DNA from: Polaribacter sejongensis
GTDB taxonomy: Bacteria > Bacteroidota > Bacteroidia > Flavobacteriales > Flavobacteriaceae
NCBI RefSeq assembly: GCF_038024065.1
Contig: NZ_CP150667.1
Location: 248,001-312,000 of the forward strand
Length of the DNA stretch: 64,000 bases
Direction: 5' to 3'
In this document: positions 1 through 64,000 of the stretch, piece after piece
Position numbering within the stretch: the first letter of the stretch is position 1
How the letters are laid out: each line of letters begins with the position of its first letter
Made by a program: the position numbers and the translations under genes
Notes under the pieces: generated by a model
The model's input: only the letters and a program-made list of their open reading frames with translations
What the model was told of the DNA's origin: nothing
Database searches by the model: none

Positions 1-2412
1 AGGAAATATTTTTATATTTATACTTGTTGTTTTAGAAGCATCCCATTGACCATCAATAGAAGACTTTACTTCAAAAGTATAATTTCCAGCTTTTAGGTTA
101 GAGTGGTTTACCACTCTGTTAGAACCTATGTTTATGAATTCATCATCTAGACCTTTCATTTTATAAGCATATTGTATTTGCTCTGGATTTTCAAAGTATA
201 ATGATAAAAATTCAAACGAAATATAGTTCTCGTTGTATTGCAGCTCTAAATTATTTGTTGCTGATATTGTTTTATTTAATAATACTCTACCGTTTATAGT
301 ATCGCCAACTGAAACTAATTTGTTATTTAATTTTAAAGCGGTAATTTGAGGATAAAGTATTGCAGATTCAGGAGCTTTAATATCATTAGGATTAAATATA
401 TTAAAACCATTTATTCCTCCAATAAGTATTCTTCCATCTTTTGTTTTTTCTATAGATTTACTTTGAAACTCCGGTCCTTGTAAACCGTCATGAATATTAA
501 AATTTTTAAATTTTAGGGTTTGTGAATTTAAAAAAGACAAACCACCTTTAGTTGTAATCCAAAAATTATTATTGTTATCTTCTACAATACCAACAACAAG
601 GTTATTGGGTAATCCGTCTTGAGAAGTGTAAGAATTTAATAACTTTAAATTGCTATCTAGTTGACGGATTCCACTATCGGTTCCAATCCAAATATTACCT
701 AAATGATCTTCTGTTATATAGTTAATCCAATTATCTCTTACGCCATTTTCTTTAACTTCAGTAAACTCGATGTTTTTTGGAATAAAATCTTCTAATGTAT
801 TTAAATCGACTACATTTAAACCTAAAGTTGTACCAATAAGCAATCGATTATTAGAATCTATAAATAAATACAATATATCATTACTTACTAGGTTGTTTTT
901 ATAATTAGTAAAGTGTTTTGTTTTTTGGTTAAATAAACTAATACCTTCTGTTCTTAACCCTAGCCATATTCTGTTTTTAGCATCTTCAACCCCTGCCCAT
1001 ACAGAGTTTTGGTTAATAGACAAAGAGTCTTTACTATCGTGTAAAAACTGCTCTACCGTATTATTATCTGGATTAAATTTATTTAATCCTCCATCTAATG
1101 TACAAACCCAAATGTAACCATCATGACATTCGAAAGTATAGAGAATTTTATCTGAACTTAACCCTTTATTATTCTGATAAGAAATTTTTTTAAATGTATT
1201 ATTTTCCTCTTCAAAAAGGTTTAAACCACCGTCATAAGAGCTAATCCATATTCTTTCTTTTTTATCTTGTAATACAGATTGTACCGTTTTAGCACTCAGT
1301 CCTTTGTTATTTCCAGGTTGATAATAATAGTGACCAAAAGAATATTTTTTAAGGTCTAATTTACTCACACCTTTATCGTAACTACCTATCCAATAGATAC
1401 CATTTTTATCTTGAAAAACTGTTGATGGTTTATTATTAGGCAGAGAAAATGGATCTGAAAGGTTATTTTTAAAATGTTGTTGTATACTAACCTTATTTTT
1501 TTCCTTTTTTAATAAATACAAACCTTGTCCTTCACTAGGAACCCAAAAAAAGCCACTATCATCTTGAAAAATATTAAAGATTGGAACATGGTTATCAACC
1601 AAAGAAATATGACTAAAACGATTTAGTTCTTTTTCCCATAAAATTAGATTATTTAAGTCGTTACCTATCCAAAAATCTCCATCTGAATCTATAAAAAATC
1701 CTTTTGGAATGTGGTTTAATTCGTAAGGTTTTTTACTCTCTATAAGAATGCGATTAAAATTATTCTTTAATGCATTGTATTGGTTTAAATGATTTCCATC
1801 TGTTCCAATCCAAATATCATTGTTGGTATCTTTTAAAATAACATTAACACCATTATTATCTATAGAGTTTAAATTTGATTGATCATTAATAAAATAAGAA
1901 AAATGAAAGTTTTTGGTATTTACATTATCATCTCCTAATTTAATTTTTATAGCTCCATTATTGGTAGCTACCCAAATTATATTATTTATTTTATCGTACA
2001 GTAAATCGTTAATGTTTTTTTGGGAACTGTTAGATAATGATAATTGTTTGTAAAGATTTATTTCAGAAAATTTACTTGTACGTTTATTAAAAAAATTTAA
2101 ACCATTATTAGTACCTACCCAAAGATTTCCTTCGTTATCTTCTTGAATTGAAGTAATTCTATTATTGCTAATGGTTTTAGAATCCCCTAAAACAGATCTA
2201 AATATTTCAAATTCATAGCCATTGTATTTATTTAAACCATCTATGGTACCAAACCACATAAAACCCTCTTTATCTTGAAATATATCCATACAAGTACTAC
2301 TAGATAAGCCATCTATAGTATCGATGTTTTCAAATTTTAGATTATTAAATTGACCAATAACAATATTGGAAATTAAACAAAAGAGGATGATGATATAAGA
2401 CCTTAAATTCAT
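1..2412 (-). CDS. Hybrid two-component system sensor (HTCS), C-terminal part outside window
   Basis: This is a PUL regulator, partial: 804 codons from an ATG at 2412 and open to the left edge. Translation of the minus strand gives an N-terminal signal peptide of about 20 residues ending at IVIGQ. Reg_prop beta-propeller blades follow (repeated WxGTxxGLNxxN-type motifs), and the last visible residues are a Y_Y_Y-type domain (LKAGNYTFEVKSS). The membrane helix, histidine kinase, receiver and AraC domains expected of this family would lie beyond position 1. It is a close paralogue of the HTCS at 7788: both begin with NNLKFEN or TNLKFEN followed by GLSSSTC. It lies 84 bp downstream of manA on the same strand, so the two may be co-transcribed. 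The ligand is unknown; HTCS sensors usually bind an oligosaccharide in the periplasm. Confidence 0.9.
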   Translation of the reverse strand, partial: MNLRSYIIILFCLISNIVIGQFNNLKFENIDTIDGLSSSTCMDIFQDKEGFMWFGTIDGLNKYNGYEFEIFRSVLGDSKTISNNRITSIQEDNEGNLWVGTNNGLNFFNKRTSKFSEINLYKQLSLSNSSQKNINDLLYDKINNIIWVATNNGAIKIKLGDDNVNTKNFHFSYFINDQSNLNSIDNNGVNVILKDTNNDIWIGTDGNHLNQYNALKNNFNRILIESKKPYELNHIPKGFFIDSDGDFWIGNDLNNLILWEKELNRFSHISLVDNHVPIFNIFQDDSGFFWVPSEGQGLYLLKKEKNKVSIQQHFKNNLSDPFSLPNNKPSTVFQDKNGIYWIGSYDKGVSKLDLKKYSFGHYYYQPGNNKGLSAKTVQSVLQDKKERIWISSYDGGLNLFEEENNTFKKISYQNNKGLSSDKILYTFECHDGYIWVCTLDGGLNKFNPDNNTVEQFLHDSKDSLSINQNSVWAGVEDAKNRIWLGLRTEGISLFNQKTKHFTNYKNNLVSNDILYLFIDSNNRLLIGTTLGLNVVDLNTLEDFIPKNIEFTEVKENGVRDNWINYITEDHLGNIWIGTDSGIRQLDSNLKLLNSYTSQDGLPNNLVVGIVEDNNNNFWITTKGGLSFLNSQTLKFKNFNIHDGLQGPEFQSKSIEKTKDGRILIGGINGFNIFNPNDIKAPESAILYPQITALKLNNKLVSVGDTINGRVLLNKTISATNNLELQYNENYISFEFLSLYFENPEQIQYAYKMKGLDDEFINIGSNRVVNHSNLKAGNYTFEVKSSIDGQWDASKTTSINIKIFP

Positions 2413-2496
2413 TTTTAATGATATCAGATAAATACTTTGATTCAGTTATTTGAAATTGCTTAAAACTATCTTTTAATAGTTCAAAAGAAGCACATA

Positions 2497-3468
2497 TTAC
2501 AAATAAATTTCTAGAATTTCTCCCTTTTCAGAGGATAATTTAAGCTGATTTAGATTCGCAGGAAGTAAAATAGTTTCTCCCATGTTTAATCTATATATTT
2601 TATTTTTAGATGTAATTTCTATGGTCCCATTTACACACATGTAAATTACAAATGAGTCTAGGTTTGTATAGTCTTTTTCTAAAGTACCTATTACCTTAAT
2701 AAAGTTGGTTTTAAAATAAGGAGAGTGTACTAAAGTATTAGAGGTATTAAGGGTCTTTTTGTAAGTTGTTTTAAAATTACTGTAGTATTTAAAATCGATA
2801 GCATCTATTGCAAGTGCGGTATGTAACTCTCTCTCTTTACCTGTAGCATTGTCTTTTCTGTTATAGTCGTAAATTCTATAAGTTATATCAGAAGTTTGTT
2901 GAATTTCAGCCAACAAAACACCTGCTCCTATAGCATGTACACGTCCTGTAGGAATATAAAATGTATCTCCTTTCTCTACATTTTCTTGATGTAAAAGTTC
3001 TAATATTGTGTCTTTATTTAAATGATTTTGATATTCTTCTTTATTGGTATCGGTATCAAAACCAACTATAAGTTCTGCATCTTTATCTGCTTCCATAACA
3101 TACCACATTTCATTTTTTCCAAATGAATTATGTCGTTCTTTTGCAAGTGCATTACTTGGGTGTACTTGTATTGATAAAGGAGTTTTAGCATCAATAAATT
3201 TTATCAGAATAGGAAAATTAGTACCAAAAGTTTCATAAACAGATTTACCTAAAAAATCTCCTTTATAGGTGTTTATAAGTTGTTTAAGTGTTTGTCCTGC
3301 TAAAAAGCCATCTAAAACCTTAGTTTCATCTCCCTTAACATCAGAAACCTCCCAAGATTCGCCAATATTTTCTTCGTCGTATTTTTTATTAAGATATGTT
3401 TTTAGTTTATTTCCTCCCCAAAGTCTGTATTTAAAAATTGGAGCAAATTTTATAGGATATAATTCCAT
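2497..3468 (-). CDS. manA: Class I mannose-6-phosphate isomerase
   Basis: This cytoplasmic enzyme interconverts mannose-6-phosphate and fructose-6-phosphate. The 323-residue length fits the short class I isomerases. The metal-site pattern is present: Q101 and H103 in SIQVHPSN, E120 in GKNEMWYV, and H178 in PTGRVHAIG. There is no signal peptide. It sits beside an HTCS and a kdu operon, so the simplest inference is that mannose is a product of the polysaccharide handled by this locus; a housekeeping role in mannose-nucleotide synthesis is the alternative. A strong minus-strand hairpin terminator upstream (3540-3615) separates it from the DUF4861 gene, so it should have its own promoter. I could not identify that promoter. 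Confidence 0.93.
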   Translation of the reverse strand: MELYPIKFAPIFKYRLWGGNKLKTYLNKKYDEENIGESWEVSDVKGDETKVLDGFLAGQTLKQLINTYKGDFLGKSVYETFGTNFPILIKFIDAKTPLSIQVHPSNALAKERHNSFGKNEMWYVMEADKDAELIVGFDTDTNKEEYQNHLNKDTILELLHQENVEKGDTFYIPTGRVHAIGAGVLLAEIQQTSDITYRIYDYNRKDNATGKERELHTALAIDAIDFKYYSNFKTTYKKTLNTSNTLVHSPYFKTNFIKVIGTLEKDYTNLDSFVIYMCVNGTIEITSKNKIYRLNMGETILLPANLNQLKLSSEKGEILEIYL

Positions 3469-3539
3469 GATGTTGTTTTTTTAATTAATAATTATCTAAA
3501 ATTTGTAATGCAATAGAAGCTTTATCTGTAAGTAAAAAA

Positions 3540-3615
3540 CACATTCCATTTAGGAATTAAAAAATATCGTGCTTTTTATAGAAAAGCTTTTTAGTTAATT
3601 CTTAAATGGAATGTG
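3540..3615 (-). terminator. Long stem-loop terminator of the kduI-kduD-DUF4861 operon
   Basis: A 21-bp inverted repeat (arms 3540-3560 and 3595-3615, one non-Watson-Crick position) encloses a 34-nt loop that can itself form a small AAAAGC/GCTTTT hairpin. Read on the minus strand, the stem is followed directly by TTTTTT. It lies 14 bp past the DUF4861 stop. The arms are unusually long for a simple terminator. Confidence 0.7.
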
Positions 3616-3628
3616 ATAAATAATGACT

Positions 3629-4783
3629 TTAGAGAACTTCTAAAGGTGTATTTATTTTCTTAGAAAAGTCTTCTAAATAGCTTTCCCATTCTTTTTGTGT
3701 ATTAAATTGATTGCTTTTTTTCCAACCAAAACCTGCATAATAAATTACTTTACCATTAATAACTTTTAAATTTGCAAATAAATTACTTTGATCTACTTTA
3801 GATGTAAGATATTTTTCTGAATCGATAAAGTACGCACCTTCAGCTACTACTCCTTGTCCTAATTCAGAATCATCAAAAGGTTCCCAGTAATTTATCCAAT
3901 TTTTACCTGAAGAGGTTCTACCATCCTTTTTGTGTAATGTTAAACCTGCAGAAATAGTTTCTGTACCTTTTACGTCTATTTCATAACGAGATAAGTTTTG
4001 CCCGTAATCTAAAGAGATGTATTTTGTTTCAGAAATTACTTTTCCGTTAGCATCCCATTTAGGGTATGTTAGTACAAAACTTGTTCTAACGGGGCCGGTT
4101 GTAATGGTTTTGTAAGAAGTAAAGTTTTTAGAAAAGTAAAAAGAAGTATCAATTTTTACAGCCGTACCACCAACACCACGACTAGAACCTACGTGAAAAT
4201 TATCTAAACCTTCACCAGAATCTTTATGATAAGCACCAATATCAAGAGCGTTTTTTTTGTACCACTTATTAATAATAGGGTATTCTACTCGTTTTAACCA
4301 AGCATCTATACCACTAGAAAGTGTACCTCCAGGTACAGAATCTTCAACCATTTGTTGGGCAACAGGGCCATAAGTTCTAAAAGCAACTCTGTTGTTTTCC
4401 CAAGTATAATCGTCTGTTCTTTCTGGGACAAAACGAGAATAACAATAAACAGGAACAGAATCTTTTTTAGTTTCTGTACTTGTTAATGTATATTTCTTTG
4501 TAGAGTTCGCTTTAATTTTAGGTTGAAAAATGATGATATTATTTTTTCCATCTAAGTCTGTATCAATAACTTGAGAAGTAATTTCTTCTTTTGTATTACT
4601 ATCAAGTATAACAAAAGAAGAATTTTTATCTAAATTAAAAGTAGAAATATCAACTTCTACGGTTTCAAATTCTCTATCAAGATCTAAATTATTCTTGACT
4701 TCTATACTAGAAATTGTTGCTGGTTTTTTATCACAAGAGATAAAAAAAGTAAGGGTTAGGAAAAGATAGATTAGTTTTTTCAT
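3629..4783 (-). CDS. DUF4861-family lipoprotein
   Basis: This is a 384-residue lipoprotein. The N-terminus is a lipobox signal (LTFFISC, Cys17), so the mature protein is membrane-anchored, probably facing the periplasm. The rest resembles the DUF4861 family, which recurs in Bacteroidota loci that degrade uronate polysaccharides. Visible features are a predicted beta-rich N-terminal part and a conserved-looking His/Asp-rich stretch (ALDIGAYHKDSGEGLDNFHVG, split as ALDIGAYHK then DSGEGLDNFHVG). I know of no established reaction for the family. Its start codon overlaps the kduD stop (TAATG), which implies translational coupling with kduD. Its place behind kduI and kduD suggests a role on unsaturated or keto-uronate products before or during uptake. 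That role is inference. Confidence 0.8.
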   Translation of the reverse strand: MKKLIYLFLTLTFFISCDKKPATISSIEVKNNLDLDREFETVEVDISTFNLDKNSSFVILDSNTKEEITSQVIDTDLDGKNNIIIFQPKIKANSTKKYTLTSTETKKDSVPVYCYSRFVPERTDDYTWENNRVAFRTYGPVAQQMVEDSVPGGTLSSGIDAWLKRVEYPIINKWYKKNALDIGAYHKDSGEGLDNFHVGSSRGVGGTAVKIDTSFYFSKNFTSYKTITTGPVRTSFVLTYPKWDANGKVISETKYISLDYGQNLSRYEIDVKGTETISAGLTLHKKDGRTSSGKNWINYWEPFDDSELGQGVVAEGAYFIDSEKYLTSKVDQSNLFANLKVINGKVIYYAGFGWKKSNQFNTQKEWESYLEDFSKKINTPLEVL

Positions 4784-5580
4784 TATTCTTCGTTTGCGGG
4801 TTTACCGATAGTTGCTAAAATACCACCATCAACATAAATAATTTGTCCATTAACAAAATCACTAGCACTAGAAGCCAAAAATACAGCTGTACCAGCTAAA
4901 TCTTCAGGGTTTCCCCAACGTGCTGCGGGTGTTCTTTGAATGATAAAATCATTAAAAGGATGACCATTTACTCTAATAGGAGCTGTTTGAGAAGTTGCAA
5001 AATATCCAGGACCAATTCCGTTGGTTTGAATATTGTGTTTCGCCCATTCTGTAGCCATATTTTTAGTTAACATTTTTAGACCTCCTTTAGAAGCAGCATA
5101 AGCAGAAACCGTATTTCTTCCTAATTCACTCATCATAGAGTTAATGTTTATTATTTTACCAGCTTTTCTAGCAATCATTTTTCTACCAACATATTTAGAA
5201 ACAATAAAAGGGCCAACAAGATTTACATCTATTACAGCTCTATAATCATCAGATTCCATATCTTCCATTGGTACTCTTTTTATAATACCAGCATTATTAA
5301 TTAATATATCTATAGGACCTACTTCTTTTTCAATTAAATCAATATGCTTTTTAACATCTTCATCATTGGTAACGTCAAAAACATAAGTATGTACTTTTAA
5401 ACCTTCGCTTTCATACTCTTGCTTTGCTTCTTGAAGCATATCTGTAGAATAATTGTTTACAATTAATTCTGCACCTGCATGTCCTAATCCTTTAGCCATT
5501 GCCATTCCTAACCCATGAACACCACCTGTTATTAATGCTCTTTTCCCTGTTAAATCGAATAATTTTTTATTTGTATCCAT
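4783..5580 (-). CDS. kduD: 2-dehydro-3-deoxy-D-gluconate 5-dehydrogenase (KduD)
   Basis: This is a cytoplasmic NAD(P)-dependent short-chain dehydrogenase of 265 residues, the usual KduD length. It reduces 2,5-diketo-3-deoxygluconate (DKII) to KDG in the breakdown of unsaturated uronates. The cofactor motif TGGVHGLG is at 18-25, NNAG at 95-98, and the catalytic Ser148, Tyr161 and Lys165 lie in the YAASK context. The start lies 3 bp after the kduI stop. The assignment as KduD rather than a generic SDR rests on the adjoining kduI and on overall similarity (IDVNLVGPF and NSMMSELG regions). The next steps, KDG kinase and KDPG aldolase, are not in this window. Confidence 0.93.
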   Translation of the reverse strand: MDTNKKLFDLTGKRALITGGVHGLGMAMAKGLGHAGAELIVNNYSTDMLQEAKQEYESEGLKVHTYVFDVTNDEDVKKHIDLIEKEVGPIDILINNAGIIKRVPMEDMESDDYRAVIDVNLVGPFIVSKYVGRKMIARKAGKIININSMMSELGRNTVSAYAASKGGLKMLTKNMATEWAKHNIQTNGIGPGYFATSQTAPIRVNGHPFNDFIIQRTPAARWGNPEDLAGTAVFLASSASDFVNGQIIYVDGGILATIGKPANEE

Positions 5581-5583
5581 AAC

Positions 5584-6423
5584 TTATCTTAATTCTGTGA
5601 TTTTTGCAACATCCATATCATTGTAATCTAAATTTTCACCAGCCATTCCCCAAATAAACGTGTAATTTGATGTTCCGGACCCTGAGTGAATTGACCAAGG
5701 TGGAGAAATTACAGCTTGATGATTATTCATCCAAATATGACGTGTTTCTTGAGGCTCTCCCATAAAATGACACACCGCTTGATCTTGTGGAATATCTAAA
5801 TAATAATAAATTTCCATTCTTCTATCATGTACATGTGCTGGCATTGTGTTCCATACAGAACCTGTTTTTAACTCTGTCATTCCCATTTGTAATTGGCAGG
5901 TTGTAACAATTCCGCCAATAATCATTTGGTTTACGGTTCTGTGATTTGCTGTTTCTAAGCTCCCTAATTCTACTTTATTAGCCTGCTCTTTACTAACATG
6001 TTTTGTTGGGTATGCTTTATGAGCAGGAGAAGAATTAATATAAAATTTAGATGGATTAGCGTTGTCATCACTTGTAAAAACAACGTCTTTTGCACCTTTA
6101 CCTATGTATAAAGCGTCTTTATGATTCATTTTAAAAACCTCACCATCTACGGATATACTACCGCTTGGTCCAGCGTTTATAACGCCCATTTCTCTTCTTT
6201 CTAAAAAGAATTCTGCTTTTAAAGGGTCTATTGTTTCTAGGTTTAGGGGAGATGTTGGTACTATTCCACCGACAATATACCTATCGTAATGTGTGTACGT
6301 GAATTTTATTTTTCCTGGTTCCATTAAATCAGGAATTAAAAATTCATCTCTTAATTCTTGCGTGTCGTATTTTTTTACTGCTTTTGGGCTAGATGCGTAA
6401 CGTGTTGTATAACTTGTTTTCAT
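5584..6423 (-). CDS. kduI: 5-keto-4-deoxyuronate isomerase (KduI)
   Basis: KduI isomerises 5-keto-4-deoxyuronate (DKI, formed spontaneously from the unsaturated uronate released by GH88 or lyases) to DKII. The 279-residue length is typical. The zinc-binding cupin residues are visible: H197 and H199 in PAHVHDRR, E204 in RMEIYYY, and H246 in PPWSIHSG. There is no signal peptide, so the enzyme is cytoplasmic. It is the first gene of a three-gene minus-strand operon (kduI, kduD, DUF4861 gene). I could not find a convincing TAnnTTTG promoter element upstream of its start. Confidence 0.95.
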   Translation of the reverse strand: MKTSYTTRYASSPKAVKKYDTQELRDEFLIPDLMEPGKIKFTYTHYDRYIVGGIVPTSPLNLETIDPLKAEFFLERREMGVINAGPSGSISVDGEVFKMNHKDALYIGKGAKDVVFTSDDNANPSKFYINSSPAHKAYPTKHVSKEQANKVELGSLETANHRTVNQMIIGGIVTTCQLQMGMTELKTGSVWNTMPAHVHDRRMEIYYYLDIPQDQAVCHFMGEPQETRHIWMNNHQAVISPPWSIHSGSGTSNYTFIWGMAGENLDYNDMDVAKITELR

Positions 6424-7787
6424 AATAAACTTATAAGTTTTATTTATTTAGTATTCATGTTAAAAATAATTTTTCTGTTCTCTAAGTTGTAAAACTAAAA
6501 AATCATTGTATTAGTTTTATATAATTTATATTCCATTTATATAAAATAAAGCCCATTTTACTGTATTTTTTTTTAGGGAAGTAATTATAACACAGACATA
6601 AAAAAAATAATCATTTTTTATCAAAATAGAGTCTAATAGTTATTTTGAAGTATCTACATTTAAATAAAAAAACTGAATTGATGAATTTATTTTTTTATAG
6701 TTATAAAGTTTTATTAATTTAATATGAAATGGTAATTATATGGAGATCTTTTTGCTAGGTTTTGTTAAGTAAAAAAAATATAAAATTATGAAGAGAGGTG
6801 TTTTTAACAACATTATATTACTAAGTAGATTTTTTTAAAAGTTGCCCTAATATCAATATATTTAATTCTTGAAATTATTTTCTTGTAGAAAACGTATCTA
6901 ATTAGATAGTGTGAATTATGTAAAATATTTCAATCATACTAATTTTTATATTGAAATGTTTACTTAAAATTGGTAGGAATCCATTATTCATAATAATGAA
7001 ATCGATTGATTTTTTGAGTAAGTTTAGGGCATTTAAATTTAATAATCATTTTATTTTATGTGAGCATTTAATAACTTTTAGAGTTGTTGCTAAAAAGTGA
7101 ATGTTACAAATTTTAGAACTCTACCATAAGAATTGCTATGTTCTTTACCTACCTATTTCTAATAAATTCTGTGAGTTTTATGTTGCTGTAGATTTTTAAT
7201 TGTTGTATTATCTTTAAATTTTTCTATACCTTCAATTAGCATTTGTTTTCTTATTTATACATTAATGATTGAAAATTCATGATCAAAAAAATAAGAACTC
7301 TACTTATTTTAGGTTAAGTTAATTTTAACGGTAAGTTTTAAAAAGAATATTTTTTAATAATATAAAAAGAGTACTTAAAAAAAACTTTATTTTTATCTCT
7401 AAAATAGGTTTATATTCTCACTAATTCTGTTATTTTTTTATCAATATTAACTTACTTTTACCAAATAGGTTGAGTTAATTTAAGTTCTAAAAAGTCATTT
7501 AATATTTAAGGTAAACTAATTGTTTTATATTTAACAAAAGTTAGATTTGTACTTGTAATTACTTAATTTTAAAGAGAAATGAGCTGTGATTTATATTGTA
7601 TGAATCATAATTTAGAGAAAAATATTTTACTTTTTATTACTCTTGTATATGTTTATATAAAATAAATTGTTTGAACAAAAGACTTTTTTATTTTAATTTA
7701 TCATCTATATAAATTATTTCAACAAAAGAACTCGACAAGTTTTAAAAAACATTTTTTAGAGCCTGTTTTATCATAATTGATAGAAAA
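6424..7787. other. 1.36-kb AT-rich divergent intergenic region
   Basis: There is no supported gene between the diverging kduI operon and the HTCS. The region must hold both sets of promoters. On the plus strand one good promoter-like element is seen at 7520-7549. On the minus strand, 7152-7090 reads as a short peptide ending YGRVLKFVTFTF then stop, which resembles the last beta-strand of an outer-membrane barrel; a nearby short stretch in another frame (about 7244-7160) also reads open. These may be relics of a lost outer-membrane protein gene, but the support is weak. The rest shows only simple AT-rich sequence. Confidence 0.5.
7520..7549 (+). promoter_or_regulatory. Bacteroidota-type promoter for the HTCS
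   Basis: A TTG at 7520-7522 is followed after 19 bp by TAGATTTG at 7542-7549. This matches the phylum's -33 TTG and -7 TAnnTTTG pattern. It would give a 5' leader of about 230 nt before the HTCS ATG at 7788. Confidence 0.5.
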
Positions 7788-10700
7788 ATGAATTTTAGAA
7801 TACTTTTTATAATTCTTTGTTATTTTTATTCTAGTACTGCAAATGCTCAATTAACAAATCTTAAGTTTGAGAATTTTGGTACAAATGAAGGCCTTTCTAG
7901 TAGTACATGTGTAGAATTATTTCAAGATAGAGAAGGTGTATTGTGGATAGGTACAAATGATGGGTTAAATAAGTATGATGGTTATAACTTTGAGGTTTAT
8001 AGGCCAATACCAGGAGATATTAATTCTATTAGTAATAATAGAATTAATACTATTATAGAAGATTTTAATAATAATTTATGGATAGGTACAGATGATGGTT
8101 TAAATGTATTAAATAAAGAAAAAAATAAATTTTTTAGAATTCCATTATCACAAGATGATCTTCATAAAGTTGTTGTTTATGATTTGTTTTTTGACGAACT
8201 AACGTCCATTTTATGGATAGCAACTAATAATGGTGTTAGTAAAATTGTTCTTAAAGCCTCTTTTGAACCCAATAGTTTGAATATAGAACGTTATAAAAAT
8301 AATAGTAATGATAATAACTCTATATCTCAAAATAACATAACTAGTATTCAAAATGATTTAGATAACCAGTTATGGTTTGTTTCTAATGATCAATATTTAA
8401 ATAAATATAATGCTAAAAATAATAATTTTACAAGGTATTTAATTACCAAACATAGTACTAAAGATTTCGACCATTTGCCAAAAGCAACAATGGTAGATAG
8501 TGATGGTGATTTTTGGATAGGTAATAATTTGTCTCATTTAGTGTATTGGGATACAAAGAGAAATGAGTTTGAAACTATTTCTATTGTAGATAAGGATATT
8601 ACAATTTTTGATATATACCAAGATAGTAAAGGACTTATTTGGATTGCTACAGATGGAGATGGAATTTATATTTTAGATAAAAAAACAAGAGAGATAAATC
8701 ATATTTTAAATAGTAAGTCAAATCCTTTTTCTTTACCTAACAATCAACCATCAAAAATATTTGAAGATCAGAAAGGTATCTTTTGGATTGCATCCTACAA
8801 TAAAGGTATCAGTAAATTGGTGCTTTCTAAATCGTACTTTGGTCATTATTTTCATCAAGCAAATAAGAAAGATGGGCTAAGTGATAAAATTGGTCAAGCT
8901 GTTTTAGAAGATTCTAGCAAGAGAATTTGGATTGGTACAGGAAATGGCGGATTAAACCTTTTTAACGAAAAAGAAAATTCGTTTACACATTATAAATCAA
9001 GTGTTAAAAATTCTAATACAATAAGTTCTAATAAAATTTTAAGTTTATCAGAAAGTTATAATGGTTCTGTTTGGATTGGCACATGGGATGGAGGTCTAAA
9101 TAACTTTAATCCAGAAACAAAAAAGTTTACAAGATATTTACACAGTACAGAAGATCCATATTCTATTGGTCAAAATACAGTATGGACAAGTGTAGAAGAT
9201 TCTAAAAAGAGGCTTTGGTTTGGTACCTCTACAACTGGTTTAAATGTATTAGACCCTACTTCAAAAAGATTTTATAGCTATAAAGAACAATTAGGTGTAG
9301 AAAATACAATATCAAGTAATTTTGTATTTTTTCTTTCAATAGATTCAAAAAACAGGTTACTTGTAGGTACATCTATGGGCTTGTCTTATGTAGATTTAAA
9401 TACATTAAAAGAACAAATTCCAACAGATATTCAGTTTCATAAAATAGAAACAGAAAGTGTTTCTAATGTTAAAATTAATTATGTTGAGGAAGACCATTTT
9501 GGTAATTATTGGGTAGGTACTAATCTTGGTATTTTAAAACTAGATACCAACTTTAAACTTTTAAAGACGTATACAACCATAAATGGATTACCAAATAATA
9601 TTGTTGTAGGTATTGTTGAAGATGATAATTTTAAGATTTGGGTAACAACAAAAGGGGGTGTTTGTTTAATTGATCCTATTCAAGAAAGTTTTTCTAATTA
9701 TAATAGCAATGATGGTTTACAAGGGTTAGAGTTTCAAAGTAAATCGATACAAAAAACACAAGATGGACGCCTGTTAATGGGAGGTTTAAATGGGTTTAAT
9801 CTCTTTAAACCAACGGATGTTTTTTCTCCACCAATATTTACAAAACCAACAATTACAAATTTAAAATTATTTAATAAAACTGTTCAGGCAGGCGATACTA
9901 TTGGCAATAGAGTGCTTTTAGATAAGTCTATAAAAGAAATTAAAAACTTTGTTTTAAATTATAATGAAGGTTTTATGACTTTTGAATTTGTTGCTCTTAA
10001 TTACAAGAACCCTAATCAAACAGAATATGCATATAGATTAATTGGCTTAGAAGAAAATTACATAAACTCAGGTAATAATAGAAGTATAAATTATTCTAAT
10101 CTACTTCCTGGTAAATATACTTTCGAAGTAATGTCTTCAATTAGAGGACAGTGGGGGAGTTCTAAATCTGCTAAAATAAACTTTACAATTTTACCTCCTC
10201 CATGGAAAACTTGGTGGTCTTTTTGTCTGTATTTTATTCTAGCTGGTTTAATTGTATGGGTTGCCTTAAAATATTACACACAAAAGGTACAAGAAATACA
10301 GAGTTATGAGTTAAACCGAATGAAACTTCAATTTTTTATAAATGTTTCGCATGAATTTAGAACTCCTTTATCTTTAATTTTAAATCCTGTAGAAAAATTA
10401 CTTTCTAATTTTAATGATCCAGAAACGGTTAAAACATCTGCAGTTACAATTCAACGAAGTGCAAGGCGTTTATTACATTTGGTAAATCAATTACTAGATA
10501 ATAGAAAAATGGAAGTAGGGATGTCTCCCTTACAATTTGAAAAAGGAGATGTCGTTGATTTTAGTAAAGATATTTTTCTTCTTTTTAAAGATTTGGCAGA
10601 TAAAAAAGAAATTAATTATACGTTTAAGTCAAGTTCTAAAAAAATAACATCCCTTTTTGATTTTGATAAAGTGGAGAAAATTATAACAAATTTAATTTCA

Positions 10701-11936
10701 AATGCAATTAAATTTACTAATGATGGAGGAGAAATTGTTGTTTCAATAAAAAAAGTTAAGAAAAAGAATACATCTAAATTACTTTATTTTAATAAAGGTT
10801 TATCAAAAGAGTTTGTTGAAATAATTGTAGAAGATTCTGGTATTGGATTAAATGAAGAACAATTAAAAAAGATTTTTTCTAGATTTTACAATGTCGTTTT
10901 CACTAAAACAGGAACAGGTATTGGTTTAAATTTTACCAAAGGGTTAGTAGAGTTACATGGTGGTAACATTCATGTTGAAAGTGAATATAATAAAGGGAGT
11001 AAGTTTACTGTATTGTTGCCTATAAAAAAAGAAAAAAAACTAGAAAAAGAAGTTAAACATCTTAAAAATGAATTTCTAATAAATTCTGTTATGGCTACAG
11101 AATATCAGGTGCTTACCACAGATTCTGCTGTTGACAACAGTGAAGATGTTAAAGAAAAAGGAAAAGAAAAAGTAAAACCAACGATACTTATAGTAGAAGA
11201 TAATAAAGAATTAAGGCTTCATATAAAAAATGATTTAAAAGATATTTATAACGTTAAAGAAGCTGTAAATGGTTTGGAAGGCTTGATAATGATAAAAAAG
11301 TATTTTCCAGATATTATTATAAGTGATGTAATGATGCCTAAAATGGATGGTTTTGAAATGTGCAAACAGATAAAAACAGATTTAGAAACCTGCCATATAC
11401 CAGTAATTTTATTAACAGCAAGAGCTTTAGAAGAAGATAGAATTGAAGGGTATGATAATGGTGCAGATGAATACCTTGCAAAGCCTTTTCAAATAAGTGT
11501 ATTAACTGCTAGGGTTAGAAACCTTTTGGAAGCAAAAGCTAGGTTGCGAGAAAAATTCTCAAAATTAGGGTTCATGTTACCTACAGAAGAGCTTGTTACA
11601 AATTCTTTAGATCAAGCGTTTTTAGATAAAACAACCAACATAGTGCTAGATAATATTAGCGATACAGATTTTAAGTTAGATAATGTATTAGAATCTATTG
11701 GCTTGGGGAGATCTCAGTTTTATAGAAAATTACAGACTATAACAGGCCAGAACCCAAGTAATTTTATAAGAAGCATTAGATTAAAATATGCTTCAGAATT
11801 ATTAATTAAGAATGAATATTCTATTAAAGAAATTTCATATATGTCTGGTTTTAATTCTACAAGTTACTTCGGAAAAACATTTAAAGACTTATTTGAGATG
11901 ACTCCAAAAGAGTTTATTGAAAAAAACTCTAAATAA
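7788..11936 (+). CDS. Hybrid two-component system sensor/regulator (HTCS) of the uronate PUL
   Basis: This is a complete 1382-residue single-protein signalling system. The order is: signal peptide (about 1-20, ending STANA), fourteen or so Reg_prop propeller blades with WIGTxxGLN-type motifs, a Y_Y_Y domain (about 730-800), and one membrane helix (about 808-828). Then come HisKA with phospho-acceptor His855 in NVSHEFRTP, HATPase_c with DSGIGL and GTGIGL boxes, a receiver domain with Asp1180 in ISDVMMPKMDG, and a C-terminal AraC-type helix-turn-helix (about 1285-1380). The propeller senses a glycan fragment in the periplasm and the AraC domain activates transcription. It lies directly upstream of susC, so it is the likely activator of the following operons. 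It is a close paralogue of the partial HTCS at the left edge. Confidence 0.96.
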   Translation: MNFRILFIILCYFYSSTANAQLTNLKFENFGTNEGLSSSTCVELFQDREGVLWIGTNDGLNKYDGYNFEVYRPIPGDINSISNNRINTIIEDFNNNLWIGTDDGLNVLNKEKNKFFRIPLSQDDLHKVVVYDLFFDELTSILWIATNNGVSKIVLKASFEPNSLNIERYKNNSNDNNSISQNNITSIQNDLDNQLWFVSNDQYLNKYNAKNNNFTRYLITKHSTKDFDHLPKATMVDSDGDFWIGNNLSHLVYWDTKRNEFETISIVDKDITIFDIYQDSKGLIWIATDGDGIYILDKKTREINHILNSKSNPFSLPNNQPSKIFEDQKGIFWIASYNKGISKLVLSKSYFGHYFHQANKKDGLSDKIGQAVLEDSSKRIWIGTGNGGLNLFNEKENSFTHYKSSVKNSNTISSNKILSLSESYNGSVWIGTWDGGLNNFNPETKKFTRYLHSTEDPYSIGQNTVWTSVEDSKKRLWFGTSTTGLNVLDPTSKRFYSYKEQLGVENTISSNFVFFLSIDSKNRLLVGTSMGLSYVDLNTLKEQIPTDIQFHKIETESVSNVKINYVEEDHFGNYWVGTNLGILKLDTNFKLLKTYTTINGLPNNIVVGIVEDDNFKIWVTTKGGVCLIDPIQESFSNYNSNDGLQGLEFQSKSIQKTQDGRLLMGGLNGFNLFKPTDVFSPPIFTKPTITNLKLFNKTVQAGDTIGNRVLLDKSIKEIKNFVLNYNEGFMTFEFVALNYKNPNQTEYAYRLIGLEENYINSGNNRSINYSNLLPGKYTFEVMSSIRGQWGSSKSAKINFTILPPPWKTWWSFCLYFILAGLIVWVALKYYTQKVQEIQSYELNRMKLQFFINVSHEFRTPLSLILNPVEKLLSNFNDPETVKTSAVTIQRSARRLLHLVNQLLDNRKMEVGMSPLQFEKGDVVDFSKDIFLLFKDLADKKEINYTFKSSSKKITSLFDFDKVEKIITNLISNAIKFTNDGGEIVVSIKKVKKKNTSKLLYFNKGLSKEFVEIIVEDSGIGLNEEQLKKIFSRFYNVVFTKTGTGIGLNFTKGLVELHGGNIHVESEYNKGSKFTVLLPIKKEKKLEKEVKHLKNEFLINSVMATEYQVLTTDSAVDNSEDVKEKGKEKVKPTILIVEDNKELRLHIKNDLKDIYNVKEAVNGLEGLIMIKKYFPDIIISDVMMPKMDGFEMCKQIKTDLETCHIPVILLTARALEEDRIEGYDNGADEYLAKPFQISVLTARVRNLLEAKARLREKFSKLGFMLPTEELVTNSLDQAFLDKTTNIVLDNISDTDFKLDNVLESIGLGRSQFYRKLQTITGQNPSNFIRSIRLKYASELLIKNEYSIKEISYMSGFNSTSYFGKTFKDLFEMTPKEFIEKNSK

Positions 11937-11963
11937 CCTCCATATAGCATTTTTTACTTCTTC

Positions 11964-11998
11964 AATATTAAACTTATTGTTACAATAAGTTTAATATT
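11964..11998 (+). terminator. Hairpin after the HTCS gene
   Basis: A perfect 16-bp stem (arms 11964-11979 and 11983-11998) with a 3-nt loop lies 28 bp after the HTCS stop. The T-tract after it is weak (CGTTTCC). It probably ends the HTCS transcript before the separately controlled susC operon. Confidence 0.5.
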
Positions 11999-12203
11999 CG
12001 TTTCCTCTACAATTAAATTGGTGTACATCATTGATTAATTAGATTTTCTATATTTTACTAGGTTTTTGAGCCATTAATGGGCTTATTTTTAGATTAATTG
12101 AATCTTAATTTAGATTTATCAGTGGTCATAATTTCTAAATTGTACCTGTTAAATAGATTAACAATATTCTAATATTAATCAATCAACCTAAACATTACTT
12201 TTT

Positions 12204-15200
12204 ATGAAAAAAAAGAATTACTTAAGGGGCAACTTTAATAAGTTCACAAGTTTTTTTAAACCTCTTCCGTTAACCGCTTTATTTTTAATTGTATTTATAA
12301 CCAATGGGTACAGTATAAATAATACAGTTAATAATAATGGAGAAATTAATTTACAGCAATTAACAATTACTGGTACTGTCTTATCTGATGGAATAGGCGG
12401 TCCAATACCAGGAGTTAGTATACTTGTAAAAGGAACAAATATAGGTGCAATTACAGATTTTGATGGTAATTATACTATTAACGTACCGTCATCTAATTCT
12501 ATTTTAGTTTTCAGTTATATTGGCTTTACCACAATAGAAAAAAAGGTAGATAATAATAAAACTATAAATGTAACATTAACTGCTGATGTTAGTGAACTAG
12601 ATGAAATTATTGTTGTTGGATATGGTGTTGCCAAAAAAGAAACTTTAACGGGCGCCGTAGAACAAGTAAAAGCAAAAGCTTTTCAAGATTTAGCAGTAAC
12701 AAGTCCTGCATTAGCACTTCAAGGTAGAACACCAGGTTTAACAGTAACAAGATCATCTACAAGACCAGGAGGAGAAGGTTTAGGTTTTTTAATTCGTGGA
12801 CAAACATCGGTAAACGGAATTGCTCCGTTATTGGTAATTGATGGAGTTCCTGCATTAAACAACTCCTCTTTTTCAGACATGAACCCAGATGATGTTGATA
12901 ATATTAGTATTCTTAAAGGTGCATCTGCTTCTATATATGGAGCACGTGGTGCTGGTGGGGTAATTATTGTAACAACTAAAAAAGGTAAAGGAGAAGTAAA
13001 AGTAGAAGCAAGTACTGTTTTAAGACACTCTACAATTGGTATTCGTCCTCCATCACCAACAATGCAAGAATATGCTAGTGTTTATTTAGAAGCAGCATCT
13101 AATGATGTAAATCCGTATTATTTCTTTTGGGATAAAGAATCATTAGAAGGTATGGCAGCAGGAGAAGAACGTATTTATGAAAACGGAATTCTTGGAAATA
13201 TTTATTTAGGAAATGGAAATTTATTTGATCAAATGTATGGGAGTACATTTTCTAACCAACATAATGTAAGTATTTCTGGTTCTACAGAAAAAAGTGATTT
13301 TCGTCTTTCTGGAGGATACGATCATAATGTAGGTGGTTTAAAAACAACTTACGATGGTGCAAAAAAATACAACTTTGCATTTAACTATAATTACAACGTT
13401 AACGAAAAATTAAAGATTGGTGTAAATGTTAGTTATTTTCACAAACACTTTTCTGGTCCTTCAACTGGGCTTGGTTCAGAATCTCTTAGTTATGATGCTC
13501 CTTTGTTTTTGGCTAAAAACCCATTCGGACAATGGAATTCTAACTTTGGTGTAATTGGTGGAGGAAACAACGCTATTGCAAGTACTGTAGATGGTGGTCG
13601 TACCAATAATAAAACAGAACAATTTAGATTTATATTTTCTACAAATTATAAAATAACAGATAATTTAAGCTTTGCAGGAACTTTTTCTATGGCTAGAGAT
13701 TTAAAGAATTATCAAAAATATGTTTTAAACGTACCTACTTACGGTTGGTTTGGTAATAAAGCAAACTCATCTGTAAATACAACTCCATATATATATGAAG
13801 AAAAAGATGAAGGTACTTACAAGAATATTAAAGGGGCTTTAAATTATAAAAAGAGTTTTGGAAATCATAATTTAACAGGAACTTTAGCTATAGAAGGAGA
13901 GTTAAAAACTAGTAAAAATTTAGATGTAAGAAGAGATGGTTTTGAAGATTATGGAGTATATGATTTAAACCTTGCACCTATAGACGTTAATGTTGCCACC
14001 AATGGAGGCGCAGGTACTTACGGTTTTTACGGATATATTGCTCGTGTAAATTATGATTATAAACAAAAATATCTTTTAGAATTACAAGGGCGTAGAGACG
14101 GTTCTTCTAGATTTGCCGAAGGATATAAATTTTTTAATTATGGTTCTTTAACTGCTGGTTGGGTAGTTTCTAATGAAGATTTTTTAAGTGATAATAATAT
14201 TCTATCATTTTTAAAACTAAGAGGAGGTTATGGAGATTTAGGTAGTGTAAGTGGAGTAAGTACATTTGGTTATTTACAAGGAGTAAGTTTTGGTACAAGT
14301 TTATTTGGCCAAAATGCTGGATGGCAAACTACTGCAACTGCAAATGGAGCCTTTAGCACATCTACATCTTGGGAACATATTCAGAATCAGGAAATTGGTT
14401 TAGATTTTAGATTGTTAAATGATAAAGTTTATGGTTCTGTAGATTTCTTTAAGAAAAAGAATATTGGTATGTTAATTAGAGGAAAAGTAGCAGAAGTTTT
14501 TGGAGCTACAGAGCCTGTTACAAACTTAGGAGTAATGAAAACTACTGGTTGGGAAGTTGTTTTAGGTTGGAGAGATAGAGTTGGTGAATTTGACTTAGGC
14601 ATATCTGCAAACATGAGCGATACCAGAAATGTTTTATTAAGTTATGAAGGTAGAGAAAGTGATAATGCAGATTTAGGTTTTGCAGAAGGCTTAAATTTAG
14701 CTAGTGACGGAAACTTAAGAGAAGGAGATCCTTTAAATTCTTTTTATATGTATAAAACAGATGGATTCTTTAAAGATGAAGCAGAAGTTGATGCATATTA
14801 TGCAAAATACACAGAAACTGCGGCAGGTATAATTCCTTCAGAATTTAATGCAGATACAAGATTGCGTCCGGGTGATGTTAAAATTGTAGATACCAATGGC
14901 GATAATATAATTAACGATAAAGATTTAGAATATCAAGGAGATAATTCTTCTCATTATGTGTTTGGGGTAAATTTAGATGCTACTTATAAAAACTGGGATA
15001 TCTCAGCATTTTTTCAAGGTACGTTACAACAAAATGTACACAGAACTGGTTACTTAGCATATCCTTTTGCTAGAAGATATACCAACCATACATCTGCCTT
15101 TTTAGGGCAAACATGGACAGAAGAAAACCCTACTGCAGAATTTCCAAGAACATCAACAAATTATTTACGTGCCGCTTGGAATTATGAATACAGCGATTTT

Positions 15201-15443
15201 ATGTTACAAAATAATGCTTATGTAAGATTAAAATCTCTTGTAATTGGGTATAACTTCGAAGATCTTAAAATAGGTAAAACCAATATCAACAAATTAAGAG
15301 TTTACTTCTCTGGAAATGATTTATTCGAACTTTCTACTTTAGATGATGGTTACGATCCAGAATCTACATCAAATACAAATGGTAGTAATGCTTCTTACCC
15401 ATTTATGCGTACTTGGGCTTTTGGAGTAAAAGTATCACTTTAA
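12204..15443 (+). CDS. SusC-like TonB-dependent outer-membrane transporter
   Basis: This 1079-residue outer-membrane importer is for oligosaccharides. It has an N-terminal signal (hydrophobic stretch around residues 20-37) and a carboxypeptidase-regulatory-like domain (ITGTVLSDGIGGPIPGVSI region, about 50-130). A TonB-box-like LDEIIVVGYG follows, then the plug (LLVIDGVPALNN and ILKGASASIYGARGAGGVI) and a 22-strand-type barrel ending in GVKVSL. It lacks the STN domain, so it is not wired to an ECF sigma/FecR pair, consistent with control by the HTCS upstream. It pairs with the SusD-like gene 32 bp downstream. The 267-bp upstream gap should hold the HTCS-activated promoter; no canonical -7 element was recognised there. 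Confidence 0.95.
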   Translation: MKKKNYLRGNFNKFTSFFKPLPLTALFLIVFITNGYSINNTVNNNGEINLQQLTITGTVLSDGIGGPIPGVSILVKGTNIGAITDFDGNYTINVPSSNSILVFSYIGFTTIEKKVDNNKTINVTLTADVSELDEIIVVGYGVAKKETLTGAVEQVKAKAFQDLAVTSPALALQGRTPGLTVTRSSTRPGGEGLGFLIRGQTSVNGIAPLLVIDGVPALNNSSFSDMNPDDVDNISILKGASASIYGARGAGGVIIVTTKKGKGEVKVEASTVLRHSTIGIRPPSPTMQEYASVYLEAASNDVNPYYFFWDKESLEGMAAGEERIYENGILGNIYLGNGNLFDQMYGSTFSNQHNVSISGSTEKSDFRLSGGYDHNVGGLKTTYDGAKKYNFAFNYNYNVNEKLKIGVNVSYFHKHFSGPSTGLGSESLSYDAPLFLAKNPFGQWNSNFGVIGGGNNAIASTVDGGRTNNKTEQFRFIFSTNYKITDNLSFAGTFSMARDLKNYQKYVLNVPTYGWFGNKANSSVNTTPYIYEEKDEGTYKNIKGALNYKKSFGNHNLTGTLAIEGELKTSKNLDVRRDGFEDYGVYDLNLAPIDVNVATNGGAGTYGFYGYIARVNYDYKQKYLLELQGRRDGSSRFAEGYKFFNYGSLTAGWVVSNEDFLSDNNILSFLKLRGGYGDLGSVSGVSTFGYLQGVSFGTSLFGQNAGWQTTATANGAFSTSTSWEHIQNQEIGLDFRLLNDKVYGSVDFFKKKNIGMLIRGKVAEVFGATEPVTNLGVMKTTGWEVVLGWRDRVGEFDLGISANMSDTRNVLLSYEGRESDNADLGFAEGLNLASDGNLREGDPLNSFYMYKTDGFFKDEAEVDAYYAKYTETAAGIIPSEFNADTRLRPGDVKIVDTNGDNIINDKDLEYQGDNSSHYVFGVNLDATYKNWDISAFFQGTLQQNVHRTGYLAYPFARRYTNHTSAFLGQTWTEENPTAEFPRTSTNYLRAAWNYEYSDFMLQNNAYVRLKSLVIGYNFEDLKIGKTNINKLRVYFSGNDLFELSTLDDGYDPESTSNTNGSNASYPFMRTWAFGVKVSL

Positions 15444-15475
15444 AGAAATTCTAATCATATAATTAAAATATTAAG

Positions 15476-17257
15476 ATGAAAAAAATAATAAATATTATTC
15501 TACCATGTTTCATGGTTTTCTTCACCTCTTGTGAAGATGATTTTATAGACTTAACTCCGTTAGCGAGTATTACTGAAGATGTGTATTTTTCTGAACCAAT
15601 ACATTACGAGCAAAATGCAAATTCTTTTTACCGACAAATGATTGCTTTTAGACCGACAGGAGGAAGTAATATTGCTGATTTTATGGATTATGGTACAGAT
15701 TTAACTTCTTATACAGAAGGTACTCAGCAAGATTATGGAAGAGGAGTTGTTAGTTTACAACAAGTAGATAGCTATTGGAATAATGCGTATTCTTACATAC
15801 GTGCTAACAATGTGTTATTAAAACGTGCAGAGAGTTATGCCGGAGATGTTAATGACATTAAAGAATACATTGCCATTGCTAAGTTTTTTAGAGCATGGAA
15901 TTATTACTTTTTAGTACAACGATATGGAGGAGTACCTTTAATAACCAAAGTTTTAGATACAGATTCAGAAGAACTAAAATCACCAAGAAATAGTAGGTAT
16001 GAGGTAGTTGCACAAGTATTAAAAGACTTAGAAGAAGCAATAGTAGATTTACCATTAGAACAAAATATTGGAACTGATAATAAAGGTAAATTGAGTAAGT
16101 GGGCTGCAATGGCTTTTAAAGGAAGAGTTCTTTTATATGAGGCAACTTGGATGAAATATGTACAAACTTCTACAGATGGAGATGGTGTCTCAATGGGAGC
16201 GGGTAGTGCAGGCTATAGTGCAAGTAATGTAGATACCTATTTACAAGAAGCTGTTAGTGTATTAAAAACAGTGATGGATCAAGGTGGTTATGAATTATGG
16301 AATTATAATTCTTTATTAGATAATAAGAGTTCTTTCTATTTATTTAATTTAGAAGATGGTGGTTCTAATCCTGCAGGTTTAGATAAATCTACAAATAAAG
16401 AATTTATTCTTTATAATAAATACGATTTTGATTTATATAAAGGAAATACAGGTTTAACACATGGTGCTAGAGGTAGGTTACAACCAAGTAGAAAAATGAT
16501 GGATATGTTTTTATGTTTAGATGGAAAAACTATAAATGATTCTCCTTTATTTAAAGGTTATGTAAAAACGTCTGATGAATACCAAAATCGTGATTACAGA
16601 ATGAGAGCTTATTTTGCAGATTATGATACTTATGAAGTTCCTGTAGACGGATCTATTGTTTTAAACCAACAATTAAGTACCGGATATTACAATCAAAAGT
16701 TTTGTACTTATAACTATGGAGAGTACAGACAAACTAAAGAAGAATCTGCAGATTACCCACAAATACGTTTGGCAGCTGTTTATTTAATGTATGCAGAAGC
16801 ATTGGTAGAATTAAATGGAAGTTTAACTGATACGCAAATGAGTGAGTCTATTAATAAAGTAAAAGCAAGAGCAGGTTTACCAGCTATTTCTAATAGTTCT
16901 TTAATAGCTAATGGAATGAATATTAAAGATGAAATTAGAAGAGAACGTACAATTGAATTGTATGCGGAAAACTCTAGATATGTAGATTTAAAACGTTGGG
17001 GTTTAGCAGAAGAAGTTTTAGGAGAACCAATTGCAGGTGCAGTTATTGAAGGCACAGATTATGAAAACAATGCCGCATTGTATAACCCAAGTAGTTATCA
17101 ATTTGGAGAAATTTCTGTAGCTACCGGTTCAGGTACGTTAAAAGCAGTTCAATTAGATGCTGTTTCTAACAGAAACTTTTCTAGAACAAATTATTTACAC
17201 CCACTTCCTACATTACAAGTTGGTCAAACAGAAGTACTACAAAACCCTGGTTATTAA
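15476..17257 (+). CDS. SusD-like surface glycan-binding lipoprotein
   Basis: This 593-residue RagB/SusD-family protein forms the lid on the SusC partner and captures glycan at the cell surface. The lipobox is FFTSC (Cys19), followed by acidic residues (EDDF), as is common for surface-exported Bacteroidota lipoproteins. Family features are seen: the AIAKFFRAWNYYFLVQRYGG helix, the C-terminal IRRERTIELYAENSRYVDLKRWG segment (typical RRERxxEL and DLxRW signature) and the ending YLHPLPTLQ. Its place immediately after susC supports the call. Specificity cannot be read from the sequence. Confidence 0.95.
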   Translation: MKKIINIILPCFMVFFTSCEDDFIDLTPLASITEDVYFSEPIHYEQNANSFYRQMIAFRPTGGSNIADFMDYGTDLTSYTEGTQQDYGRGVVSLQQVDSYWNNAYSYIRANNVLLKRAESYAGDVNDIKEYIAIAKFFRAWNYYFLVQRYGGVPLITKVLDTDSEELKSPRNSRYEVVAQVLKDLEEAIVDLPLEQNIGTDNKGKLSKWAAMAFKGRVLLYEATWMKYVQTSTDGDGVSMGAGSAGYSASNVDTYLQEAVSVLKTVMDQGGYELWNYNSLLDNKSSFYLFNLEDGGSNPAGLDKSTNKEFILYNKYDFDLYKGNTGLTHGARGRLQPSRKMMDMFLCLDGKTINDSPLFKGYVKTSDEYQNRDYRMRAYFADYDTYEVPVDGSIVLNQQLSTGYYNQKFCTYNYGEYRQTKEESADYPQIRLAAVYLMYAEALVELNGSLTDTQMSESINKVKARAGLPAISNSSLIANGMNIKDEIRRERTIELYAENSRYVDLKRWGLAEEVLGEPIAGAVIEGTDYENNAALYNPSSYQFGEISVATGSGTLKAVQLDAVSNRNFSRTNYLHPLPTLQVGQTEVLQNPGY

Positions 17258-17283
17258 TACTAATAGTTTAAAATATATAGATC

Positions 17284-18402
17284 ATGAAATATATAAAATA
17301 CAAAATAAATTCAATCCTTTTTATTTTTGCTATTCTAGCACTAACAAGTTCGTGTTTAAGTACAGATGAAGATGGGGATTTTAATCCAGAACTGGTTGCT
17401 TATGGAGATTTTAGTTTAGAATCTATTTCCCCAACCTCTGCTTTTTCAGGGCAATCAGTTACTATAACAGGTAGTAATTTTGGTGAGTTTAAAGAAGCTG
17501 CTAAAATTTATTTTAATGGAATTCCTGCAACCGATATAACTTCATATAATGATACTCAGATGGTTGTTTCTGTACCAGCAACAGCTAATTCTGGTAAAAT
17601 TAAAGTTGATGTTTGGACAAATTCTCATGAATCTGAACAAGAATTTAATTTAATTCCAGGGGCTGTTATTAGTTACTATAACCCTAGTCAAGCCGAAGAA
17701 GGTGAGATTATTAAAATTATTGGAGAAAATTTTGGAACAGATACTAGTATCGTAGAAATTTATTTTTCAGGGAATCCAAATCCAATTGATATTATATCAA
17801 TTTCTGATACAGAAATAGAAGTAAAAGTACCTTTTGATGCTGCAAACGGACCTATAACAATCGTTAAAGGACCTCAGACTTTTATTGGTCCAGATTTTTT
17901 ATATCCTACAGGTAGACTTAAATTTTTATTTAATGTTTTAGGAGATACAGAAGGGTTTTCTGGTGGTGCAGTTACTACTGCTGGTAATTTTACTTGGCCT
18001 TATGGAGGTAGCACAAGTAGATTCGATTTTATTGCACCAACATCAGAACCATTTTCAACGATGAGTCTTAAAAAAGAAGAGTACCCATATTTAGCAATGA
18101 AAGTATCGGCGATACCAAATGGTAGGCAATATATGTTTCTGGAAACAACAGGAGATGATAGTGGTGTAAAGTATGGTAAATGGTATAAAAATAAAGTTAA
18201 TCCTGATCCAATTGTAGGTTTAATTGATAAAAATATAATTGTTTATGATATTGGTGGAGCTAATTTTACTACCACTAAATTAGAGGACGGACTTATAAAT
18301 CGTATGCTTTTTAACTTTACAGATTCTGCTGGTGGTTCACTAGATATAGATTGGATTATCGCCTTTAAATCTATAGAAGAACTGGAAGCTTACGTTAACT
18401 AA
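17284..18402 (+). CDS. SusE-position IPT/TIG glycan-binding lipoprotein
   Basis: This 372-residue lipoprotein (lipobox SSC, Cys24) sits at the SusE/F position. Two IPT/TIG immunoglobulin-like domains (about 47-125 and 126-205) can be seen from paired PTSAFSGQSVTITGSNFG and PSQAEEGEIIKIIGENFG motifs. A C-terminal domain (about 208-372) looks like a beta-sandwich binding module of the DUF4979 type. That C-terminal domain resembles residues about 789-960 of the secreted lyase encoded at 34347: YPYLAMKV with HPYVAIKI, IIVYDIGG with IYVYDLSA, and IDWIIAFKSIEEL with IEWIKNFASIQDI. The shared module suggests both proteins bind the same polysaccharide. It is probably exposed on the cell surface. Confidence 0.85.
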   Translation: MKYIKYKINSILFIFAILALTSSCLSTDEDGDFNPELVAYGDFSLESISPTSAFSGQSVTITGSNFGEFKEAAKIYFNGIPATDITSYNDTQMVVSVPATANSGKIKVDVWTNSHESEQEFNLIPGAVISYYNPSQAEEGEIIKIIGENFGTDTSIVEIYFSGNPNPIDIISISDTEIEVKVPFDAANGPITIVKGPQTFIGPDFLYPTGRLKFLFNVLGDTEGFSGGAVTTAGNFTWPYGGSTSRFDFIAPTSEPFSTMSLKKEEYPYLAMKVSAIPNGRQYMFLETTGDDSGVKYGKWYKNKVNPDPIVGLIDKNIIVYDIGGANFTTTKLEDGLINRMLFNFTDSAGGSLDIDWIIAFKSIEELEAYVN

Positions 18403-18411
18403 AACAAAATA

Positions 18412-18453
18412 TTTTACTAGGTTATTAATACAGCTTATAATAACCTAGTAAAA
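18412..18453 (+). promoter_or_regulatory. Perfect 16-bp intra-operon hairpin between susCD-E and the enzyme genes
   Basis: The arms 18412-18427 and 18438-18453 pair perfectly around a 10-nt loop. It lies 9 bp after the SusE-position stop and 25 bp before the GH88 gene. There is no T-tract, so it is more likely an RNA-stability or attenuation element that keeps susCD-E mRNA more abundant than the downstream enzyme mRNA than a full terminator. Confidence 0.6.
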
Positions 18454-18478
18454 TTAAAATTACTAAATAAAAATAGAA

Positions 18479-19705
18479 ATGAAAATAAAATTTTATAAAA
18501 CAATATTGGGGCTATTAATTAGCACTTCAGTTTTGGTTGGATGTACTTCACCAAAAAAGGAACCAATAAAATTGGATGTTGAACATGTCTTGGATTTAAG
18601 TGTTTTAAAAACAAGGAAAACTGTAGCAGGATTATCAAGTGCTGTTGACTTTCCAAGAAGTATTGAAAAAGGAAATAAAAATTGGGATTTTGTAGGAGTA
18701 AAAGATTGGTGTAGCGGTTTTTGGCCTGGGGTGTTATGGTATGCTTATGAATTCTCTGGAGATGAGTCGATTAAAAAACAAGCAGAACGTTTTACTGCTC
18801 CAATAAAAGAAATAGCGTATACATCTGCAGAAAACCATGATATTGGTTTTATGGTGTATTGTAGTTTTGGAAACGGATACCGATTAACAGGAAATGAAGA
18901 ATATAAAAAAGTATTACTTTCTGCAGCAGATACTTTAGCAACACTTTATAACCCTAATGTAGGATCTCTTCTTTCTTGGCCTATATATAAAGATAAATAC
19001 ATGCATAATACAATCATAGATAATATGATGAATTTAGAATTGTTATTCTGGGCTTCTAAAAACGGAGGAAGTAAAAAGTTGTATGAGATTGCAGAAAGTC
19101 ATGCAGAAGTAACAATGAACAATATTGTTCGTAAGGATAGTGCTGTTTATCATTTAGCTTCATTTAATGATAAAACAGGAGAGTTTATTAAAGGCTATAC
19201 ACATCAAGGTTATGCAAACGAATCTATGTGGGCAAGAGGTCAAACTTGGGGAATTTATGGTTTTGCAATGGCGTATAGAGAAACAGGAAGAAAAGACTTT
19301 TTAAATACATCTATAAAATTAACAGAGCATTATTTAGACAGATTGCCTAAAGATGGTATTCCGTTTTGGGATTTTGACGATCCAAGAATTCCGAATGCTC
19401 CAAAAGATGCTTCTGCAGCTGCAGTAGCTGCCTGTGGTATGTTAGAATTATCTTGTCTTGTTCAGGATAAAGAGTTAAAGCAAAAATATTTTAAAGAAGC
19501 AAAAAGGTTTTTAGCAAAACTATCTTCAGAAGAGTATTATAGTGGAGAAACAAATCAAGCTTTATTATTACATTCTACTGGTCATCATCCTAAAAATTCA
19601 GAAATAGATACACCTATTATTTATGCAGATTATTATTATATGGAAGCAATGCTAAAGTTAAGACAGATTGAAAATAAACAAGATTTAGGTTTATTAAAAA
19701 AATAA
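18479..19705 (+). CDS. GH88 unsaturated glucuronyl hydrolase, lipoprotein
   Basis: GH88 enzymes hydrate the 4,5-double bond left on a uronate by a polysaccharide lyase, which releases it as 5-keto-4-deoxyuronate, the substrate of KduI. The 408-residue protein is a lipoprotein (lipobox LVGC, Cys22), so it probably works in the periplasm. It has the (alpha/alpha)6-barrel signatures: Asp121 in NHDIGFMVY and Asp181 in NTIIDNMMNLEL, matching the two aspartates of characterised unsaturated glucuronyl hydrolases, and MWARGQTWGIYGFA. It opens the enzyme part of the operon just after the hairpin at 18412. GH105 is a less likely alternative. Confidence 0.92.
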   Translation: MKIKFYKTILGLLISTSVLVGCTSPKKEPIKLDVEHVLDLSVLKTRKTVAGLSSAVDFPRSIEKGNKNWDFVGVKDWCSGFWPGVLWYAYEFSGDESIKKQAERFTAPIKEIAYTSAENHDIGFMVYCSFGNGYRLTGNEEYKKVLLSAADTLATLYNPNVGSLLSWPIYKDKYMHNTIIDNMMNLELLFWASKNGGSKKLYEIAESHAEVTMNNIVRKDSAVYHLASFNDKTGEFIKGYTHQGYANESMWARGQTWGIYGFAMAYRETGRKDFLNTSIKLTEHYLDRLPKDGIPFWDFDDPRIPNAPKDASAAAVAACGMLELSCLVQDKELKQKYFKEAKRFLAKLSSEEYYSGETNQALLLHSTGHHPKNSEIDTPIIYADYYYMEAMLKLRQIENKQDLGLLKK

Positions 19706-19725
19706 GAAATAGAACTTTAATTATT

Positions 19726-21171
19726 ATGAGTAAAGTATCAACTTATCAATTTATATTAATTGCAATTCTATTTTGGAATTGTAAAAGCAACAGTAATTCT
19801 AATTCTGCTAATAAAATTATAAATATTGATAGTTTGTCTGAGTTAATTGAGTTTGCAGCAAAAGATAATGTGGTTGTAAAGATGCAACCTGGGGTTTATA
19901 ATTTGGATGATTCTAAATATGGTCAAAATTTAATCATAAAAAAACATGACCTTCAAGGAAAACCAAAGTCAGATTACCCTATAACAGCATTGATTAATTT
20001 TTCTGGAAATAATAATCAATTTTTATTAGATGGTGTAGTTCTAAAAATTAATTCAGAATTACATCAAACGTATGGTGAAAATCATATTTTCGAAATTTTT
20101 GTAAGTGGAAATAACAATAAAATAGAAGGGTTAAAAGTGCAAGATAAAGGACATGAAGCACCTCTAAAAGGAGCCATTATGATGCATGTAATGGGAGATG
20201 ACAATACCATAACAAATGTAGGTTTATTTATAAAAGGCTCTTACCCTTATGGATATGGGCATTTATTAGGTAAAGGAGCAAAGCCTTTGGTAAAACCAAG
20301 AAAACACTCTTCTTTATTAGTTTCTGGTAAAAATACAAAATTAATTGCTTGTAGAGTAGTTACACATGGTTTTGGTCACGGAATTGTAATGCAAGGAGCG
20401 CAAAACACTTTAATTAAAGATTGTTATGTAGAAGGTAAAATGCGTTCTACAGATGAGATGTTAGCAGAAACTTCTGGCCCTGCTTTTAGTGTTGATTTTA
20501 AAAGTGATTATCCGCCAGGAAAAATTATTTCAAATGAAATAAAAGCACTTTCTGAAGATGGAGTAAGATCATATCCGTATGGTTATTTGGTAGGTAGAAA
20601 AACAGAAAACATTACGGTAATAAATACTACCGTAAAAAATATGCGATCTGGGTTTGATTTAAGTGCGCATATAGGTAAAACATTAATTGATGGTTGTACA
20701 GCATTAGAATGTCAAGAAAAAGGATATTCAGTATCAAAAAATGCTATTATCAAAAACTCAAAAGGAGATGCTATGTATGGTCCATTGTTAAGTTTTCATC
20801 AGAACAATACAGAAAATTGTAATGTAGAATTGGAATTAATAAATACGGTAGGTTCATATCCCGTAAAACGTTTGATGGAAATTAACGGAACGGGACATAA
20901 AATAAAGGTTACAAATTTCGAGAATAAAAAGCGTACTAAGATTACACCAATAGTATTTGGAGAATCATTTTGGTCTGATGTTCATAAATACAGATACCCC
21001 AACAAAGATTCTAAAGAGTTTTCTGGTGCCTATAATATTACATTAATAAATGAAACCGGAATGCCAATAGAATTTGGTGAGTTGTCTAAAAATTGTAAAG
21101 TGATTACAAACGGAAATATTTTAACAGATTTAGGAGAGAATAATAAATTAAACCAACAGTATGAATTTTAG
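19726..21171 (+). CDS. Parallel beta-helix lipoprotein, candidate polysaccharide lyase (paralogue A)
   Basis: This 481-residue lipoprotein (lipobox FWNC, Cys19) has the repeated short beta-strand turns of a right-handed parallel beta-helix (VSGNNNKIEGLKV, VMGDDNTITNVGL, INTTVKNMRSGFDLS). I cannot place it in a named lyase family; PL6-like or another beta-helix lyase or a glycoside hydrolase are possible. It is clearly paralogous to the protein at 32680. Strictly shared blocks are PYGYGHLLGKG, the HGfGHGI-MQGA pattern, DCYVEGKMR, MLAETSG, FKSDYPPGKI, NMRSGFDLS, CQEKG and SKGDAMYGP. The conserved His, Lys, Glu, Asp and Tyr in these blocks are candidate active-site residues. The stop overlaps the start of the SGNH gene by 11 bp. 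Confidence 0.75.
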   Translation: MSKVSTYQFILIAILFWNCKSNSNSNSANKIINIDSLSELIEFAAKDNVVVKMQPGVYNLDDSKYGQNLIIKKHDLQGKPKSDYPITALINFSGNNNQFLLDGVVLKINSELHQTYGENHIFEIFVSGNNNKIEGLKVQDKGHEAPLKGAIMMHVMGDDNTITNVGLFIKGSYPYGYGHLLGKGAKPLVKPRKHSSLLVSGKNTKLIACRVVTHGFGHGIVMQGAQNTLIKDCYVEGKMRSTDEMLAETSGPAFSVDFKSDYPPGKIISNEIKALSEDGVRSYPYGYLVGRKTENITVINTTVKNMRSGFDLSAHIGKTLIDGCTALECQEKGYSVSKNAIIKNSKGDAMYGPLLSFHQNNTENCNVELELINTVGSYPVKRLMEINGTGHKIKVTNFENKKRTKITPIVFGESFWSDVHKYRYPNKDSKEFSGAYNITLINETGMPIEFGELSKNCKVITNGNILTDLGENNKLNQQYEF

Positions 21172-21952
21172 TAAACAAATAAATATCATCTCTTTTTTAG
21201 TCTTTGTAGTGTTTTTAAGTGGATGTAAAGCATCAAAAATTAAAAGCGATACTAAATTGATTTCTAAAAAAGTTGAAACTCCATTTACGTTAAACTTAGA
21301 AAATAATGGTGTAGCAGGAAATACAACGATAAATTTATTAGGTAGATTAGAGAAGGATGTTTTAAGTAAAAATGCAGATCTAGTAATACTTATGGTAGGT
21401 ACAAATGATATGTTAAATTCTAAGAAATTAGTGTCTTATGACGATTATAAATTAAACTTAGATAAGATTGTAAAAGAAATAAAGAAAACAAATGCACAAG
21501 TATTATTAATAAGTCCCCCAACTGTAGATAGTATTTATTTGTTTAATAGACACGATAAGAATTTATTTAAAGAAGGACCAAACCAAAAACTTTATAAAGT
21601 AAAACAAATTATAAAGGAAGTTTCAGAAGCTAATAATACACTTTTTGTAGATAATAATTTAGCATTTAAAACATTGAACTTACCTGTTCATAATGAGGAT
21701 AAATACATAAGGAATAAAAAGAACAGTAATGTAGAAGATGGCGTGCACCTTACTCCATTAGGCTATAAATTAATTGCTGAAAACGTTTATCAATTTCTTG
21801 AAAATAATAATTTATCTAAAAAATATAGAAACATTATTTGCTTTGGAGATTCTTTAACAAAAGGATCTGGTGCAAAAGGAGCAGGTACTATTACAGGAGA
21901 AAATTATCCTTCTTTTTTATATAAAATGCTTACTAATAATAGCGAAAATTAA
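21161..21952 (+). CDS. SGNH/GDSL-family esterase with circularly permuted motif order, lipoprotein
   Basis: This 263-residue lipoprotein (lipobox LSGC, Cys22) has all four SGNH blocks, but the first is moved to the C-terminus. The order is block II NNGVAGNTT (Gly53 oxyanion), block III VGTNDM (Asn82), block V DGVHLTPLGY (Asp193, His196), then block I CFGDSLTKG with the nucleophile Ser231. In ordinary SGNH hydrolases block I is N-terminal. Joining this C-terminus (NYPSFLYKML) to its N-terminal FTLNLENNGVAGNTT would restore a canonical fold, which indicates circular permutation. The likely role is removing acetyl or other acyl groups from the glycan in the periplasm; the substrate is unknown. 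The gene overlaps the beta-helix gene by 11 bp, so the two are probably translationally coupled. Confidence 0.85.
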   Translation: MNFSKQINIISFLVFVVFLSGCKASKIKSDTKLISKKVETPFTLNLENNGVAGNTTINLLGRLEKDVLSKNADLVILMVGTNDMLNSKKLVSYDDYKLNLDKIVKEIKKTNAQVLLISPPTVDSIYLFNRHDKNLFKEGPNQKLYKVKQIIKEVSEANNTLFVDNNLAFKTLNLPVHNEDKYIRNKKNSNVEDGVHLTPLGYKLIAENVYQFLENNNLSKKYRNIICFGDSLTKGSGAKGAGTITGENYPSFLYKMLTNNSEN

Positions 21953-22006
21953 TTATGAGCTTAAATATTAATAGTTTAAAAAGTAAAGTTAGATAACACC
22001 ATAATT

Positions 22007-23566
22007 ATGAAAAAAACCATTATAATAATAACAACATTATTTTGTTGCTTCTCTATGTTTTCACAAAGTACAGATGAGGTAGCATCTAGTCATTTTTCAA
22101 CTTTAAATTGGGTTATATTAATTGTTTTCCTTTTAGGAACAACTTTAATTGGTGAACTCGTAAAAAATAAAGACAAAGGTTTAGATGCCTTTTTTAAAGG
22201 AGGAAATAACTTACCTTGGTGGGCAGTTTCATTATCATTAATAGCTACTAAAACAAGTGTTGCTACATTTATTGCAGTTCCGGCATTTATATTTTCTATG
22301 CAAGGAAATTTAACCTATTTACAAATGACAATAGGTTTTGCTTTAGGAAATGTACTCTTCGTTTATGTATTATTAAAAGAATATTATGAAGAAGGTATTT
22401 TTAGTCCATACGATTTTATTCAAAAAAGATTAGGCGTAAAAACAAGTCAACTATCACGTACTTTTTTTATGATCGGAGCTACTATGAGTCAAGGTGTACG
22501 CTTATTGGGTACAGCATTGGTTCTTAGTGTTATTACCGGACAAAGTACTGTTTTGTGTATTGCTATTATAGCAGTATTTGCTATTGTTTGGTCTTATATT
22601 GGAGGGATTACAACGGTTGTTTGGACGGATGCCATTCAGTTTGTAATTTTTATTTTCGGAGCCTGTTTTGCATTGTTTTATGCCATTGGCGATATTCCTG
22701 GTGGTTTTGGAGAAATGATGGCAATTGCAGATGACAAAGCTAAACTAGTTCTCTTTGATTTATCTTTAGATCCTCATAAAACCTATACTTTATGGGTTGG
22801 TATTTTAGGATGTACTTTTTTTGAATTTGGATCAAACGCAGTCGATCAAGTAGTTACGCAGAGAGCTTTATGTTGTAAAAATTTAAAAGAAGCAAGAAAA
22901 GCTGTGGCATTTTCTGTAATAGGTGTTGCTACAACATGGATTATGGCTTTTGTAGGTATAGGTTTAGTGGCTTATTATGATATATATCCGTTATCTGATT
23001 TAGTAGATAAATCGATGCAATTAGAACCAGACAGAATATTTCCGTATTTTGTTGTAAACGAATTACCAAATGGTATTTCTGGGTTAATTATAGCAGCAAT
23101 GTTTGCCGCAGGAATTTCAACTTTAGATTCAGCATTAACAGCACTTTCTCAAACCAGTGTTATGGGAGTTGGTCCTTTAGTTTATCCGAAGTTAAAAACA
23201 ATGCACGAAGACAAAGTTGTAAAAATATCTAAACAAGCTATTATTGTTTGGGGATTAATTTTAGCACTTTTAGCGTATGCATTTAGCTTTTTTCAAGACG
23301 GAGGTTTATTAGCTTTAGGTTTTAAAGTTCCTGGTTATGCGTATGGTACTTTAATAGGTATTGCTTTTTTGGCATTAATGAGAAAAGGATCTTTTACAGG
23401 TATTTTAATAGGTGCAATTTTAACCATTTTAATAATTGCATGGATGCATTATGAAGGAATCAGTTTTTTCTGGTGGTTTCCTGTAGGAGCAGCAGTAGTA
23501 ATAATTGTTGCATTAATACATTCAAAATTAACGAGTAAAATAAATCAAAAACCAACTGTTGTATAG
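22007..23566 (+). CDS. Sodium/solute symporter (SSS family)
   Basis: This 519-residue inner-membrane transporter has about 13 further hydrophobic helices after an N-terminal segment (MKKTIIIITTLFCCFSMFSQ) that resembles a cleavable signal peptide, a feature often seen in SSS proteins from PULs. Family motifs include GGNNLPWWAVSLSLIATKTS, the YIGGITTVVWTDAIQF segment and FAAGISTLDSALTALS. It probably imports the monosaccharide or unsaturated uronate product with Na+, feeding KduI. It sits between the esterase and the FAD oxidoreductase on short spacers (54 and 42 bp), so it belongs to the same operon. Confidence 0.92.
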   Translation: MKKTIIIITTLFCCFSMFSQSTDEVASSHFSTLNWVILIVFLLGTTLIGELVKNKDKGLDAFFKGGNNLPWWAVSLSLIATKTSVATFIAVPAFIFSMQGNLTYLQMTIGFALGNVLFVYVLLKEYYEEGIFSPYDFIQKRLGVKTSQLSRTFFMIGATMSQGVRLLGTALVLSVITGQSTVLCIAIIAVFAIVWSYIGGITTVVWTDAIQFVIFIFGACFALFYAIGDIPGGFGEMMAIADDKAKLVLFDLSLDPHKTYTLWVGILGCTFFEFGSNAVDQVVTQRALCCKNLKEARKAVAFSVIGVATTWIMAFVGIGLVAYYDIYPLSDLVDKSMQLEPDRIFPYFVVNELPNGISGLIIAAMFAAGISTLDSALTALSQTSVMGVGPLVYPKLKTMHEDKVVKISKQAIIVWGLILALLAYAFSFFQDGGLLALGFKVPGYAYGTLIGIAFLALMRKGSFTGILIGAILTILIIAWMHYEGISFFWWFPVGAAVVIIVALIHSKLTSKINQKPTVV

Positions 23567-23608
23567 CATATAACAGTAGTTTAAAAATAATTAAATAAAT
23601 AAAATTAA

Positions 23609-24994
23609 ATGAAAACATTTAAAACAACATTAATAGACGGTTACGATGTAATTGTTGTAGGAGGAGGAGTTTCTGGAAGTCATGCAGCAATAGCATCAGC
23701 AAAAACAGGTGCAAAGACATTATTAATTGAGCAATTTGGTTTTTTAGGAGGTTCATTAACAGCAATGGGAGTTGGGCCAATGATGACTTTTCATAATAAA
23801 TCTGGAAGGCAATTGGTTTTTGGTTCTCCAAACGATATGGTAAATAGATTAATAGAAAAAGGTGCTAGTCCTGGTCATATTTTAGATAGTACTGGGTATT
23901 GTTCTACAGTAACACCGTTTGATGCAGAAATGTTAAAAGTAACATTAGAAGATATGGTTGTAGAAGCTGGAGCAGAAATTTTATATCATACTCGTTTAAT
24001 AGATATTGCTCAGGATGGTAACAAAATAAAATCGGTATTTATACACAACAAAGGAGGGATTCAAGAAATACCTGCAAAAATATTTATAGACGCTAGTGGA
24101 GATAGTGAGATGGTAAAACTATCTGGAGTTCCTTTTACTGAAGGTAGACCTGGAGATGGAAAGTCACAACCTATGACAACCAATATAAAGGTTGGTAATG
24201 TTGAAACAAAAAAGTTAAGAGAATACATGATTAATAATTGGGATCAGTTTGATGCCGATGAAAGAGCAGAAGATAAAGCTGAGGTTTTAAAAAGAACAAA
24301 ACGTATTTCTACTTGGGGTTTTTATGATTTATGGAATGCAGCAAAAGAAAAAGGAGAAGTAACAATACCAAGAGATAACGTATTATTTTTTGAAACAAAT
24401 ACCGAAGGAGAATTTATATTTAATACCTCTCGTGTTTTAGGATTTAACCCTGTAAATCCTTTTGATTTAAGTAAAGCCGAAACATTAGGACGTAAACAAT
24501 GTGTAGAGATTTATAAGTTCTTAAAAAAATATGCTCCAGGTTTCGAAAATGCAACATTTGTAAGTACTGCACCTCATATTGGTGTTCGAGAATCTCGTCA
24601 TCCATTGGCTAAAAAAGTTTTAGTTTCTGATGATTTAGTTAACGAAGTCCGCTTTAAAGAAGTGATTGCAGTTGGTGGCTATCCTATAGATATTCATTCT
24701 CCAGATGGAGGAAATACAGATTCAGTTCATTTAAATGCAGAGGGCGCTTATTACATACCTAAAGATTCTTTATTAGTAAATGAGGTAGAAAATCTTGTGC
24801 TTTCTGGTAGAGCAATTGGTGCAGATCATCATGCAAGTGCAGCTGTACGTGTAACACCTATTGCTATGGCTATTGGTCAGGGAGCAGGAACATTGGCAGC
24901 ATTATCAGTACTTAATAATGTAAGTCCAGAGGAGCTTGACTATTCTAAACTTGAAGCCAAGTTAAAAGAACATGGAGCTTATTTGGGAGAATAA
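23609..24994 (+). CDS. FAD-dependent oxidoreductase (FAD_oxidored-like)
   Basis: This 461-residue protein has no signal peptide and is probably cytoplasmic. The N-terminal Rossmann motif DVIVVGGGVSGSHAA (GGGVSG at 18-23) and the ribose-binding acid Glu41 (LLIEQ) show FAD binding; the C-terminal AIGADHHASAAVRVTPIAMA region is the second conserved FAD contact of this family. The substrate is unknown. A role in oxidising or reducing a sugar-derived intermediate is inferred only from its place between the symporter and the lyase. It resembles enzymes annotated simply as FAD-dependent oxidoreductases in many PULs. Confidence 0.85.
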   Translation: MKTFKTTLIDGYDVIVVGGGVSGSHAAIASAKTGAKTLLIEQFGFLGGSLTAMGVGPMMTFHNKSGRQLVFGSPNDMVNRLIEKGASPGHILDSTGYCSTVTPFDAEMLKVTLEDMVVEAGAEILYHTRLIDIAQDGNKIKSVFIHNKGGIQEIPAKIFIDASGDSEMVKLSGVPFTEGRPGDGKSQPMTTNIKVGNVETKKLREYMINNWDQFDADERAEDKAEVLKRTKRISTWGFYDLWNAAKEKGEVTIPRDNVLFFETNTEGEFIFNTSRVLGFNPVNPFDLSKAETLGRKQCVEIYKFLKKYAPGFENATFVSTAPHIGVRESRHPLAKKVLVSDDLVNEVRFKEVIAVGGYPIDIHSPDGGNTDSVHLNAEGAYYIPKDSLLVNEVENLVLSGRAIGADHHASAAVRVTPIAMAIGQGAGTLAALSVLNNVSPEELDYSKLEAKLKEHGAYLGE

Positions 24995-25025
24995 GGTAGT
25001 TTTAAATACAAATAAATATTTACAA

Positions 25026-27518
25026 ATGTTAGCAATAAAAAGCAAGTATATTTTTGCATTCATCAGTTTAATTAGTTTCTCTTGTTTTGCAAACGGATTA
25101 AATAATGGTACTTCTGATAAAAGTAATATTCAATGTAAAATAGCAAAAGTAAATGAGGCTATTCATTATACAATAGAATTAAAAAACACTGGTAATACCG
25201 AAGCTAATTTTTCTATCAGTATAAAAAAAGAGGATGAGTTAGCTTGTAGTAATTCTTTATCTGTTAAAGAAATTATTTTAGCACCTAAGAGTTCTTCTAA
25301 AGTAATATTGTCGGTTGTAATGAGTGATAGAATTCCTGTTGGCGGACAAGAATCAAGCTTTGTAATTCTAGAAAATAAAACAAGTCAGACTACTGAGGAG
25401 TTACAATTTATTTCTGTTCATTCTAAACCACATCCATTTTTATTTGTTACTGATGCTATAATTGAAGAAACAAAAAGTAAAGTAGAAAATTACGATTGGG
25501 CAAAAGGAAATTTAACAAATATGCTAGATAAACTAGACAAGTTTAAATTTCCAAAAAGAAAAGTAGTTTCATTACCAAGACCAACAAAAGTATGGTCTAG
25601 TTTGGCTTATAATACAAGTGATGGTGAAAAAGCATTTCAAATGTGTTTAGCATGGAAATTAACAGGTAATACTTTTTATAGAGACAAGGTTATAAAATTT
25701 ATTAAAGATGTTTGTGATAAAGAAAAGGGATATCTATCAATAGGGGCAGCTACTACAGGAGTTCAGGTGCATGAAGGTAATTTCTTTTTATTTTTAGCAG
25801 CAGCATGTGATGTTGTTTATAATGAATCTTCATTCTCGGAAGAGGATAGAGAGAATATTAATGCTACGTTTCGTTATTATTTAGAATTAAATAGAACCCA
25901 CATGAGTTCTTTAGGCATTATGAATCATCAAGCAAGTGCAAATGCTGGTGCTATAGTTGTCGCTTTGTTTTTACAAAATATGGCAGAGGTAAAGTACTTA
26001 ACTGAAGCAGATGGAGGTATGGGAGATCAGATAGCAAAAGGAGTTATGGCAGATGGTTGGTGGTTTGAAGGAACTGCTAATTATTGTTATTTAGTTACAC
26101 AACGTTATACTTTGGTTGCCCAAGCTTTCGAGAATTATGGGTTAGATTTATACCATAGACGTTTTCCTACAAAAGTAAAAAGTAAAGATTTTGAAAATGC
26201 AAAAGAAGGATATACCGGAATGAAATTCGATATTTGGGGACCTACTGGAAAAAGTACTCGTGGTGTAGAAGATATGGTAACACCATATGTTTCTATGATG
26301 GATGAAGATGGTTTTGTCGTTTCTAGTAATGATTCTAATCTTAAAGAACCAAATGAGTTTTATGAGTTAGCTTACAGGGAATATGGAATAGAAAAATTAG
26401 CATGGGTAATTAACAAAAGTAAAAGAGATTCTTGGGTTTCGTTAATGTACGGTGTTGCAGAATTACCTGTTGTTAAAGATCCTAGATCAGCATCAGATTT
26501 TGTTGCAAATGTTGGTTTAGTTGCATTAAGATCACAAAAAGAAGCACAAGATTCAAAAGAACAAATACAAGCCTATTTAAAATACGGATCTCATGGTGGT
26601 TGGCATGGTCATTTTGATAGAACTGGTTTAGTAGCATTAGATAGATACGGACACAAGTTTTTTGGAACAGAAATGGTTTGGTTTGGTTATGGACACAAGG
26701 GATATAAAGAAAGTGTACAAACTTCAGCTTCGCATAATATGGTTGTTGTAGATGAGTTGCAACAAGAAGCTGTACCGTCTAAACAAACGTTATTTTTTAA
26801 AGGGAAAATGATGCAGGTTTCTGCTTTAGAAACAAATGCTCGTTGGAGAAAAATTCCTACAGGTAATCCAGATAAATTTCCGCCTTGGGATGATGTAGAG
26901 ATTGATGCTGATTTTAAAAAAGTACATCAAAAACGTTTGTCTATTGTTACAGATGATTATGTTGTTATAGCAGATTTTATGAATGCGCCTAAAAAACATA
27001 CCTATGATTGGTTGTTACATCCAATAGGATTACAATCTATAGAGGGAGCTAAAAAAACAGGACCAATTTTAGAAACGGTGAGTGTTTTAAAAGATTCTCC
27101 TTATAAATATTTTAAACAAGGGCAATGGTATGAAGCTAGAAAAGGAGCCAAGGTTCAATTTATAGACAATGGTGTTCATTTAGATGTACATTCATTATGG
27201 CCAAAGAAAGCAAAATTATTAGTAGCAAATTATCCTAACGGAGGTAAAATAAGAGGGATAAGAAATAATCCAGAACGTAAAACTTATGGAGTTAGAGTAC
27301 ATCAAAAACAAGCACAATTTTTACATGTTTTAGAGCCTTATAAAGGTAAAAGTCAAATAGTGAAAATTGTTACTAATTCTCCAAATGAATTAACGGTGTA
27401 TTTATTAGATGGCAGAGAGCAAAAAATTACGATTAGTAATTTAGTTACAGAAAGTTTACAAGTAAATATAACAGAAAGTAAAAATGGAAAAGTAATTAGA
27501 TCAGAAAAAGCAAATTAA
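25026..27518 (+). CDS. Heparinase II/III-family polysaccharide lyase
   Basis: This secreted lyase has 830 residues from the chosen start. An in-frame ATG at 24972 would overlap the previous gene and put 18 extra residues before the signal peptide. The ATG at 25026 begins a good signal sequence (MLAIKSKYIFAFISL to SCFANG), so it is preferred. After a short beta-domain comes an (alpha/alpha)-toroid with GIMNHQASANAGA (Asn300, His301) and then the heparinase II/III beta-sandwich with GSHGGWHGHFD (521-531), HNMVVVDE and DWLLHPIG. The fold cleaves uronate glycosidic bonds by beta-elimination. The family number and substrate cannot be fixed by eye; the name does not imply heparin. The product fits the GH88 and KduI in this locus. 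Confidence 0.85.
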   Translation: MLAIKSKYIFAFISLISFSCFANGLNNGTSDKSNIQCKIAKVNEAIHYTIELKNTGNTEANFSISIKKEDELACSNSLSVKEIILAPKSSSKVILSVVMSDRIPVGGQESSFVILENKTSQTTEELQFISVHSKPHPFLFVTDAIIEETKSKVENYDWAKGNLTNMLDKLDKFKFPKRKVVSLPRPTKVWSSLAYNTSDGEKAFQMCLAWKLTGNTFYRDKVIKFIKDVCDKEKGYLSIGAATTGVQVHEGNFFLFLAAACDVVYNESSFSEEDRENINATFRYYLELNRTHMSSLGIMNHQASANAGAIVVALFLQNMAEVKYLTEADGGMGDQIAKGVMADGWWFEGTANYCYLVTQRYTLVAQAFENYGLDLYHRRFPTKVKSKDFENAKEGYTGMKFDIWGPTGKSTRGVEDMVTPYVSMMDEDGFVVSSNDSNLKEPNEFYELAYREYGIEKLAWVINKSKRDSWVSLMYGVAELPVVKDPRSASDFVANVGLVALRSQKEAQDSKEQIQAYLKYGSHGGWHGHFDRTGLVALDRYGHKFFGTEMVWFGYGHKGYKESVQTSASHNMVVVDELQQEAVPSKQTLFFKGKMMQVSALETNARWRKIPTGNPDKFPPWDDVEIDADFKKVHQKRLSIVTDDYVVIADFMNAPKKHTYDWLLHPIGLQSIEGAKKTGPILETVSVLKDSPYKYFKQGQWYEARKGAKVQFIDNGVHLDVHSLWPKKAKLLVANYPNGGKIRGIRNNPERKTYGVRVHQKQAQFLHVLEPYKGKSQIVKIVTNSPNELTVYLLDGREQKITISNLVTESLQVNITESKNGKVIRSEKAN

Positions 27519-27605
27519 CCTATAAAGATTAATTAAACTTTTTTATTTAAAAGGAATATTAAAAGAGACAGTAGATAAGAGTTTTTTTTTGTTTTGAATT
27601 TGGAG

Positions 27606-27644
27606 CTTCCCTAATTGAATATTCAATTTGGGAAGTTTTTTTTT
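27606..27644 (+). terminator. Strong rho-independent terminator after the lyase operon
   Basis: A near-perfect palindrome (27606-27635, 15-bp arms with one T-T mismatch) is followed by nine T residues. It closes the susC-to-heparinase operon and separates it from the GH95 block. Confidence 0.88.
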
Positions 27645-27809
27645 ATCTAAGAGATAAAGAATGAATTATTGCTTGTAACCTTTGTTCTATTGGTGTTTTT
27701 TTTTAATAAAAAACGATAATTTAGATTTTATGAATGATAGTTTATACGAATTTATCTAACGAATTGATAATATTGAAATACGGTATAAAGAATATTTTAA
27801 AAACCTAAT

Positions 27810-30134
27810 ATGTATAGAAACATGAAAATAAAAATAGTACTTGTTGTTTGTTTACTTTGTTTTGTAACACTTAATGGACAGAATGTAAATTCTAGTGTTT
27901 CTCGTTCTAATAATAAAGTGAAATCTAAAATAGATTGGCCATCATTTATGAGTCAACATGATTTAGTTTGGGAAGATATTCCGAAGCAATGGGCAGAAGG
28001 AGCCTTTGTTGGAAATGGTCAGTTAGGAATGATGTTGTATGCTAAATTAGATGAAAATCGATTTAACTTTCATGTGGGACGTCAGGATGTAACAGACCAT
28101 AGAAAAGCACCAAACAGAAAAACATCTATGGGTGTAAAAGGTACTAATTTATTAGATTTTTCTAGATTGGATATTGGAAAAATGGTTTTACATCCCGCAG
28201 GGAAAATTAAAACAGCAAGATTACGACAAGATTTATGGAATGCAGAAATACGAGGAACTATTATTACTGATTTAGGAGAAATAAAATTTCGTGCATTTAC
28301 TCCATACAATGATAAAGTACAAGTTATTGAAGCTTCTTCTACAGAAAGAAAAAACGGTGTAAAAATTCCTTTTTCTTGGGAATGGTTGCCAGGTGATGCT
28401 TCTTGTTCTAGAGCAGTGATTAAGTACGAGAGATATAAAGATGAGTACAAAATGAACCCTTATAGTCCAGAAATTAAGGTTACAGATAAACATGCTGTTT
28501 GTGTACAAAAATTAGAAGCAGGTGGAGATTATGCTACAGCTTGGTCTGAAGTAAAGTCAAAAGATAAACAAAAAAGCACAATATATATATCAACAGCAAA
28601 CGAAGTACCTGCTTTAGATGTTTCTGCAGGTGTTGCGATACATAATGTTAATGAAGCAAAAAAAATAGGATTAAAAAAAATAGAGAAATCACATCGTGAG
28701 TGGTGGCATAATTATTTTAAGAAATCTTTTTTAAGTTTTCCAGATGCTAGAATGGAATCATTTTATTGGATTCAGTTATATAAAATGGCAGCAAGTTCTC
28801 GTGCAGATGGACCCGCTTTAGACTTAATGGGACCTTTCTTTAAAAATACTTCTTGGCCAGGGCTTTGGTGGAATCTTAATGTTCAACTTACGTATTGGTC
28901 TTTTAATGCTAGTAACCATCAGGATATCGCTATAAATTTTATCAAACTAATTGATGATCATTTTGAGTATCAAATTAAATATAAATCTGGTAAAAATTTA
29001 GGAGATTTTGCTTGGGCTACACATAATTATTGGATGTATTATAAATTTCAAGGTGATGAAGCTTCCATTCTTAAAAAATGGGTACCTAAAGCAATGAAAA
29101 TTGCAGAAATTTATGAGCAAAAATTAGAAAGAAATCCAAAAGGTCAATTAGAACTTAAACCTATGGGATCTCCAGAATACATGGGTTTTAAATCTTTTAA
29201 AAACACCAATTACAATTTAGCTATTTTACGTTGGTTGTTAAATAGTTTAATTGATGCTAGTGAGAAAGCAAATGAGAATAGTATAGAAGTAGCACATTGG
29301 AAAGAGTTATTAGTAGATCTTATTCCGTATCCTGTAGATGAAAATGGATTAATGATTGGTAGTGATCAACCGGTAGATATATCACATCGTCATTATTCTC
29401 ATCTTTTAGCCTTATATCCATTGTTTCAATTAGATCCTAATTCAGCAAGAGATAGAGATTTAGTAGTAAAATCTGTTTTACATTGGCATAATATAGAAGA
29501 AGGAAAAGGATTAGCAGGTTACTCATTTACAGGAGCATCATCATTATACGCTGCATTGGGTATGGGAAATGAAGCTGTAGCTGTTATGCAAGATTTTTTA
29601 GATGCTAATATTGGAAAAGCACATTTTTTAACCAACACCTTTTATATGGAAGGAACAAACCCTGTTGTAGAAACTCCATTAAGTGGTGCTGCTGCTATTA
29701 TGGAATATAGTTTGCAAAGTTTGGGAGAAGAAATTAGAATATTTCCGGCCTTACCTAAAGATTGGAAAGAAGCTTCTTTTAGAGATTTATTAGCAAAAGG
29801 AGGTTTTGAAGTAAGTGCTTCTATGAAAGAAGAAAAAGTAGAATGGGTTGTTATTAAAAGTTTATCGGGTCAACCTTGTGTAGTACATATTCCTGGATGG
29901 AATGGTATTTCATCAGATATAAAAACAACAATAGAAAAAGTAGCGAAAAGTAAATTTAAAATTTTGCTTAAAAAAGGAGAAACGATAGTTTTAAGTCCTG
30001 AAGGAAAAAAAGTAGAACCTGTATTAAAAGCTGTACTACACTCAAAATCTAAAATTAATTATTTTGGAATAAAAAAAGGAGCTTCACGTAAACCATTATT
30101 AGAAGAACCTATTTTAGAATACAAGAAGCAATAG
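27810..30134 (+). CDS. Divergent GH95-like (alpha/alpha)6 protein
   Basis: This secreted 774-residue protein has a signal peptide (core IVLVVCLLCFVTL, likely cut after LNG or Q). The first ATG (27810) is used; an ATG at 27822 is as likely. An N-terminal beta-domain (WAEGAFVGNGQLGMMLY) and a helical toroid with WWNLNVQLTYWS (Asn355, Asn357) and HRHYSHLLALYP resemble GH95. Against the neighbouring canonical GH95, the QEW segment that holds the catalytic Glu is replaced by LMIGSDQPVD, and the DGNFG aspartate aligns with ETPLSG. So the usual alpha-fucosidase or galactosidase mechanism may not apply. It could be a new specificity, a related clan member, or a non-catalytic binder. It lies 8 bp before the GH95 gene. 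Confidence 0.75.
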   Translation: MYRNMKIKIVLVVCLLCFVTLNGQNVNSSVSRSNNKVKSKIDWPSFMSQHDLVWEDIPKQWAEGAFVGNGQLGMMLYAKLDENRFNFHVGRQDVTDHRKAPNRKTSMGVKGTNLLDFSRLDIGKMVLHPAGKIKTARLRQDLWNAEIRGTIITDLGEIKFRAFTPYNDKVQVIEASSTERKNGVKIPFSWEWLPGDASCSRAVIKYERYKDEYKMNPYSPEIKVTDKHAVCVQKLEAGGDYATAWSEVKSKDKQKSTIYISTANEVPALDVSAGVAIHNVNEAKKIGLKKIEKSHREWWHNYFKKSFLSFPDARMESFYWIQLYKMAASSRADGPALDLMGPFFKNTSWPGLWWNLNVQLTYWSFNASNHQDIAINFIKLIDDHFEYQIKYKSGKNLGDFAWATHNYWMYYKFQGDEASILKKWVPKAMKIAEIYEQKLERNPKGQLELKPMGSPEYMGFKSFKNTNYNLAILRWLLNSLIDASEKANENSIEVAHWKELLVDLIPYPVDENGLMIGSDQPVDISHRHYSHLLALYPLFQLDPNSARDRDLVVKSVLHWHNIEEGKGLAGYSFTGASSLYAALGMGNEAVAVMQDFLDANIGKAHFLTNTFYMEGTNPVVETPLSGAAAIMEYSLQSLGEEIRIFPALPKDWKEASFRDLLAKGGFEVSASMKEEKVEWVVIKSLSGQPCVVHIPGWNGISSDIKTTIEKVAKSKFKILLKKGETIVLSPEGKKVEPVLKAVLHSKSKINYFGIKKGASRKPLLEEPILEYKKQ

Positions 30135-30142
30135 AATTAAAT

Positions 30143-32647
30143 ATGATTGAATTAAAAAATAAGAAGATTTTATGTAGGTTGCTTTTGGTTTTAATCTGTT
30201 TTTTTTTAGTGAATTGTAATACTAAAATAGAAGAAGGTGAGGTTTTAAACGAAGCTTTAATTTTAAAATATAAAACCCCAGCAAAAGCATGGACAGAAGC
30301 TTTACCTATAGGAAATGGTAGGCAAGGAGCTATGATTTATGGAGGAGCGTTGGTAGAACATATTCAGTTGAATGAGAATACATTGTACTCTGGAGAGCCA
30401 TCTTCTACTTATAAAGGAACCAATATTAGACCAACTTACAATAAGGTAATGCAACTTTTAGCTTCGGATAAATATACTGAAGCAGAAAAAATTATGAAAA
30501 CAAATTGGTTGGGTAGACTTCATCAAAGTTATCAACCTTTTGGAGATTTATATTTTCACTTTAAAGGAGATTCAATCTCTAATTACGAGCGAACTTTAGA
30601 TATAGAAAATTCTGTTTCTACAGTTAACTATCGCTCTCAGAAAGTAAATTATAAGCGAGAAGTTTTAGCGAGTTATCCTGATAATATAATCGCTATAAAA
30701 ATTTCTTCGGATAAAAAAGAAGCTATTTCTTTTGATACTTTTTTAGAATCTCTACATCCTACAAAAATAATAGTAGAAGGAAAGACTATTATTTTAAAAG
30801 GTCAGGCTCCGGGTTTTGTATTAAGAAGAAGTTTAGAAAATGTAGAGAGTAATGGTGATGAACATAAATATCCAGAAATTTTTAATAAAGATGGTTCTAG
30901 AAAACCTTTTGCAAAACAAGTACTTTATGGAGATGAGGTTTCTGGTAAAGGAATGTTTTTTGAAGCAAGACTTGAAATTAAAAATAAAGGAGGAAAAATT
31001 GTAGCTACAGAAAAAGGACTTTCTGTTTCCGATGCAGATGAGGTAGTCGTGCTTTTATCAATGGCGACTAGTTTTAATGGTTTTGACAAGAGCCCAAGTA
31101 CGCAAGGAAAAGATCCTGCCAAGGTAAATGAGCAAATTTTATCAGAATTAAAAGATAAAACCTACAACCAAATAAAAGCAACTCATAAAAAAGATTATTC
31201 AAATTTGTTTAATCGTGTTCAGTTTTCGTTAGAAAATCAAGCATCTACTCTAGATATTTCTATAGATGCTCGTCTTAAAAATTATGCAACAATTCCAGAT
31301 TTAGACCTAAATACATTGTTGTTTCAGTACGGAAGATATCTTATGATTTCTGGTTCTAGAGCAGGAGGGCAGCCATTAAATTTACAAGGTATTTGGAACG
31401 ATAAGGTTATTCCGCCATGGAATTCTGCCTATACAATGAATATAAATGCTCAAATGAATTATTGGCCTGCAGAAGTAACCAATCTTTCAGAATGTCATGA
31501 GCCATTTTTTAGATTGGTAAAAGAATTGGCTATTACAGGTAAAGAAACTGCAAGAAATATGTACGGAAATCCTGGTTGGGTAACGCATCATAATACTGAT
31601 ATTTGGAGGCCTTCTTATCCTGCGGATAACGCAGTAATGTATTCTTATTGGCCTGTTGGTGCTGGTTGGCTTACAAGTCATTTGTGGCAACATTATCAGT
31701 TTACAAATGATATTACATTTTTAAAAGAAGAGGGGTATCCTTTATTAAAAGGTAGTGCAACTTTTTTTGCGAGTTGGTTGGTAGAAAATAAAGAAGGGTA
31801 TTTAGTAACACCAGTGGGTACATCACCAGAAAATAAATTTTATTATGATGAAAAGCATTCATCTACAGTAAGTGCTGGTGGAACCATGGATATGTCTATT
31901 ATAAGAGAAAATTTTGAAACTGTTATTAAAGCATCTAAAATATTAAATGTTGATGCAGGTTTTAGAGCCTACATAGAAAAATTGATGCATAAACTTCTGC
32001 CTTTTAAAATAGGTGAAAGAGGACAATTACAAGAATGGCAATCAGATTTTTTAGAAACCGATGCGCATCACAGGCATTTATCTCATTTATATGGTTTTCA
32101 TCCAGGAAATCAAATAACAAAAGAGAAAACACCAGCACTTTTTAAAGCCGTTCATAAAACGTTAGAATTACGAGGAGATGAAGCTACCGGTTGGAGTATG
32201 GGATGGAAAATTAATTTTTGGGCAAGAATGCAAGACGGTAATCATGCTTATAAAATTATAAATAATTTATTTTCTTTTGTTGATGAAACAAGTAAACATA
32301 GACATGGCGGGTTGTATGCAAATTTGTTTGATGCGCATCCACCATTTCAAATAGATGGTAATTTTGGCTATACTGCAGGTGTTGCAGAAATGTTGTTGCA
32401 AAGTCATACAGAAGAAATACATATTTTACCTGCACTTCCTGATGCGTGGTCTACGGGTTCTATTAAAGGATTAAAAGCAAGAGGAAATGTTGTTGTAGAT
32501 ATAATTTGGAAAGATGGCAAACTGATGAAAGTATCTTTAGAATCATTAAAAGATCAAATAGTGTTTGTAAAATATGGAGAGTTTAAAAAGAGTATTGAAT
32601 TAAAGGCAGGGGAAAAAGAGGTTTTAGATGTAGCATTTTTTTATTAA
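30143..32647 (+). CDS. GH95 alpha-L-fucosidase or alpha-L-galactosidase, lipoprotein
   Basis: GH95 enzymes are inverting exo-hydrolases that remove terminal alpha-L-fucose or alpha-L-galactose. The 834-residue protein has a lipobox (LVNC, Cys25), so it is membrane-anchored. The N-terminal domain starts at AWTEALPIGNGRQGAMIYGG. The catalytic set is intact: TMNINAQMNYWP (Asn433, Asn435), QEW (Glu631) followed by HHRHLSHLYGFHPG, and DGNFG (Asp738), as in bifidobacterial AfcA. It indicates fucose or L-galactose branches on the glycan. No fucose isomerase or kinase genes are in the window. It shares the transcript with the divergent GH95-like gene upstream. Confidence 0.92.
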   Translation: MIELKNKKILCRLLLVLICFFLVNCNTKIEEGEVLNEALILKYKTPAKAWTEALPIGNGRQGAMIYGGALVEHIQLNENTLYSGEPSSTYKGTNIRPTYNKVMQLLASDKYTEAEKIMKTNWLGRLHQSYQPFGDLYFHFKGDSISNYERTLDIENSVSTVNYRSQKVNYKREVLASYPDNIIAIKISSDKKEAISFDTFLESLHPTKIIVEGKTIILKGQAPGFVLRRSLENVESNGDEHKYPEIFNKDGSRKPFAKQVLYGDEVSGKGMFFEARLEIKNKGGKIVATEKGLSVSDADEVVVLLSMATSFNGFDKSPSTQGKDPAKVNEQILSELKDKTYNQIKATHKKDYSNLFNRVQFSLENQASTLDISIDARLKNYATIPDLDLNTLLFQYGRYLMISGSRAGGQPLNLQGIWNDKVIPPWNSAYTMNINAQMNYWPAEVTNLSECHEPFFRLVKELAITGKETARNMYGNPGWVTHHNTDIWRPSYPADNAVMYSYWPVGAGWLTSHLWQHYQFTNDITFLKEEGYPLLKGSATFFASWLVENKEGYLVTPVGTSPENKFYYDEKHSSTVSAGGTMDMSIIRENFETVIKASKILNVDAGFRAYIEKLMHKLLPFKIGERGQLQEWQSDFLETDAHHRHLSHLYGFHPGNQITKEKTPALFKAVHKTLELRGDEATGWSMGWKINFWARMQDGNHAYKIINNLFSFVDETSKHRHGGLYANLFDAHPPFQIDGNFGYTAGVAEMLLQSHTEEIHILPALPDAWSTGSIKGLKARGNVVVDIIWKDGKLMKVSLESLKDQIVFVKYGEFKKSIELKAGEKEVLDVAFFY

Positions 32648-32679
32648 TTGACTAACAGAAAAATAAATAATATAGATAT

Positions 32680-34056
32680 ATGAAAAAAATAATTAGCGTT
32701 TTGTTATTACTAATAGTGGTATTTTCAATGAAAGCAGAAAACAGTTCTCGTGATACTATTTTTATAAAATCATTAAATAAACTGGCTCATTATGCAGGGA
32801 AAAGTAATGTTTTGGTTAAAATGAAGCCAGGTGAATATACTATTAGTGCTATTAAAATTGGAGGGTTAAGTGTCTTTAAACGAGATAAAACAAGTAAAAG
32901 AAAAGATGATTTTAGAATTGGTTCATTAATTCACTTTTCAGGAAACAATAGTAGTTACTTTTTGTCTGGTGTTGTTATAAATATAGATGCAAAACTTCAT
33001 AATAATTTTAGTAAGAGTGAGTTTAGTGAAGTACTAGTAAGTGGCTCTAATAATTATATAAACGGATTAAAAGCTAGAGATATTGGTGAACATGTTCCTG
33101 CTAATAGAGTACAAATGTTGCGAATAATGGGAGATAATAATACTATAGAAAATGCAGATTTATTTGTGCATGGATCTACTCCTTATGGCTATGGTCATTT
33201 ATTAGGTAAAGGTAAAAATGCATTAGTGCCTTTGCATAAACATTCTGTTTTATTGGTTGAAGGGACAAATACAAAATTATTAGGATGTAAAGTTGTTACG
33301 CACGCTTATGGACATGGTATTTTTATGCAAGGTGCAGTAAATACGCTATTAAAAGATTGTTATGTTGAAGGAAAAATGAGAGCAACTAACGATATGTTAG
33401 CAGAAACTTCTGGTTTAGCTTTTGATGCTGGTTTTAAAAGTGATTATCCTCCAGGAAAAATTATGCCTAATCAAATTAAATCATTGTCGGAAGATGGTAT
33501 TAGAACTTATGGATCTGGCGGACTAAATGGACGAAGAACAAAAGGAGTAACAGTTATAAATTGCACGGTAAAAAATATGCGATCAGGTTTTGATTTAAGT
33601 GCAAATTTACCGCCAACAAAAGTTGTAGGGTCTACAGCTATTGGTTGTCAGGAAAAAGGATTTTCTATAGGAACAGATGGTGTTATTAAGGATTCTAAAG
33701 GAGATGCTATGTATGGACCTATTATTACTTTTGTAGGAAATAATGTAAAAAATTGTGTAGTAGATTTAGAACTTGTAGATACTGTAAGTACATATAATGT
33801 TTCTCGTTTAGCAGAAATTAATGGATCTGGTCACCAAATAACCTTTCGAAATTATCAAGGAAACAAGCGTAGTATTGTATCTCCAATAGTGTTTGGTGAA
33901 TCTTTTTGGAACGATGTTCATCGATTTAGAATACCTGATGCAAAGCATGGAGATTATTCTGGAGCAGCAAATATTAAGCTTTTTAATTATACAGGAATGC
34001 CAGTTTTATTAAATGATTTAACGAGTAATTGTACGGTTACTAATATTGATAAATAA
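32680..34056 (+). CDS. Parallel beta-helix secreted protein, candidate polysaccharide lyase (paralogue B)
   Basis: This 458-residue protein has a cleavable signal (MKKIISVLLLLIVVFSMKA) and no lipobox, unlike its lipoprotein paralogue at 19726. It shares the same beta-helix blocks: TPYGYGHLLGKGKNAL, THAYGHGIFMQGA, LKDCYVEGKMRATND, MLAETSG, FKSDYPPGKI, LSEDGIRTYG, NMRSGFDLSA, CQEKG and DSKGDAMYGP. The two must have arisen by duplication and then taken different locations (soluble against anchored). The molecular activity is unassigned. It is the last gene of the GH95 cluster before a 290-bp gap. Confidence 0.75.
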   Translation: MKKIISVLLLLIVVFSMKAENSSRDTIFIKSLNKLAHYAGKSNVLVKMKPGEYTISAIKIGGLSVFKRDKTSKRKDDFRIGSLIHFSGNNSSYFLSGVVINIDAKLHNNFSKSEFSEVLVSGSNNYINGLKARDIGEHVPANRVQMLRIMGDNNTIENADLFVHGSTPYGYGHLLGKGKNALVPLHKHSVLLVEGTNTKLLGCKVVTHAYGHGIFMQGAVNTLLKDCYVEGKMRATNDMLAETSGLAFDAGFKSDYPPGKIMPNQIKSLSEDGIRTYGSGGLNGRRTKGVTVINCTVKNMRSGFDLSANLPPTKVVGSTAIGCQEKGFSIGTDGVIKDSKGDAMYGPIITFVGNNVKNCVVDLELVDTVSTYNVSRLAEINGSGHQITFRNYQGNKRSIVSPIVFGESFWNDVHRFRIPDAKHGDYSGAANIKLFNYTGMPVLLNDLTSNCTVTNIDK

Positions 34057-34346
34057 ATATTAGATAATATCATTATAAATTTAAGATTGATTTTTACAGT
34101 CAAAAAAATAACTATAATTAATTTTTCATTTCATTTACAAGACAGAAAAATACTGTTTTTTTTCTTTCTAATTTAAAATAGAAGGAAAACGAGAACTGTA
34201 ATTTGTATATCTATAATTTTAAGATTAATAATCTAAAAACCCCTTTATAGCTTAGGTAATAGGGTACTATGTTAGATAATTTGATGTATAAGTTAGATTT
34301 TATAATGTTGTTTTTTTTTAGTTTTATAAAAAAATAATAACTAATT

Positions 34347-37300
34347 ATGAAAACAAAATTACTTCTCTATTTAATAGTGTTTTTTTCAATGTTTACAAAA
34401 GCACAAAACTTTGTGCATCCTGGATTAAATCATAAAAAATCAGATTTAGAAAGGATGAAACTCCAAATTGAAGCAGGTATTGAGCCCTGGGCTAGTTCCT
34501 ACAAAAGTTTAGCGGCAGATATTTTTTCTCAGCATACCTATATTGTAAAAGGAAATACTTCTATGACGGTTCTTGCTAGAGATAGCAATAGTGGACCAAA
34601 TAAAGCTGCGTATGAAGATGATATGACGGCCGCTTACCAAAATGCATTAATGTGGTGGATGACTAACGATCAAAAACATGCAGATAAAGCTATAGAAATT
34701 TTAAATGCATGGGTAAATCTAAAATCAATACCAGGTATTCCTCTTGATGTAGGTTTATATGTAGCGCCTATGGTTAATGCTGCGGAGTTAATTAAACACA
34801 GTAATGCTGGTTGGGCAGAAGCAGATATGCAAAAATTTAGCGACATGCTTGTGTATCCTGGGTATTCTAATACTACCGTTCCGGAAGGAGCCTTTAATGA
34901 TAATCATACTTTTTATTGGGGTATTTATAATGGAGATCCTAAACGAGCAGGAAATCAAGAATTAGCAGCTTATAAAGGGATGATGTCTATGGGTATTTTT
35001 CTTGATAACGAGTTAATGTATCAACGTGCTTTAAGATATTTAAGTGATCAAGATCACCATCCAGATGATTTACCTTATGAGGCAGGACCAAAGACAACAA
35101 CATCAATAATTTCAGATAATGGTTTTTTAATTAGTTATAACTGGTCACAACAATTTACCATTCCAGATTATGGGTATGACGGAGTTATAACCAATTATAT
35201 TTATGATAACGGACAGAGTCAAGAAAGTTCAAGAGATCAAACACATGCCATGTATGGTGTGTCTTTAACAGCTCAAATTGCTGAAATAGCATGGAATCAA
35301 GGAGATGATTTATACAGTTTAGCTGATAATAGAATTTTATTAGGATTAGAATATCATTTAAGATACAATTTAACTTACGAGAATGAGTATGATGGTGTTT
35401 TAGAACCTTGGGAACCAACCGTAGAAAATGGTTTATTTTATCAGAAATTACATAGAACTGCTCGTGGAAAATCATTAAAAATAAACCCTTATTCAGGATC
35501 GGATAATACTAGAGTTCTTAGAGGTTTAAATATTACAAGACCATATTGGGAAACCCCATTGAATCATTATAAGGATCGTTTAAATTTAGATCCAGAAAAG
35601 TATAAATGGTTACAAAGAGGACGAGATTTAAATATTGAAAAAACAGGAGATTATGAGGTTCGTTCAGAAAGTCGAACAGATACTCCTGGTTGGGGAGCTT
35701 TTACCCATAGTAGAACAAGTAATTGTCCGGGAGACCCAATTAATGGGTTCGATACTGATGGATTACCAAATTACAATATGAATACATTACCAATGACAAT
35801 TGAGGCTGAAAATTTTGATTATTTTCCTATAATCGGTCAAGGTCGTACCTACAATGATATTTCTTCAAGTAATACAGGAGGAGTGTATAGAACTGATGAA
35901 AATGTAGATTTAAAAGAATCTTTAGAAGGAGGTTATAGTATAACTAATATTGAAAATGGAGAATGGTTAACTTATACTGTAAATGTGCCAGCAAACGGAA
36001 CTTATGATATTTCTATAAGATATGCCGCAGCAAATGGTAATGGTAAAATAAAATTTAATTTTGGAGGTGAAGATGTTACTACAGATGTTAATGTTCCTTT
36101 TGGTTCTACAAATTCAACAAGTCTTATAGATTGGAAAGATTTTACGGTAGCAACTAATGTTTCTTTAACGAAAGGTGTACAAGCTTTAAAAGTTTTATTT
36201 AGTGGAGCTAATAATTCGTTCGAACTTAGTAATATGAACATAGAAATTAATACTTTATCTTGTATAGATTCTGTTGATACAGACCTTAATTATGCACAGG
36301 GTGTTAATTATAAATACTATGAAGGCACATGGAGTGAACTTCCAGATTTTACTTTAGAAACGGTTGTTAAAACAGGCGAAATTTCTACAATTGGTTTATC
36401 TGAAGCGACAAGTACAGATAATTATGGTTTTGTATTTGATGGGTATGTTTATGCTGCTAAAGATGGTATGTATACATTTTATACAAATTCTGATGATGGT
36501 TCTAGATTGTCTATAGCAGGTGTTTCTATTCTTAATAATGACGGATTACAAGAAGCATCAGCAAATATCTGTTTAAATGAAGGATATCACAAAATAAGCG
36601 TCGAATATTTTACAGCATCAGGAGTTAATAGTTCTTTATCTGTATTGTATGAAGGGCCTAGTATTTCTAAAAAAATATTGCCCATTTATTTAGAAGAGGC
36701 AAAAGTTGCCGGCCAATTTGAATTTCTTTTTGAAACAAATAATAATTTTGAAGGATGGTCTAGCTTTAATAATCCAGGAACAACTTCGATGAGTGTTACT
36801 TCTGGAGCGCTACAGGCAACCTATGCTGCTGCTGCAGGATATTTGGGAATTCAATATCCAGCAGATTTAGAGTTTAGTAGTGCGCATCCTTATGTTGCTA
36901 TTAAAATAGATCATTTACCAGCAGGAAGAATGGCTTTTTATATGGCTAATGGTTGGTATAATAATGATAAAGAAGGGTTTTCTAGTTTAGCGAATACAAC
37001 TCTTAATAATTCTGGTATTTATGTGTATGATTTAAGTGCCAATGGTCCAGGTTTTGGTAGTAGCGCTAAGAAAATATTTACTGATAATGAAAACTATACA
37101 GATACTAATAGAATTATATTTCTTATTGATGAAAATGATACTAGTAGTACTTCTAACTCTACGTATAACGACATAGAATGGATTAAAAACTTTGCTTCAA
37201 TTCAAGATATAATTGACTATGCAGGTGTAACATTAGCCGTTAATGATGTACAAAAAGAGGTAATATCTATGTATCCTAATCCAGTAAAAAGTAGTTTTAC

Positions 37301-37481
37301 TATTACCAATCATTTAGGTGCTAATGTAGAAATATTTGATATGGTTGGTAGATTAATGTTGAAAAGTAGCATTAAAAGTAATAAGCAATCTATCGATATA
37401 AATCATTTTAAGAAAGGTATGTATTTAATTAGAGTCAATTCTAATGGTAGCATTTTAAGTAAAAAAATACTTAAAATGTAA
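34347..37481 (+). CDS. Modular T9SS-secreted lyase: alginate-lyase-fold + CBM6 + PA14 + DUF4979-like
   Basis: This secreted 1044-residue enzyme has: signal peptide (about 1-19), an Alginate_lyase-type (alpha/alpha)-toroid (about 25-380) with FNDNHTFYWG (Asn186, His187) and SSRDQTHAMYG (Arg296-His300), and a CBM6 (about 483-634, starting MTIEAENF). A PA14-like domain follows (about 645-785, FYTNSDDGSRL), then a DUF4979-like domain (about 789-960) shared with the SusE-position lipoprotein. The C-terminal T9SS sorting domain (about 970-1044) starts MYPNPVKSSF. The catalytic fold is that of PL5, PL38 and similar families, so the substrate may be alginate, glucuronan or another uronate glycan. It is the most extracellular enzyme of the locus and probably makes the first cuts. 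A separate promoter in the upstream gap is likely. Confidence 0.88.
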   Translation: MKTKLLLYLIVFFSMFTKAQNFVHPGLNHKKSDLERMKLQIEAGIEPWASSYKSLAADIFSQHTYIVKGNTSMTVLARDSNSGPNKAAYEDDMTAAYQNALMWWMTNDQKHADKAIEILNAWVNLKSIPGIPLDVGLYVAPMVNAAELIKHSNAGWAEADMQKFSDMLVYPGYSNTTVPEGAFNDNHTFYWGIYNGDPKRAGNQELAAYKGMMSMGIFLDNELMYQRALRYLSDQDHHPDDLPYEAGPKTTTSIISDNGFLISYNWSQQFTIPDYGYDGVITNYIYDNGQSQESSRDQTHAMYGVSLTAQIAEIAWNQGDDLYSLADNRILLGLEYHLRYNLTYENEYDGVLEPWEPTVENGLFYQKLHRTARGKSLKINPYSGSDNTRVLRGLNITRPYWETPLNHYKDRLNLDPEKYKWLQRGRDLNIEKTGDYEVRSESRTDTPGWGAFTHSRTSNCPGDPINGFDTDGLPNYNMNTLPMTIEAENFDYFPIIGQGRTYNDISSSNTGGVYRTDENVDLKESLEGGYSITNIENGEWLTYTVNVPANGTYDISIRYAAANGNGKIKFNFGGEDVTTDVNVPFGSTNSTSLIDWKDFTVATNVSLTKGVQALKVLFSGANNSFELSNMNIEINTLSCIDSVDTDLNYAQGVNYKYYEGTWSELPDFTLETVVKTGEISTIGLSEATSTDNYGFVFDGYVYAAKDGMYTFYTNSDDGSRLSIAGVSILNNDGLQEASANICLNEGYHKISVEYFTASGVNSSLSVLYEGPSISKKILPIYLEEAKVAGQFEFLFETNNNFEGWSSFNNPGTTSMSVTSGALQATYAAAAGYLGIQYPADLEFSSAHPYVAIKIDHLPAGRMAFYMANGWYNNDKEGFSSLANTTLNNSGIYVYDLSANGPGFGSSAKKIFTDNENYTDTNRIIFLIDENDTSSTSNSTYNDIEWIKNFASIQDIIDYAGVTLAVNDVQKEVISMYPNPVKSSFTITNHLGANVEIFDMVGRLMLKSSIKSNKQSIDINHFKKGMYLIRVNSNGSILSKKILKM

Positions 37482-37568
37482 ATAAGGCTAATTTAAAAAA
37501 GCGAATCAATTTCTTTAGAATCATTAAAACAGGAATAAATTATTTCTTTTTATTCTAAAATTTTAAGC

Positions 37569-37606
37569 AACCTTAATCTATTCATTAAATAGATTAAGGT
37601 TTTTTT
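37569..37606 (+). terminator. Terminator at the end of the uronate PUL
   Basis: A perfect 14-bp stem (arms 37569-37582 and 37588-37601) with a 5-nt loop runs into a T-tract. It lies 87 bp after the lyase stop. Confidence 0.85.
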
Positions 37607-38438
37607 ATACCCTTTAATGTACTAAAAGAAACATACCTATTTCCGAATACAATATGTAACTATCCTTTTTTTATGGAATTATGATAAGTGACTAAGAGAA
37701 AAGAAGTCGTATTTTATCTTCTTTGTGTTTGATTTAGTTAAGTAAAAGAAATATAAACTTTATTTGTTCTTTCTAGTTTGTTGAAATTAATTTGATAAAA
37801 AGTCTAAAAACCATCGTATTATGGATGCTATGTGAAATTTATAATCTAAAGTCTTCTATTCTTTTTTAATAGTAATAAACTAGATTCTTCAAAACAATTT
37901 TCATTTTCAAACGACTTATTTCATAGAATGAGTTCAAAGTAATTAACTGTCTTGCTTCAATTTTTAAAGTTTTAATTCTATATGGTATTCTATAGTTTCA
38001 TTAATCTTTTTATTTACTTGCTGTAAATGGAGTATCTATTACTTGTAATCAGACTATTTTTCATTTCTAAAAGTTTAATTTGTATTTAATGATTCTTTAG
38101 AGTAAATATAAAACCCAAACTATCAAGAGTTATGAAAAAAAAACACTGTATTTAATGTTTGTGAATAAAAAAGTTTTTATTAAAAAATAATCACACTTGA
38201 ATAAGTGTAAAAGATATATACGGATTTTAGATGTTTATATTTCTATTTGTTAGTGTTTTAGGTGTTTTTTTGTCGAGTTTAAAATCAGGGGTTAAGGGAG
38301 TCTTTTTTTGGTGCAATAATATTTTTTAGCATATATAGAGTAAGGGTTTTTATTTTTTGTTGCGTCTAATAATAAAATACATAACATTCTTTTCCTACGC
38401 TTTGTCTTTTTGAATTAATTACAAAACTGAAAAGATAT
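37607..38438. other. 0.8-kb AT-rich intergenic region without genes
   Basis: Nothing that reads as a gene, RNA gene or repeat is seen here on either strand. It separates the PUL terminator from the hairpin before dsbD and probably contains the dsbD promoter, which I could not locate by the TAnnTTTG pattern. Confidence 0.5.
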
Positions 38439-38475
38439 AAGGGTTATTATTTTAAAGAATAATAACCCTTTTTAT
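38439..38475 (+). terminator. Terminator-like hairpin just upstream of dsbD
   Basis: A perfect 13-bp stem (arms 38439-38451 and 38458-38470, core GGGTTATTATT) with a 6-nt loop is followed by TTTATT. It lies 27 bp before the dsbD start, with no gene upstream for nearly 1 kb. It could end an unseen transcript or act in the dsbD leader. The hairpin at 51875 has the same GGGTTATT core. Confidence 0.6.
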
Positions 38476-38502
38476 TAAATAGTAATAACATAAAATATTA
38501 AA

Positions 38503-40461
38503 ATGAAAAACTTACTTACTCTATTATTTTTAACTTTTAGTTTAATTTTAACAGCTCAAATACACGAACCAGTTAAATGGCAAACTACTGTTGAGAAAAT
38601 TTCAGAAACAGAGTATATATTAATTTCTAAAGCAACTATTGATGCAGGTTGGCATTTATATGCCCAAGATGTTATTGAAGACGGCCCAATACCCACTTTA
38701 TTTACATTCGATGATCAAGATGCTAAGTTAAAACTTATAGGAAACACTTCTGAAGAGGAAGGCCATACAATTGATGATCCTATTTTTAATATGGAGATTA
38801 AATTTTTTGAGAATTCTGCTGTATTCAAACAAAAAATCAGATTAACGAGTCCTGTGAATGAAATAAACGGAACCGTTGAGTTTATGGTTTGTGATGATAC
38901 TAGATGCTTGCCTCCAACAGAAGTAGATTTGTTATTTACAATTAGTAAAAAAACAGTAATAACTGAATCCATAAAAAAAGAGGGTAAACCAGTGGTTTCT
39001 ATTAAAAAGGATTCATCATCAGAAAAAAGTCTTTGGGGAATTTTCTTTATTGCTTTTCTATCTGGATTTGCTGCATTATTGACACCTTGTGTTTTTCCAA
39101 TGATTCCCATGACGGTTAGTTTTTTTACCAAGCAAAGTAAAACAAAAGCTGCAGGTATCAAGAATGCTATTATTTATGGATTATCAATAATTGTAATTTA
39201 TGTTTTATTAGGTATTTTAGTAAGTCTATTATTTGGGGCAGATGCTTTAAATGCATTATCTACAAATGTTTGGTTTAACGTTATTTTCTTTGTTTTACTT
39301 TTAGTTTTTGCAGCTTCATTTTTAGGTGCCTTTGAAATTATGCTACCAAACTCTTGGGCAAATAAAGTAGATTCTCAAGCAGATAGAGGTGGATTAATTG
39401 GTATCTTCTTTATGGCTTTAGCGTTAGCAATTGTTTCGTTTTCTTGTACCGGACCAATTGTAGGTACTTTATTGGTAGAAGCAGCTGCAGGAGGAAGTCA
39501 AGTTGGACCAATTATTGGAATGTTAGGTTTTTCATCGGCAATTGCTTTACCATTTGCCTTATTTGCAGCTTTTCCAGGTTGGTTAAATTCATTACCAAAA
39601 TCAGGAGGTTGGTTAAACACAGTAAAAGTTGTATTAGGGTTTTTAGAATTAGCATTAGCATTTAAATTTTTGTCAAATGCAGATTTAGTATTACAATTAC
39701 ATCTTTTAGAAAGAGAAATCTTTATTGCTATTTGGATCGCTATTTTTGGAGCATTAACATTCTACCTTTTTGGAAAAATACAACTACCACATGATTCTCC
39801 TGTGAACCATATTTCGGTAGGTAGATTAAGTTTAGGTTTAATTGTACTTTCATTTACAATTTACATGATTCCAGGGCTTTGGGGAGCACCTTTAAACTTG
39901 ATAAGTGCATTTCCTCCACCACAGCATTATAGTGAGTCTCCATATGGAGTTGGGTTTAGACAGCTTGGTAGCGGAGGTGGAGTCTCACATTCAGATATTC
40001 CAGATGGAGCACATTTAATGGCTCCAAATGATATTTTAGCATTTAATGATTATGATAAAGGTTTAGCGTATGCTAAGAAAGTAAGAAAACCAGTTATGAT
40101 TGATTTTACCGGTCACGCTTGTGTTAACTGTAGAAAAATGGAGCAAAATGTTTGGGTAAATCCTAAAGTTTTAAAAATGCTTAAAAATGATGTTGTCTTA
40201 ATTTCTTTGTATGTAGATGACAAAAGAAAGTTAAATGCAGATGAGATTGTAGATTCTAAATTAAAGCCAGGTAAAAAATTAAAATATATCGGTCAAAAAT
40301 GGAGTGAATTACAAACTATAAAATATAAAACTAACACGCAACCAATGTATGTCTTAATGGATCATACAGAAGAAAACTTAATAAAACCTGTTGCTTATAC
40401 GCCAGATATAGATACTTATTCTAATTGGTTAAAAGAAGGTATTAGTAATTTTAAGAAGTAA
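38503..40461 (+). CDS. dsbD: DsbD-type thiol:disulfide interchange protein
   Basis: This inner-membrane protein carries electrons from cytoplasmic thioredoxin to periplasmic thiol proteins. The 652-residue protein has the full three-part layout: a signal peptide and N-terminal DsbD-alpha-like domain (Cys130 and Cys135 in [10 protein letters not shown]), an eight-helix core (about 175-470) with Cys196 in LTPCVFPM and Cys315 in FSCTGPIVG, and a C-terminal thioredoxin domain with Cys540 and Cys543 in [10 protein letters not shown]. The electron relay residues are therefore all present. It lies upstream of a PLP enzyme and, about 10 kb on, a TlpA-like thioredoxin it could reduce. That link is inference. 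Confidence 0.93.
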
Positions 40462-40552
40462 CATTTTTATTTAGTTGATTAATTTTTAGCATTATTTTGA
40501 TAGAGATCTTAAAGCAATGCTTTTACAAGAAAACATTTTAATATAATTTAGT

Positions 40553-42028
40553 ATGCATAAAATGAGTTTAGAAAAATATTTTGATCAATTTAGAAAGAAT
40601 ATCGTTGGTGTTAATCAGACTTTTATATCTCCTTATGGAGAACAAAAGTTAGTATATTCTGATTGGACAGCAAGTGGAAGATTGTATCTTCCGATTGAAG
40701 AAAAATTATTGAATAATTTTGGACCTTTTGTTGCAAATACACATACAGAAACATCAACATCTGGGGCATCAATGACGTTAGCATATCATGAAGCTAGAAA
40801 CATTATAAAAAAACATGTTAATGCAAGTGCTAATGATGTTTTAATTACTGATGGATCTGGAATGACAGGTGTTGTAAATAAATTTCAACGAATTTTAGGA
40901 TTAAAAGTTTCAGAAAGCTTAAAAGCATACACTAATATTCCAGAAGAAATAAAACCTATTGTTTTTGCAAGTCATATGGAACATCACTCTAACCAAACAT
41001 CTTGGTTAGAAACTATTGCAGATGTAGAAGTTGTGCCTTGTGATGATGCGGGTTTAGTTTGTTTAAAAAGTTTTGAGAAGTGTATAAAAAAACACGAAAA
41101 GAGACAGTTTAAAATAGCTTCAATTACTGCATGCTCTAATGTTACTGGAATAAAAACTGAGTATCATAAAGTGGCAAAATTAATACATAAATACAATGGT
41201 TTGTGTTTTGTAGACTTTGCTTGTTGTGCTCCTTATGTTGATATAAATATGCATCCAGAAAATGAAGAAGAATACTTAGATGCTATTTTCTTTTCTCCTC
41301 ATAAGTTTTTAGGTGGACCCGGAACTTCTGGTGTGTTGGTTTTTAATAAAAAATTATATAAGAATGTAGTGCCCGATAATCCTGGAGGAGGAACTGTGAG
41401 TTATACAAACCCTTGGGGACAACATGATTATTTTGATGATGTAGAAACTAGAGAAGACGGTGGAACACCTGGTTTTTTACAAGTTATAAAGATTGCACTT
41501 TCGATTCAGTTAAAGGATAAAATGGTGACTGAAAACATTAAGAAGAGAGAAGATGAAATTAACAAGATTGTTTTTAAAACTTTAGAAAGTATTTCTGATA
41601 TAAAAATATTAGCACCAAACCTTAAAGATCGTTTAAGTATTTTTTCTTTTTATTTTGAAAAATATCATTTTAATTTAGTTGTTAAGTTACTAAATGATAG
41701 ATTCGGAATTCAAACAAGAGGTGGATGTTCTTGTGCAGGAACATATGGGCATTTTTTATTAAATGTAAATCAAGAAACATCAAATAGAATAAAAGATGAG
41801 ATTTTACATGGTTGCAATACACAAAAACCTGGTTGGATTCGTTTATCCATTCATCCAACCATTACAAATCAGGAATTAGAATTTATTTGTAATTCGTTAA
41901 AAGAATTAGCTAAAAATATAACGGATTGGTCTAAGGATTATAGGTATGATTCTGTAAAAAATGAATACATCCATAAAACAGTAAATCCTATAGAAATTGA
42001 AATGGTAAGGAATTGGTTTTTAGTTTAA
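40553..42028 (+). CDS. Class V aminotransferase-fold PLP enzyme (cysteine desulfurase-like)
   Basis: This 491-residue cytoplasmic protein may start instead at the ATG at 40562. The PLP lysine is Lys251 in FFSPHKFLGGPGTSG, and the fold-type I pattern VDFACCAPY (cofactor Asp) and the ASHMEHHSNQTSW region are as in NifS/SufS- and Csd-type enzymes. A cysteine pair (Cys392, Cys394 in TRGGCSCAGTYGH) lies where SufS enzymes carry their sulfur-accepting Cys. The protein is about 80 residues longer than usual SufS and has no sufBCD neighbours, so a role in iron-sulfur assembly is not shown. Cysteine desulfurase or lyase, or selenocysteine lyase-like activity, is possible. It lies 91 bp after dsbD on the same strand. 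Confidence 0.82.
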   Translation: MHKMSLEKYFDQFRKNIVGVNQTFISPYGEQKLVYSDWTASGRLYLPIEEKLLNNFGPFVANTHTETSTSGASMTLAYHEARNIIKKHVNASANDVLITDGSGMTGVVNKFQRILGLKVSESLKAYTNIPEEIKPIVFASHMEHHSNQTSWLETIADVEVVPCDDAGLVCLKSFEKCIKKHEKRQFKIASITACSNVTGIKTEYHKVAKLIHKYNGLCFVDFACCAPYVDINMHPENEEEYLDAIFFSPHKFLGGPGTSGVLVFNKKLYKNVVPDNPGGGTVSYTNPWGQHDYFDDVETREDGGTPGFLQVIKIALSIQLKDKMVTENIKKREDEINKIVFKTLESISDIKILAPNLKDRLSIFSFYFEKYHFNLVVKLLNDRFGIQTRGGCSCAGTYGHFLLNVNQETSNRIKDEILHGCNTQKPGWIRLSIHPTITNQELEFICNSLKELAKNITDWSKDYRYDSVKNEYIHKTVNPIEIEMVRNWFLV

Positions 42029-42075
42029 TTGCTGTGTAATTAGACTTTAAAAGAAGTGGAGTTTTCTAAAATAGT

Positions 42076-42103
42076 ATATTAATTTATTAGTAGAAATTAA
42101 TAT
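42076..42103. terminator. Weak hairpin between convergent genes
   Basis: A 10-bp AT-only stem (arms 42076-42085 and 42094-42103) with an 8-nt loop lies between the PLP enzyme gene and the sigma factor gene, which converge here. It could serve both directions, but the stem has no G-C pairs. Confidence 0.3.
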
Positions 42104-42143
42104 TTAAAAGATTATTTTATCGAAGAATTCTTATTAAGAAAAA

Positions 42144-42743
42144 CTAGTAGACAATTTTAGTTTTAATTGATTTAAAAAAATTAAGAAATAGCGTTAAAGT
42201 ACCTTTATCATTAAAACTCTCTCTAATTATATTGTATGCCTTAGACATTTGTGCTTGAACCGTTTTAGGAGAAATTTCTAGATGTTCAGCTATTTGAGCA
42301 TGCGTGAGGTTTTCAAACTTACAGAGAATAAATACTTTTTTACATCTGTTAGGTAATTTGTCGATGGTCTCTCTTAGTTTTTTTACTCTCAAGAGATTTA
42401 TTTCGTCATCTTCATCAATGGTTTCCATAAGACGTTGATGTTTCCAACCGTCTAATACGTTTTGATTTCGCTTATCTTTACGGTACTTATCAATATAAGT
42501 ATAATAGGCTGTTTTAAATAAATAGCCTTTAAAAGAATCTAATTCACTTAGTTTTTCTCTATAATTCCAAATTTTTATAAAAGTTTCTTGTAAAATATCT
42601 TCAGTTTCAAATTCATTTTTAGTAAAATTGTTAATATATATATACAAGCTTTTATAATATAGATCATGTAAAACCTTAAAAGAAAGTTGGTCTCCTTTTT
42701 TTAGTCCAAGAACTAAATCTACTATTTTCTGCTTGTCTGCCAT
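42144..42743 (-). CDS. ECF-type RNA polymerase sigma factor
   Basis: This 199-residue sigma-70 factor has regions 2 and 4 only. Region 2 is seen in FETEDILQETFIKIWNYREKL and FKGYLFKTAYYTYIDKYRKDKRN; region 4 in LPNRCKKVFILCKFENLTHAQIAEHL. I chose the ATG at 42743. A longer reading from a TTG at 42761 is open, but that TTG lies inside a TAAATTTG -7 promoter element, so it is unlikely to be translated. The gene is divergent from the FecR gene. Such ECF/FecR/STN-SusC sets respond to substrate binding at the outer-membrane transporter, and the sigma factor then switches on the susCD operon. Confidence 0.93.
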   Translation of the reverse strand: MADKQKIVDLVLGLKKGDQLSFKVLHDLYYKSLYIYINNFTKNEFETEDILQETFIKIWNYREKLSELDSFKGYLFKTAYYTYIDKYRKDKRNQNVLDGWKHQRLMETIDEDDEINLLRVKKLRETIDKLPNRCKKVFILCKFENLTHAQIAEHLEISPKTVQAQMSKAYNIIRESFNDKGTLTLFLNFFKSIKTKIVY

Positions 42744-42758
42744 GTTAAAGTGTGCGAG

Positions 42759-42766
42759 CAAATTTA
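42759..42766 (-). promoter_or_regulatory. TAAATTTG -7 promoter element of the sigma factor gene
   Basis: On the minus strand TAAATTTG matches the Bacteroidota -7 consensus exactly and lies 15 bp before the ATG at 42743. No clear -33 TTG was found at the usual spacing. Confidence 0.4.
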
Positions 42767-42878
42767 GATATTTTAATGAGATATCATTAAAAATTTAAAG
42801 AAAAGTTAAAAAAACATTAATTTTTTATAGGCATTATAGAAAAGGTTAGCGTATTACTAATAGAAATAAGAAAACATT

Positions 42879-44033
42879 GTGAATAAAAGGATAGAGAAAA
42901 TAATTATAAGTTATTTTGATAATAATATTTCAGAAACTGAAGCGAATGAACTTGCAGCTTGGTTAGATGAAGGAAACAGAGATGTGTTTAATGAATATGT
43001 AATGTTGAATTTTTCTGTAGAACAGTTAAAATCAGTAAAAAACGATATTATAACCTCTTCTTGGGATAAAATTGAAACTGATATAAATAAAAAGAAATCG
43101 GAAAAAGTATTGCCATTGTATTTGAAAAAGATATCTAGATATGCGGCAGTTATTGCTGTTTTAATTGTTTCTGGATACCTTTTAACACAAAAAACAAACC
43201 CTGTTATAAATGAGACTGTTTCAATTGGAGAAATAAAAGCGACATTAACTTTAGACGATGGATCTAATATTGCTCTACAAAATGGAAAAGGATATAATAA
43301 CAAAACAATTCATAGTAATGGAGAAAGTTTAGTATACGAAACAAAACTTAATACAAAACATAAAACAAAAACTAAAGAAACTATTTATAATTACTTAACA
43401 ATTCCTAGAGGAGGTTTGTTTTCTATAGAATTATCAGACAATACAATAGTTTGGTTAAATTCTGAAAGTAAATTAAAATATCCTGTAAACTTTAAAAAAG
43501 GAAAAACTAGAGAAGTTGAATTGCTTTATGGAGAAGCTTATTTTGATGTCTCTAAAAGTACTAAACATAATGGAGATGCCTTTGTTTTAAAAACAAACAA
43601 CCAAACGATTACTGTTTTAGGAACTGAATTTAATGTAAAAGCTTACCGAGATGAAACCGATATTTTAACAACTTTATTAGAAGGTTCTGTAAATGTTAAG
43701 AATAAAAATAACAACAAAACTCTAATACCAGGTCAACAATCAAAAATTTCAAACTCATCAGACTTTATAAAAGTATATGAAGTAAAGGCAGATGATGAAA
43801 TTGCATGGGTAAATGGAATGTTTAGTTTTAAAAATAAACCTTTAAAAGAGATCTTAAAAGTTTTATCTCGTTGGTATGATTTAGATGTAGAATTTACAAA
43901 AAAAGAAAGCGAAGAAATTCTTTTTACAGGTGTTTTAAGAAAACAACAATCAATATATAGAATATTAGAATCAATTAAAACTACAACCAATGTAAAATAT
44001 AGTATTAAAAATAGAATTTTGACAATAAAATAA
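42879..44033 (+). CDS. FecR-family anti-sigma factor
   Basis: This 384-residue inner-membrane regulator starts at GTG; no better ATG exists nearby and the N-terminal NKRIEKIIISYFDNNISETEANEL is typical of the family's sigma-binding domain. One membrane helix (about 89-104, YAAVIAVLIVSGYLL) follows. The periplasmic FecR domain shows IPRGGLFSIELSDNTIVWLN and LLYGEAYFDVSK, and a DUF4974 domain (FSFKNKPLKEILKVLSRWYD) ends the protein. It should hold the ECF sigma factor inactive until the STN domain of the SusC encoded next signals. After its stop an AGGGATA/TATCCCT pair (44038-44077) can form a small leader hairpin before susC. Confidence 0.93.
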   Translation: MNKRIEKIIISYFDNNISETEANELAAWLDEGNRDVFNEYVMLNFSVEQLKSVKNDIITSSWDKIETDINKKKSEKVLPLYLKKISRYAAVIAVLIVSGYLLTQKTNPVINETVSIGEIKATLTLDDGSNIALQNGKGYNNKTIHSNGESLVYETKLNTKHKTKTKETIYNYLTIPRGGLFSIELSDNTIVWLNSESKLKYPVNFKKGKTREVELLYGEAYFDVSKSTKHNGDAFVLKTNNQTITVLGTEFNVKAYRDETDILTTLLEGSVNVKNKNNNKTLIPGQQSKISNSSDFIKVYEVKADDEIAWVNGMFSFKNKPLKEILKVLSRWYDLDVEFTKKESEEILFTGVLRKQQSIYRILESIKTTTNVKYSIKNRILTIK

Positions 44034-44121
44034 AAAAAGGGATAAAAACAAAACCTCTCACAGCTAGTTATATCCCTAAGAATCGTGATTAATTAATTAA
44101 CAACTAACCAAATGCAAATTT

Positions 44122-47100
44122 ATGAAAAATAATTTTACAAAAATACTTTTCTTATTTAAGAAAAGATTTCTACCTATCATTATGAAAACATTCTTTTTAC
44201 TTTTCTGTACCACTCTTTTTAGTTTCACTCCTAAAAGTGGTTTTTCACAGAATGAAAAAATTACAATTGAATCAAACAAAACAGTCTCAGTAGATGAAGT
44301 ATTTGAAATTATTAAAAGTCATACAAATCATAGTTTTATTTATAGAGCAGATTTGTTTAAGAATTATCCCAAAATAAAATTAGAAAAAGGAATCATTAGA
44401 GCGAATAATCTTTTAAAGAAAGCCTTATCAAAAGGAAGTTTTAGTTGTGAGTTTTCTGAAGACGAAACTATAGTTATAAAAGAAAAGCCAACTGAAGTTG
44501 TTCGTATTTCTAAAACTGTGAAAGCAATTCAGCAAATAATAATAAGTGGTACTGTAGTAGATGAGAGTGGTGAGCCTCTTCCTATGGTTAGTGTTTATGA
44601 AAAAAAGACTAAAAATGGAACTTCAACAGATTTTAATGGAAATTATTCACTTAATTTAGGTAGTTCCTCTAAAGATAAAATTTTAGTATTTAGTTATATT
44701 GGTTTTGAAAATCAAGAAGTTGTGGTTGGCGACAAAACAATTTTAAATATAAAAATGAGACCAAGTTTATCTGGCTTAGATGAAGTTGTGGTAATTGGGT
44801 ATGGAACATCTAAAGTAAAAGATGCAACAGGAGTAATATCTAGAATTAGTGCAAAAGAAATAGAGAATGCACCTATGGGAGCTAGCGTCGAAAGTTTATT
44901 GCAAGGTAAAAGTCCTGGTGTAAATGTTCAAATACAATCTGCTTCACCTACTTCTCCTATTAGTGTGGTTATTAGAGGGGCATCGTCACTTTCTGGAGAT
45001 AACCAACCTTTATGGGTTATTGATGGTGTACCACAATATTCATCTACAACTTCTGGTGATGTTGCAAATACTTTGTATAATTTAAATTTAAATGATGTAC
45101 AAAGTATAGATATTCTTAAAGATGCTTCTGCTACAGCAGTATATGGTTCTAGAGCTGCTAATGGAGTTGTAATAGTAACCACTAAAAAAGGTAAAATAGG
45201 AATGAAACCTCTTTTTGAAGTATCTTCTAGAGTAGGTGTGCAGGTTATGGATTTTAATGGATATCAATATTTTGAATCTGAAGATTATATAAACTTTTCT
45301 GGTGCTGCAGCTAGAGAAATGGTATTAACGATGGATTCGTTTACTAATTCTGCTGAACGTTATTTAGATCTTCAAGCATTTTATAACCTAAATAATAGCG
45401 AGTATGATAAATCTGATCTTGTAACGCTAGATGGCGCTTATTATGATGGAAACACTAATTGGCAAAAAGAAATGACTCAGAATCCAGTGGTGGTACAACA
45501 TGATTTTTCTGTTCGTGGAGGGTCTGAAGAAACAACCTATTTTGCTTCTTTTAATTATAGTGATATGGAAGGTGTTGTAAAATCGGGGCAAAGCGAGTTG
45601 TATGGAGGTAGAATGAATTTCGATACTAAAATTAGTGAAAATTTAAAATTTGGACTTAACCTAAATGGAAGTTCTCGTAAATCTGATAATAAAGATTATA
45701 TGCTTAGTGTTATACAAAAGGTTAGACCAGATATTCCTGTTTATGAAGAAGATGGAAGCTTGTTTACAAGAGATTTATTTACAGAAAATCCATATACTAC
45801 CCTACAAAACACAAGATCTGGAAAAGGAATTACTTTTAATGGTACAGCTTTTTTAGATATAAATATTTTAAATGATTTTAAGTTTAAAACATCTTTCACT
45901 AACAATTATACAGATAGTGAAAACTTAAGTTATGACCGTGCCGGAACTGCTCAAAATACCACTGGTACTAGAACATGGTACAATACTAAATCTTCTTTTA
46001 ATATTTGGGAAAACACTTTAACTTACGCTAAATTAATCAATAAAAAACATGATTTACGTGCTTTAATTGGTCATTCAATGGAGAATTATATTTCTAGATA
46101 TCATTATATAAAAGCTTCTAATTTTCCAGATGATGATGTGCTTAATAATTTTGGATCTGCAGCTTCAATTAACTCTATAAATGAGACGCAAACAGAAAAT
46201 GCATTAATATCACAATTTGCAAGATTACATTATAAATTTGATGATCGCTATATTATTTCTGGTACTATTCGTCGTGATGGTTCATCTCGTTTTGGAGCAG
46301 ATAAACGTTGGGGACTTTTTCCTTCTGGTGCTGCTGCTTGGTTAATCTCTAGCGAAAAATTTATGAAAGGAGAAAGTGTTAAAAAATATGTGTCTTATTT
46401 AAAACTTAGAACTTCTTTAGGTATAACAGGATCTCAAAATTTAGGAAATTATGATTGGATAACACAAGTTGGATCTGTACAATATAATGAAAGTCCGGCT
46501 ATACAGCCTAGTTCTATCGGAAATCCAGATTTACAATGGGAAGAAACAAAAATGTTTGATTTAGGATTAGATTTTGGATTACTTGATGACAGAGTTTATG
46601 GTTCTGTAGGTGTTTATACAAAAAATAGTAGCAAATTAATATATAAAACACCTTTGGCGTCAAGTGCTGCTTTTACAAGTATTACGTCAAATGTAGCATC
46701 CGTTAAAAATAATGGTTTTGAATTTGATATTAAGTACGATATTTTACGTTCAGATAACCACCGTCTAACTTTTAATTTTAACTTTTCAAACAATAAGACC
46801 AAAGTAGTTAAAATTAACGGAGATCTTGAAGAGCTATTATTTCCTGGTAGCTATGCGCCCTTTATAAAATTGGTAGAAGGTGAGGAAACGGGACAATGGT
46901 ACGGATTACAAACTGCTGGTAGATTCTTTGTTACAGATGAAGATGCTATTGCAATGCAAGGTAGAACGGCAACAGGTCAGCCAACTTTTTTAAACAACTC
47001 TCAAGAGACTATTGGAGATATGATCTATATTGATCAAAATGGAGATGGAAAAATTACAAATGATGATAGAGTTAACTTAGGCTCATCTATTCCAAAAGGA

Positions 47101-47604
47101 ACTGGTGGATTTGGACTAACCTACCGTTTTAAAAACTTTATGGTTAATGCTGCTTTTACGTATGCTTATGGTCATAGTAGACTATGGGATTTACCAAGGT
47201 TAAACATAGGTTATGTTGGCGATTATAACCAAAGTAATATTGTTGCAGGACAAAGTACTATTCTTGTAAACCCTTATGATGCTTCTTATCCAAGGTTAGC
47301 ACAAACGTTAATTGGCGGAAACAATAAGTTTTCAGATTTTTATTTACATGATGCTTCTTATCTAAGGTTAAATGCTCTAAATATAACATATAAATTACCT
47401 AATAAATATTTTGAAAAAATGCTAATTAGTGGTGTAGATTTAACTTTTCAAGCTACCAATCTATTTACAATTACTAAATACCCAGGATTTGATCCACAAG
47501 GTAACTGGACAAATTCTAAAATTGGTTCAGGGATGGCAATTGATGCTAGTACTTACCCATCTGCACAAATTTATAATTTAGGTATTAAGATTAAACTTCA
47601 ATAA
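44122..47604 (+). CDS. STN-containing SusC/FecA-type TonB-dependent transporter
   Basis: This 1160-residue outer-membrane receptor has an N-terminal signal after a positively charged extension (the second Met, in PIIMKTFFLL, is an alternative start). An STN signalling domain (about 50-115, VSVDEVFEIIKSHTNHSFIYR) is followed by a carboxypeptidase-like domain (about 140-220). A TonB-box region LDEVVVIGYG, a plug (LWVIDGVPQYSS and ILKDASATAVYGSRAANG) and a barrel complete the protein. The STN domain matches the adjoining FecR/ECF pair, so import is coupled to gene induction. It pairs with the SusD-like gene 11 bp downstream. The cargo is unknown; the following genes suggest peptides rather than glycans. 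Confidence 0.95.
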   Translation: MKNNFTKILFLFKKRFLPIIMKTFFLLFCTTLFSFTPKSGFSQNEKITIESNKTVSVDEVFEIIKSHTNHSFIYRADLFKNYPKIKLEKGIIRANNLLKKALSKGSFSCEFSEDETIVIKEKPTEVVRISKTVKAIQQIIISGTVVDESGEPLPMVSVYEKKTKNGTSTDFNGNYSLNLGSSSKDKILVFSYIGFENQEVVVGDKTILNIKMRPSLSGLDEVVVIGYGTSKVKDATGVISRISAKEIENAPMGASVESLLQGKSPGVNVQIQSASPTSPISVVIRGASSLSGDNQPLWVIDGVPQYSSTTSGDVANTLYNLNLNDVQSIDILKDASATAVYGSRAANGVVIVTTKKGKIGMKPLFEVSSRVGVQVMDFNGYQYFESEDYINFSGAAAREMVLTMDSFTNSAERYLDLQAFYNLNNSEYDKSDLVTLDGAYYDGNTNWQKEMTQNPVVVQHDFSVRGGSEETTYFASFNYSDMEGVVKSGQSELYGGRMNFDTKISENLKFGLNLNGSSRKSDNKDYMLSVIQKVRPDIPVYEEDGSLFTRDLFTENPYTTLQNTRSGKGITFNGTAFLDINILNDFKFKTSFTNNYTDSENLSYDRAGTAQNTTGTRTWYNTKSSFNIWENTLTYAKLINKKHDLRALIGHSMENYISRYHYIKASNFPDDDVLNNFGSAASINSINETQTENALISQFARLHYKFDDRYIISGTIRRDGSSRFGADKRWGLFPSGAAAWLISSEKFMKGESVKKYVSYLKLRTSLGITGSQNLGNYDWITQVGSVQYNESPAIQPSSIGNPDLQWEETKMFDLGLDFGLLDDRVYGSVGVYTKNSSKLIYKTPLASSAAFTSITSNVASVKNNGFEFDIKYDILRSDNHRLTFNFNFSNNKTKVVKINGDLEELLFPGSYAPFIKLVEGEETGQWYGLQTAGRFFVTDEDAIAMQGRTATGQPTFLNNSQETIGDMIYIDQNGDGKITNDDRVNLGSSIPKGTGGFGLTYRFKNFMVNAAFTYAYGHSRLWDLPRLNIGYVGDYNQSNIVAGQSTILVNPYDASYPRLAQTLIGGNNKFSDFYLHDASYLRLNALNITYKLPNKYFEKMLISGVDLTFQATNLFTITKYPGFDPQGNWTNSKIGSGMAIDASTYPSAQIYNLGIKIKLQ

Positions 47605-47615
47605 AAAAACAACAC

Positions 47616-49100
47616 ATGAAAAAATATATATACATACCATTATTTATTCTTTTAGTAGCATTAAGTTCTTGTTCGGATTACTTAGAAAGAGAACCTAGCT
47701 TTTCTTTAAACGAAGAAAATGGTGTCACTAATTTTAGTAAAGCAGAAGCAGCTGTAGGTGGCGTTTATGAAACATTTATAGATAGTGATCAATGGTCAGG
47801 GCAATATTATACAGATTTAGCTTCACGTTCTGGTTTTATTAAATGGCGTTCTGCAGAATATAATATGGAATATGCAGAAGGAAATGAAACAACAACTAGT
47901 ATTCGCTACCGATGGAGTTACTTTTACAAAAGTCTTAATTCTGCAAATTTTGCTATAGAAGGAATTTCAAACTTATCTGACGCTCAGGTACCAAGTGAAG
48001 AAGAACGAAATTCTCTATTAGGTCAAGCAAGATGTTTAAGAGCATGGATAAATATTAATTTATTATGGAATTACGGACATTGGTGGTCTGATGATTATGA
48101 TAACCCTAATGGATTATTATATAGAGATGAAGTTGTTAATCTAGGAAATATAGAAAAAGCAAGAATAAGTGTTGGAGAAAGCTATGATAAAATCTTTGAA
48201 GATTTAGATTATGCAATTGCTAATTTAGGGTCATTTAAAAGTAGTAGATATGTATCAAAAGAATTTTCAAAAGTTTTAAAAGCAAAAATTTTACTTTACA
48301 GAGGAGGCATGAATGATAATGTATCAGATTTACAAGAATCACTTGGTTTAGTAAATGAAGTACTTAATACAAGTGTGTCAGGTTTTTCTATGCAAGACGA
48401 TTTAGCCAAAGTATATAAAGATTCTTGGGACTCTGAAGAAAATTTATTTTCAAGATATTTAGAAGAGGGCAACAGAACCTATAAAAGTTATTATTACTCA
48501 GCGAATATTGCTCAAAGATATGCTGACAAGCTGCCACGTGACGAAGATCAAATAACGGCTAAATTGAATTTTGGAAGTGATTGGTTTAAGGCAGACCCGC
48601 GATGGGATATTGTAACAGGTGACGTGCACTCACCAGCTTCATGGGATACCAATAGGTATTATACTTGGACTAAGGTTGTTAGGTTAGCACAATATGATGG
48701 AGTCTTAGAAGGAGACGAAAAATACAATACTTATTACTTTAGATATCCAGAGTTATATATAATGAAATCTGAATTATTGGCTAGAACAGGAGCATCTATA
48801 GCAGAAGCTATTGCACCAATTAACCTAATGCGTTCTAAGCGTACAAACCCTGTTTTACCTAGCTTAACAGTTAATTCTCAACAAGAATTAATGGATACAA
48901 TTTTTAAAGAGTATTTTCTTGAAACCTTCTTAGAAAATGGAAGTGAATATTATGCTTCATTACGTTTTAAAACAGCAGGAGAACCTTGGATTGTAGCTAT
49001 AAAAAATGGAAAAATTCTTGATAAAAACAAGTTATGTTACCCTATTCCAGAAGAAGAAATGGAATTTAATAAACTTATGACTCAAAATATAGATTTATAG
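47616..49100 (+). CDS. SusD-like surface binding lipoprotein
   Basis: This 494-residue RagB/SusD-family lipoprotein has lipobox LSSC (Cys19). Family signatures are LLGQARCLRAWININLLWNYG and the C-terminal FKEYFLETFLENGSEYYASLRF region with CYPIPEEEMEFN near the end. It forms the capture lid for the STN-SusC encoded just before. It is about 100 residues shorter than the SusD-like protein of the uronate PUL and shares only family-level similarity with it, which fits a different substrate. Confidence 0.94.
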   Translation: MKKYIYIPLFILLVALSSCSDYLEREPSFSLNEENGVTNFSKAEAAVGGVYETFIDSDQWSGQYYTDLASRSGFIKWRSAEYNMEYAEGNETTTSIRYRWSYFYKSLNSANFAIEGISNLSDAQVPSEEERNSLLGQARCLRAWININLLWNYGHWWSDDYDNPNGLLYRDEVVNLGNIEKARISVGESYDKIFEDLDYAIANLGSFKSSRYVSKEFSKVLKAKILLYRGGMNDNVSDLQESLGLVNEVLNTSVSGFSMQDDLAKVYKDSWDSEENLFSRYLEEGNRTYKSYYYSANIAQRYADKLPRDEDQITAKLNFGSDWFKADPRWDIVTGDVHSPASWDTNRYYTWTKVVRLAQYDGVLEGDEKYNTYYFRYPELYIMKSELLARTGASIAEAIAPINLMRSKRTNPVLPSLTVNSQQELMDTIFKEYFLETFLENGSEYYASLRFKTAGEPWIVAIKNGKILDKNKLCYPIPEEEMEFNKLMTQNIDL

Positions 49101-49120
49101 TAATTTAAAATAAAAATCAC

Positions 49121-50167
49121 ATGAAATTTATCAACAAATATATTTGTATCACAGCTGCAGTTTTTGGGTTATTCACTTTACACTCTTGTGATGACGAACT
49201 AGAACTTAAAATACCATATCCAAACGATATTACCTTTAATGAATTAGAATTAGGAAGGTTTACCTATAAAATTTCCGATTCTCCATTTACATCTGGAGAT
49301 TCTAAATCTGGAATTGTTACTGTTAATGTAAGTAATACAGGAGGTAGCACTTATAGCGGATTTGCATTATCTAATAAAAGTCAAAGATCTTACCCTTGGA
49401 ATTTAAGTCCAGATTTTGCTCCAGCTGGAGGTCTTACAGTTGCAGAAACTCAACAGTCTATAGATTCTACTGCTTTTAGTGTAAGTACAGTAACACCAAA
49501 TAGAACTGAAAATTATTTAGTAGGTCATGCTGCCGGAGATGATGCTTTTTTTACACTTAATGAGCCTGCAATTGTTAGTCATGTATTAGTAGCTAATACA
49601 AGTTATAATTATTTAATGGCAAGTTATGGTTCTGTATATTCTGGTACTTTTGATAGCGATTCACAAGCTTATCTTATAGATGGAACTGCAGTAAGAAACA
49701 TAAAAAACCCAAACCCATCATCAACTAGATACGGTAGGTTTTTACTACCTTCTCCTAGCGGAGTAAATGCGGTTAGATTATCTGGTCATGAAATACTAGA
49801 GAAGCGTAAAGCAGGAGAAGCAGCAAAAACAACTGCTTTAAACAACGGTAGTACAGATGAAGAAGCAGAAGAAGCATACGAAACAGCTTATACAGATTTA
49901 AGCGTAGGATATATTAAATTAAATATTGAAGGTTCTCTAAACGGAAGTACTACAGGTAATGTTGAATTTTACTTAGCAACTAGAGCAAATGTAGATTTAA
50001 TAAACCCAACATATAATTTTGTTTTAGAAGATTGGACTAAAGTAGATTTAAGTTCTTTAGGAGAGGTAGATAAAGTTTTATTTAAAATTTCATCTTCTTA
50101 TGTAGATGATTTTGGTAATATGATTTATTCACCTACTTTTTGTTTAGATGGCATACGTCTGAAATAA
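49121..50167 (+). CDS. DUF4465-family lipoprotein
   Basis: This 348-residue lipoprotein (lipobox LHSC, Cys23) sits in the SusE-like position. The body fits the DUF4465 family: GFALSNKSQR near the start, and the C-terminal WTKVDLSSLGEVDKVLFKIS with SPTFCLDGIRL. An extra Ala/Glu-rich stretch (residues about 226-256, EKRKAGEAAKTTALNNGSTD then EEAEEAYETAY) looks like an inserted surface helix. The function is unproven. It is probably an accessory surface binder for the same substrate as the SusCD pair, placed 20 bp after susD. Confidence 0.85.
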   Translation: MKFINKYICITAAVFGLFTLHSCDDELELKIPYPNDITFNELELGRFTYKISDSPFTSGDSKSGIVTVNVSNTGGSTYSGFALSNKSQRSYPWNLSPDFAPAGGLTVAETQQSIDSTAFSVSTVTPNRTENYLVGHAAGDDAFFTLNEPAIVSHVLVANTSYNYLMASYGSVYSGTFDSDSQAYLIDGTAVRNIKNPNPSSTRYGRFLLPSPSGVNAVRLSGHEILEKRKAGEAAKTTALNNGSTDEEAEEAYETAYTDLSVGYIKLNIEGSLNGSTTGNVEFYLATRANVDLINPTYNFVLEDWTKVDLSSLGEVDKVLFKISSSYVDDFGNMIYSPTFCLDGIRLK

Positions 50168-50202
50168 CAAAATAAGAATAAAAATTTTTAATTTTTAAAA
50201 TG

Positions 50203-50232
50203 CTTTTGATAATTACATTGCAATATCAAAAG
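50203..50232 (+). promoter_or_regulatory. Hairpin between the DUF4465 gene and the TlpA-like gene
   Basis: A perfect 9-bp stem (arms 50203-50211 and 50224-50232) with a 12-nt loop lies 35 bp after the DUF4465 stop, without a T-tract. It may stabilise the susCD transcript or reduce read-through, like the hairpin at 18412. Confidence 0.4.
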
Positions 50233-50405
50233 ATACTTCAAGAGAGTTAAAAGTAATGCTATTTATAAAAACATAATGGGAGGTTAATTTATTTAGCCTC
50301 CATTAAAACTACCTACTAAAAAATAACTCAGTCTAAGCATAGGTAACAGACCTATTATTCTGTTATTAATCATCAATAAATGCTTGCTTATAACAATATT
50401 AAACA

Positions 50406-51779
50406 ATGAAAAAAATATTATTAGTTTTATTAGTTTCCACACTTTTGTCGTCTTGTAATAGTACTCCCAAAAAAGATTACATATTATTTTCAGGGAAAAT
50501 ACTAAACACAAAATCGCGTGAATTTCGTTTAACAAAAATAGGAGAAGGTTCTGAAAATAAAAAAATTACTTTAGAAGAGGATGGTACATTTTTAGACACT
50601 ATAACTTCTGGAACCGGTTTTTATTTTCTTCATAACCCAAGGCAAAGAGTAGATTTATATTTACCTAATGGAGGTGATTTTAACCTTACAATTGATGCTG
50701 AAAATTTTAGAAGTTCGGGTAAATTAACAGGTAAAGATTCAGAAGCTTCAAATTTTATGCTTACAAAAAATGAACGATATTATTCTTTAATAGGAAATAC
50801 CACAGAATATTTTTTATTATCAGAAACTGATTTTAAAATTAAATCTAAAAAGGTGGAAGAAAGCTTGTCTAAATACTTAGATAGTTTTCCGAATACTACA
50901 AAAGATTTTCTTGAATTTAGACGTAAAGAATTAAAGTATAATCGCCTTTATAAATTAATTAATTACGAGAATTCTCATCGAGTATATTCAAAAAATAATA
51001 ATTTTAATGTATCACCAGGTTTTTATGATGAATTAGAAGAGTTTGATTTTTTGAATGAAGAAGATTACAAGATGTCTTATCCGTATAAAAAATTAGTAAA
51101 ATGGTATTATCAAAAAGAAATTGACGCATTAATAGCACAAGAAAACATTGATAAAAGTTTAGCGAAACTTAAAGTTTATAATAAGGTGCCAAATGAATTT
51201 ATAAAAAATAATTTGATAAGCACTGCTGCATTTTTTGGTATAAGCGAAACTAAGGAGATCGAGGAATATTATGAATATTACTTATCAATAGCTAACTCTA
51301 AAACCGAAAAGGTTACAAAAAAGTATAATAACCTTATAAAAATAGCTAAAGGAAAACCTTCTCCTGAATTTACAGATTATATAAACCATGCAGGCGGAAA
51401 AACATCTTTAAGTGATTTAGAAGGGAAATATGTATATATAGATGTTTGGGCAACATGGTGTGCACCTTGTTTGGCTGAAGTACCATTTTTAAAAGAAATT
51501 GAAGAAGACTATAAGAATAAAAAGATTCATTTTGTTAGTCTTTCTATTGATACTGAAAAACATTTTGAGAAATGGAAAAAAATGGTCACAAATAAAAAGA
51601 TGGGAGGAATTCAATTAATTGCAGATAAGAATTGGAGTAGTGAATTTGTTTCAGAATATCAAATAAATGGAATCCCTAGATTTATTTTACTAGACCCAAA
51701 AGGTAATATTGTTGATGCACATGCGCCAAGACCATCAGATTCCAAGCTAATAGATTTATTTAATGAGCTTAATTTATAG
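50406..51779 (+). CDS. TlpA-like thiol-disulfide oxidoreductase lipoprotein with DUF4369-type N-domain
   Basis: This 457-residue lipoprotein (lipobox LSSC, Cys17) has a beta-rich N-terminal DUF4369-like domain (about 25-120), a helical linker, and a C-terminal thioredoxin domain (about 318-457). The active site is Cys352 and Cys355 in VWATWCAPCLAEVPF, and the cis-proline follows in NGIPRFILLD. It should act in the periplasm as a reductant or oxidant of protein or peptide thiols, and DsbD from 38503 could recycle it. Placement between a SusCD system and an M16 peptidase suggests it handles disulfides in imported peptides. That role is inference. Confidence 0.9.
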   Translation: MKKILLVLLVSTLLSSCNSTPKKDYILFSGKILNTKSREFRLTKIGEGSENKKITLEEDGTFLDTITSGTGFYFLHNPRQRVDLYLPNGGDFNLTIDAENFRSSGKLTGKDSEASNFMLTKNERYYSLIGNTTEYFLLSETDFKIKSKKVEESLSKYLDSFPNTTKDFLEFRRKELKYNRLYKLINYENSHRVYSKNNNFNVSPGFYDELEEFDFLNEEDYKMSYPYKKLVKWYYQKEIDALIAQENIDKSLAKLKVYNKVPNEFIKNNLISTAAFFGISETKEIEEYYEYYLSIANSKTEKVTKKYNNLIKIAKGKPSPEFTDYINHAGGKTSLSDLEGKYVYIDVWATWCAPCLAEVPFLKEIEEDYKNKKIHFVSLSIDTEKHFEKWKKMVTNKKMGGIQLIADKNWSSEFVSEYQINGIPRFILLDPKGNIVDAHAPRPSDSKLIDLFNELNL

Positions 51780-51874
51780 TTTTTATCTTAAGTTTTCTTT
51801 ATATCTTTTCGTTGTATTTTTCTTTTAGAATAAATTATTTGAATTAATTACTGATAAACTTCGAAAAGTTATAT

Positions 51875-51906
51875 AAAGGGTTATTTGTAAATAATAACCC
51901 TTTTTT
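51875..51906 (+). terminator. Rho-independent terminator after the TlpA-like gene
   Basis: An 11-bp stem (arms 51875-51885 and 51893-51903, core GGGTTATT) with a 7-nt loop runs into a T-tract. The core matches the hairpin before dsbD at 38439. It suggests that the M16 gene downstream is transcribed separately. Confidence 0.82.
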
Positions 51907-52004
51907 ATTTTTTAAAATTAGTCCTAAATACAATTCTTTCCTTTTCATTTTAGGTTCTTATCATTTTCTACAAAATCAATATCTTTAACACAATAAATAA
52001 AAGT

Positions 52005-54806
52005 ATGAAACACTTAATTTTATTACTATTACTTCCATTGAGCTTTTTTGTTAACGCTCAATCTCTTGATTTAAACCAACCATTGCCAATAGATAAAAGC
52101 ATTAAAAAAGGCGTATTAACAAATGGATTAACCTATTATATTAAAAGTACCAACGTTGTAAAAGGTGCAGCTAGTTATTACATTATTCAAAATGTAGGTT
52201 CTGTTTTAGAAAATGATGACCAACAAGGGTTAGCACACTTTTTAGAGCACATGGCATTTAATGGAACACAAACTTTTCCTGGTAAGAGTATGTTAAATAC
52301 ATTACAAAAACATGGTGCTGTATTTGGTAAAGACATAAATGCTTACACCTCATTTGATGAAACGGTTTACAACATAAATAATATTCCTACCAAAGATAGT
52401 TTGGTAGATACTTGTTTAACAATATTAAATGATTGGTCTAACTACTTATTACTAACAGACGAAGAAATAGATGCAGAGCGTGCCGTTATAAAAGAAGAAT
52501 GGAGAACAAGACAAAGCGGACAAATGCGTTTATTTGAGATATCGTTACCTATAAAATTTAATCATTCTAAATATGCAGATAGATTACCTATAGGTGAAAT
52601 GTCTATTGTAGAAAATTTTGATTATAAAACACTTCGCAATTTTTATCATGATTGGTACAGAACCGATCTGCAGGCTATTGCGGTTATAGGAGATGTAAAT
52701 ATAGAAACCATTGAGCAAAAAATTATAAAAAAATTCTCAAAAATCCCTGCTATTAAAAATCCAAGAGAACGGTTTACCGTTAATGTTCCTAATAATGATA
52801 AGATGATGTATAGTTTGGGGATGGATCCAGAAGTTTCTACGGCAAATATTAGTTACGGAATCCGTCATCAAAAACCTTTAGAAACAGGGACTATTGGCCA
52901 TTTAAAACGTTCCTTACAAGAATCCATGGTAACTAGTATGTTAAATGCTAGAATTTCTGAGCAAGCCCAAAAACCAGAAGCCTCATTTTTAGGAGCTGGT
53001 ATGTCTTATGGAAGCATGTCTAGAACATCAAATTTTTTAAGTATTAGACTTGCCCCCAAACCAAATCTACAAAAAGAAGCATTCTCTGAAGTTTTAACAG
53101 AAATAGAACGTGCTGTAAAGTTTGGATTTGTGCAATCTGAAATTAATAGAAAAATTATGCAGCTAAAAACTGCATATAAAAATCAGGTAGCAAAAAAAGA
53201 AAGTGTCAGTCACAAAAGAATTATAGGTTCAATAAAAAGTAATTATTTAGAAAACAGCACAATTTCAGATATAGAAAAACAATTTGTAATTGTAAAACAA
53301 ATATTTAGTACAATCACTAAAGAAGATCTGCATAAGACCATTAAACGCTTATATGCCAAAAACAACAGGTTTATAAATGTTACAGGAGTTGCAGAACAAT
53401 ATAATTTAACAGAAGCAGACGCAATTAAAATTATCAATTTAGCAGAGAACGACAGCACAATTGAACCTTATAAAGAATCAATGCAGGGTAAAACCTTAGT
53501 ATCAGACATTCGTATTAAATCAGGTAAAATAATTAAGACTTTAACTAATAACGAGTTAAAATCGACTACCTTTTTATTAAATAACAATATTAAAGTCCAT
53601 TATAAGTTTGTTAACAAGGAAAAAGACAAAGTAGCCTTAAATGGATTGAGTTATGGAGGTAAATCTCTATTAAACGATATAGATTTACCTTCTGCAAATT
53701 TACTAGGTAACTTAATTCAAATGTCTGGCTTAGGAGACTTTAATACTACGGATTTAAGAAAAGTACTGGCAGGAAAAACGGCCAATGTAAGAATTCGATT
53801 AAATGAAATTAGCGAATCTATTTCAGGAGGATCTAACTCACAAGATGTAGAAACGATGCTTCAAATGGTTCATTTGTATTTTGTGAAACCTCGATTTGAC
53901 CCATCTGCTTTCAAAGTTTTAAAAAGTAATTTAGATAGCTACATTACTAGTCGAACTAATAGTATTAGTGAGAAAATGAATGATAGTTTAAAAATAGTTC
54001 TTTACGGAAAAAACAATCCGAAAATTAGGCTTTTTAACCAAGAATACGTGTCTGATATTAAATTTGATAAAATTAAATCTATCTATGAATCACGGTTTCA
54101 TGATGCATCAGATTTTGAATTCTTTATAGTTGGTGATGTTAAAGCAGATCAATTAAAACCCCTTTTAGAAAAATACATAGCAAGTATACCTACCTATAAT
54201 ACTAAAGAAGTCTTTATTGATAATGGGGCAGAGTGGGTGTCTGATAAAATTACTGAAGATGTATATTTAGCTATGGAAGACCCAAAATCAACTGTAAATA
54301 TATTGTATAAAAAAGAAATACCTTACACTGTAGAAAATGCAATTTATGCAAATGTTTTGGGAGACATTCTACAATTACGAATTACAGAAACCGTAAGAGA
54401 GACTGAAGGTGGTGCTTATAGTCCTAGAGCAAATGCACATCTTATAAGAGAACCGAAATCGGAATTAAATGTATCATTTAAGTTTGATTGTAATCCTGAA
54501 TTAGCAGATAAGTTAGTCGGTATTGTAAATACTGAATTACAAAAAATAGCAGATGGAAATATAAAGGAAGAAGACCTTAATAAAACAAGATCTAATTTAT
54601 TAAAAGAACGAACACAATCCATCGATAAGAACGCGTATGACATGAGATTATTAACCTCTTTTTTTAGGTATGATTTAAATATAAATGATCCTAAAAACTT
54701 TGAAAATATTGTTAATAAAGTGTCTATTAAAAATATACAGGACATGGCAAGTCAAGTTCTTAATGAAGGAGAATCATATAGAGTCGTTTTTAAACCAAAC
54801 AAATAA
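52005..54806 (+). CDS. M16-family zinc peptidase, secreted
   Basis: This 933-residue two-lobed M16 peptidase of the PqqL or insulinase type has a signal peptide (MKHLILLLLLPLSFFVNA). The inverted zinc motif is HFLEH (His78, Glu81, His82) with the distal acid in the AERAVIKEEWRTR helix. The C-terminal half repeats the fold without the motif and has the usual RxTxxGGAYSPR-type segment (ETEGGAYSPRANAH). These enzymes cut peptides inside a closed chamber, mostly in the periplasm. It is the end of the ECF/SusCD/TlpA series and the best clue that the system processes peptides. The uxuA relic begins only a few bases after its stop. Confidence 0.93.
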   Translation: MKHLILLLLLPLSFFVNAQSLDLNQPLPIDKSIKKGVLTNGLTYYIKSTNVVKGAASYYIIQNVGSVLENDDQQGLAHFLEHMAFNGTQTFPGKSMLNTLQKHGAVFGKDINAYTSFDETVYNINNIPTKDSLVDTCLTILNDWSNYLLLTDEEIDAERAVIKEEWRTRQSGQMRLFEISLPIKFNHSKYADRLPIGEMSIVENFDYKTLRNFYHDWYRTDLQAIAVIGDVNIETIEQKIIKKFSKIPAIKNPRERFTVNVPNNDKMMYSLGMDPEVSTANISYGIRHQKPLETGTIGHLKRSLQESMVTSMLNARISEQAQKPEASFLGAGMSYGSMSRTSNFLSIRLAPKPNLQKEAFSEVLTEIERAVKFGFVQSEINRKIMQLKTAYKNQVAKKESVSHKRIIGSIKSNYLENSTISDIEKQFVIVKQIFSTITKEDLHKTIKRLYAKNNRFINVTGVAEQYNLTEADAIKIINLAENDSTIEPYKESMQGKTLVSDIRIKSGKIIKTLTNNELKSTTFLLNNNIKVHYKFVNKEKDKVALNGLSYGGKSLLNDIDLPSANLLGNLIQMSGLGDFNTTDLRKVLAGKTANVRIRLNEISESISGGSNSQDVETMLQMVHLYFVKPRFDPSAFKVLKSNLDSYITSRTNSISEKMNDSLKIVLYGKNNPKIRLFNQEYVSDIKFDKIKSIYESRFHDASDFEFFIVGDVKADQLKPLLEKYIASIPTYNTKEVFIDNGAEWVSDKITEDVYLAMEDPKSTVNILYKKEIPYTVENAIYANVLGDILQLRITETVRETEGGAYSPRANAHLIREPKSELNVSFKFDCNPELADKLVGIVNTELQKIADGNIKEEDLNKTRSNLLKERTQSIDKNAYDMRLLTSFFRYDLNINDPKNFENIVNKVSIKNIQDMASQVLNEGESYRVVFKPNK

Positions 54807-54812
54807 GATTAG

Positions 54813-55429
54813 AAATATTATTGCGTGTTTACTAGGGCAGAAGAAGGGTATTCTTTAAAGAAATTTAATGTAATTGGGGCTAGCTATAAGAATGTTGGCC
54901 TTAAAGGAATGAAAAATAGTTTATTCTCGTTTTTATCAGAAATCATTCCTGCGGCAAAACAAAGAGGCGTTTTAAAGTGTATTCATCTAGATGTATCCTC
55001 CTTTTCCTATGTATAGGTTTGCCTAGAATGGTATCTTCAGAACAAGGTATTGTTGATTTATATAAGGCTGTTCCTTCACATAATAATGGATTGATATTTT
55101 GTACAAGATTTTTTTGTGTAAGAGCAGATATTGCTTTAGCAGGAATAGTAGAGCGTTTAGGTTCTAAAATTTATTTACGTGCAACAAAAAGAGATGCAGA
55201 AGGTAATTTTCATGAAGTAGATCATTTACATGGTGATGTAGATATTTTTGCGGTAATGAAAGCGGTGGTTTTAGAGTGAAAAAAAAGTGTTGAAGTAGGA
55301 ATAAAAGAGATAAGAATGCCATTTAGATCAGATCACAGACATAAAACGTTAGACGATTTAAAGAAGAAAAGAAATCCTGGTTATTCAGGTATCGAATGTT
55401 TATGAGGTTTGGCTGAATTACGTAAATAG
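54813..55429 (+). pseudogene. uxuA: Decayed 3' part of mannonate dehydratase gene
   Basis: The reading matches the C-terminal half of UxuA. One frame gives EIIPAAKQRG then CIHLDVSSFSYV. After a 2-bp TA expansion at about 55012-55015 the match continues in another frame with GLPRMVSSEQG, VRADIALAGIVERLG, RATKRDAEGNFHEVDHL then HGDVDIFAVMKAVVLE. It goes on through a TGA (55277) as MPFRSDHRHKTLDDLKKKRN and ends after another TGA (55403). The N-terminal half is absent and about three codons are lost before RATKR. UxuA would convert D-mannonate to KDG. The gene is dead by frameshift and two stops. Confidence 0.85.
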
Positions 55430-55448
55430 AATTAGGAATTAGCCGATC

Positions 55449-55769
55449 GTCATCTTTTTATTAATCAATTTAGTATTATAAATTATTGGAACTTTTATGG
55501 ATATGGCTCTGGCAGTTCTAATTTTTACAACTACTTTAGAGATGTATCCAGTACCTTTTGGAACCGTATTAGTACTGAATCTTTGTATAGGCTTATGTAC
55601 GCTTCATGCGTTAACAATTCTGATTTTAGAAATTGGTATTACTAAATTTTCAGTGTCACAAGTTATAAAACCGTTGCTGCCTTTTTTATTTATTATGGTG
55701 ATTGTTTTACTATTAATAATATATATTCCAGAAATATCAATGTTTTTACCAAGGTTGTTTAACTTGTGA
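55449..55769 (+). pseudogene. dctM: Decayed 3' end of TRAP transporter large permease gene
   Basis: The translation reads VIFLLINLVL, a TAA stop at 55479-55481, then IIGTFMDMALAVLIFTT, YPVPFGTVLVLNLCIGLCT, and the C-terminal LPFLFIMVIVLLLIIYIPEI. These match the last helices of DctM-type TRAP permeases. Most of the gene is missing and the PP motif after GLCT is altered to LH. It follows the uxuA relic directly, so both come from a lost uronate uptake and catabolism operon. Confidence 0.75.
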
Positions 55770-55795
55770 AAAATAAATTAATTCATAATAATTAA

Positions 55796-55829
55796 GCTCA
55801 ACCTATTTTTCTTTAGGTTGAGTTTTTTA
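55796..55829 (+). terminator. Terminator left after the dctM relic
   Basis: The stem CTCAACCTA/TAGGTTGAG (55797-55805 and 55814-55822) with an 8-nt loop is followed by TTTTTT. It is intact although the genes before it are decayed. Confidence 0.8.
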
Positions 55830-55904
55830 TTTAATAGTAATGTTAGTGCTTGAGTTATGCAATTAGTTCATATACCCCCCCTAAAAAATACATCTACCTT
55901 ACTT

Positions 55905-55912
55905 TAAATTTG
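55905..55912 (+). promoter_or_regulatory. TAAATTTG -7 element upstream of the MFS gene
   Basis: An exact TAnnTTTG match lies 82 bp before the MFS start. There is no TTG at the -33 position, as would fit a promoter needing an activator such as the HTCS at 60636. Confidence 0.35.
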
Positions 55913-55994
55913 GACATAAATATTTTCTTTACAGTCTAGAAATAACATAAAAAATGAATGTCTCTTTTTTTTAATCAACCTAGAAAATTAATGC

Positions 55995-57596
55995 ATGTTA
56001 GACATAAATAAAGTACCATTAAAAGAAAAAATAGGATATGCTCTTGGAGATGGTGCAGCCAATATAGCTTGGAGGGGTGTTGCCGCATTTCTATTTATAT
56101 TTTATACCGATGTTTTTGGATTACATCCTGCAACAGTAGGGCTTTTAATGTTGGTATCTCGCTTTAGCGATGGTATTAGCGATATTTTAATGGGTATTAT
56201 TGGCGACAGAACCAAATCTAAATACGGTAAATTTAGACCTTGGATTTTATGGACAGCAGTCCCTTTAGGTTTAAGTCTTTCGTTACTATTTTCTAGTCCA
56301 GATTTAAACCCAACAGGTAAAATTATTTATGCCTATATCACCTACATTGCATTTACCTTAATTTATACAGCAAATAACGTTCCTTACGGAGCATTAATGG
56401 CAGTAATGACGGGTAATGATAAAGAAAGAACAAGTATTGGTTCTTTTAGAATGGTTGGGGCATTTGGAGGAGGAATGTTGGTACAAGGAGCCTTACTTTT
56501 TTTGGTTGCTTACTTTGGTAATGTAAACCCAACGATTAAAGTTGATAAATTAGATACAGAAAGATTTAAAGTGGAAGTTTCTGCACCAAAAGATGTTTTA
56601 AACGCAAATATTAAAACAGAAAACGGAATTGCTTTATTTACTTGGGATACTCTTGAGTCCGAAGAAAATATCCCTACTAAAGGAAAGAGCTTTACCATAG
56701 AAGCTAATAAAAAATACACATTTATTGTAACCGGAGAAAAAGACATCAATAAAGAATCTTTTTCAATTATAGATCAAAAGAAAGGATATAGCAACTCTAT
56801 TTATGTAATGTCTATTTTCTTAACCTTGTTTATGATTATTACTTTTTATTCAACAAAAGAAAGAGTATTGCCACCTAAAGACCAAGAAACAAACTTAAAA
56901 CAAGATCTAAAAGATTTAATTACAAACAAACCTTGGTTAATTTTATTAGCAATTGGCCTGTTATTTAATGTGTATAATTCTATAAAACAAGGAATTGTTG
57001 TAGTTTACTTTACACATTATTTAAATGATCAATTATTGGCCGCCAGTTTTATGGTTGGCTTAATGTTAGCCTCTATTGCAGGAGCAATGATTACCGCTCC
57101 TTTAGGTAAAATATTAGGAAAACGAATGTTGTTTATTTGTGCACTATTATTTTCTGGAGGTGTAAATGCATTACTAGTTTTCTGTGGTCCAAATGATATT
57201 TCTATGATTTTTACCTTAGGTATTATCTCTGAATTTGGTGCGGCAATTCTGCCTACTTTGTTCTTTGTAATGTTAGGAGATGCAGCAGATTATTCAGAAT
57301 TTAAAAACGGACGGAGAGCAACAGGATTGGTATATTCTGCAGGTTCTTTTGCAACAAAATTTGGAGGCGGAATTGCAGGTGCTATTATAGGTTTGGTTCT
57401 AGCTGCATTTCATTATAGTGGTCAAGATTCGGTGGCAATTGAAGGTGCATTGCCAGGAGTTGTTATGTTAATGAGTTGGATTCCATCCATAGTTACCATT
57501 TTAGCAGCGATTGTAATGTTCTTTTATCCGCTTACCCAGACTAAATTAGATGAAATTACATCAGAATTAAATACAAGAAGATTACTAGAAAAATAG
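55995..57596 (+). CDS. GPH-family MFS sugar:cation symporter with extra periplasmic loop
   Basis: This 533-residue inner-membrane transporter is of the glycoside-pentoside-hexuronide type. Motifs include EKIGYALGDGAANIAWRG at the start, DRTKSKYGKFRPWILW after helix 2, and GDAADYSEFKNGRRATGLVYS late in the protein. Unlike the usual members of about 450-480 residues it has a loop of about 85 residues (176-263, IKVDKLDTERFKVEV to FSIIDQKKG) between two helices. The loop is hydrophilic and beta-rich in appearance and lies on the predicted periplasmic side. It heads an operon with GH1 and a GH-A hydrolase, so the likely cargo is a glucoside or disaccharide cut inside the cell by the GH1 enzyme. 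Confidence 0.9.
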   Translation: MLDINKVPLKEKIGYALGDGAANIAWRGVAAFLFIFYTDVFGLHPATVGLLMLVSRFSDGISDILMGIIGDRTKSKYGKFRPWILWTAVPLGLSLSLLFSSPDLNPTGKIIYAYITYIAFTLIYTANNVPYGALMAVMTGNDKERTSIGSFRMVGAFGGGMLVQGALLFLVAYFGNVNPTIKVDKLDTERFKVEVSAPKDVLNANIKTENGIALFTWDTLESEENIPTKGKSFTIEANKKYTFIVTGEKDINKESFSIIDQKKGYSNSIYVMSIFLTLFMIITFYSTKERVLPPKDQETNLKQDLKDLITNKPWLILLAIGLLFNVYNSIKQGIVVVYFTHYLNDQLLAASFMVGLMLASIAGAMITAPLGKILGKRMLFICALLFSGGVNALLVFCGPNDISMIFTLGIISEFGAAILPTLFFVMLGDAADYSEFKNGRRATGLVYSAGSFATKFGGGIAGAIIGLVLAAFHYSGQDSVAIEGALPGVVMLMSWIPSIVTILAAIVMFFYPLTQTKLDEITSELNTRRLLEK

Positions 57597-57624
57597 AATA
57601 TATAAAAATATTGATACTATACTT

Positions 57625-59013
57625 ATGAATAAATTTCCGAAAGATTTTGTTTGGGGAACAGCTACATCATCATATCAGATTGAAGGAGCTAGTGATTTAG
57701 ATGGAAAAGGGCCGTCTATTTGGGATGCTTTCTGTAGCATTCCTGGTAAAATAAATAATAATGAAACAGGTGATATTGCTTGCGATCATTATCATAAATT
57801 TAAAGAAGACATACAGTTAATGAAAGAGATGGGGGTTAAAGCCTATCGTTTTTCTATTGCTTGGTCTCGTATTATGCCAACAGGAAAAGGAGCTGTTAAT
57901 GAAAAAGGAATTCAGTTTTATTCTGAGTTAATTGATGAACTTTTAAAAGCAGATATCGTGCCTTGGGTTACACTTTATCATTGGGATTTACCATTGGCGT
58001 TACAAATGGAAAATGACGGTTGGTTAAATAAAGATATTACCGATTACTTTAAAGAATATGCTGATATCTGTTTTGATAGATTTGGTGATCGTGTAAAAAA
58101 CTGGATTACATTAAATGAACCTTGGGTAGTTTCTATTTTAGGCTACGGACAAGGTGTTTTTGCTCCTGGTAGAGTTTCTAATTCAGAACCTTATTTGGCA
58201 GGACATCATTTAATTTTATCACATGCAAAAGCTGTAAAGTTATATCGAGAAAAATATACGCATCAAAAAGGAGAAATAGGAATTTCTAATAATTGCGATT
58301 GGAGAGAACCTTTAACAGATAGTAAAGAAGATAAAGACGCTGCAGAAAGAGCTCTAGAATTTTTTATCGCTTGGTTTGCAGATCCTATTTACAAAGGAGA
58401 TTATCCGAAGGTAATGAAAGAACGATTAAAAGAACGTCTTCCTTCCTTTTCTAAAGAAGAGAAAGAGTTAATTACAGGTACTTCAGACTTTTTTGGACTA
58501 AATCATTACACCACCATGTTTGCCGCAAATTCAGACGGAATTAAAAAGGAAGTTGCTGTAAATGGAAATGGAGGAATTTCTGAAGATCAGGATGTAGATT
58601 TGTCTGTAGATAAAGATTGGAAAGTAACTTTAATGGACTGGGCAGTGGTGCCTTGGGGATGTAAGAAACTTTTAAAATGGATAGATAAACGTTACAACAA
58701 ACCAAATATTTACATCACAGAAAATGGTTGTGCCTATCCAGATAAATTAATAGATGGTAAAATTGATGACCAAGAAAGGTTAGATTTTTATCAAGGATAC
58801 TTAATAGCTTGTCAAGAAGCAATACAAGATGGCGTAAATTTAAAAGGCTATTTTGCTTGGTCTTTTATGGATAATTTTGAATGGGCTCTGGGATATGAAC
58901 AAAGGTTCGGGTTGCATTATGTAGATTTTAAAACCTTAGAAAGAATTCCTAAAAAATCTGCACATTGGTTTAAAAAAGCAATAAAAAATGATAGTGCAGA
59001 AGTATCATTATAA
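57625..59013 (+). CDS. GH1 beta-glucosidase
   Basis: This cytoplasmic retaining beta-glycosidase has 462 residues, the family norm, and no signal peptide. The GH1 N-terminal signature FPKDFVWGTATSSYQIEGA is present. The acid/base is Glu165 in TLNEPW and the nucleophile Glu366 in YITENG; the sugar-binding W and E in SFMDNFEWALGYEQRFGLHYVD are also seen (SFMDNFEW, then YEQRFGLHYVD). It probably hydrolyses beta-linked disaccharides imported by the MFS transporter 28 bp upstream. Beta-glucosidase is the default activity; galactosidase or fucosidase side activity is common. Confidence 0.95.
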   Translation: MNKFPKDFVWGTATSSYQIEGASDLDGKGPSIWDAFCSIPGKINNNETGDIACDHYHKFKEDIQLMKEMGVKAYRFSIAWSRIMPTGKGAVNEKGIQFYSELIDELLKADIVPWVTLYHWDLPLALQMENDGWLNKDITDYFKEYADICFDRFGDRVKNWITLNEPWVVSILGYGQGVFAPGRVSNSEPYLAGHHLILSHAKAVKLYREKYTHQKGEIGISNNCDWREPLTDSKEDKDAAERALEFFIAWFADPIYKGDYPKVMKERLKERLPSFSKEEKELITGTSDFFGLNHYTTMFAANSDGIKKEVAVNGNGGISEDQDVDLSVDKDWKVTLMDWAVVPWGCKKLLKWIDKRYNKPNIYITENGCAYPDKLIDGKIDDQERLDFYQGYLIACQEAIQDGVNLKGYFAWSFMDNFEWALGYEQRFGLHYVDFKTLERIPKKSAHWFKKAIKNDSAEVSL

Positions 59014-59025
59014 TTAAAAGAGAAT

Positions 59026-60402
59026 ATGAAAAATATATTAAAATTTACAATCATTATTATTGGAATCTTTTTTGGTTGCAACAAACCAATAGATAAAATA
59101 GAAGAAACAACAGCAACAAGAATAACAACAGCAAAACCTATAAGTCCATATTTCTTTGGTCAGAATTTGTGGTTAACAAATAGGGCAGAAGGTAGACCAG
59201 GTTACATTCAAGAATCTCTTTGGGGAAAAGTAAAAGAAAGTGGGCCAAAAATCATTAGAATTGGCGGTAATGGTTATGATGTTAAAATGCCACCTATGGA
59301 GACTTTAGAAACTTGGGTAAAATCTATTAAAAAAATTGGTGCAGAACCGTTATTTCAAGTTTCTAAATTAGAATCTGCAGAAAGAGCTGCCGAATTAGTA
59401 AAACATTTTAGTAAAGATAGTTTAAAAGTTAAATATTGGTCTATTGGAAATGAACCTTACGGAATGTCTAAATGGTCTATAGATTCAATTTCTAACATGA
59501 TAAAAACGTATGCAACGGCTATGAAAGTTGTAGACCCAACAATTAAGATTTTTGTTCCAGATGCAGCCTCATATTATAATGATTTATACGAAGCATTACT
59601 GTTAAGTGATGAAAAAAGTGTTGCTGGACGTGATGAAAATGGAAATTGGTATATAGATGGTGTAAATTTTCACTCGTACCCTAATGGAAAGGAATATACG
59701 AGAAAAGATGTTATTTTTAATTCTGTAGACAAAATTCGTGGTCAAATTTTAAGTTTAAAAGAAGATATAGATGCCTCTAATTTAAAATATAATAGAACAG
59801 GAGATGCTGCATTAACTTGGGGACTTACAGAATTTAATATTACGTATTCTAACCCAGATGACTTAAGTATAGAAGGTATTTCTGTACCTTCATTTATAAA
59901 CGGTCAGTTTTGGGTAGATGTATTTTCTTTATCAATGGAATATGAAGCTTTTTGTGTAACCCCTTGGTGTATTCAAGAAAGTGATGTTGCAAAAACCTAT
60001 TTTGGTTATATTGGTAGTCCACCAAACTTTACACCTCATTCTACGTATTACCACATGCAAATGATGTCAGAAAACATAACAGGAAACTATGTTAAAATGA
60101 CTAGTAATAAAGGATACTTTAAGATTTTAGGTTCTGAAAATGAAGCTCAAAATAGTTTCTTATTAATGAATCAAAGTGAAAAAGACTCTTACAATTTTGA
60201 TTTGAACTCTTTAAACAAAAACACAAAAGATGATTTGATTTTAACATCAGAAAACGAATTAAAAGCTAATTTTAAAGGAACAATTGCCCCAAACAGTACA
60301 ATGGTGCTTGTTTTTAATAAAAGTGGAGTTCTTAAAAAACAAATTCTTTACACCATTGAAATGGCAAAAAATAATAAAGCTCCAGAGGTAATCGTATTTT
60401 AA
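59026..60402 (+). CDS. Clan GH-A-like glycoside hydrolase lipoprotein, family unassigned
   Basis: This 458-residue lipoprotein (lipobox FFGC, Cys18) has a TIM-barrel retaining hydrolase layout. The candidate acid/base is Glu143 in YWSIGNEPYG and the candidate nucleophile Glu269 in GLTEFNITYS. PISPYFFGQNLWL near the start and a small C-terminal beta-domain (about 380-458) recall GH51, GH44 or related GH-A members, but I cannot fix the family. It likely acts in the periplasm or at the cell surface and feeds the MFS/GH1 pair. It lies 12 bp after GH1 and ends the operon. Confidence 0.8.
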   Translation: MKNILKFTIIIIGIFFGCNKPIDKIEETTATRITTAKPISPYFFGQNLWLTNRAEGRPGYIQESLWGKVKESGPKIIRIGGNGYDVKMPPMETLETWVKSIKKIGAEPLFQVSKLESAERAAELVKHFSKDSLKVKYWSIGNEPYGMSKWSIDSISNMIKTYATAMKVVDPTIKIFVPDAASYYNDLYEALLLSDEKSVAGRDENGNWYIDGVNFHSYPNGKEYTRKDVIFNSVDKIRGQILSLKEDIDASNLKYNRTGDAALTWGLTEFNITYSNPDDLSIEGISVPSFINGQFWVDVFSLSMEYEAFCVTPWCIQESDVAKTYFGYIGSPPNFTPHSTYYHMQMMSENITGNYVKMTSNKGYFKILGSENEAQNSFLLMNQSEKDSYNFDLNSLNKNTKDDLILTSENELKANFKGTIAPNSTMVLVFNKSGVLKKQILYTIEMAKNNKAPEVIVF

Positions 60403-60429
60403 AAAAGAATACATACTAAAAGGAAACTT

Positions 60430-60485
60430 TTAACTTCTTTGAACAACTCTTAATTGTAAGAAATGTTCGAAGAAGTTAATTTTAT
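60430..60485 (+). terminator. Terminator after the GH1 operon
   Basis: A 16-bp stem (arms 60430-60445 and 60464-60479, one G-U pair) with an 18-nt loop runs into TTTTATT. It separates the operon from the HTCS gene. Confidence 0.8.
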
Positions 60486-60635
60486 TAATACCAAATGCTC
60501 AATTTAATGAGTACTTTAAATAACAAGAAACATTACCTTTAATAAAAAATAAAATATATTATTTGTTAAGTTTCTAAGGTTAGCTTATTTTACATAAGTT
60601 TATTTTTTTTAAGCTATTAGAGTAATAACATCCTC

Positions 60636-63600
60636 ATGAAAAACATATATTTCTATTTTCTGCTATTTATTATTTCGTTTTCTTCTAATGCTCAAAAATT
60701 AGATTTAAAGTTTAATACAGTAGAATACAACGACAACTTTCCTCAAAGTAATATTTCTGTAATTACTCAAAGTAAAAGAGGGTTTATTTGGATGGGAACA
60801 GATAATGGTTTATTGCGTTATGACGGTTATAATTTTATACGATATTATACCAAAAATAGAGAAGATGGTACTATTAGCGATAACAAGATAAATACTATTT
60901 ACGAGGATGTAAATGAAAATTTATGGGTTGGAACAAATCATGGAGTTAACCTTTATAATAGAAATACAAATGATTTTAAAATTATTGATATTCTAAAAAC
61001 AAAAGGAGGTAGAAACTATATTTCTTCGTTTGTAGAAGATGATCAAAACAATTTGTGGGTTGGTACTTTTGGAGGCGTAAGAAAAATTGATAAGGAAAAT
61101 CATTTATTAAAAGATGTTTTTAAAACAACAAATCCTAGTTTAAGTAATAGCAAGGTCTATTCTTTATTTTACGATAAAGAACATGGTGTTTTAGTTGGCA
61201 CAAATGCTGGTTTAAAAAGTTTTAATCCTGAAACAGGTTTCCCAATAGAATTACCTTTATCAATAAAAGAGAACAAGTTATTTCATCAAAATAGAATTTT
61301 AAAAATAGTAAAGGACCACCAAGGAGATTTGTGGTTTGCAACGGAACGTGCAGGGGTATATATGTTCTCGAAACGTAGTAATAAATTTATAGCTATTAAA
61401 CATTTAGAAAGTGATAAAAATACAATTTCATCTAATAATGTAAAAGATATTTTATCTATTGATACTAATACTATTTGGTTTGCTACAGATAACGGTTTAA
61501 ATGTTTTTAAAAAAGATACACAAGAATTTTTTAGCTATCAACACAATCAAATAATAGCATCAACAATTAGTGATAATAATATAACTAGTTTATTAAAAGA
61601 TAGAGAAAACAGTGTTTGGTTAGGAACAAAGATTGGTAGTATTAATTTTTACAATGAATGTAATTCTAATTTTGTTAATATAAATGAAAGTATAGAAGGA
61701 GAGTTTGGTTTAAACAATAGTATTGTTAATGCATTAGCCAGTGATGTTGACGGCTCATTATGGGCAGGAACAAATGGAGGTGGTTTAAATCATTTAAACT
61801 TTAAAACTAGCGTTAGAAAATCTTATTTTATAAATTCCTTTAATGGAAATGGTGCAAACGTTATAAATTCTGTTGAAAATAAAAATGAGAATACTCTTTT
61901 ATGTGGAACATTAATAGGCTTATTCGAATTTAATAAAAAGAAAAAAACATTTCGTAAAATAACCATAAATGATAAGGATGTTCAAGTAACTTCTCTTGCT
62001 GTAGATAACGAAACTATTTGGGTTGGTACAGACGGAAATGGATTAATTGAAGTTTCTAAAAACGGTGATATTAAAAATTATATTAAAGATACTTCTAAGA
62101 ACTCTATTAGTGATAACTTTATTATAGACATAAATAAAGTTGAAGAAGGTTTATGGATTTCTACACAGTTTGGACTAGATTTTTATAATAAAAACACGTC
62201 AACATTTACAACTTATTTTAAAAGTGAAAAAGCATATTCACTACCTAACAATACATTAACGACTGTTTTTACAGATTCTAAAAATAGACTTTGGATTGGC
62301 TTAGGATATGGAGGTTTAACTTATTTTGATAAAAATAATAATAAGTTTTATCTAATAGATGAAGGTCTTGGGTTAACCGATGATACTATAAAAAGTATTG
62401 CAGAAGATAATGATGGTAATTTATGGGTAAGTTCTAATAATTTACTGTTTAAAATAAAATTTAATGAATTTAGTATTCCTTTTATAAAATCAAATCTAGA
62501 AATTCTAAGTTATGGTACTAAAAACGGAATTACTGTTAAAAGTTATTCCATTAATTGTTCTGAGAATATAGAAAATAAAATTGCTTTTGGAGGTGGTAAA
62601 GGTTTCGTGTTATTTGATCCAAACACCATTAAAAAAACAAAAAAAGAAAGTGAAATAGTTCTTACAAAATTAATGGTTAATAATGAAGAAGTGAAATTCT
62701 CTATAGATAACCCAATTTTAAAAAAAGATATTTCTGAAGCATCGGAAATAACGGTAAACCATAATCAAAAATTTATAGGACTTCAATTTAGTTCTTTAAA
62801 TTTTATTCATACCGAAAAAAATAATTACGCCTATAAATTAGAGAGCACCTTTGATAAAGGTGATTGGCAGAATATTGGTACGCAAAATAACATAAACTTG
62901 GCCGCTTTAGAAGCCGGAACCTATGTTTTAAAGTTAAAATCATTACATCAAGAAGGTCTAGAAAACCCAACATTAGTAAAATCATTAAAAATTAAAATAC
63001 TTCCACCATGGTGGCAAACTAATTTAGCTTATTTTCTATACCTACTACTTTTATTGTCTATTATCTTTTTAATTATGAATTTTATTAGAAGTAAAATGTA
63101 CATTAAACAGGCGCTTGTATTAAAACAAACAGAAAGTATAAGACAGAAAGAGCTTTATAATATGAAGTTAGACTTTTTTACGAATATATCTCATGAAATA
63201 AGAACACCTTTAACACTTATTAAAGGACCTGTAGAAGAGCTTTTAGAATTAAATAAGGAGGATGAAAAAAACTATAAAAAACTTTTAAATATCAAGAAAA
63301 ATTCAGAAAGATTATTAAACCTGATTAATGAGCTTTTAGATTTTAGAAAAATTGAAAGTAAGCAAGCTAAACTCTTTTGCGAAGAAAAAGATATTGTACA
63401 ATTTTGTTTCGATATTTTTGAATCTTTTAAGGGACTTGCAGTTAAAAAGAATATTGATTACAAATTTGTAATGAACTCTAAAGCAATCCCTCTTTTATTT
63501 GATACATATCAAATGGAAAAAGTTATCTACAACTTGTTAGGTAATGCTTTTAAATTTACTAAGAAAAATGGGAAAATAGTACTTTCTATTGAAGAAGTAG

Positions 63601-64000
63601 CAGAGGATAATAATTGGGTAGAAATAAAAATAAAGGATAATGGAATTGGTATTCCAAAAGGTAGTAAAACCAACGTTTTTAAAAGCTTTTTTCAATTAAA
63701 TGAAAGAGGATATAAAAATGTAGGTAGTGGTATTGGTTTGGCATTATCTAAAACAATTGTAGAGCTACATTTAGGAAAATTAACGATCGAAAATGAAGAT
63801 AGTTCTTGGACTAATACTGTCTTTAAAATCTCATTACAGAAAGGTAAAGAACATTTAAAAACACCTTATGCAATAGAAAACAAGATAACAATTGATGATC
63901 CAGTTTCTATTATACCAACTATAGAAACACCTATTTCTCAAATTATACAAAACAACAATGGTAGTCATGAACAAGAAAATTTTGAAAATGATACTAGCAA
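60636..64000 (+). CDS. Hybrid two-component system sensor (HTCS), C-terminus outside window
   Basis: This partial gene has 1121 complete codons from ATG 60636 to the right edge. It has a signal peptide (IYFYFLLFIISFSSNAQ) and a series of Reg_prop propeller blades (FIWMGTDNGLLRYDG, NLWVGTNHGVNLYN and others). A Y_Y_Y domain (about 700-790), a membrane helix (about 795-817) and HisKA with His853 in TNISHEIRTPLT follow. HATPase_c shows DNGIGIP and GSGIGLALS. The receiver and AraC domains would follow past the edge. It is more distant from the other two HTCS than they are from each other. As the nearest regulator it may control the MFS-GH1-GH operon upstream or a further PUL to the right. Confidence 0.93.
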   Translation, partial: MKNIYFYFLLFIISFSSNAQKLDLKFNTVEYNDNFPQSNISVITQSKRGFIWMGTDNGLLRYDGYNFIRYYTKNREDGTISDNKINTIYEDVNENLWVGTNHGVNLYNRNTNDFKIIDILKTKGGRNYISSFVEDDQNNLWVGTFGGVRKIDKENHLLKDVFKTTNPSLSNSKVYSLFYDKEHGVLVGTNAGLKSFNPETGFPIELPLSIKENKLFHQNRILKIVKDHQGDLWFATERAGVYMFSKRSNKFIAIKHLESDKNTISSNNVKDILSIDTNTIWFATDNGLNVFKKDTQEFFSYQHNQIIASTISDNNITSLLKDRENSVWLGTKIGSINFYNECNSNFVNINESIEGEFGLNNSIVNALASDVDGSLWAGTNGGGLNHLNFKTSVRKSYFINSFNGNGANVINSVENKNENTLLCGTLIGLFEFNKKKKTFRKITINDKDVQVTSLAVDNETIWVGTDGNGLIEVSKNGDIKNYIKDTSKNSISDNFIIDINKVEEGLWISTQFGLDFYNKNTSTFTTYFKSEKAYSLPNNTLTTVFTDSKNRLWIGLGYGGLTYFDKNNNKFYLIDEGLGLTDDTIKSIAEDNDGNLWVSSNNLLFKIKFNEFSIPFIKSNLEILSYGTKNGITVKSYSINCSENIENKIAFGGGKGFVLFDPNTIKKTKKESEIVLTKLMVNNEEVKFSIDNPILKKDISEASEITVNHNQKFIGLQFSSLNFIHTEKNNYAYKLESTFDKGDWQNIGTQNNINLAALEAGTYVLKLKSLHQEGLENPTLVKSLKIKILPPWWQTNLAYFLYLLLLLSIIFLIMNFIRSKMYIKQALVLKQTESIRQKELYNMKLDFFTNISHEIRTPLTLIKGPVEELLELNKEDEKNYKKLLNIKKNSERLLNLINELLDFRKIESKQAKLFCEEKDIVQFCFDIFESFKGLAVKKNIDYKFVMNSKAIPLLFDTYQMEKVIYNLLGNAFKFTKKNGKIVLSIEEVAEDNNWVEIKIKDNGIGIPKGSKTNVFKSFFQLNERGYKNVGSGIGLALSKTIVELHLGKLTIENEDSSWTNTVFKISLQKGKEHLKTPYAIENKITIDDPVSIIPTIETPISQIIQNNNGSHEQENFENDTS

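Follow-up and report, generated by a model that had tools for sequence, protein, structure and literature searches.

Circularly permuted block order in a conserved SGNH esterase family, seen from a glycan-degradation locus of Polaribacter sejongensis

SGNH hydrolases carry a serine in block I, a glycine in block II, an asparagine in block III, and a histidine with an aspartate in block V, in that order along the chain. In a 64,000-nucleotide stretch of the Polaribacter sejongensis genome (hereafter, the window), we found a putative lipoprotein esterase that has all of these residues with the blocks arranged as II-III-V-I. This raises the question of whether the gene is a damaged copy, a member of a permuted group that has already been described, or a separate permutation, and what such an enzyme might do beside polysaccharide-degrading genes (Table 1).

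Table 1. Features of the window discussed in the text. Fractions refer to an alignment of the window protein with 75 chosen homologues.
Feature	Position	Strand	Evidence
ManA, DUF4861 protein, gluconate 5-dehydrogenase/KduD-like SDR, and KduI (mannose and unsaturated-uronate catabolism)	2497..6423	-	
SusC-like TonB receptor and SusD pair	12204..17257	+	
GH88-type hydrolase (PF07470), presumably an unsaturated glucuronyl hydrolase	18479..19705	+	Pfam
Homologue of fucoidan lyase FdlA, right-handed beta-helix, upstream of esterase	19726..21171	+	PDB sequence match
Permuted (G-N-H-S) SGNH hydrolase, 263 aa, lipoprotein-type signal with Cys22	21161..21952	+	ORF, motifs, Pfam, fold model, rotation, alignment
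Block II region, residues 49-57 (N-G-V-A-G53-N-T-T-I); second in the canonical chain, first after the signal here	21305..21331	+	G53 76/76
Block III, G80-T-N82-D83	21398..21409	+	N82 76/76
Block V, D193-G-V-H196	21737..21748	+	D193 75/76, H196 76/76
Block I, F228-G-D-S231-L-T-K234, nucleophile elbow; first in the canonical chain, last here	21842..21862	+	S231 76/76
Sodium:solute symporter (SSF)	22007..23566	+	Pfam
FAD_oxidored (PF12831), 1.7 kb from esterase	23609..24994	+	Pfam
Two GH95 family glycoside hydrolases (27810-30134 and 30143-32647)	27810..32647	+	
Second FdlA-like lyase, without esterase domain; identity to the lyase half of five fusions 75-81%	32680..34056	+	sequence comparison

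The signal-like N-terminal stretch of the esterase ends in a lipobox, L19-S-G-C22, as read from the sequence by eye. It is followed by NNGVAGNTT (Gly53, with block II as G50-x-x-G53-N54-T-T), GTND (Asn82), DGVH (Asp193 and His196), and last FGDSLTKG (Ser231). The open reading frame, coordinates, and residue numbers given for this gene in an earlier note agreed with the sequence throughout. A Pfam search placed PF13472 (Lipase_GDSL_2) and PF00657 (Lipase_GDSL) on the protein in two stretches each, with PF13472 scoring 75.8 bits against a cut-off of 32.9. The best stretches, residues 43-204 and 43-208, correspond to the profiles from positions 32 and 42 onward and so start within the domain. Such starts would also fit a truncated or rearranged gene peculiar to this strain, one that has lost its first block I and whose C-terminal GDS arose by chance or is a relic.

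The homologues make such damage extremely improbable. We found 129 protein relatives of the esterase. The 120 that were listed include cluster P0001, to which the window protein itself belongs. A motif scan located the GDS after the other blocks in 116 of these 120 (P0001-P0116); the DxxH pattern was unmatched in three of the 116. The remaining four (P0117-P0120) are weak matches, with E values of 8e-11 or weaker, and have the canonical order. A scan of species-representative genomes gave at least 594 candidate stretches, with at least 323 encoding relatives, and the best 80 were fetched as loci. The permuted order was present in all 80, with 79 called automatically by means of one profile for the II-V part and another for block I, and one (L080) read from the same table, in which block I (193-222) lies downstream of the core match (41-113). 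In the alignment, Ser231, Gly53, Asn82, and His196 were invariant and Asp193 was kept in all but one sequence (Table 1), while the block I segment was among the most conserved parts. Moreover, no second match to the block I profile, such as a vestigial upstream copy might give, was listed for any of the 87 permuted frames. A frameshift or a missing upstream GDS domain in this strain, which the earlier note had named as one of two outcomes that would refute its reading, is excluded by the homologues of the same order. Thus, the permuted block order, which the earlier note had read from the motifs, is real and has been kept far beyond chance.

Going by their record titles, the 80 loci comprise 58 from Bacteroidota, 9 from Planctomycetota, 6 from Lentisphaerota, 5 from Verrucomicrobiota, and 1 each from Fibrobacterota and Kiritimatiellota. 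Because the same order is kept in six phyla, the family is probably old. It is accessory within the phylum of the window: matches at E <= 1e-25 were found in at least 3 of 198 sampled genomes, the own genome included, a lower bound, as 14 first-look candidates were scored per genome.

The same genome encodes a second permuted SGNH protein of 552 amino acids (L002:1468-3126; G000:C1:199446-201104), in which the permuted domain is followed by a leucine-rich-looking repeat region and a C terminus resembling a secretion tail. The open reading frame preceding it resembles the end of a heparinase-type lyase. Other domain arrangements, likewise assigned by eye, were seen outside Bacteroidota. In Planctomycetota, the permuted domain follows an alpha/beta-hydrolase-like part in L045:9023-10624 and L051:3783-5387, and lies within a protein of 1563 amino acids in L067:132-4823. 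It precedes large C-terminal parts in L076:9902-13297 (Lentisphaeria) and L084:9893-13381 (Planctomycetota).

We then considered whether the order reflects a circular permutation that placed the new ends of the chain between blocks I and II, as the earlier note had proposed. The predicted fold of the esterase is that of canonical SGNH members, and structural alignment of the model overlaid residues ~40-220 on canonical residues ~50-220. These ranges agree with aligners that follow the order of the chain, as those used here appear to do, and the C-terminal strand of the esterase lies outside the direct overlay. In a rotation test, the best rotation reached a Pfam score of 86.0 compared with 80.6 for the next, a modest margin. 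Together, the fold model, the overlay, the rotation test, and the order shared by six phyla support the proposed permutation. In the corresponding scheme, beta1, the nucleophile elbow with Ser231, and alpha1 would have shifted from the N terminus to the C terminus, and the new termini would lie in the alpha1-beta2 loop, giving the order G-N-H-S. From superfamily knowledge and the invariance of these residues, Ser231 would be expected to attack the ester with His196/Asp193 as the base, and groups of Gly53 and Asn82 to form the oxyanion hole.

A mean-field coupling analysis (198 sequences, 214 columns, effective number 163) ranked residues 197 and 232, the neighbors of His196 and Ser231, as the top coupled pair among those more than five residues apart. 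Two pairs joining blocks I and II, 236-52 and 234-51, ranked 20 and 45. On a FastTree tree built without columns 197 and 232, residue 232 changed at least nine times; across seven independent pairs on starred branches, residue 197 changed in the same direction in a mean of 3.9 pairs and in the opposite direction in none (median p 0.125). The 197-232 coupling is indirect evidence, suggestive but not decisive, for a Ser231 close to His196, and shared ancestry may account for part of it.

Trees of the II-V region, with very divergent canonical rows, were messy. One with 71 rows required four label changes between permuted and canonical sequences, and dropping six long canonical rows left 65 rows and three label changes. 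The 65 rows consist of 47 permuted sequences (the window, L002, and 45 drawn randomly from 80 others) and 18 taken as canonical, a label given partly by default to rows lacking a block I match. Among the 29 frames without a permuted call, the block I profile matched upstream in 6 and was absent in 22; the other was L080, which is permuted. Constraining the permuted rows of the 65-row tree to one clade gave an AU p of 0.382, and a single origin of the family is neither shown nor rejected.

Permuted SGNH proteins have been published, and the esterase might simply belong to one of those groups and offer nothing new. AlgJ and AlgX (H-S-G-N/Y), PatB1, and WssI are described as circularly permuted in excerpts of PMC9487903, PMC4148444, and PMC10302187, and AlgX, AlgJ, and PatB1 also in an excerpt of PMC5697884. 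As in the esterase, the histidine of the AlgX/AlgJ and DHHW/PatB1 groups stands ahead of the serine. However, as far as these excerpts go, the serine precedes blocks II and III in those groups (order H-S-G-N), whereas in the esterase blocks II and III come before the histidine; their DxH or DHHW and GTSYS or KDS motifs likewise differ from the DxxH and GDS found here. The G-N-H-S order with DGVH and FGDSL rules out AlgX/AlgJ membership, and DGVH and FGDS in place of TDHHW and KDS rule out the DHHW family. The permuted profile matched 69 PDB sequences. The 60 listed include a Campylobacter PatB (8tlb), a different protein from Bacillus PatB1; no molecule among them is named AlgX, AlgJ, or PatB1, and no G-N-H-S order was noticed among them from the match positions. 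Membership in a published group is therefore highly improbable. As to whether the permuted form is known, which the earlier note had left open, SGNH permutation with the H-S-G-N cut is published, but the G-N-H-S cut was not found in the open-access journal literature searched on permuted SGNH/GDSL and carbohydrate esterases.

What the enzyme might do here is suggested by its neighbors. The lyase gene upstream overlaps the start of the esterase gene by 11 bases at its 3' end. Its product matched 7xzd with 210 bits (E 4.3e-61), residues 33-475 aligning on 21-455, which covers the whole catalytic domain; a Pfam search gave no match on this gene. In 5 of the 80 loci (L009, L014, L015, L017, and L019), with Mariniflexile fucanivorans and Formosa algae among the carriers, an FdlA-like lyase and the permuted esterase form one protein of 658-674 amino acids, and in L007 (Algibacter miyuki) the two genes are adjacent. 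An apparent second GDS in the fusions proved to be GESF, located in the lyase part. Fusion and split occur within one locus type: in the window, the fusion-like lyase stands alone and the separate esterase lies beside the other FdlA-like gene. No esterase remnant was seen by eye after the second lyase gene (34041-34400, three frames of the + strand). According to an excerpt of PMC9410043, FdlA cuts the mannose-glucuronic acid linkage of sulfated fucoglucuronomannan. An FdlA-like gene was found in only 8 of the 80 fetched loci; thus, the role of lyase partner is not general for the family, and the substrate probably differs across it.

The gene set of the locus is in keeping with a glycan built from fucose, mannose, and glucuronate. 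Its exact identity is uncertain, because the substrate of FdlA is sulfated, yet no PF00884 sulfatase was found within the window. The DUF4861 protein (3629-4783), which adjoins KduI and ManA, is of the BT3233 family of polysaccharide-utilization proteins. A protein of 848 amino acids (24972-27518), present in 7 of the 80 loci, looks polysaccharide-lyase-like by eye; it gave no Pfam match at E <= 0.001 and no NCBIfam match at E <= 1e-5, and nothing meaningful among PDB sequences.

From the fusions and the gene content, we infer a putative lipoprotein O-acetylesterase that partners a lyase on an acetylated, fucoglucuronomannan-like glycan. It would strip O-acetyl groups from the algal polymer so that the FdlA-type lyases and the GH88 and GH95 enzymes could act. 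We consider it likely that the protein is a lipid-anchored, circularly permuted SGNH serine esterase that here deacetylates a glycan of this type, with activity, ester, and substrate deduced from the locus and the family. We found no paper or assay that ties a member of the permuted family to an activity.

SGNH enzymes are broad in specificity, and TesA is among the fold matches of the esterase. Hydrolysis of a different ester, such as a methyl uronate, feruloyl, lipid, or thioester, as catalyzed by other SGNH enzymes, is thus conceivable. We regard it as rather unlikely, since the acetylxylan esterases Axe2 and AlAXEase are among the strongest fold and sequence matches and acetylated fucoidan fragments are reported in an excerpt of PMC9147238. 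That report concerns fucoidan and not fucoglucuronomannan itself, and neither point is decisive for specificity.

Another reading ties the common role of the family to the PF12831 flavoprotein instead of to lyases, with deacylation here either readying a sugar for oxidation or acting on another compound. In 48 of 80 loci (L006-L085), a PF12831 homologue lies at most 10 kb from the permuted esterase; in 33, the two are within about 310 bases of each other, once with the homologue on the opposite strand. It is the commonest family among picked same-strand neighbors, both upstream (15 of 63) and downstream (15 of 49); neighbors were picked by closeness from 80 loci, leaving aside five loci without a self ORF as well as far or opposite-strand neighbors. 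Of the 11 PF12831 matches in the own genome, just two are strong (366 and 306 bits), and one of these is the gene near the esterase. However, these counts were drawn from related, non-independent loci, and the fetched DNA of 32 of the 80 loci, some stretches of it incomplete, has no such gene. Of two other genomes with the permuted gene, one carries a flavoprotein gene on the same contig less than 2 kb off, whereas in the second genome that contig lacks one. Finally, the second strong gene of the own genome has an SGNH gene with the canonical block order ~2 kb away, and because of this the link may concern SGNH esterases in general. No paper joining the flavoprotein, a polysaccharide utilization locus, and fucoidan was found. 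A flavoprotein-centered role thus appears doubtful, to about the same degree as hydrolysis of a non-acetyl ester.

The esterase therefore represents a conserved SGNH family whose cut point did not turn up in the literature searched, and it is likely the partner of an FdlA-type lyase in this locus. More broadly, we think it probable that a separate, ancient SGNH permutation (G-N-H-S, cut in the alpha1-beta2 loop) became fixed in a secreted family of at least six phyla, and that fusion of its new N terminus to beta-helices of the fucoidan-lyase type produced one polypeptide that is both lyase and deacetylase for algal glucuronomannans. The few SGNH enzymes known to be permuted would thereby gain a second natural cut point. 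The family, of which well over a hundred members were seen here, opens folding, evolution by duplication, and domain fusion to study in one case of fold permutation, and in some species it provides putative esterases that share a chain with a fucoidan-type lyase. Annotation gives no hint of the unusual order, as relatives carry plain names such as SGNH/GDSL hydrolase or lysophospholipase L1-like esterase.

Among known systems, the canonical AlAXEase (7ddy) and Axe2 (3w7v/4jj4) share the fold of the esterase over ~40-220 and are similar in sequence in the II-V part, whereas their block I is N-terminal and that of the esterase C-terminal. The fold of PgaB is the metal-dependent NodB fold, which is unrelated to SGNH. 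PgaB is, going by an entry in the reference list of PMC11713874, a circularly permuted CE4 member, and as such another carbohydrate esterase with a permuted chain. FdlA of Flavobacterium sp. SA-0082 (7xz7-7xzf) is homologous to both lyase genes of the window and to the lyase part of the fused proteins; according to the excerpt of PMC9410043, however, the domains it has besides are of the F5/8 type C and Por secretion kinds, with no esterase. The O-acetyltransferases AlgX/AlgJ and WssI resemble the esterase in having a permuted SGNH core that acts on polysaccharides. As described in the excerpts cited above, their order is H-S-G-N, H-S-G-Y, or H-S-G-D, which places the cut between blocks III and V, and they are biosynthetic transferases with DxH, GTSYS, and Tyr/Asp variants; in contrast, the esterase is cut between blocks I and II, keeps canonical motifs, and lies in a degradation locus. 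PatB1 of the DHHW family likewise has a permuted SGNH-like core, of the H-S-G-N type in those excerpts, but combines another cut with KDS, DXRY, and TDHHW motifs, where the esterase has FGDS and DGVH.
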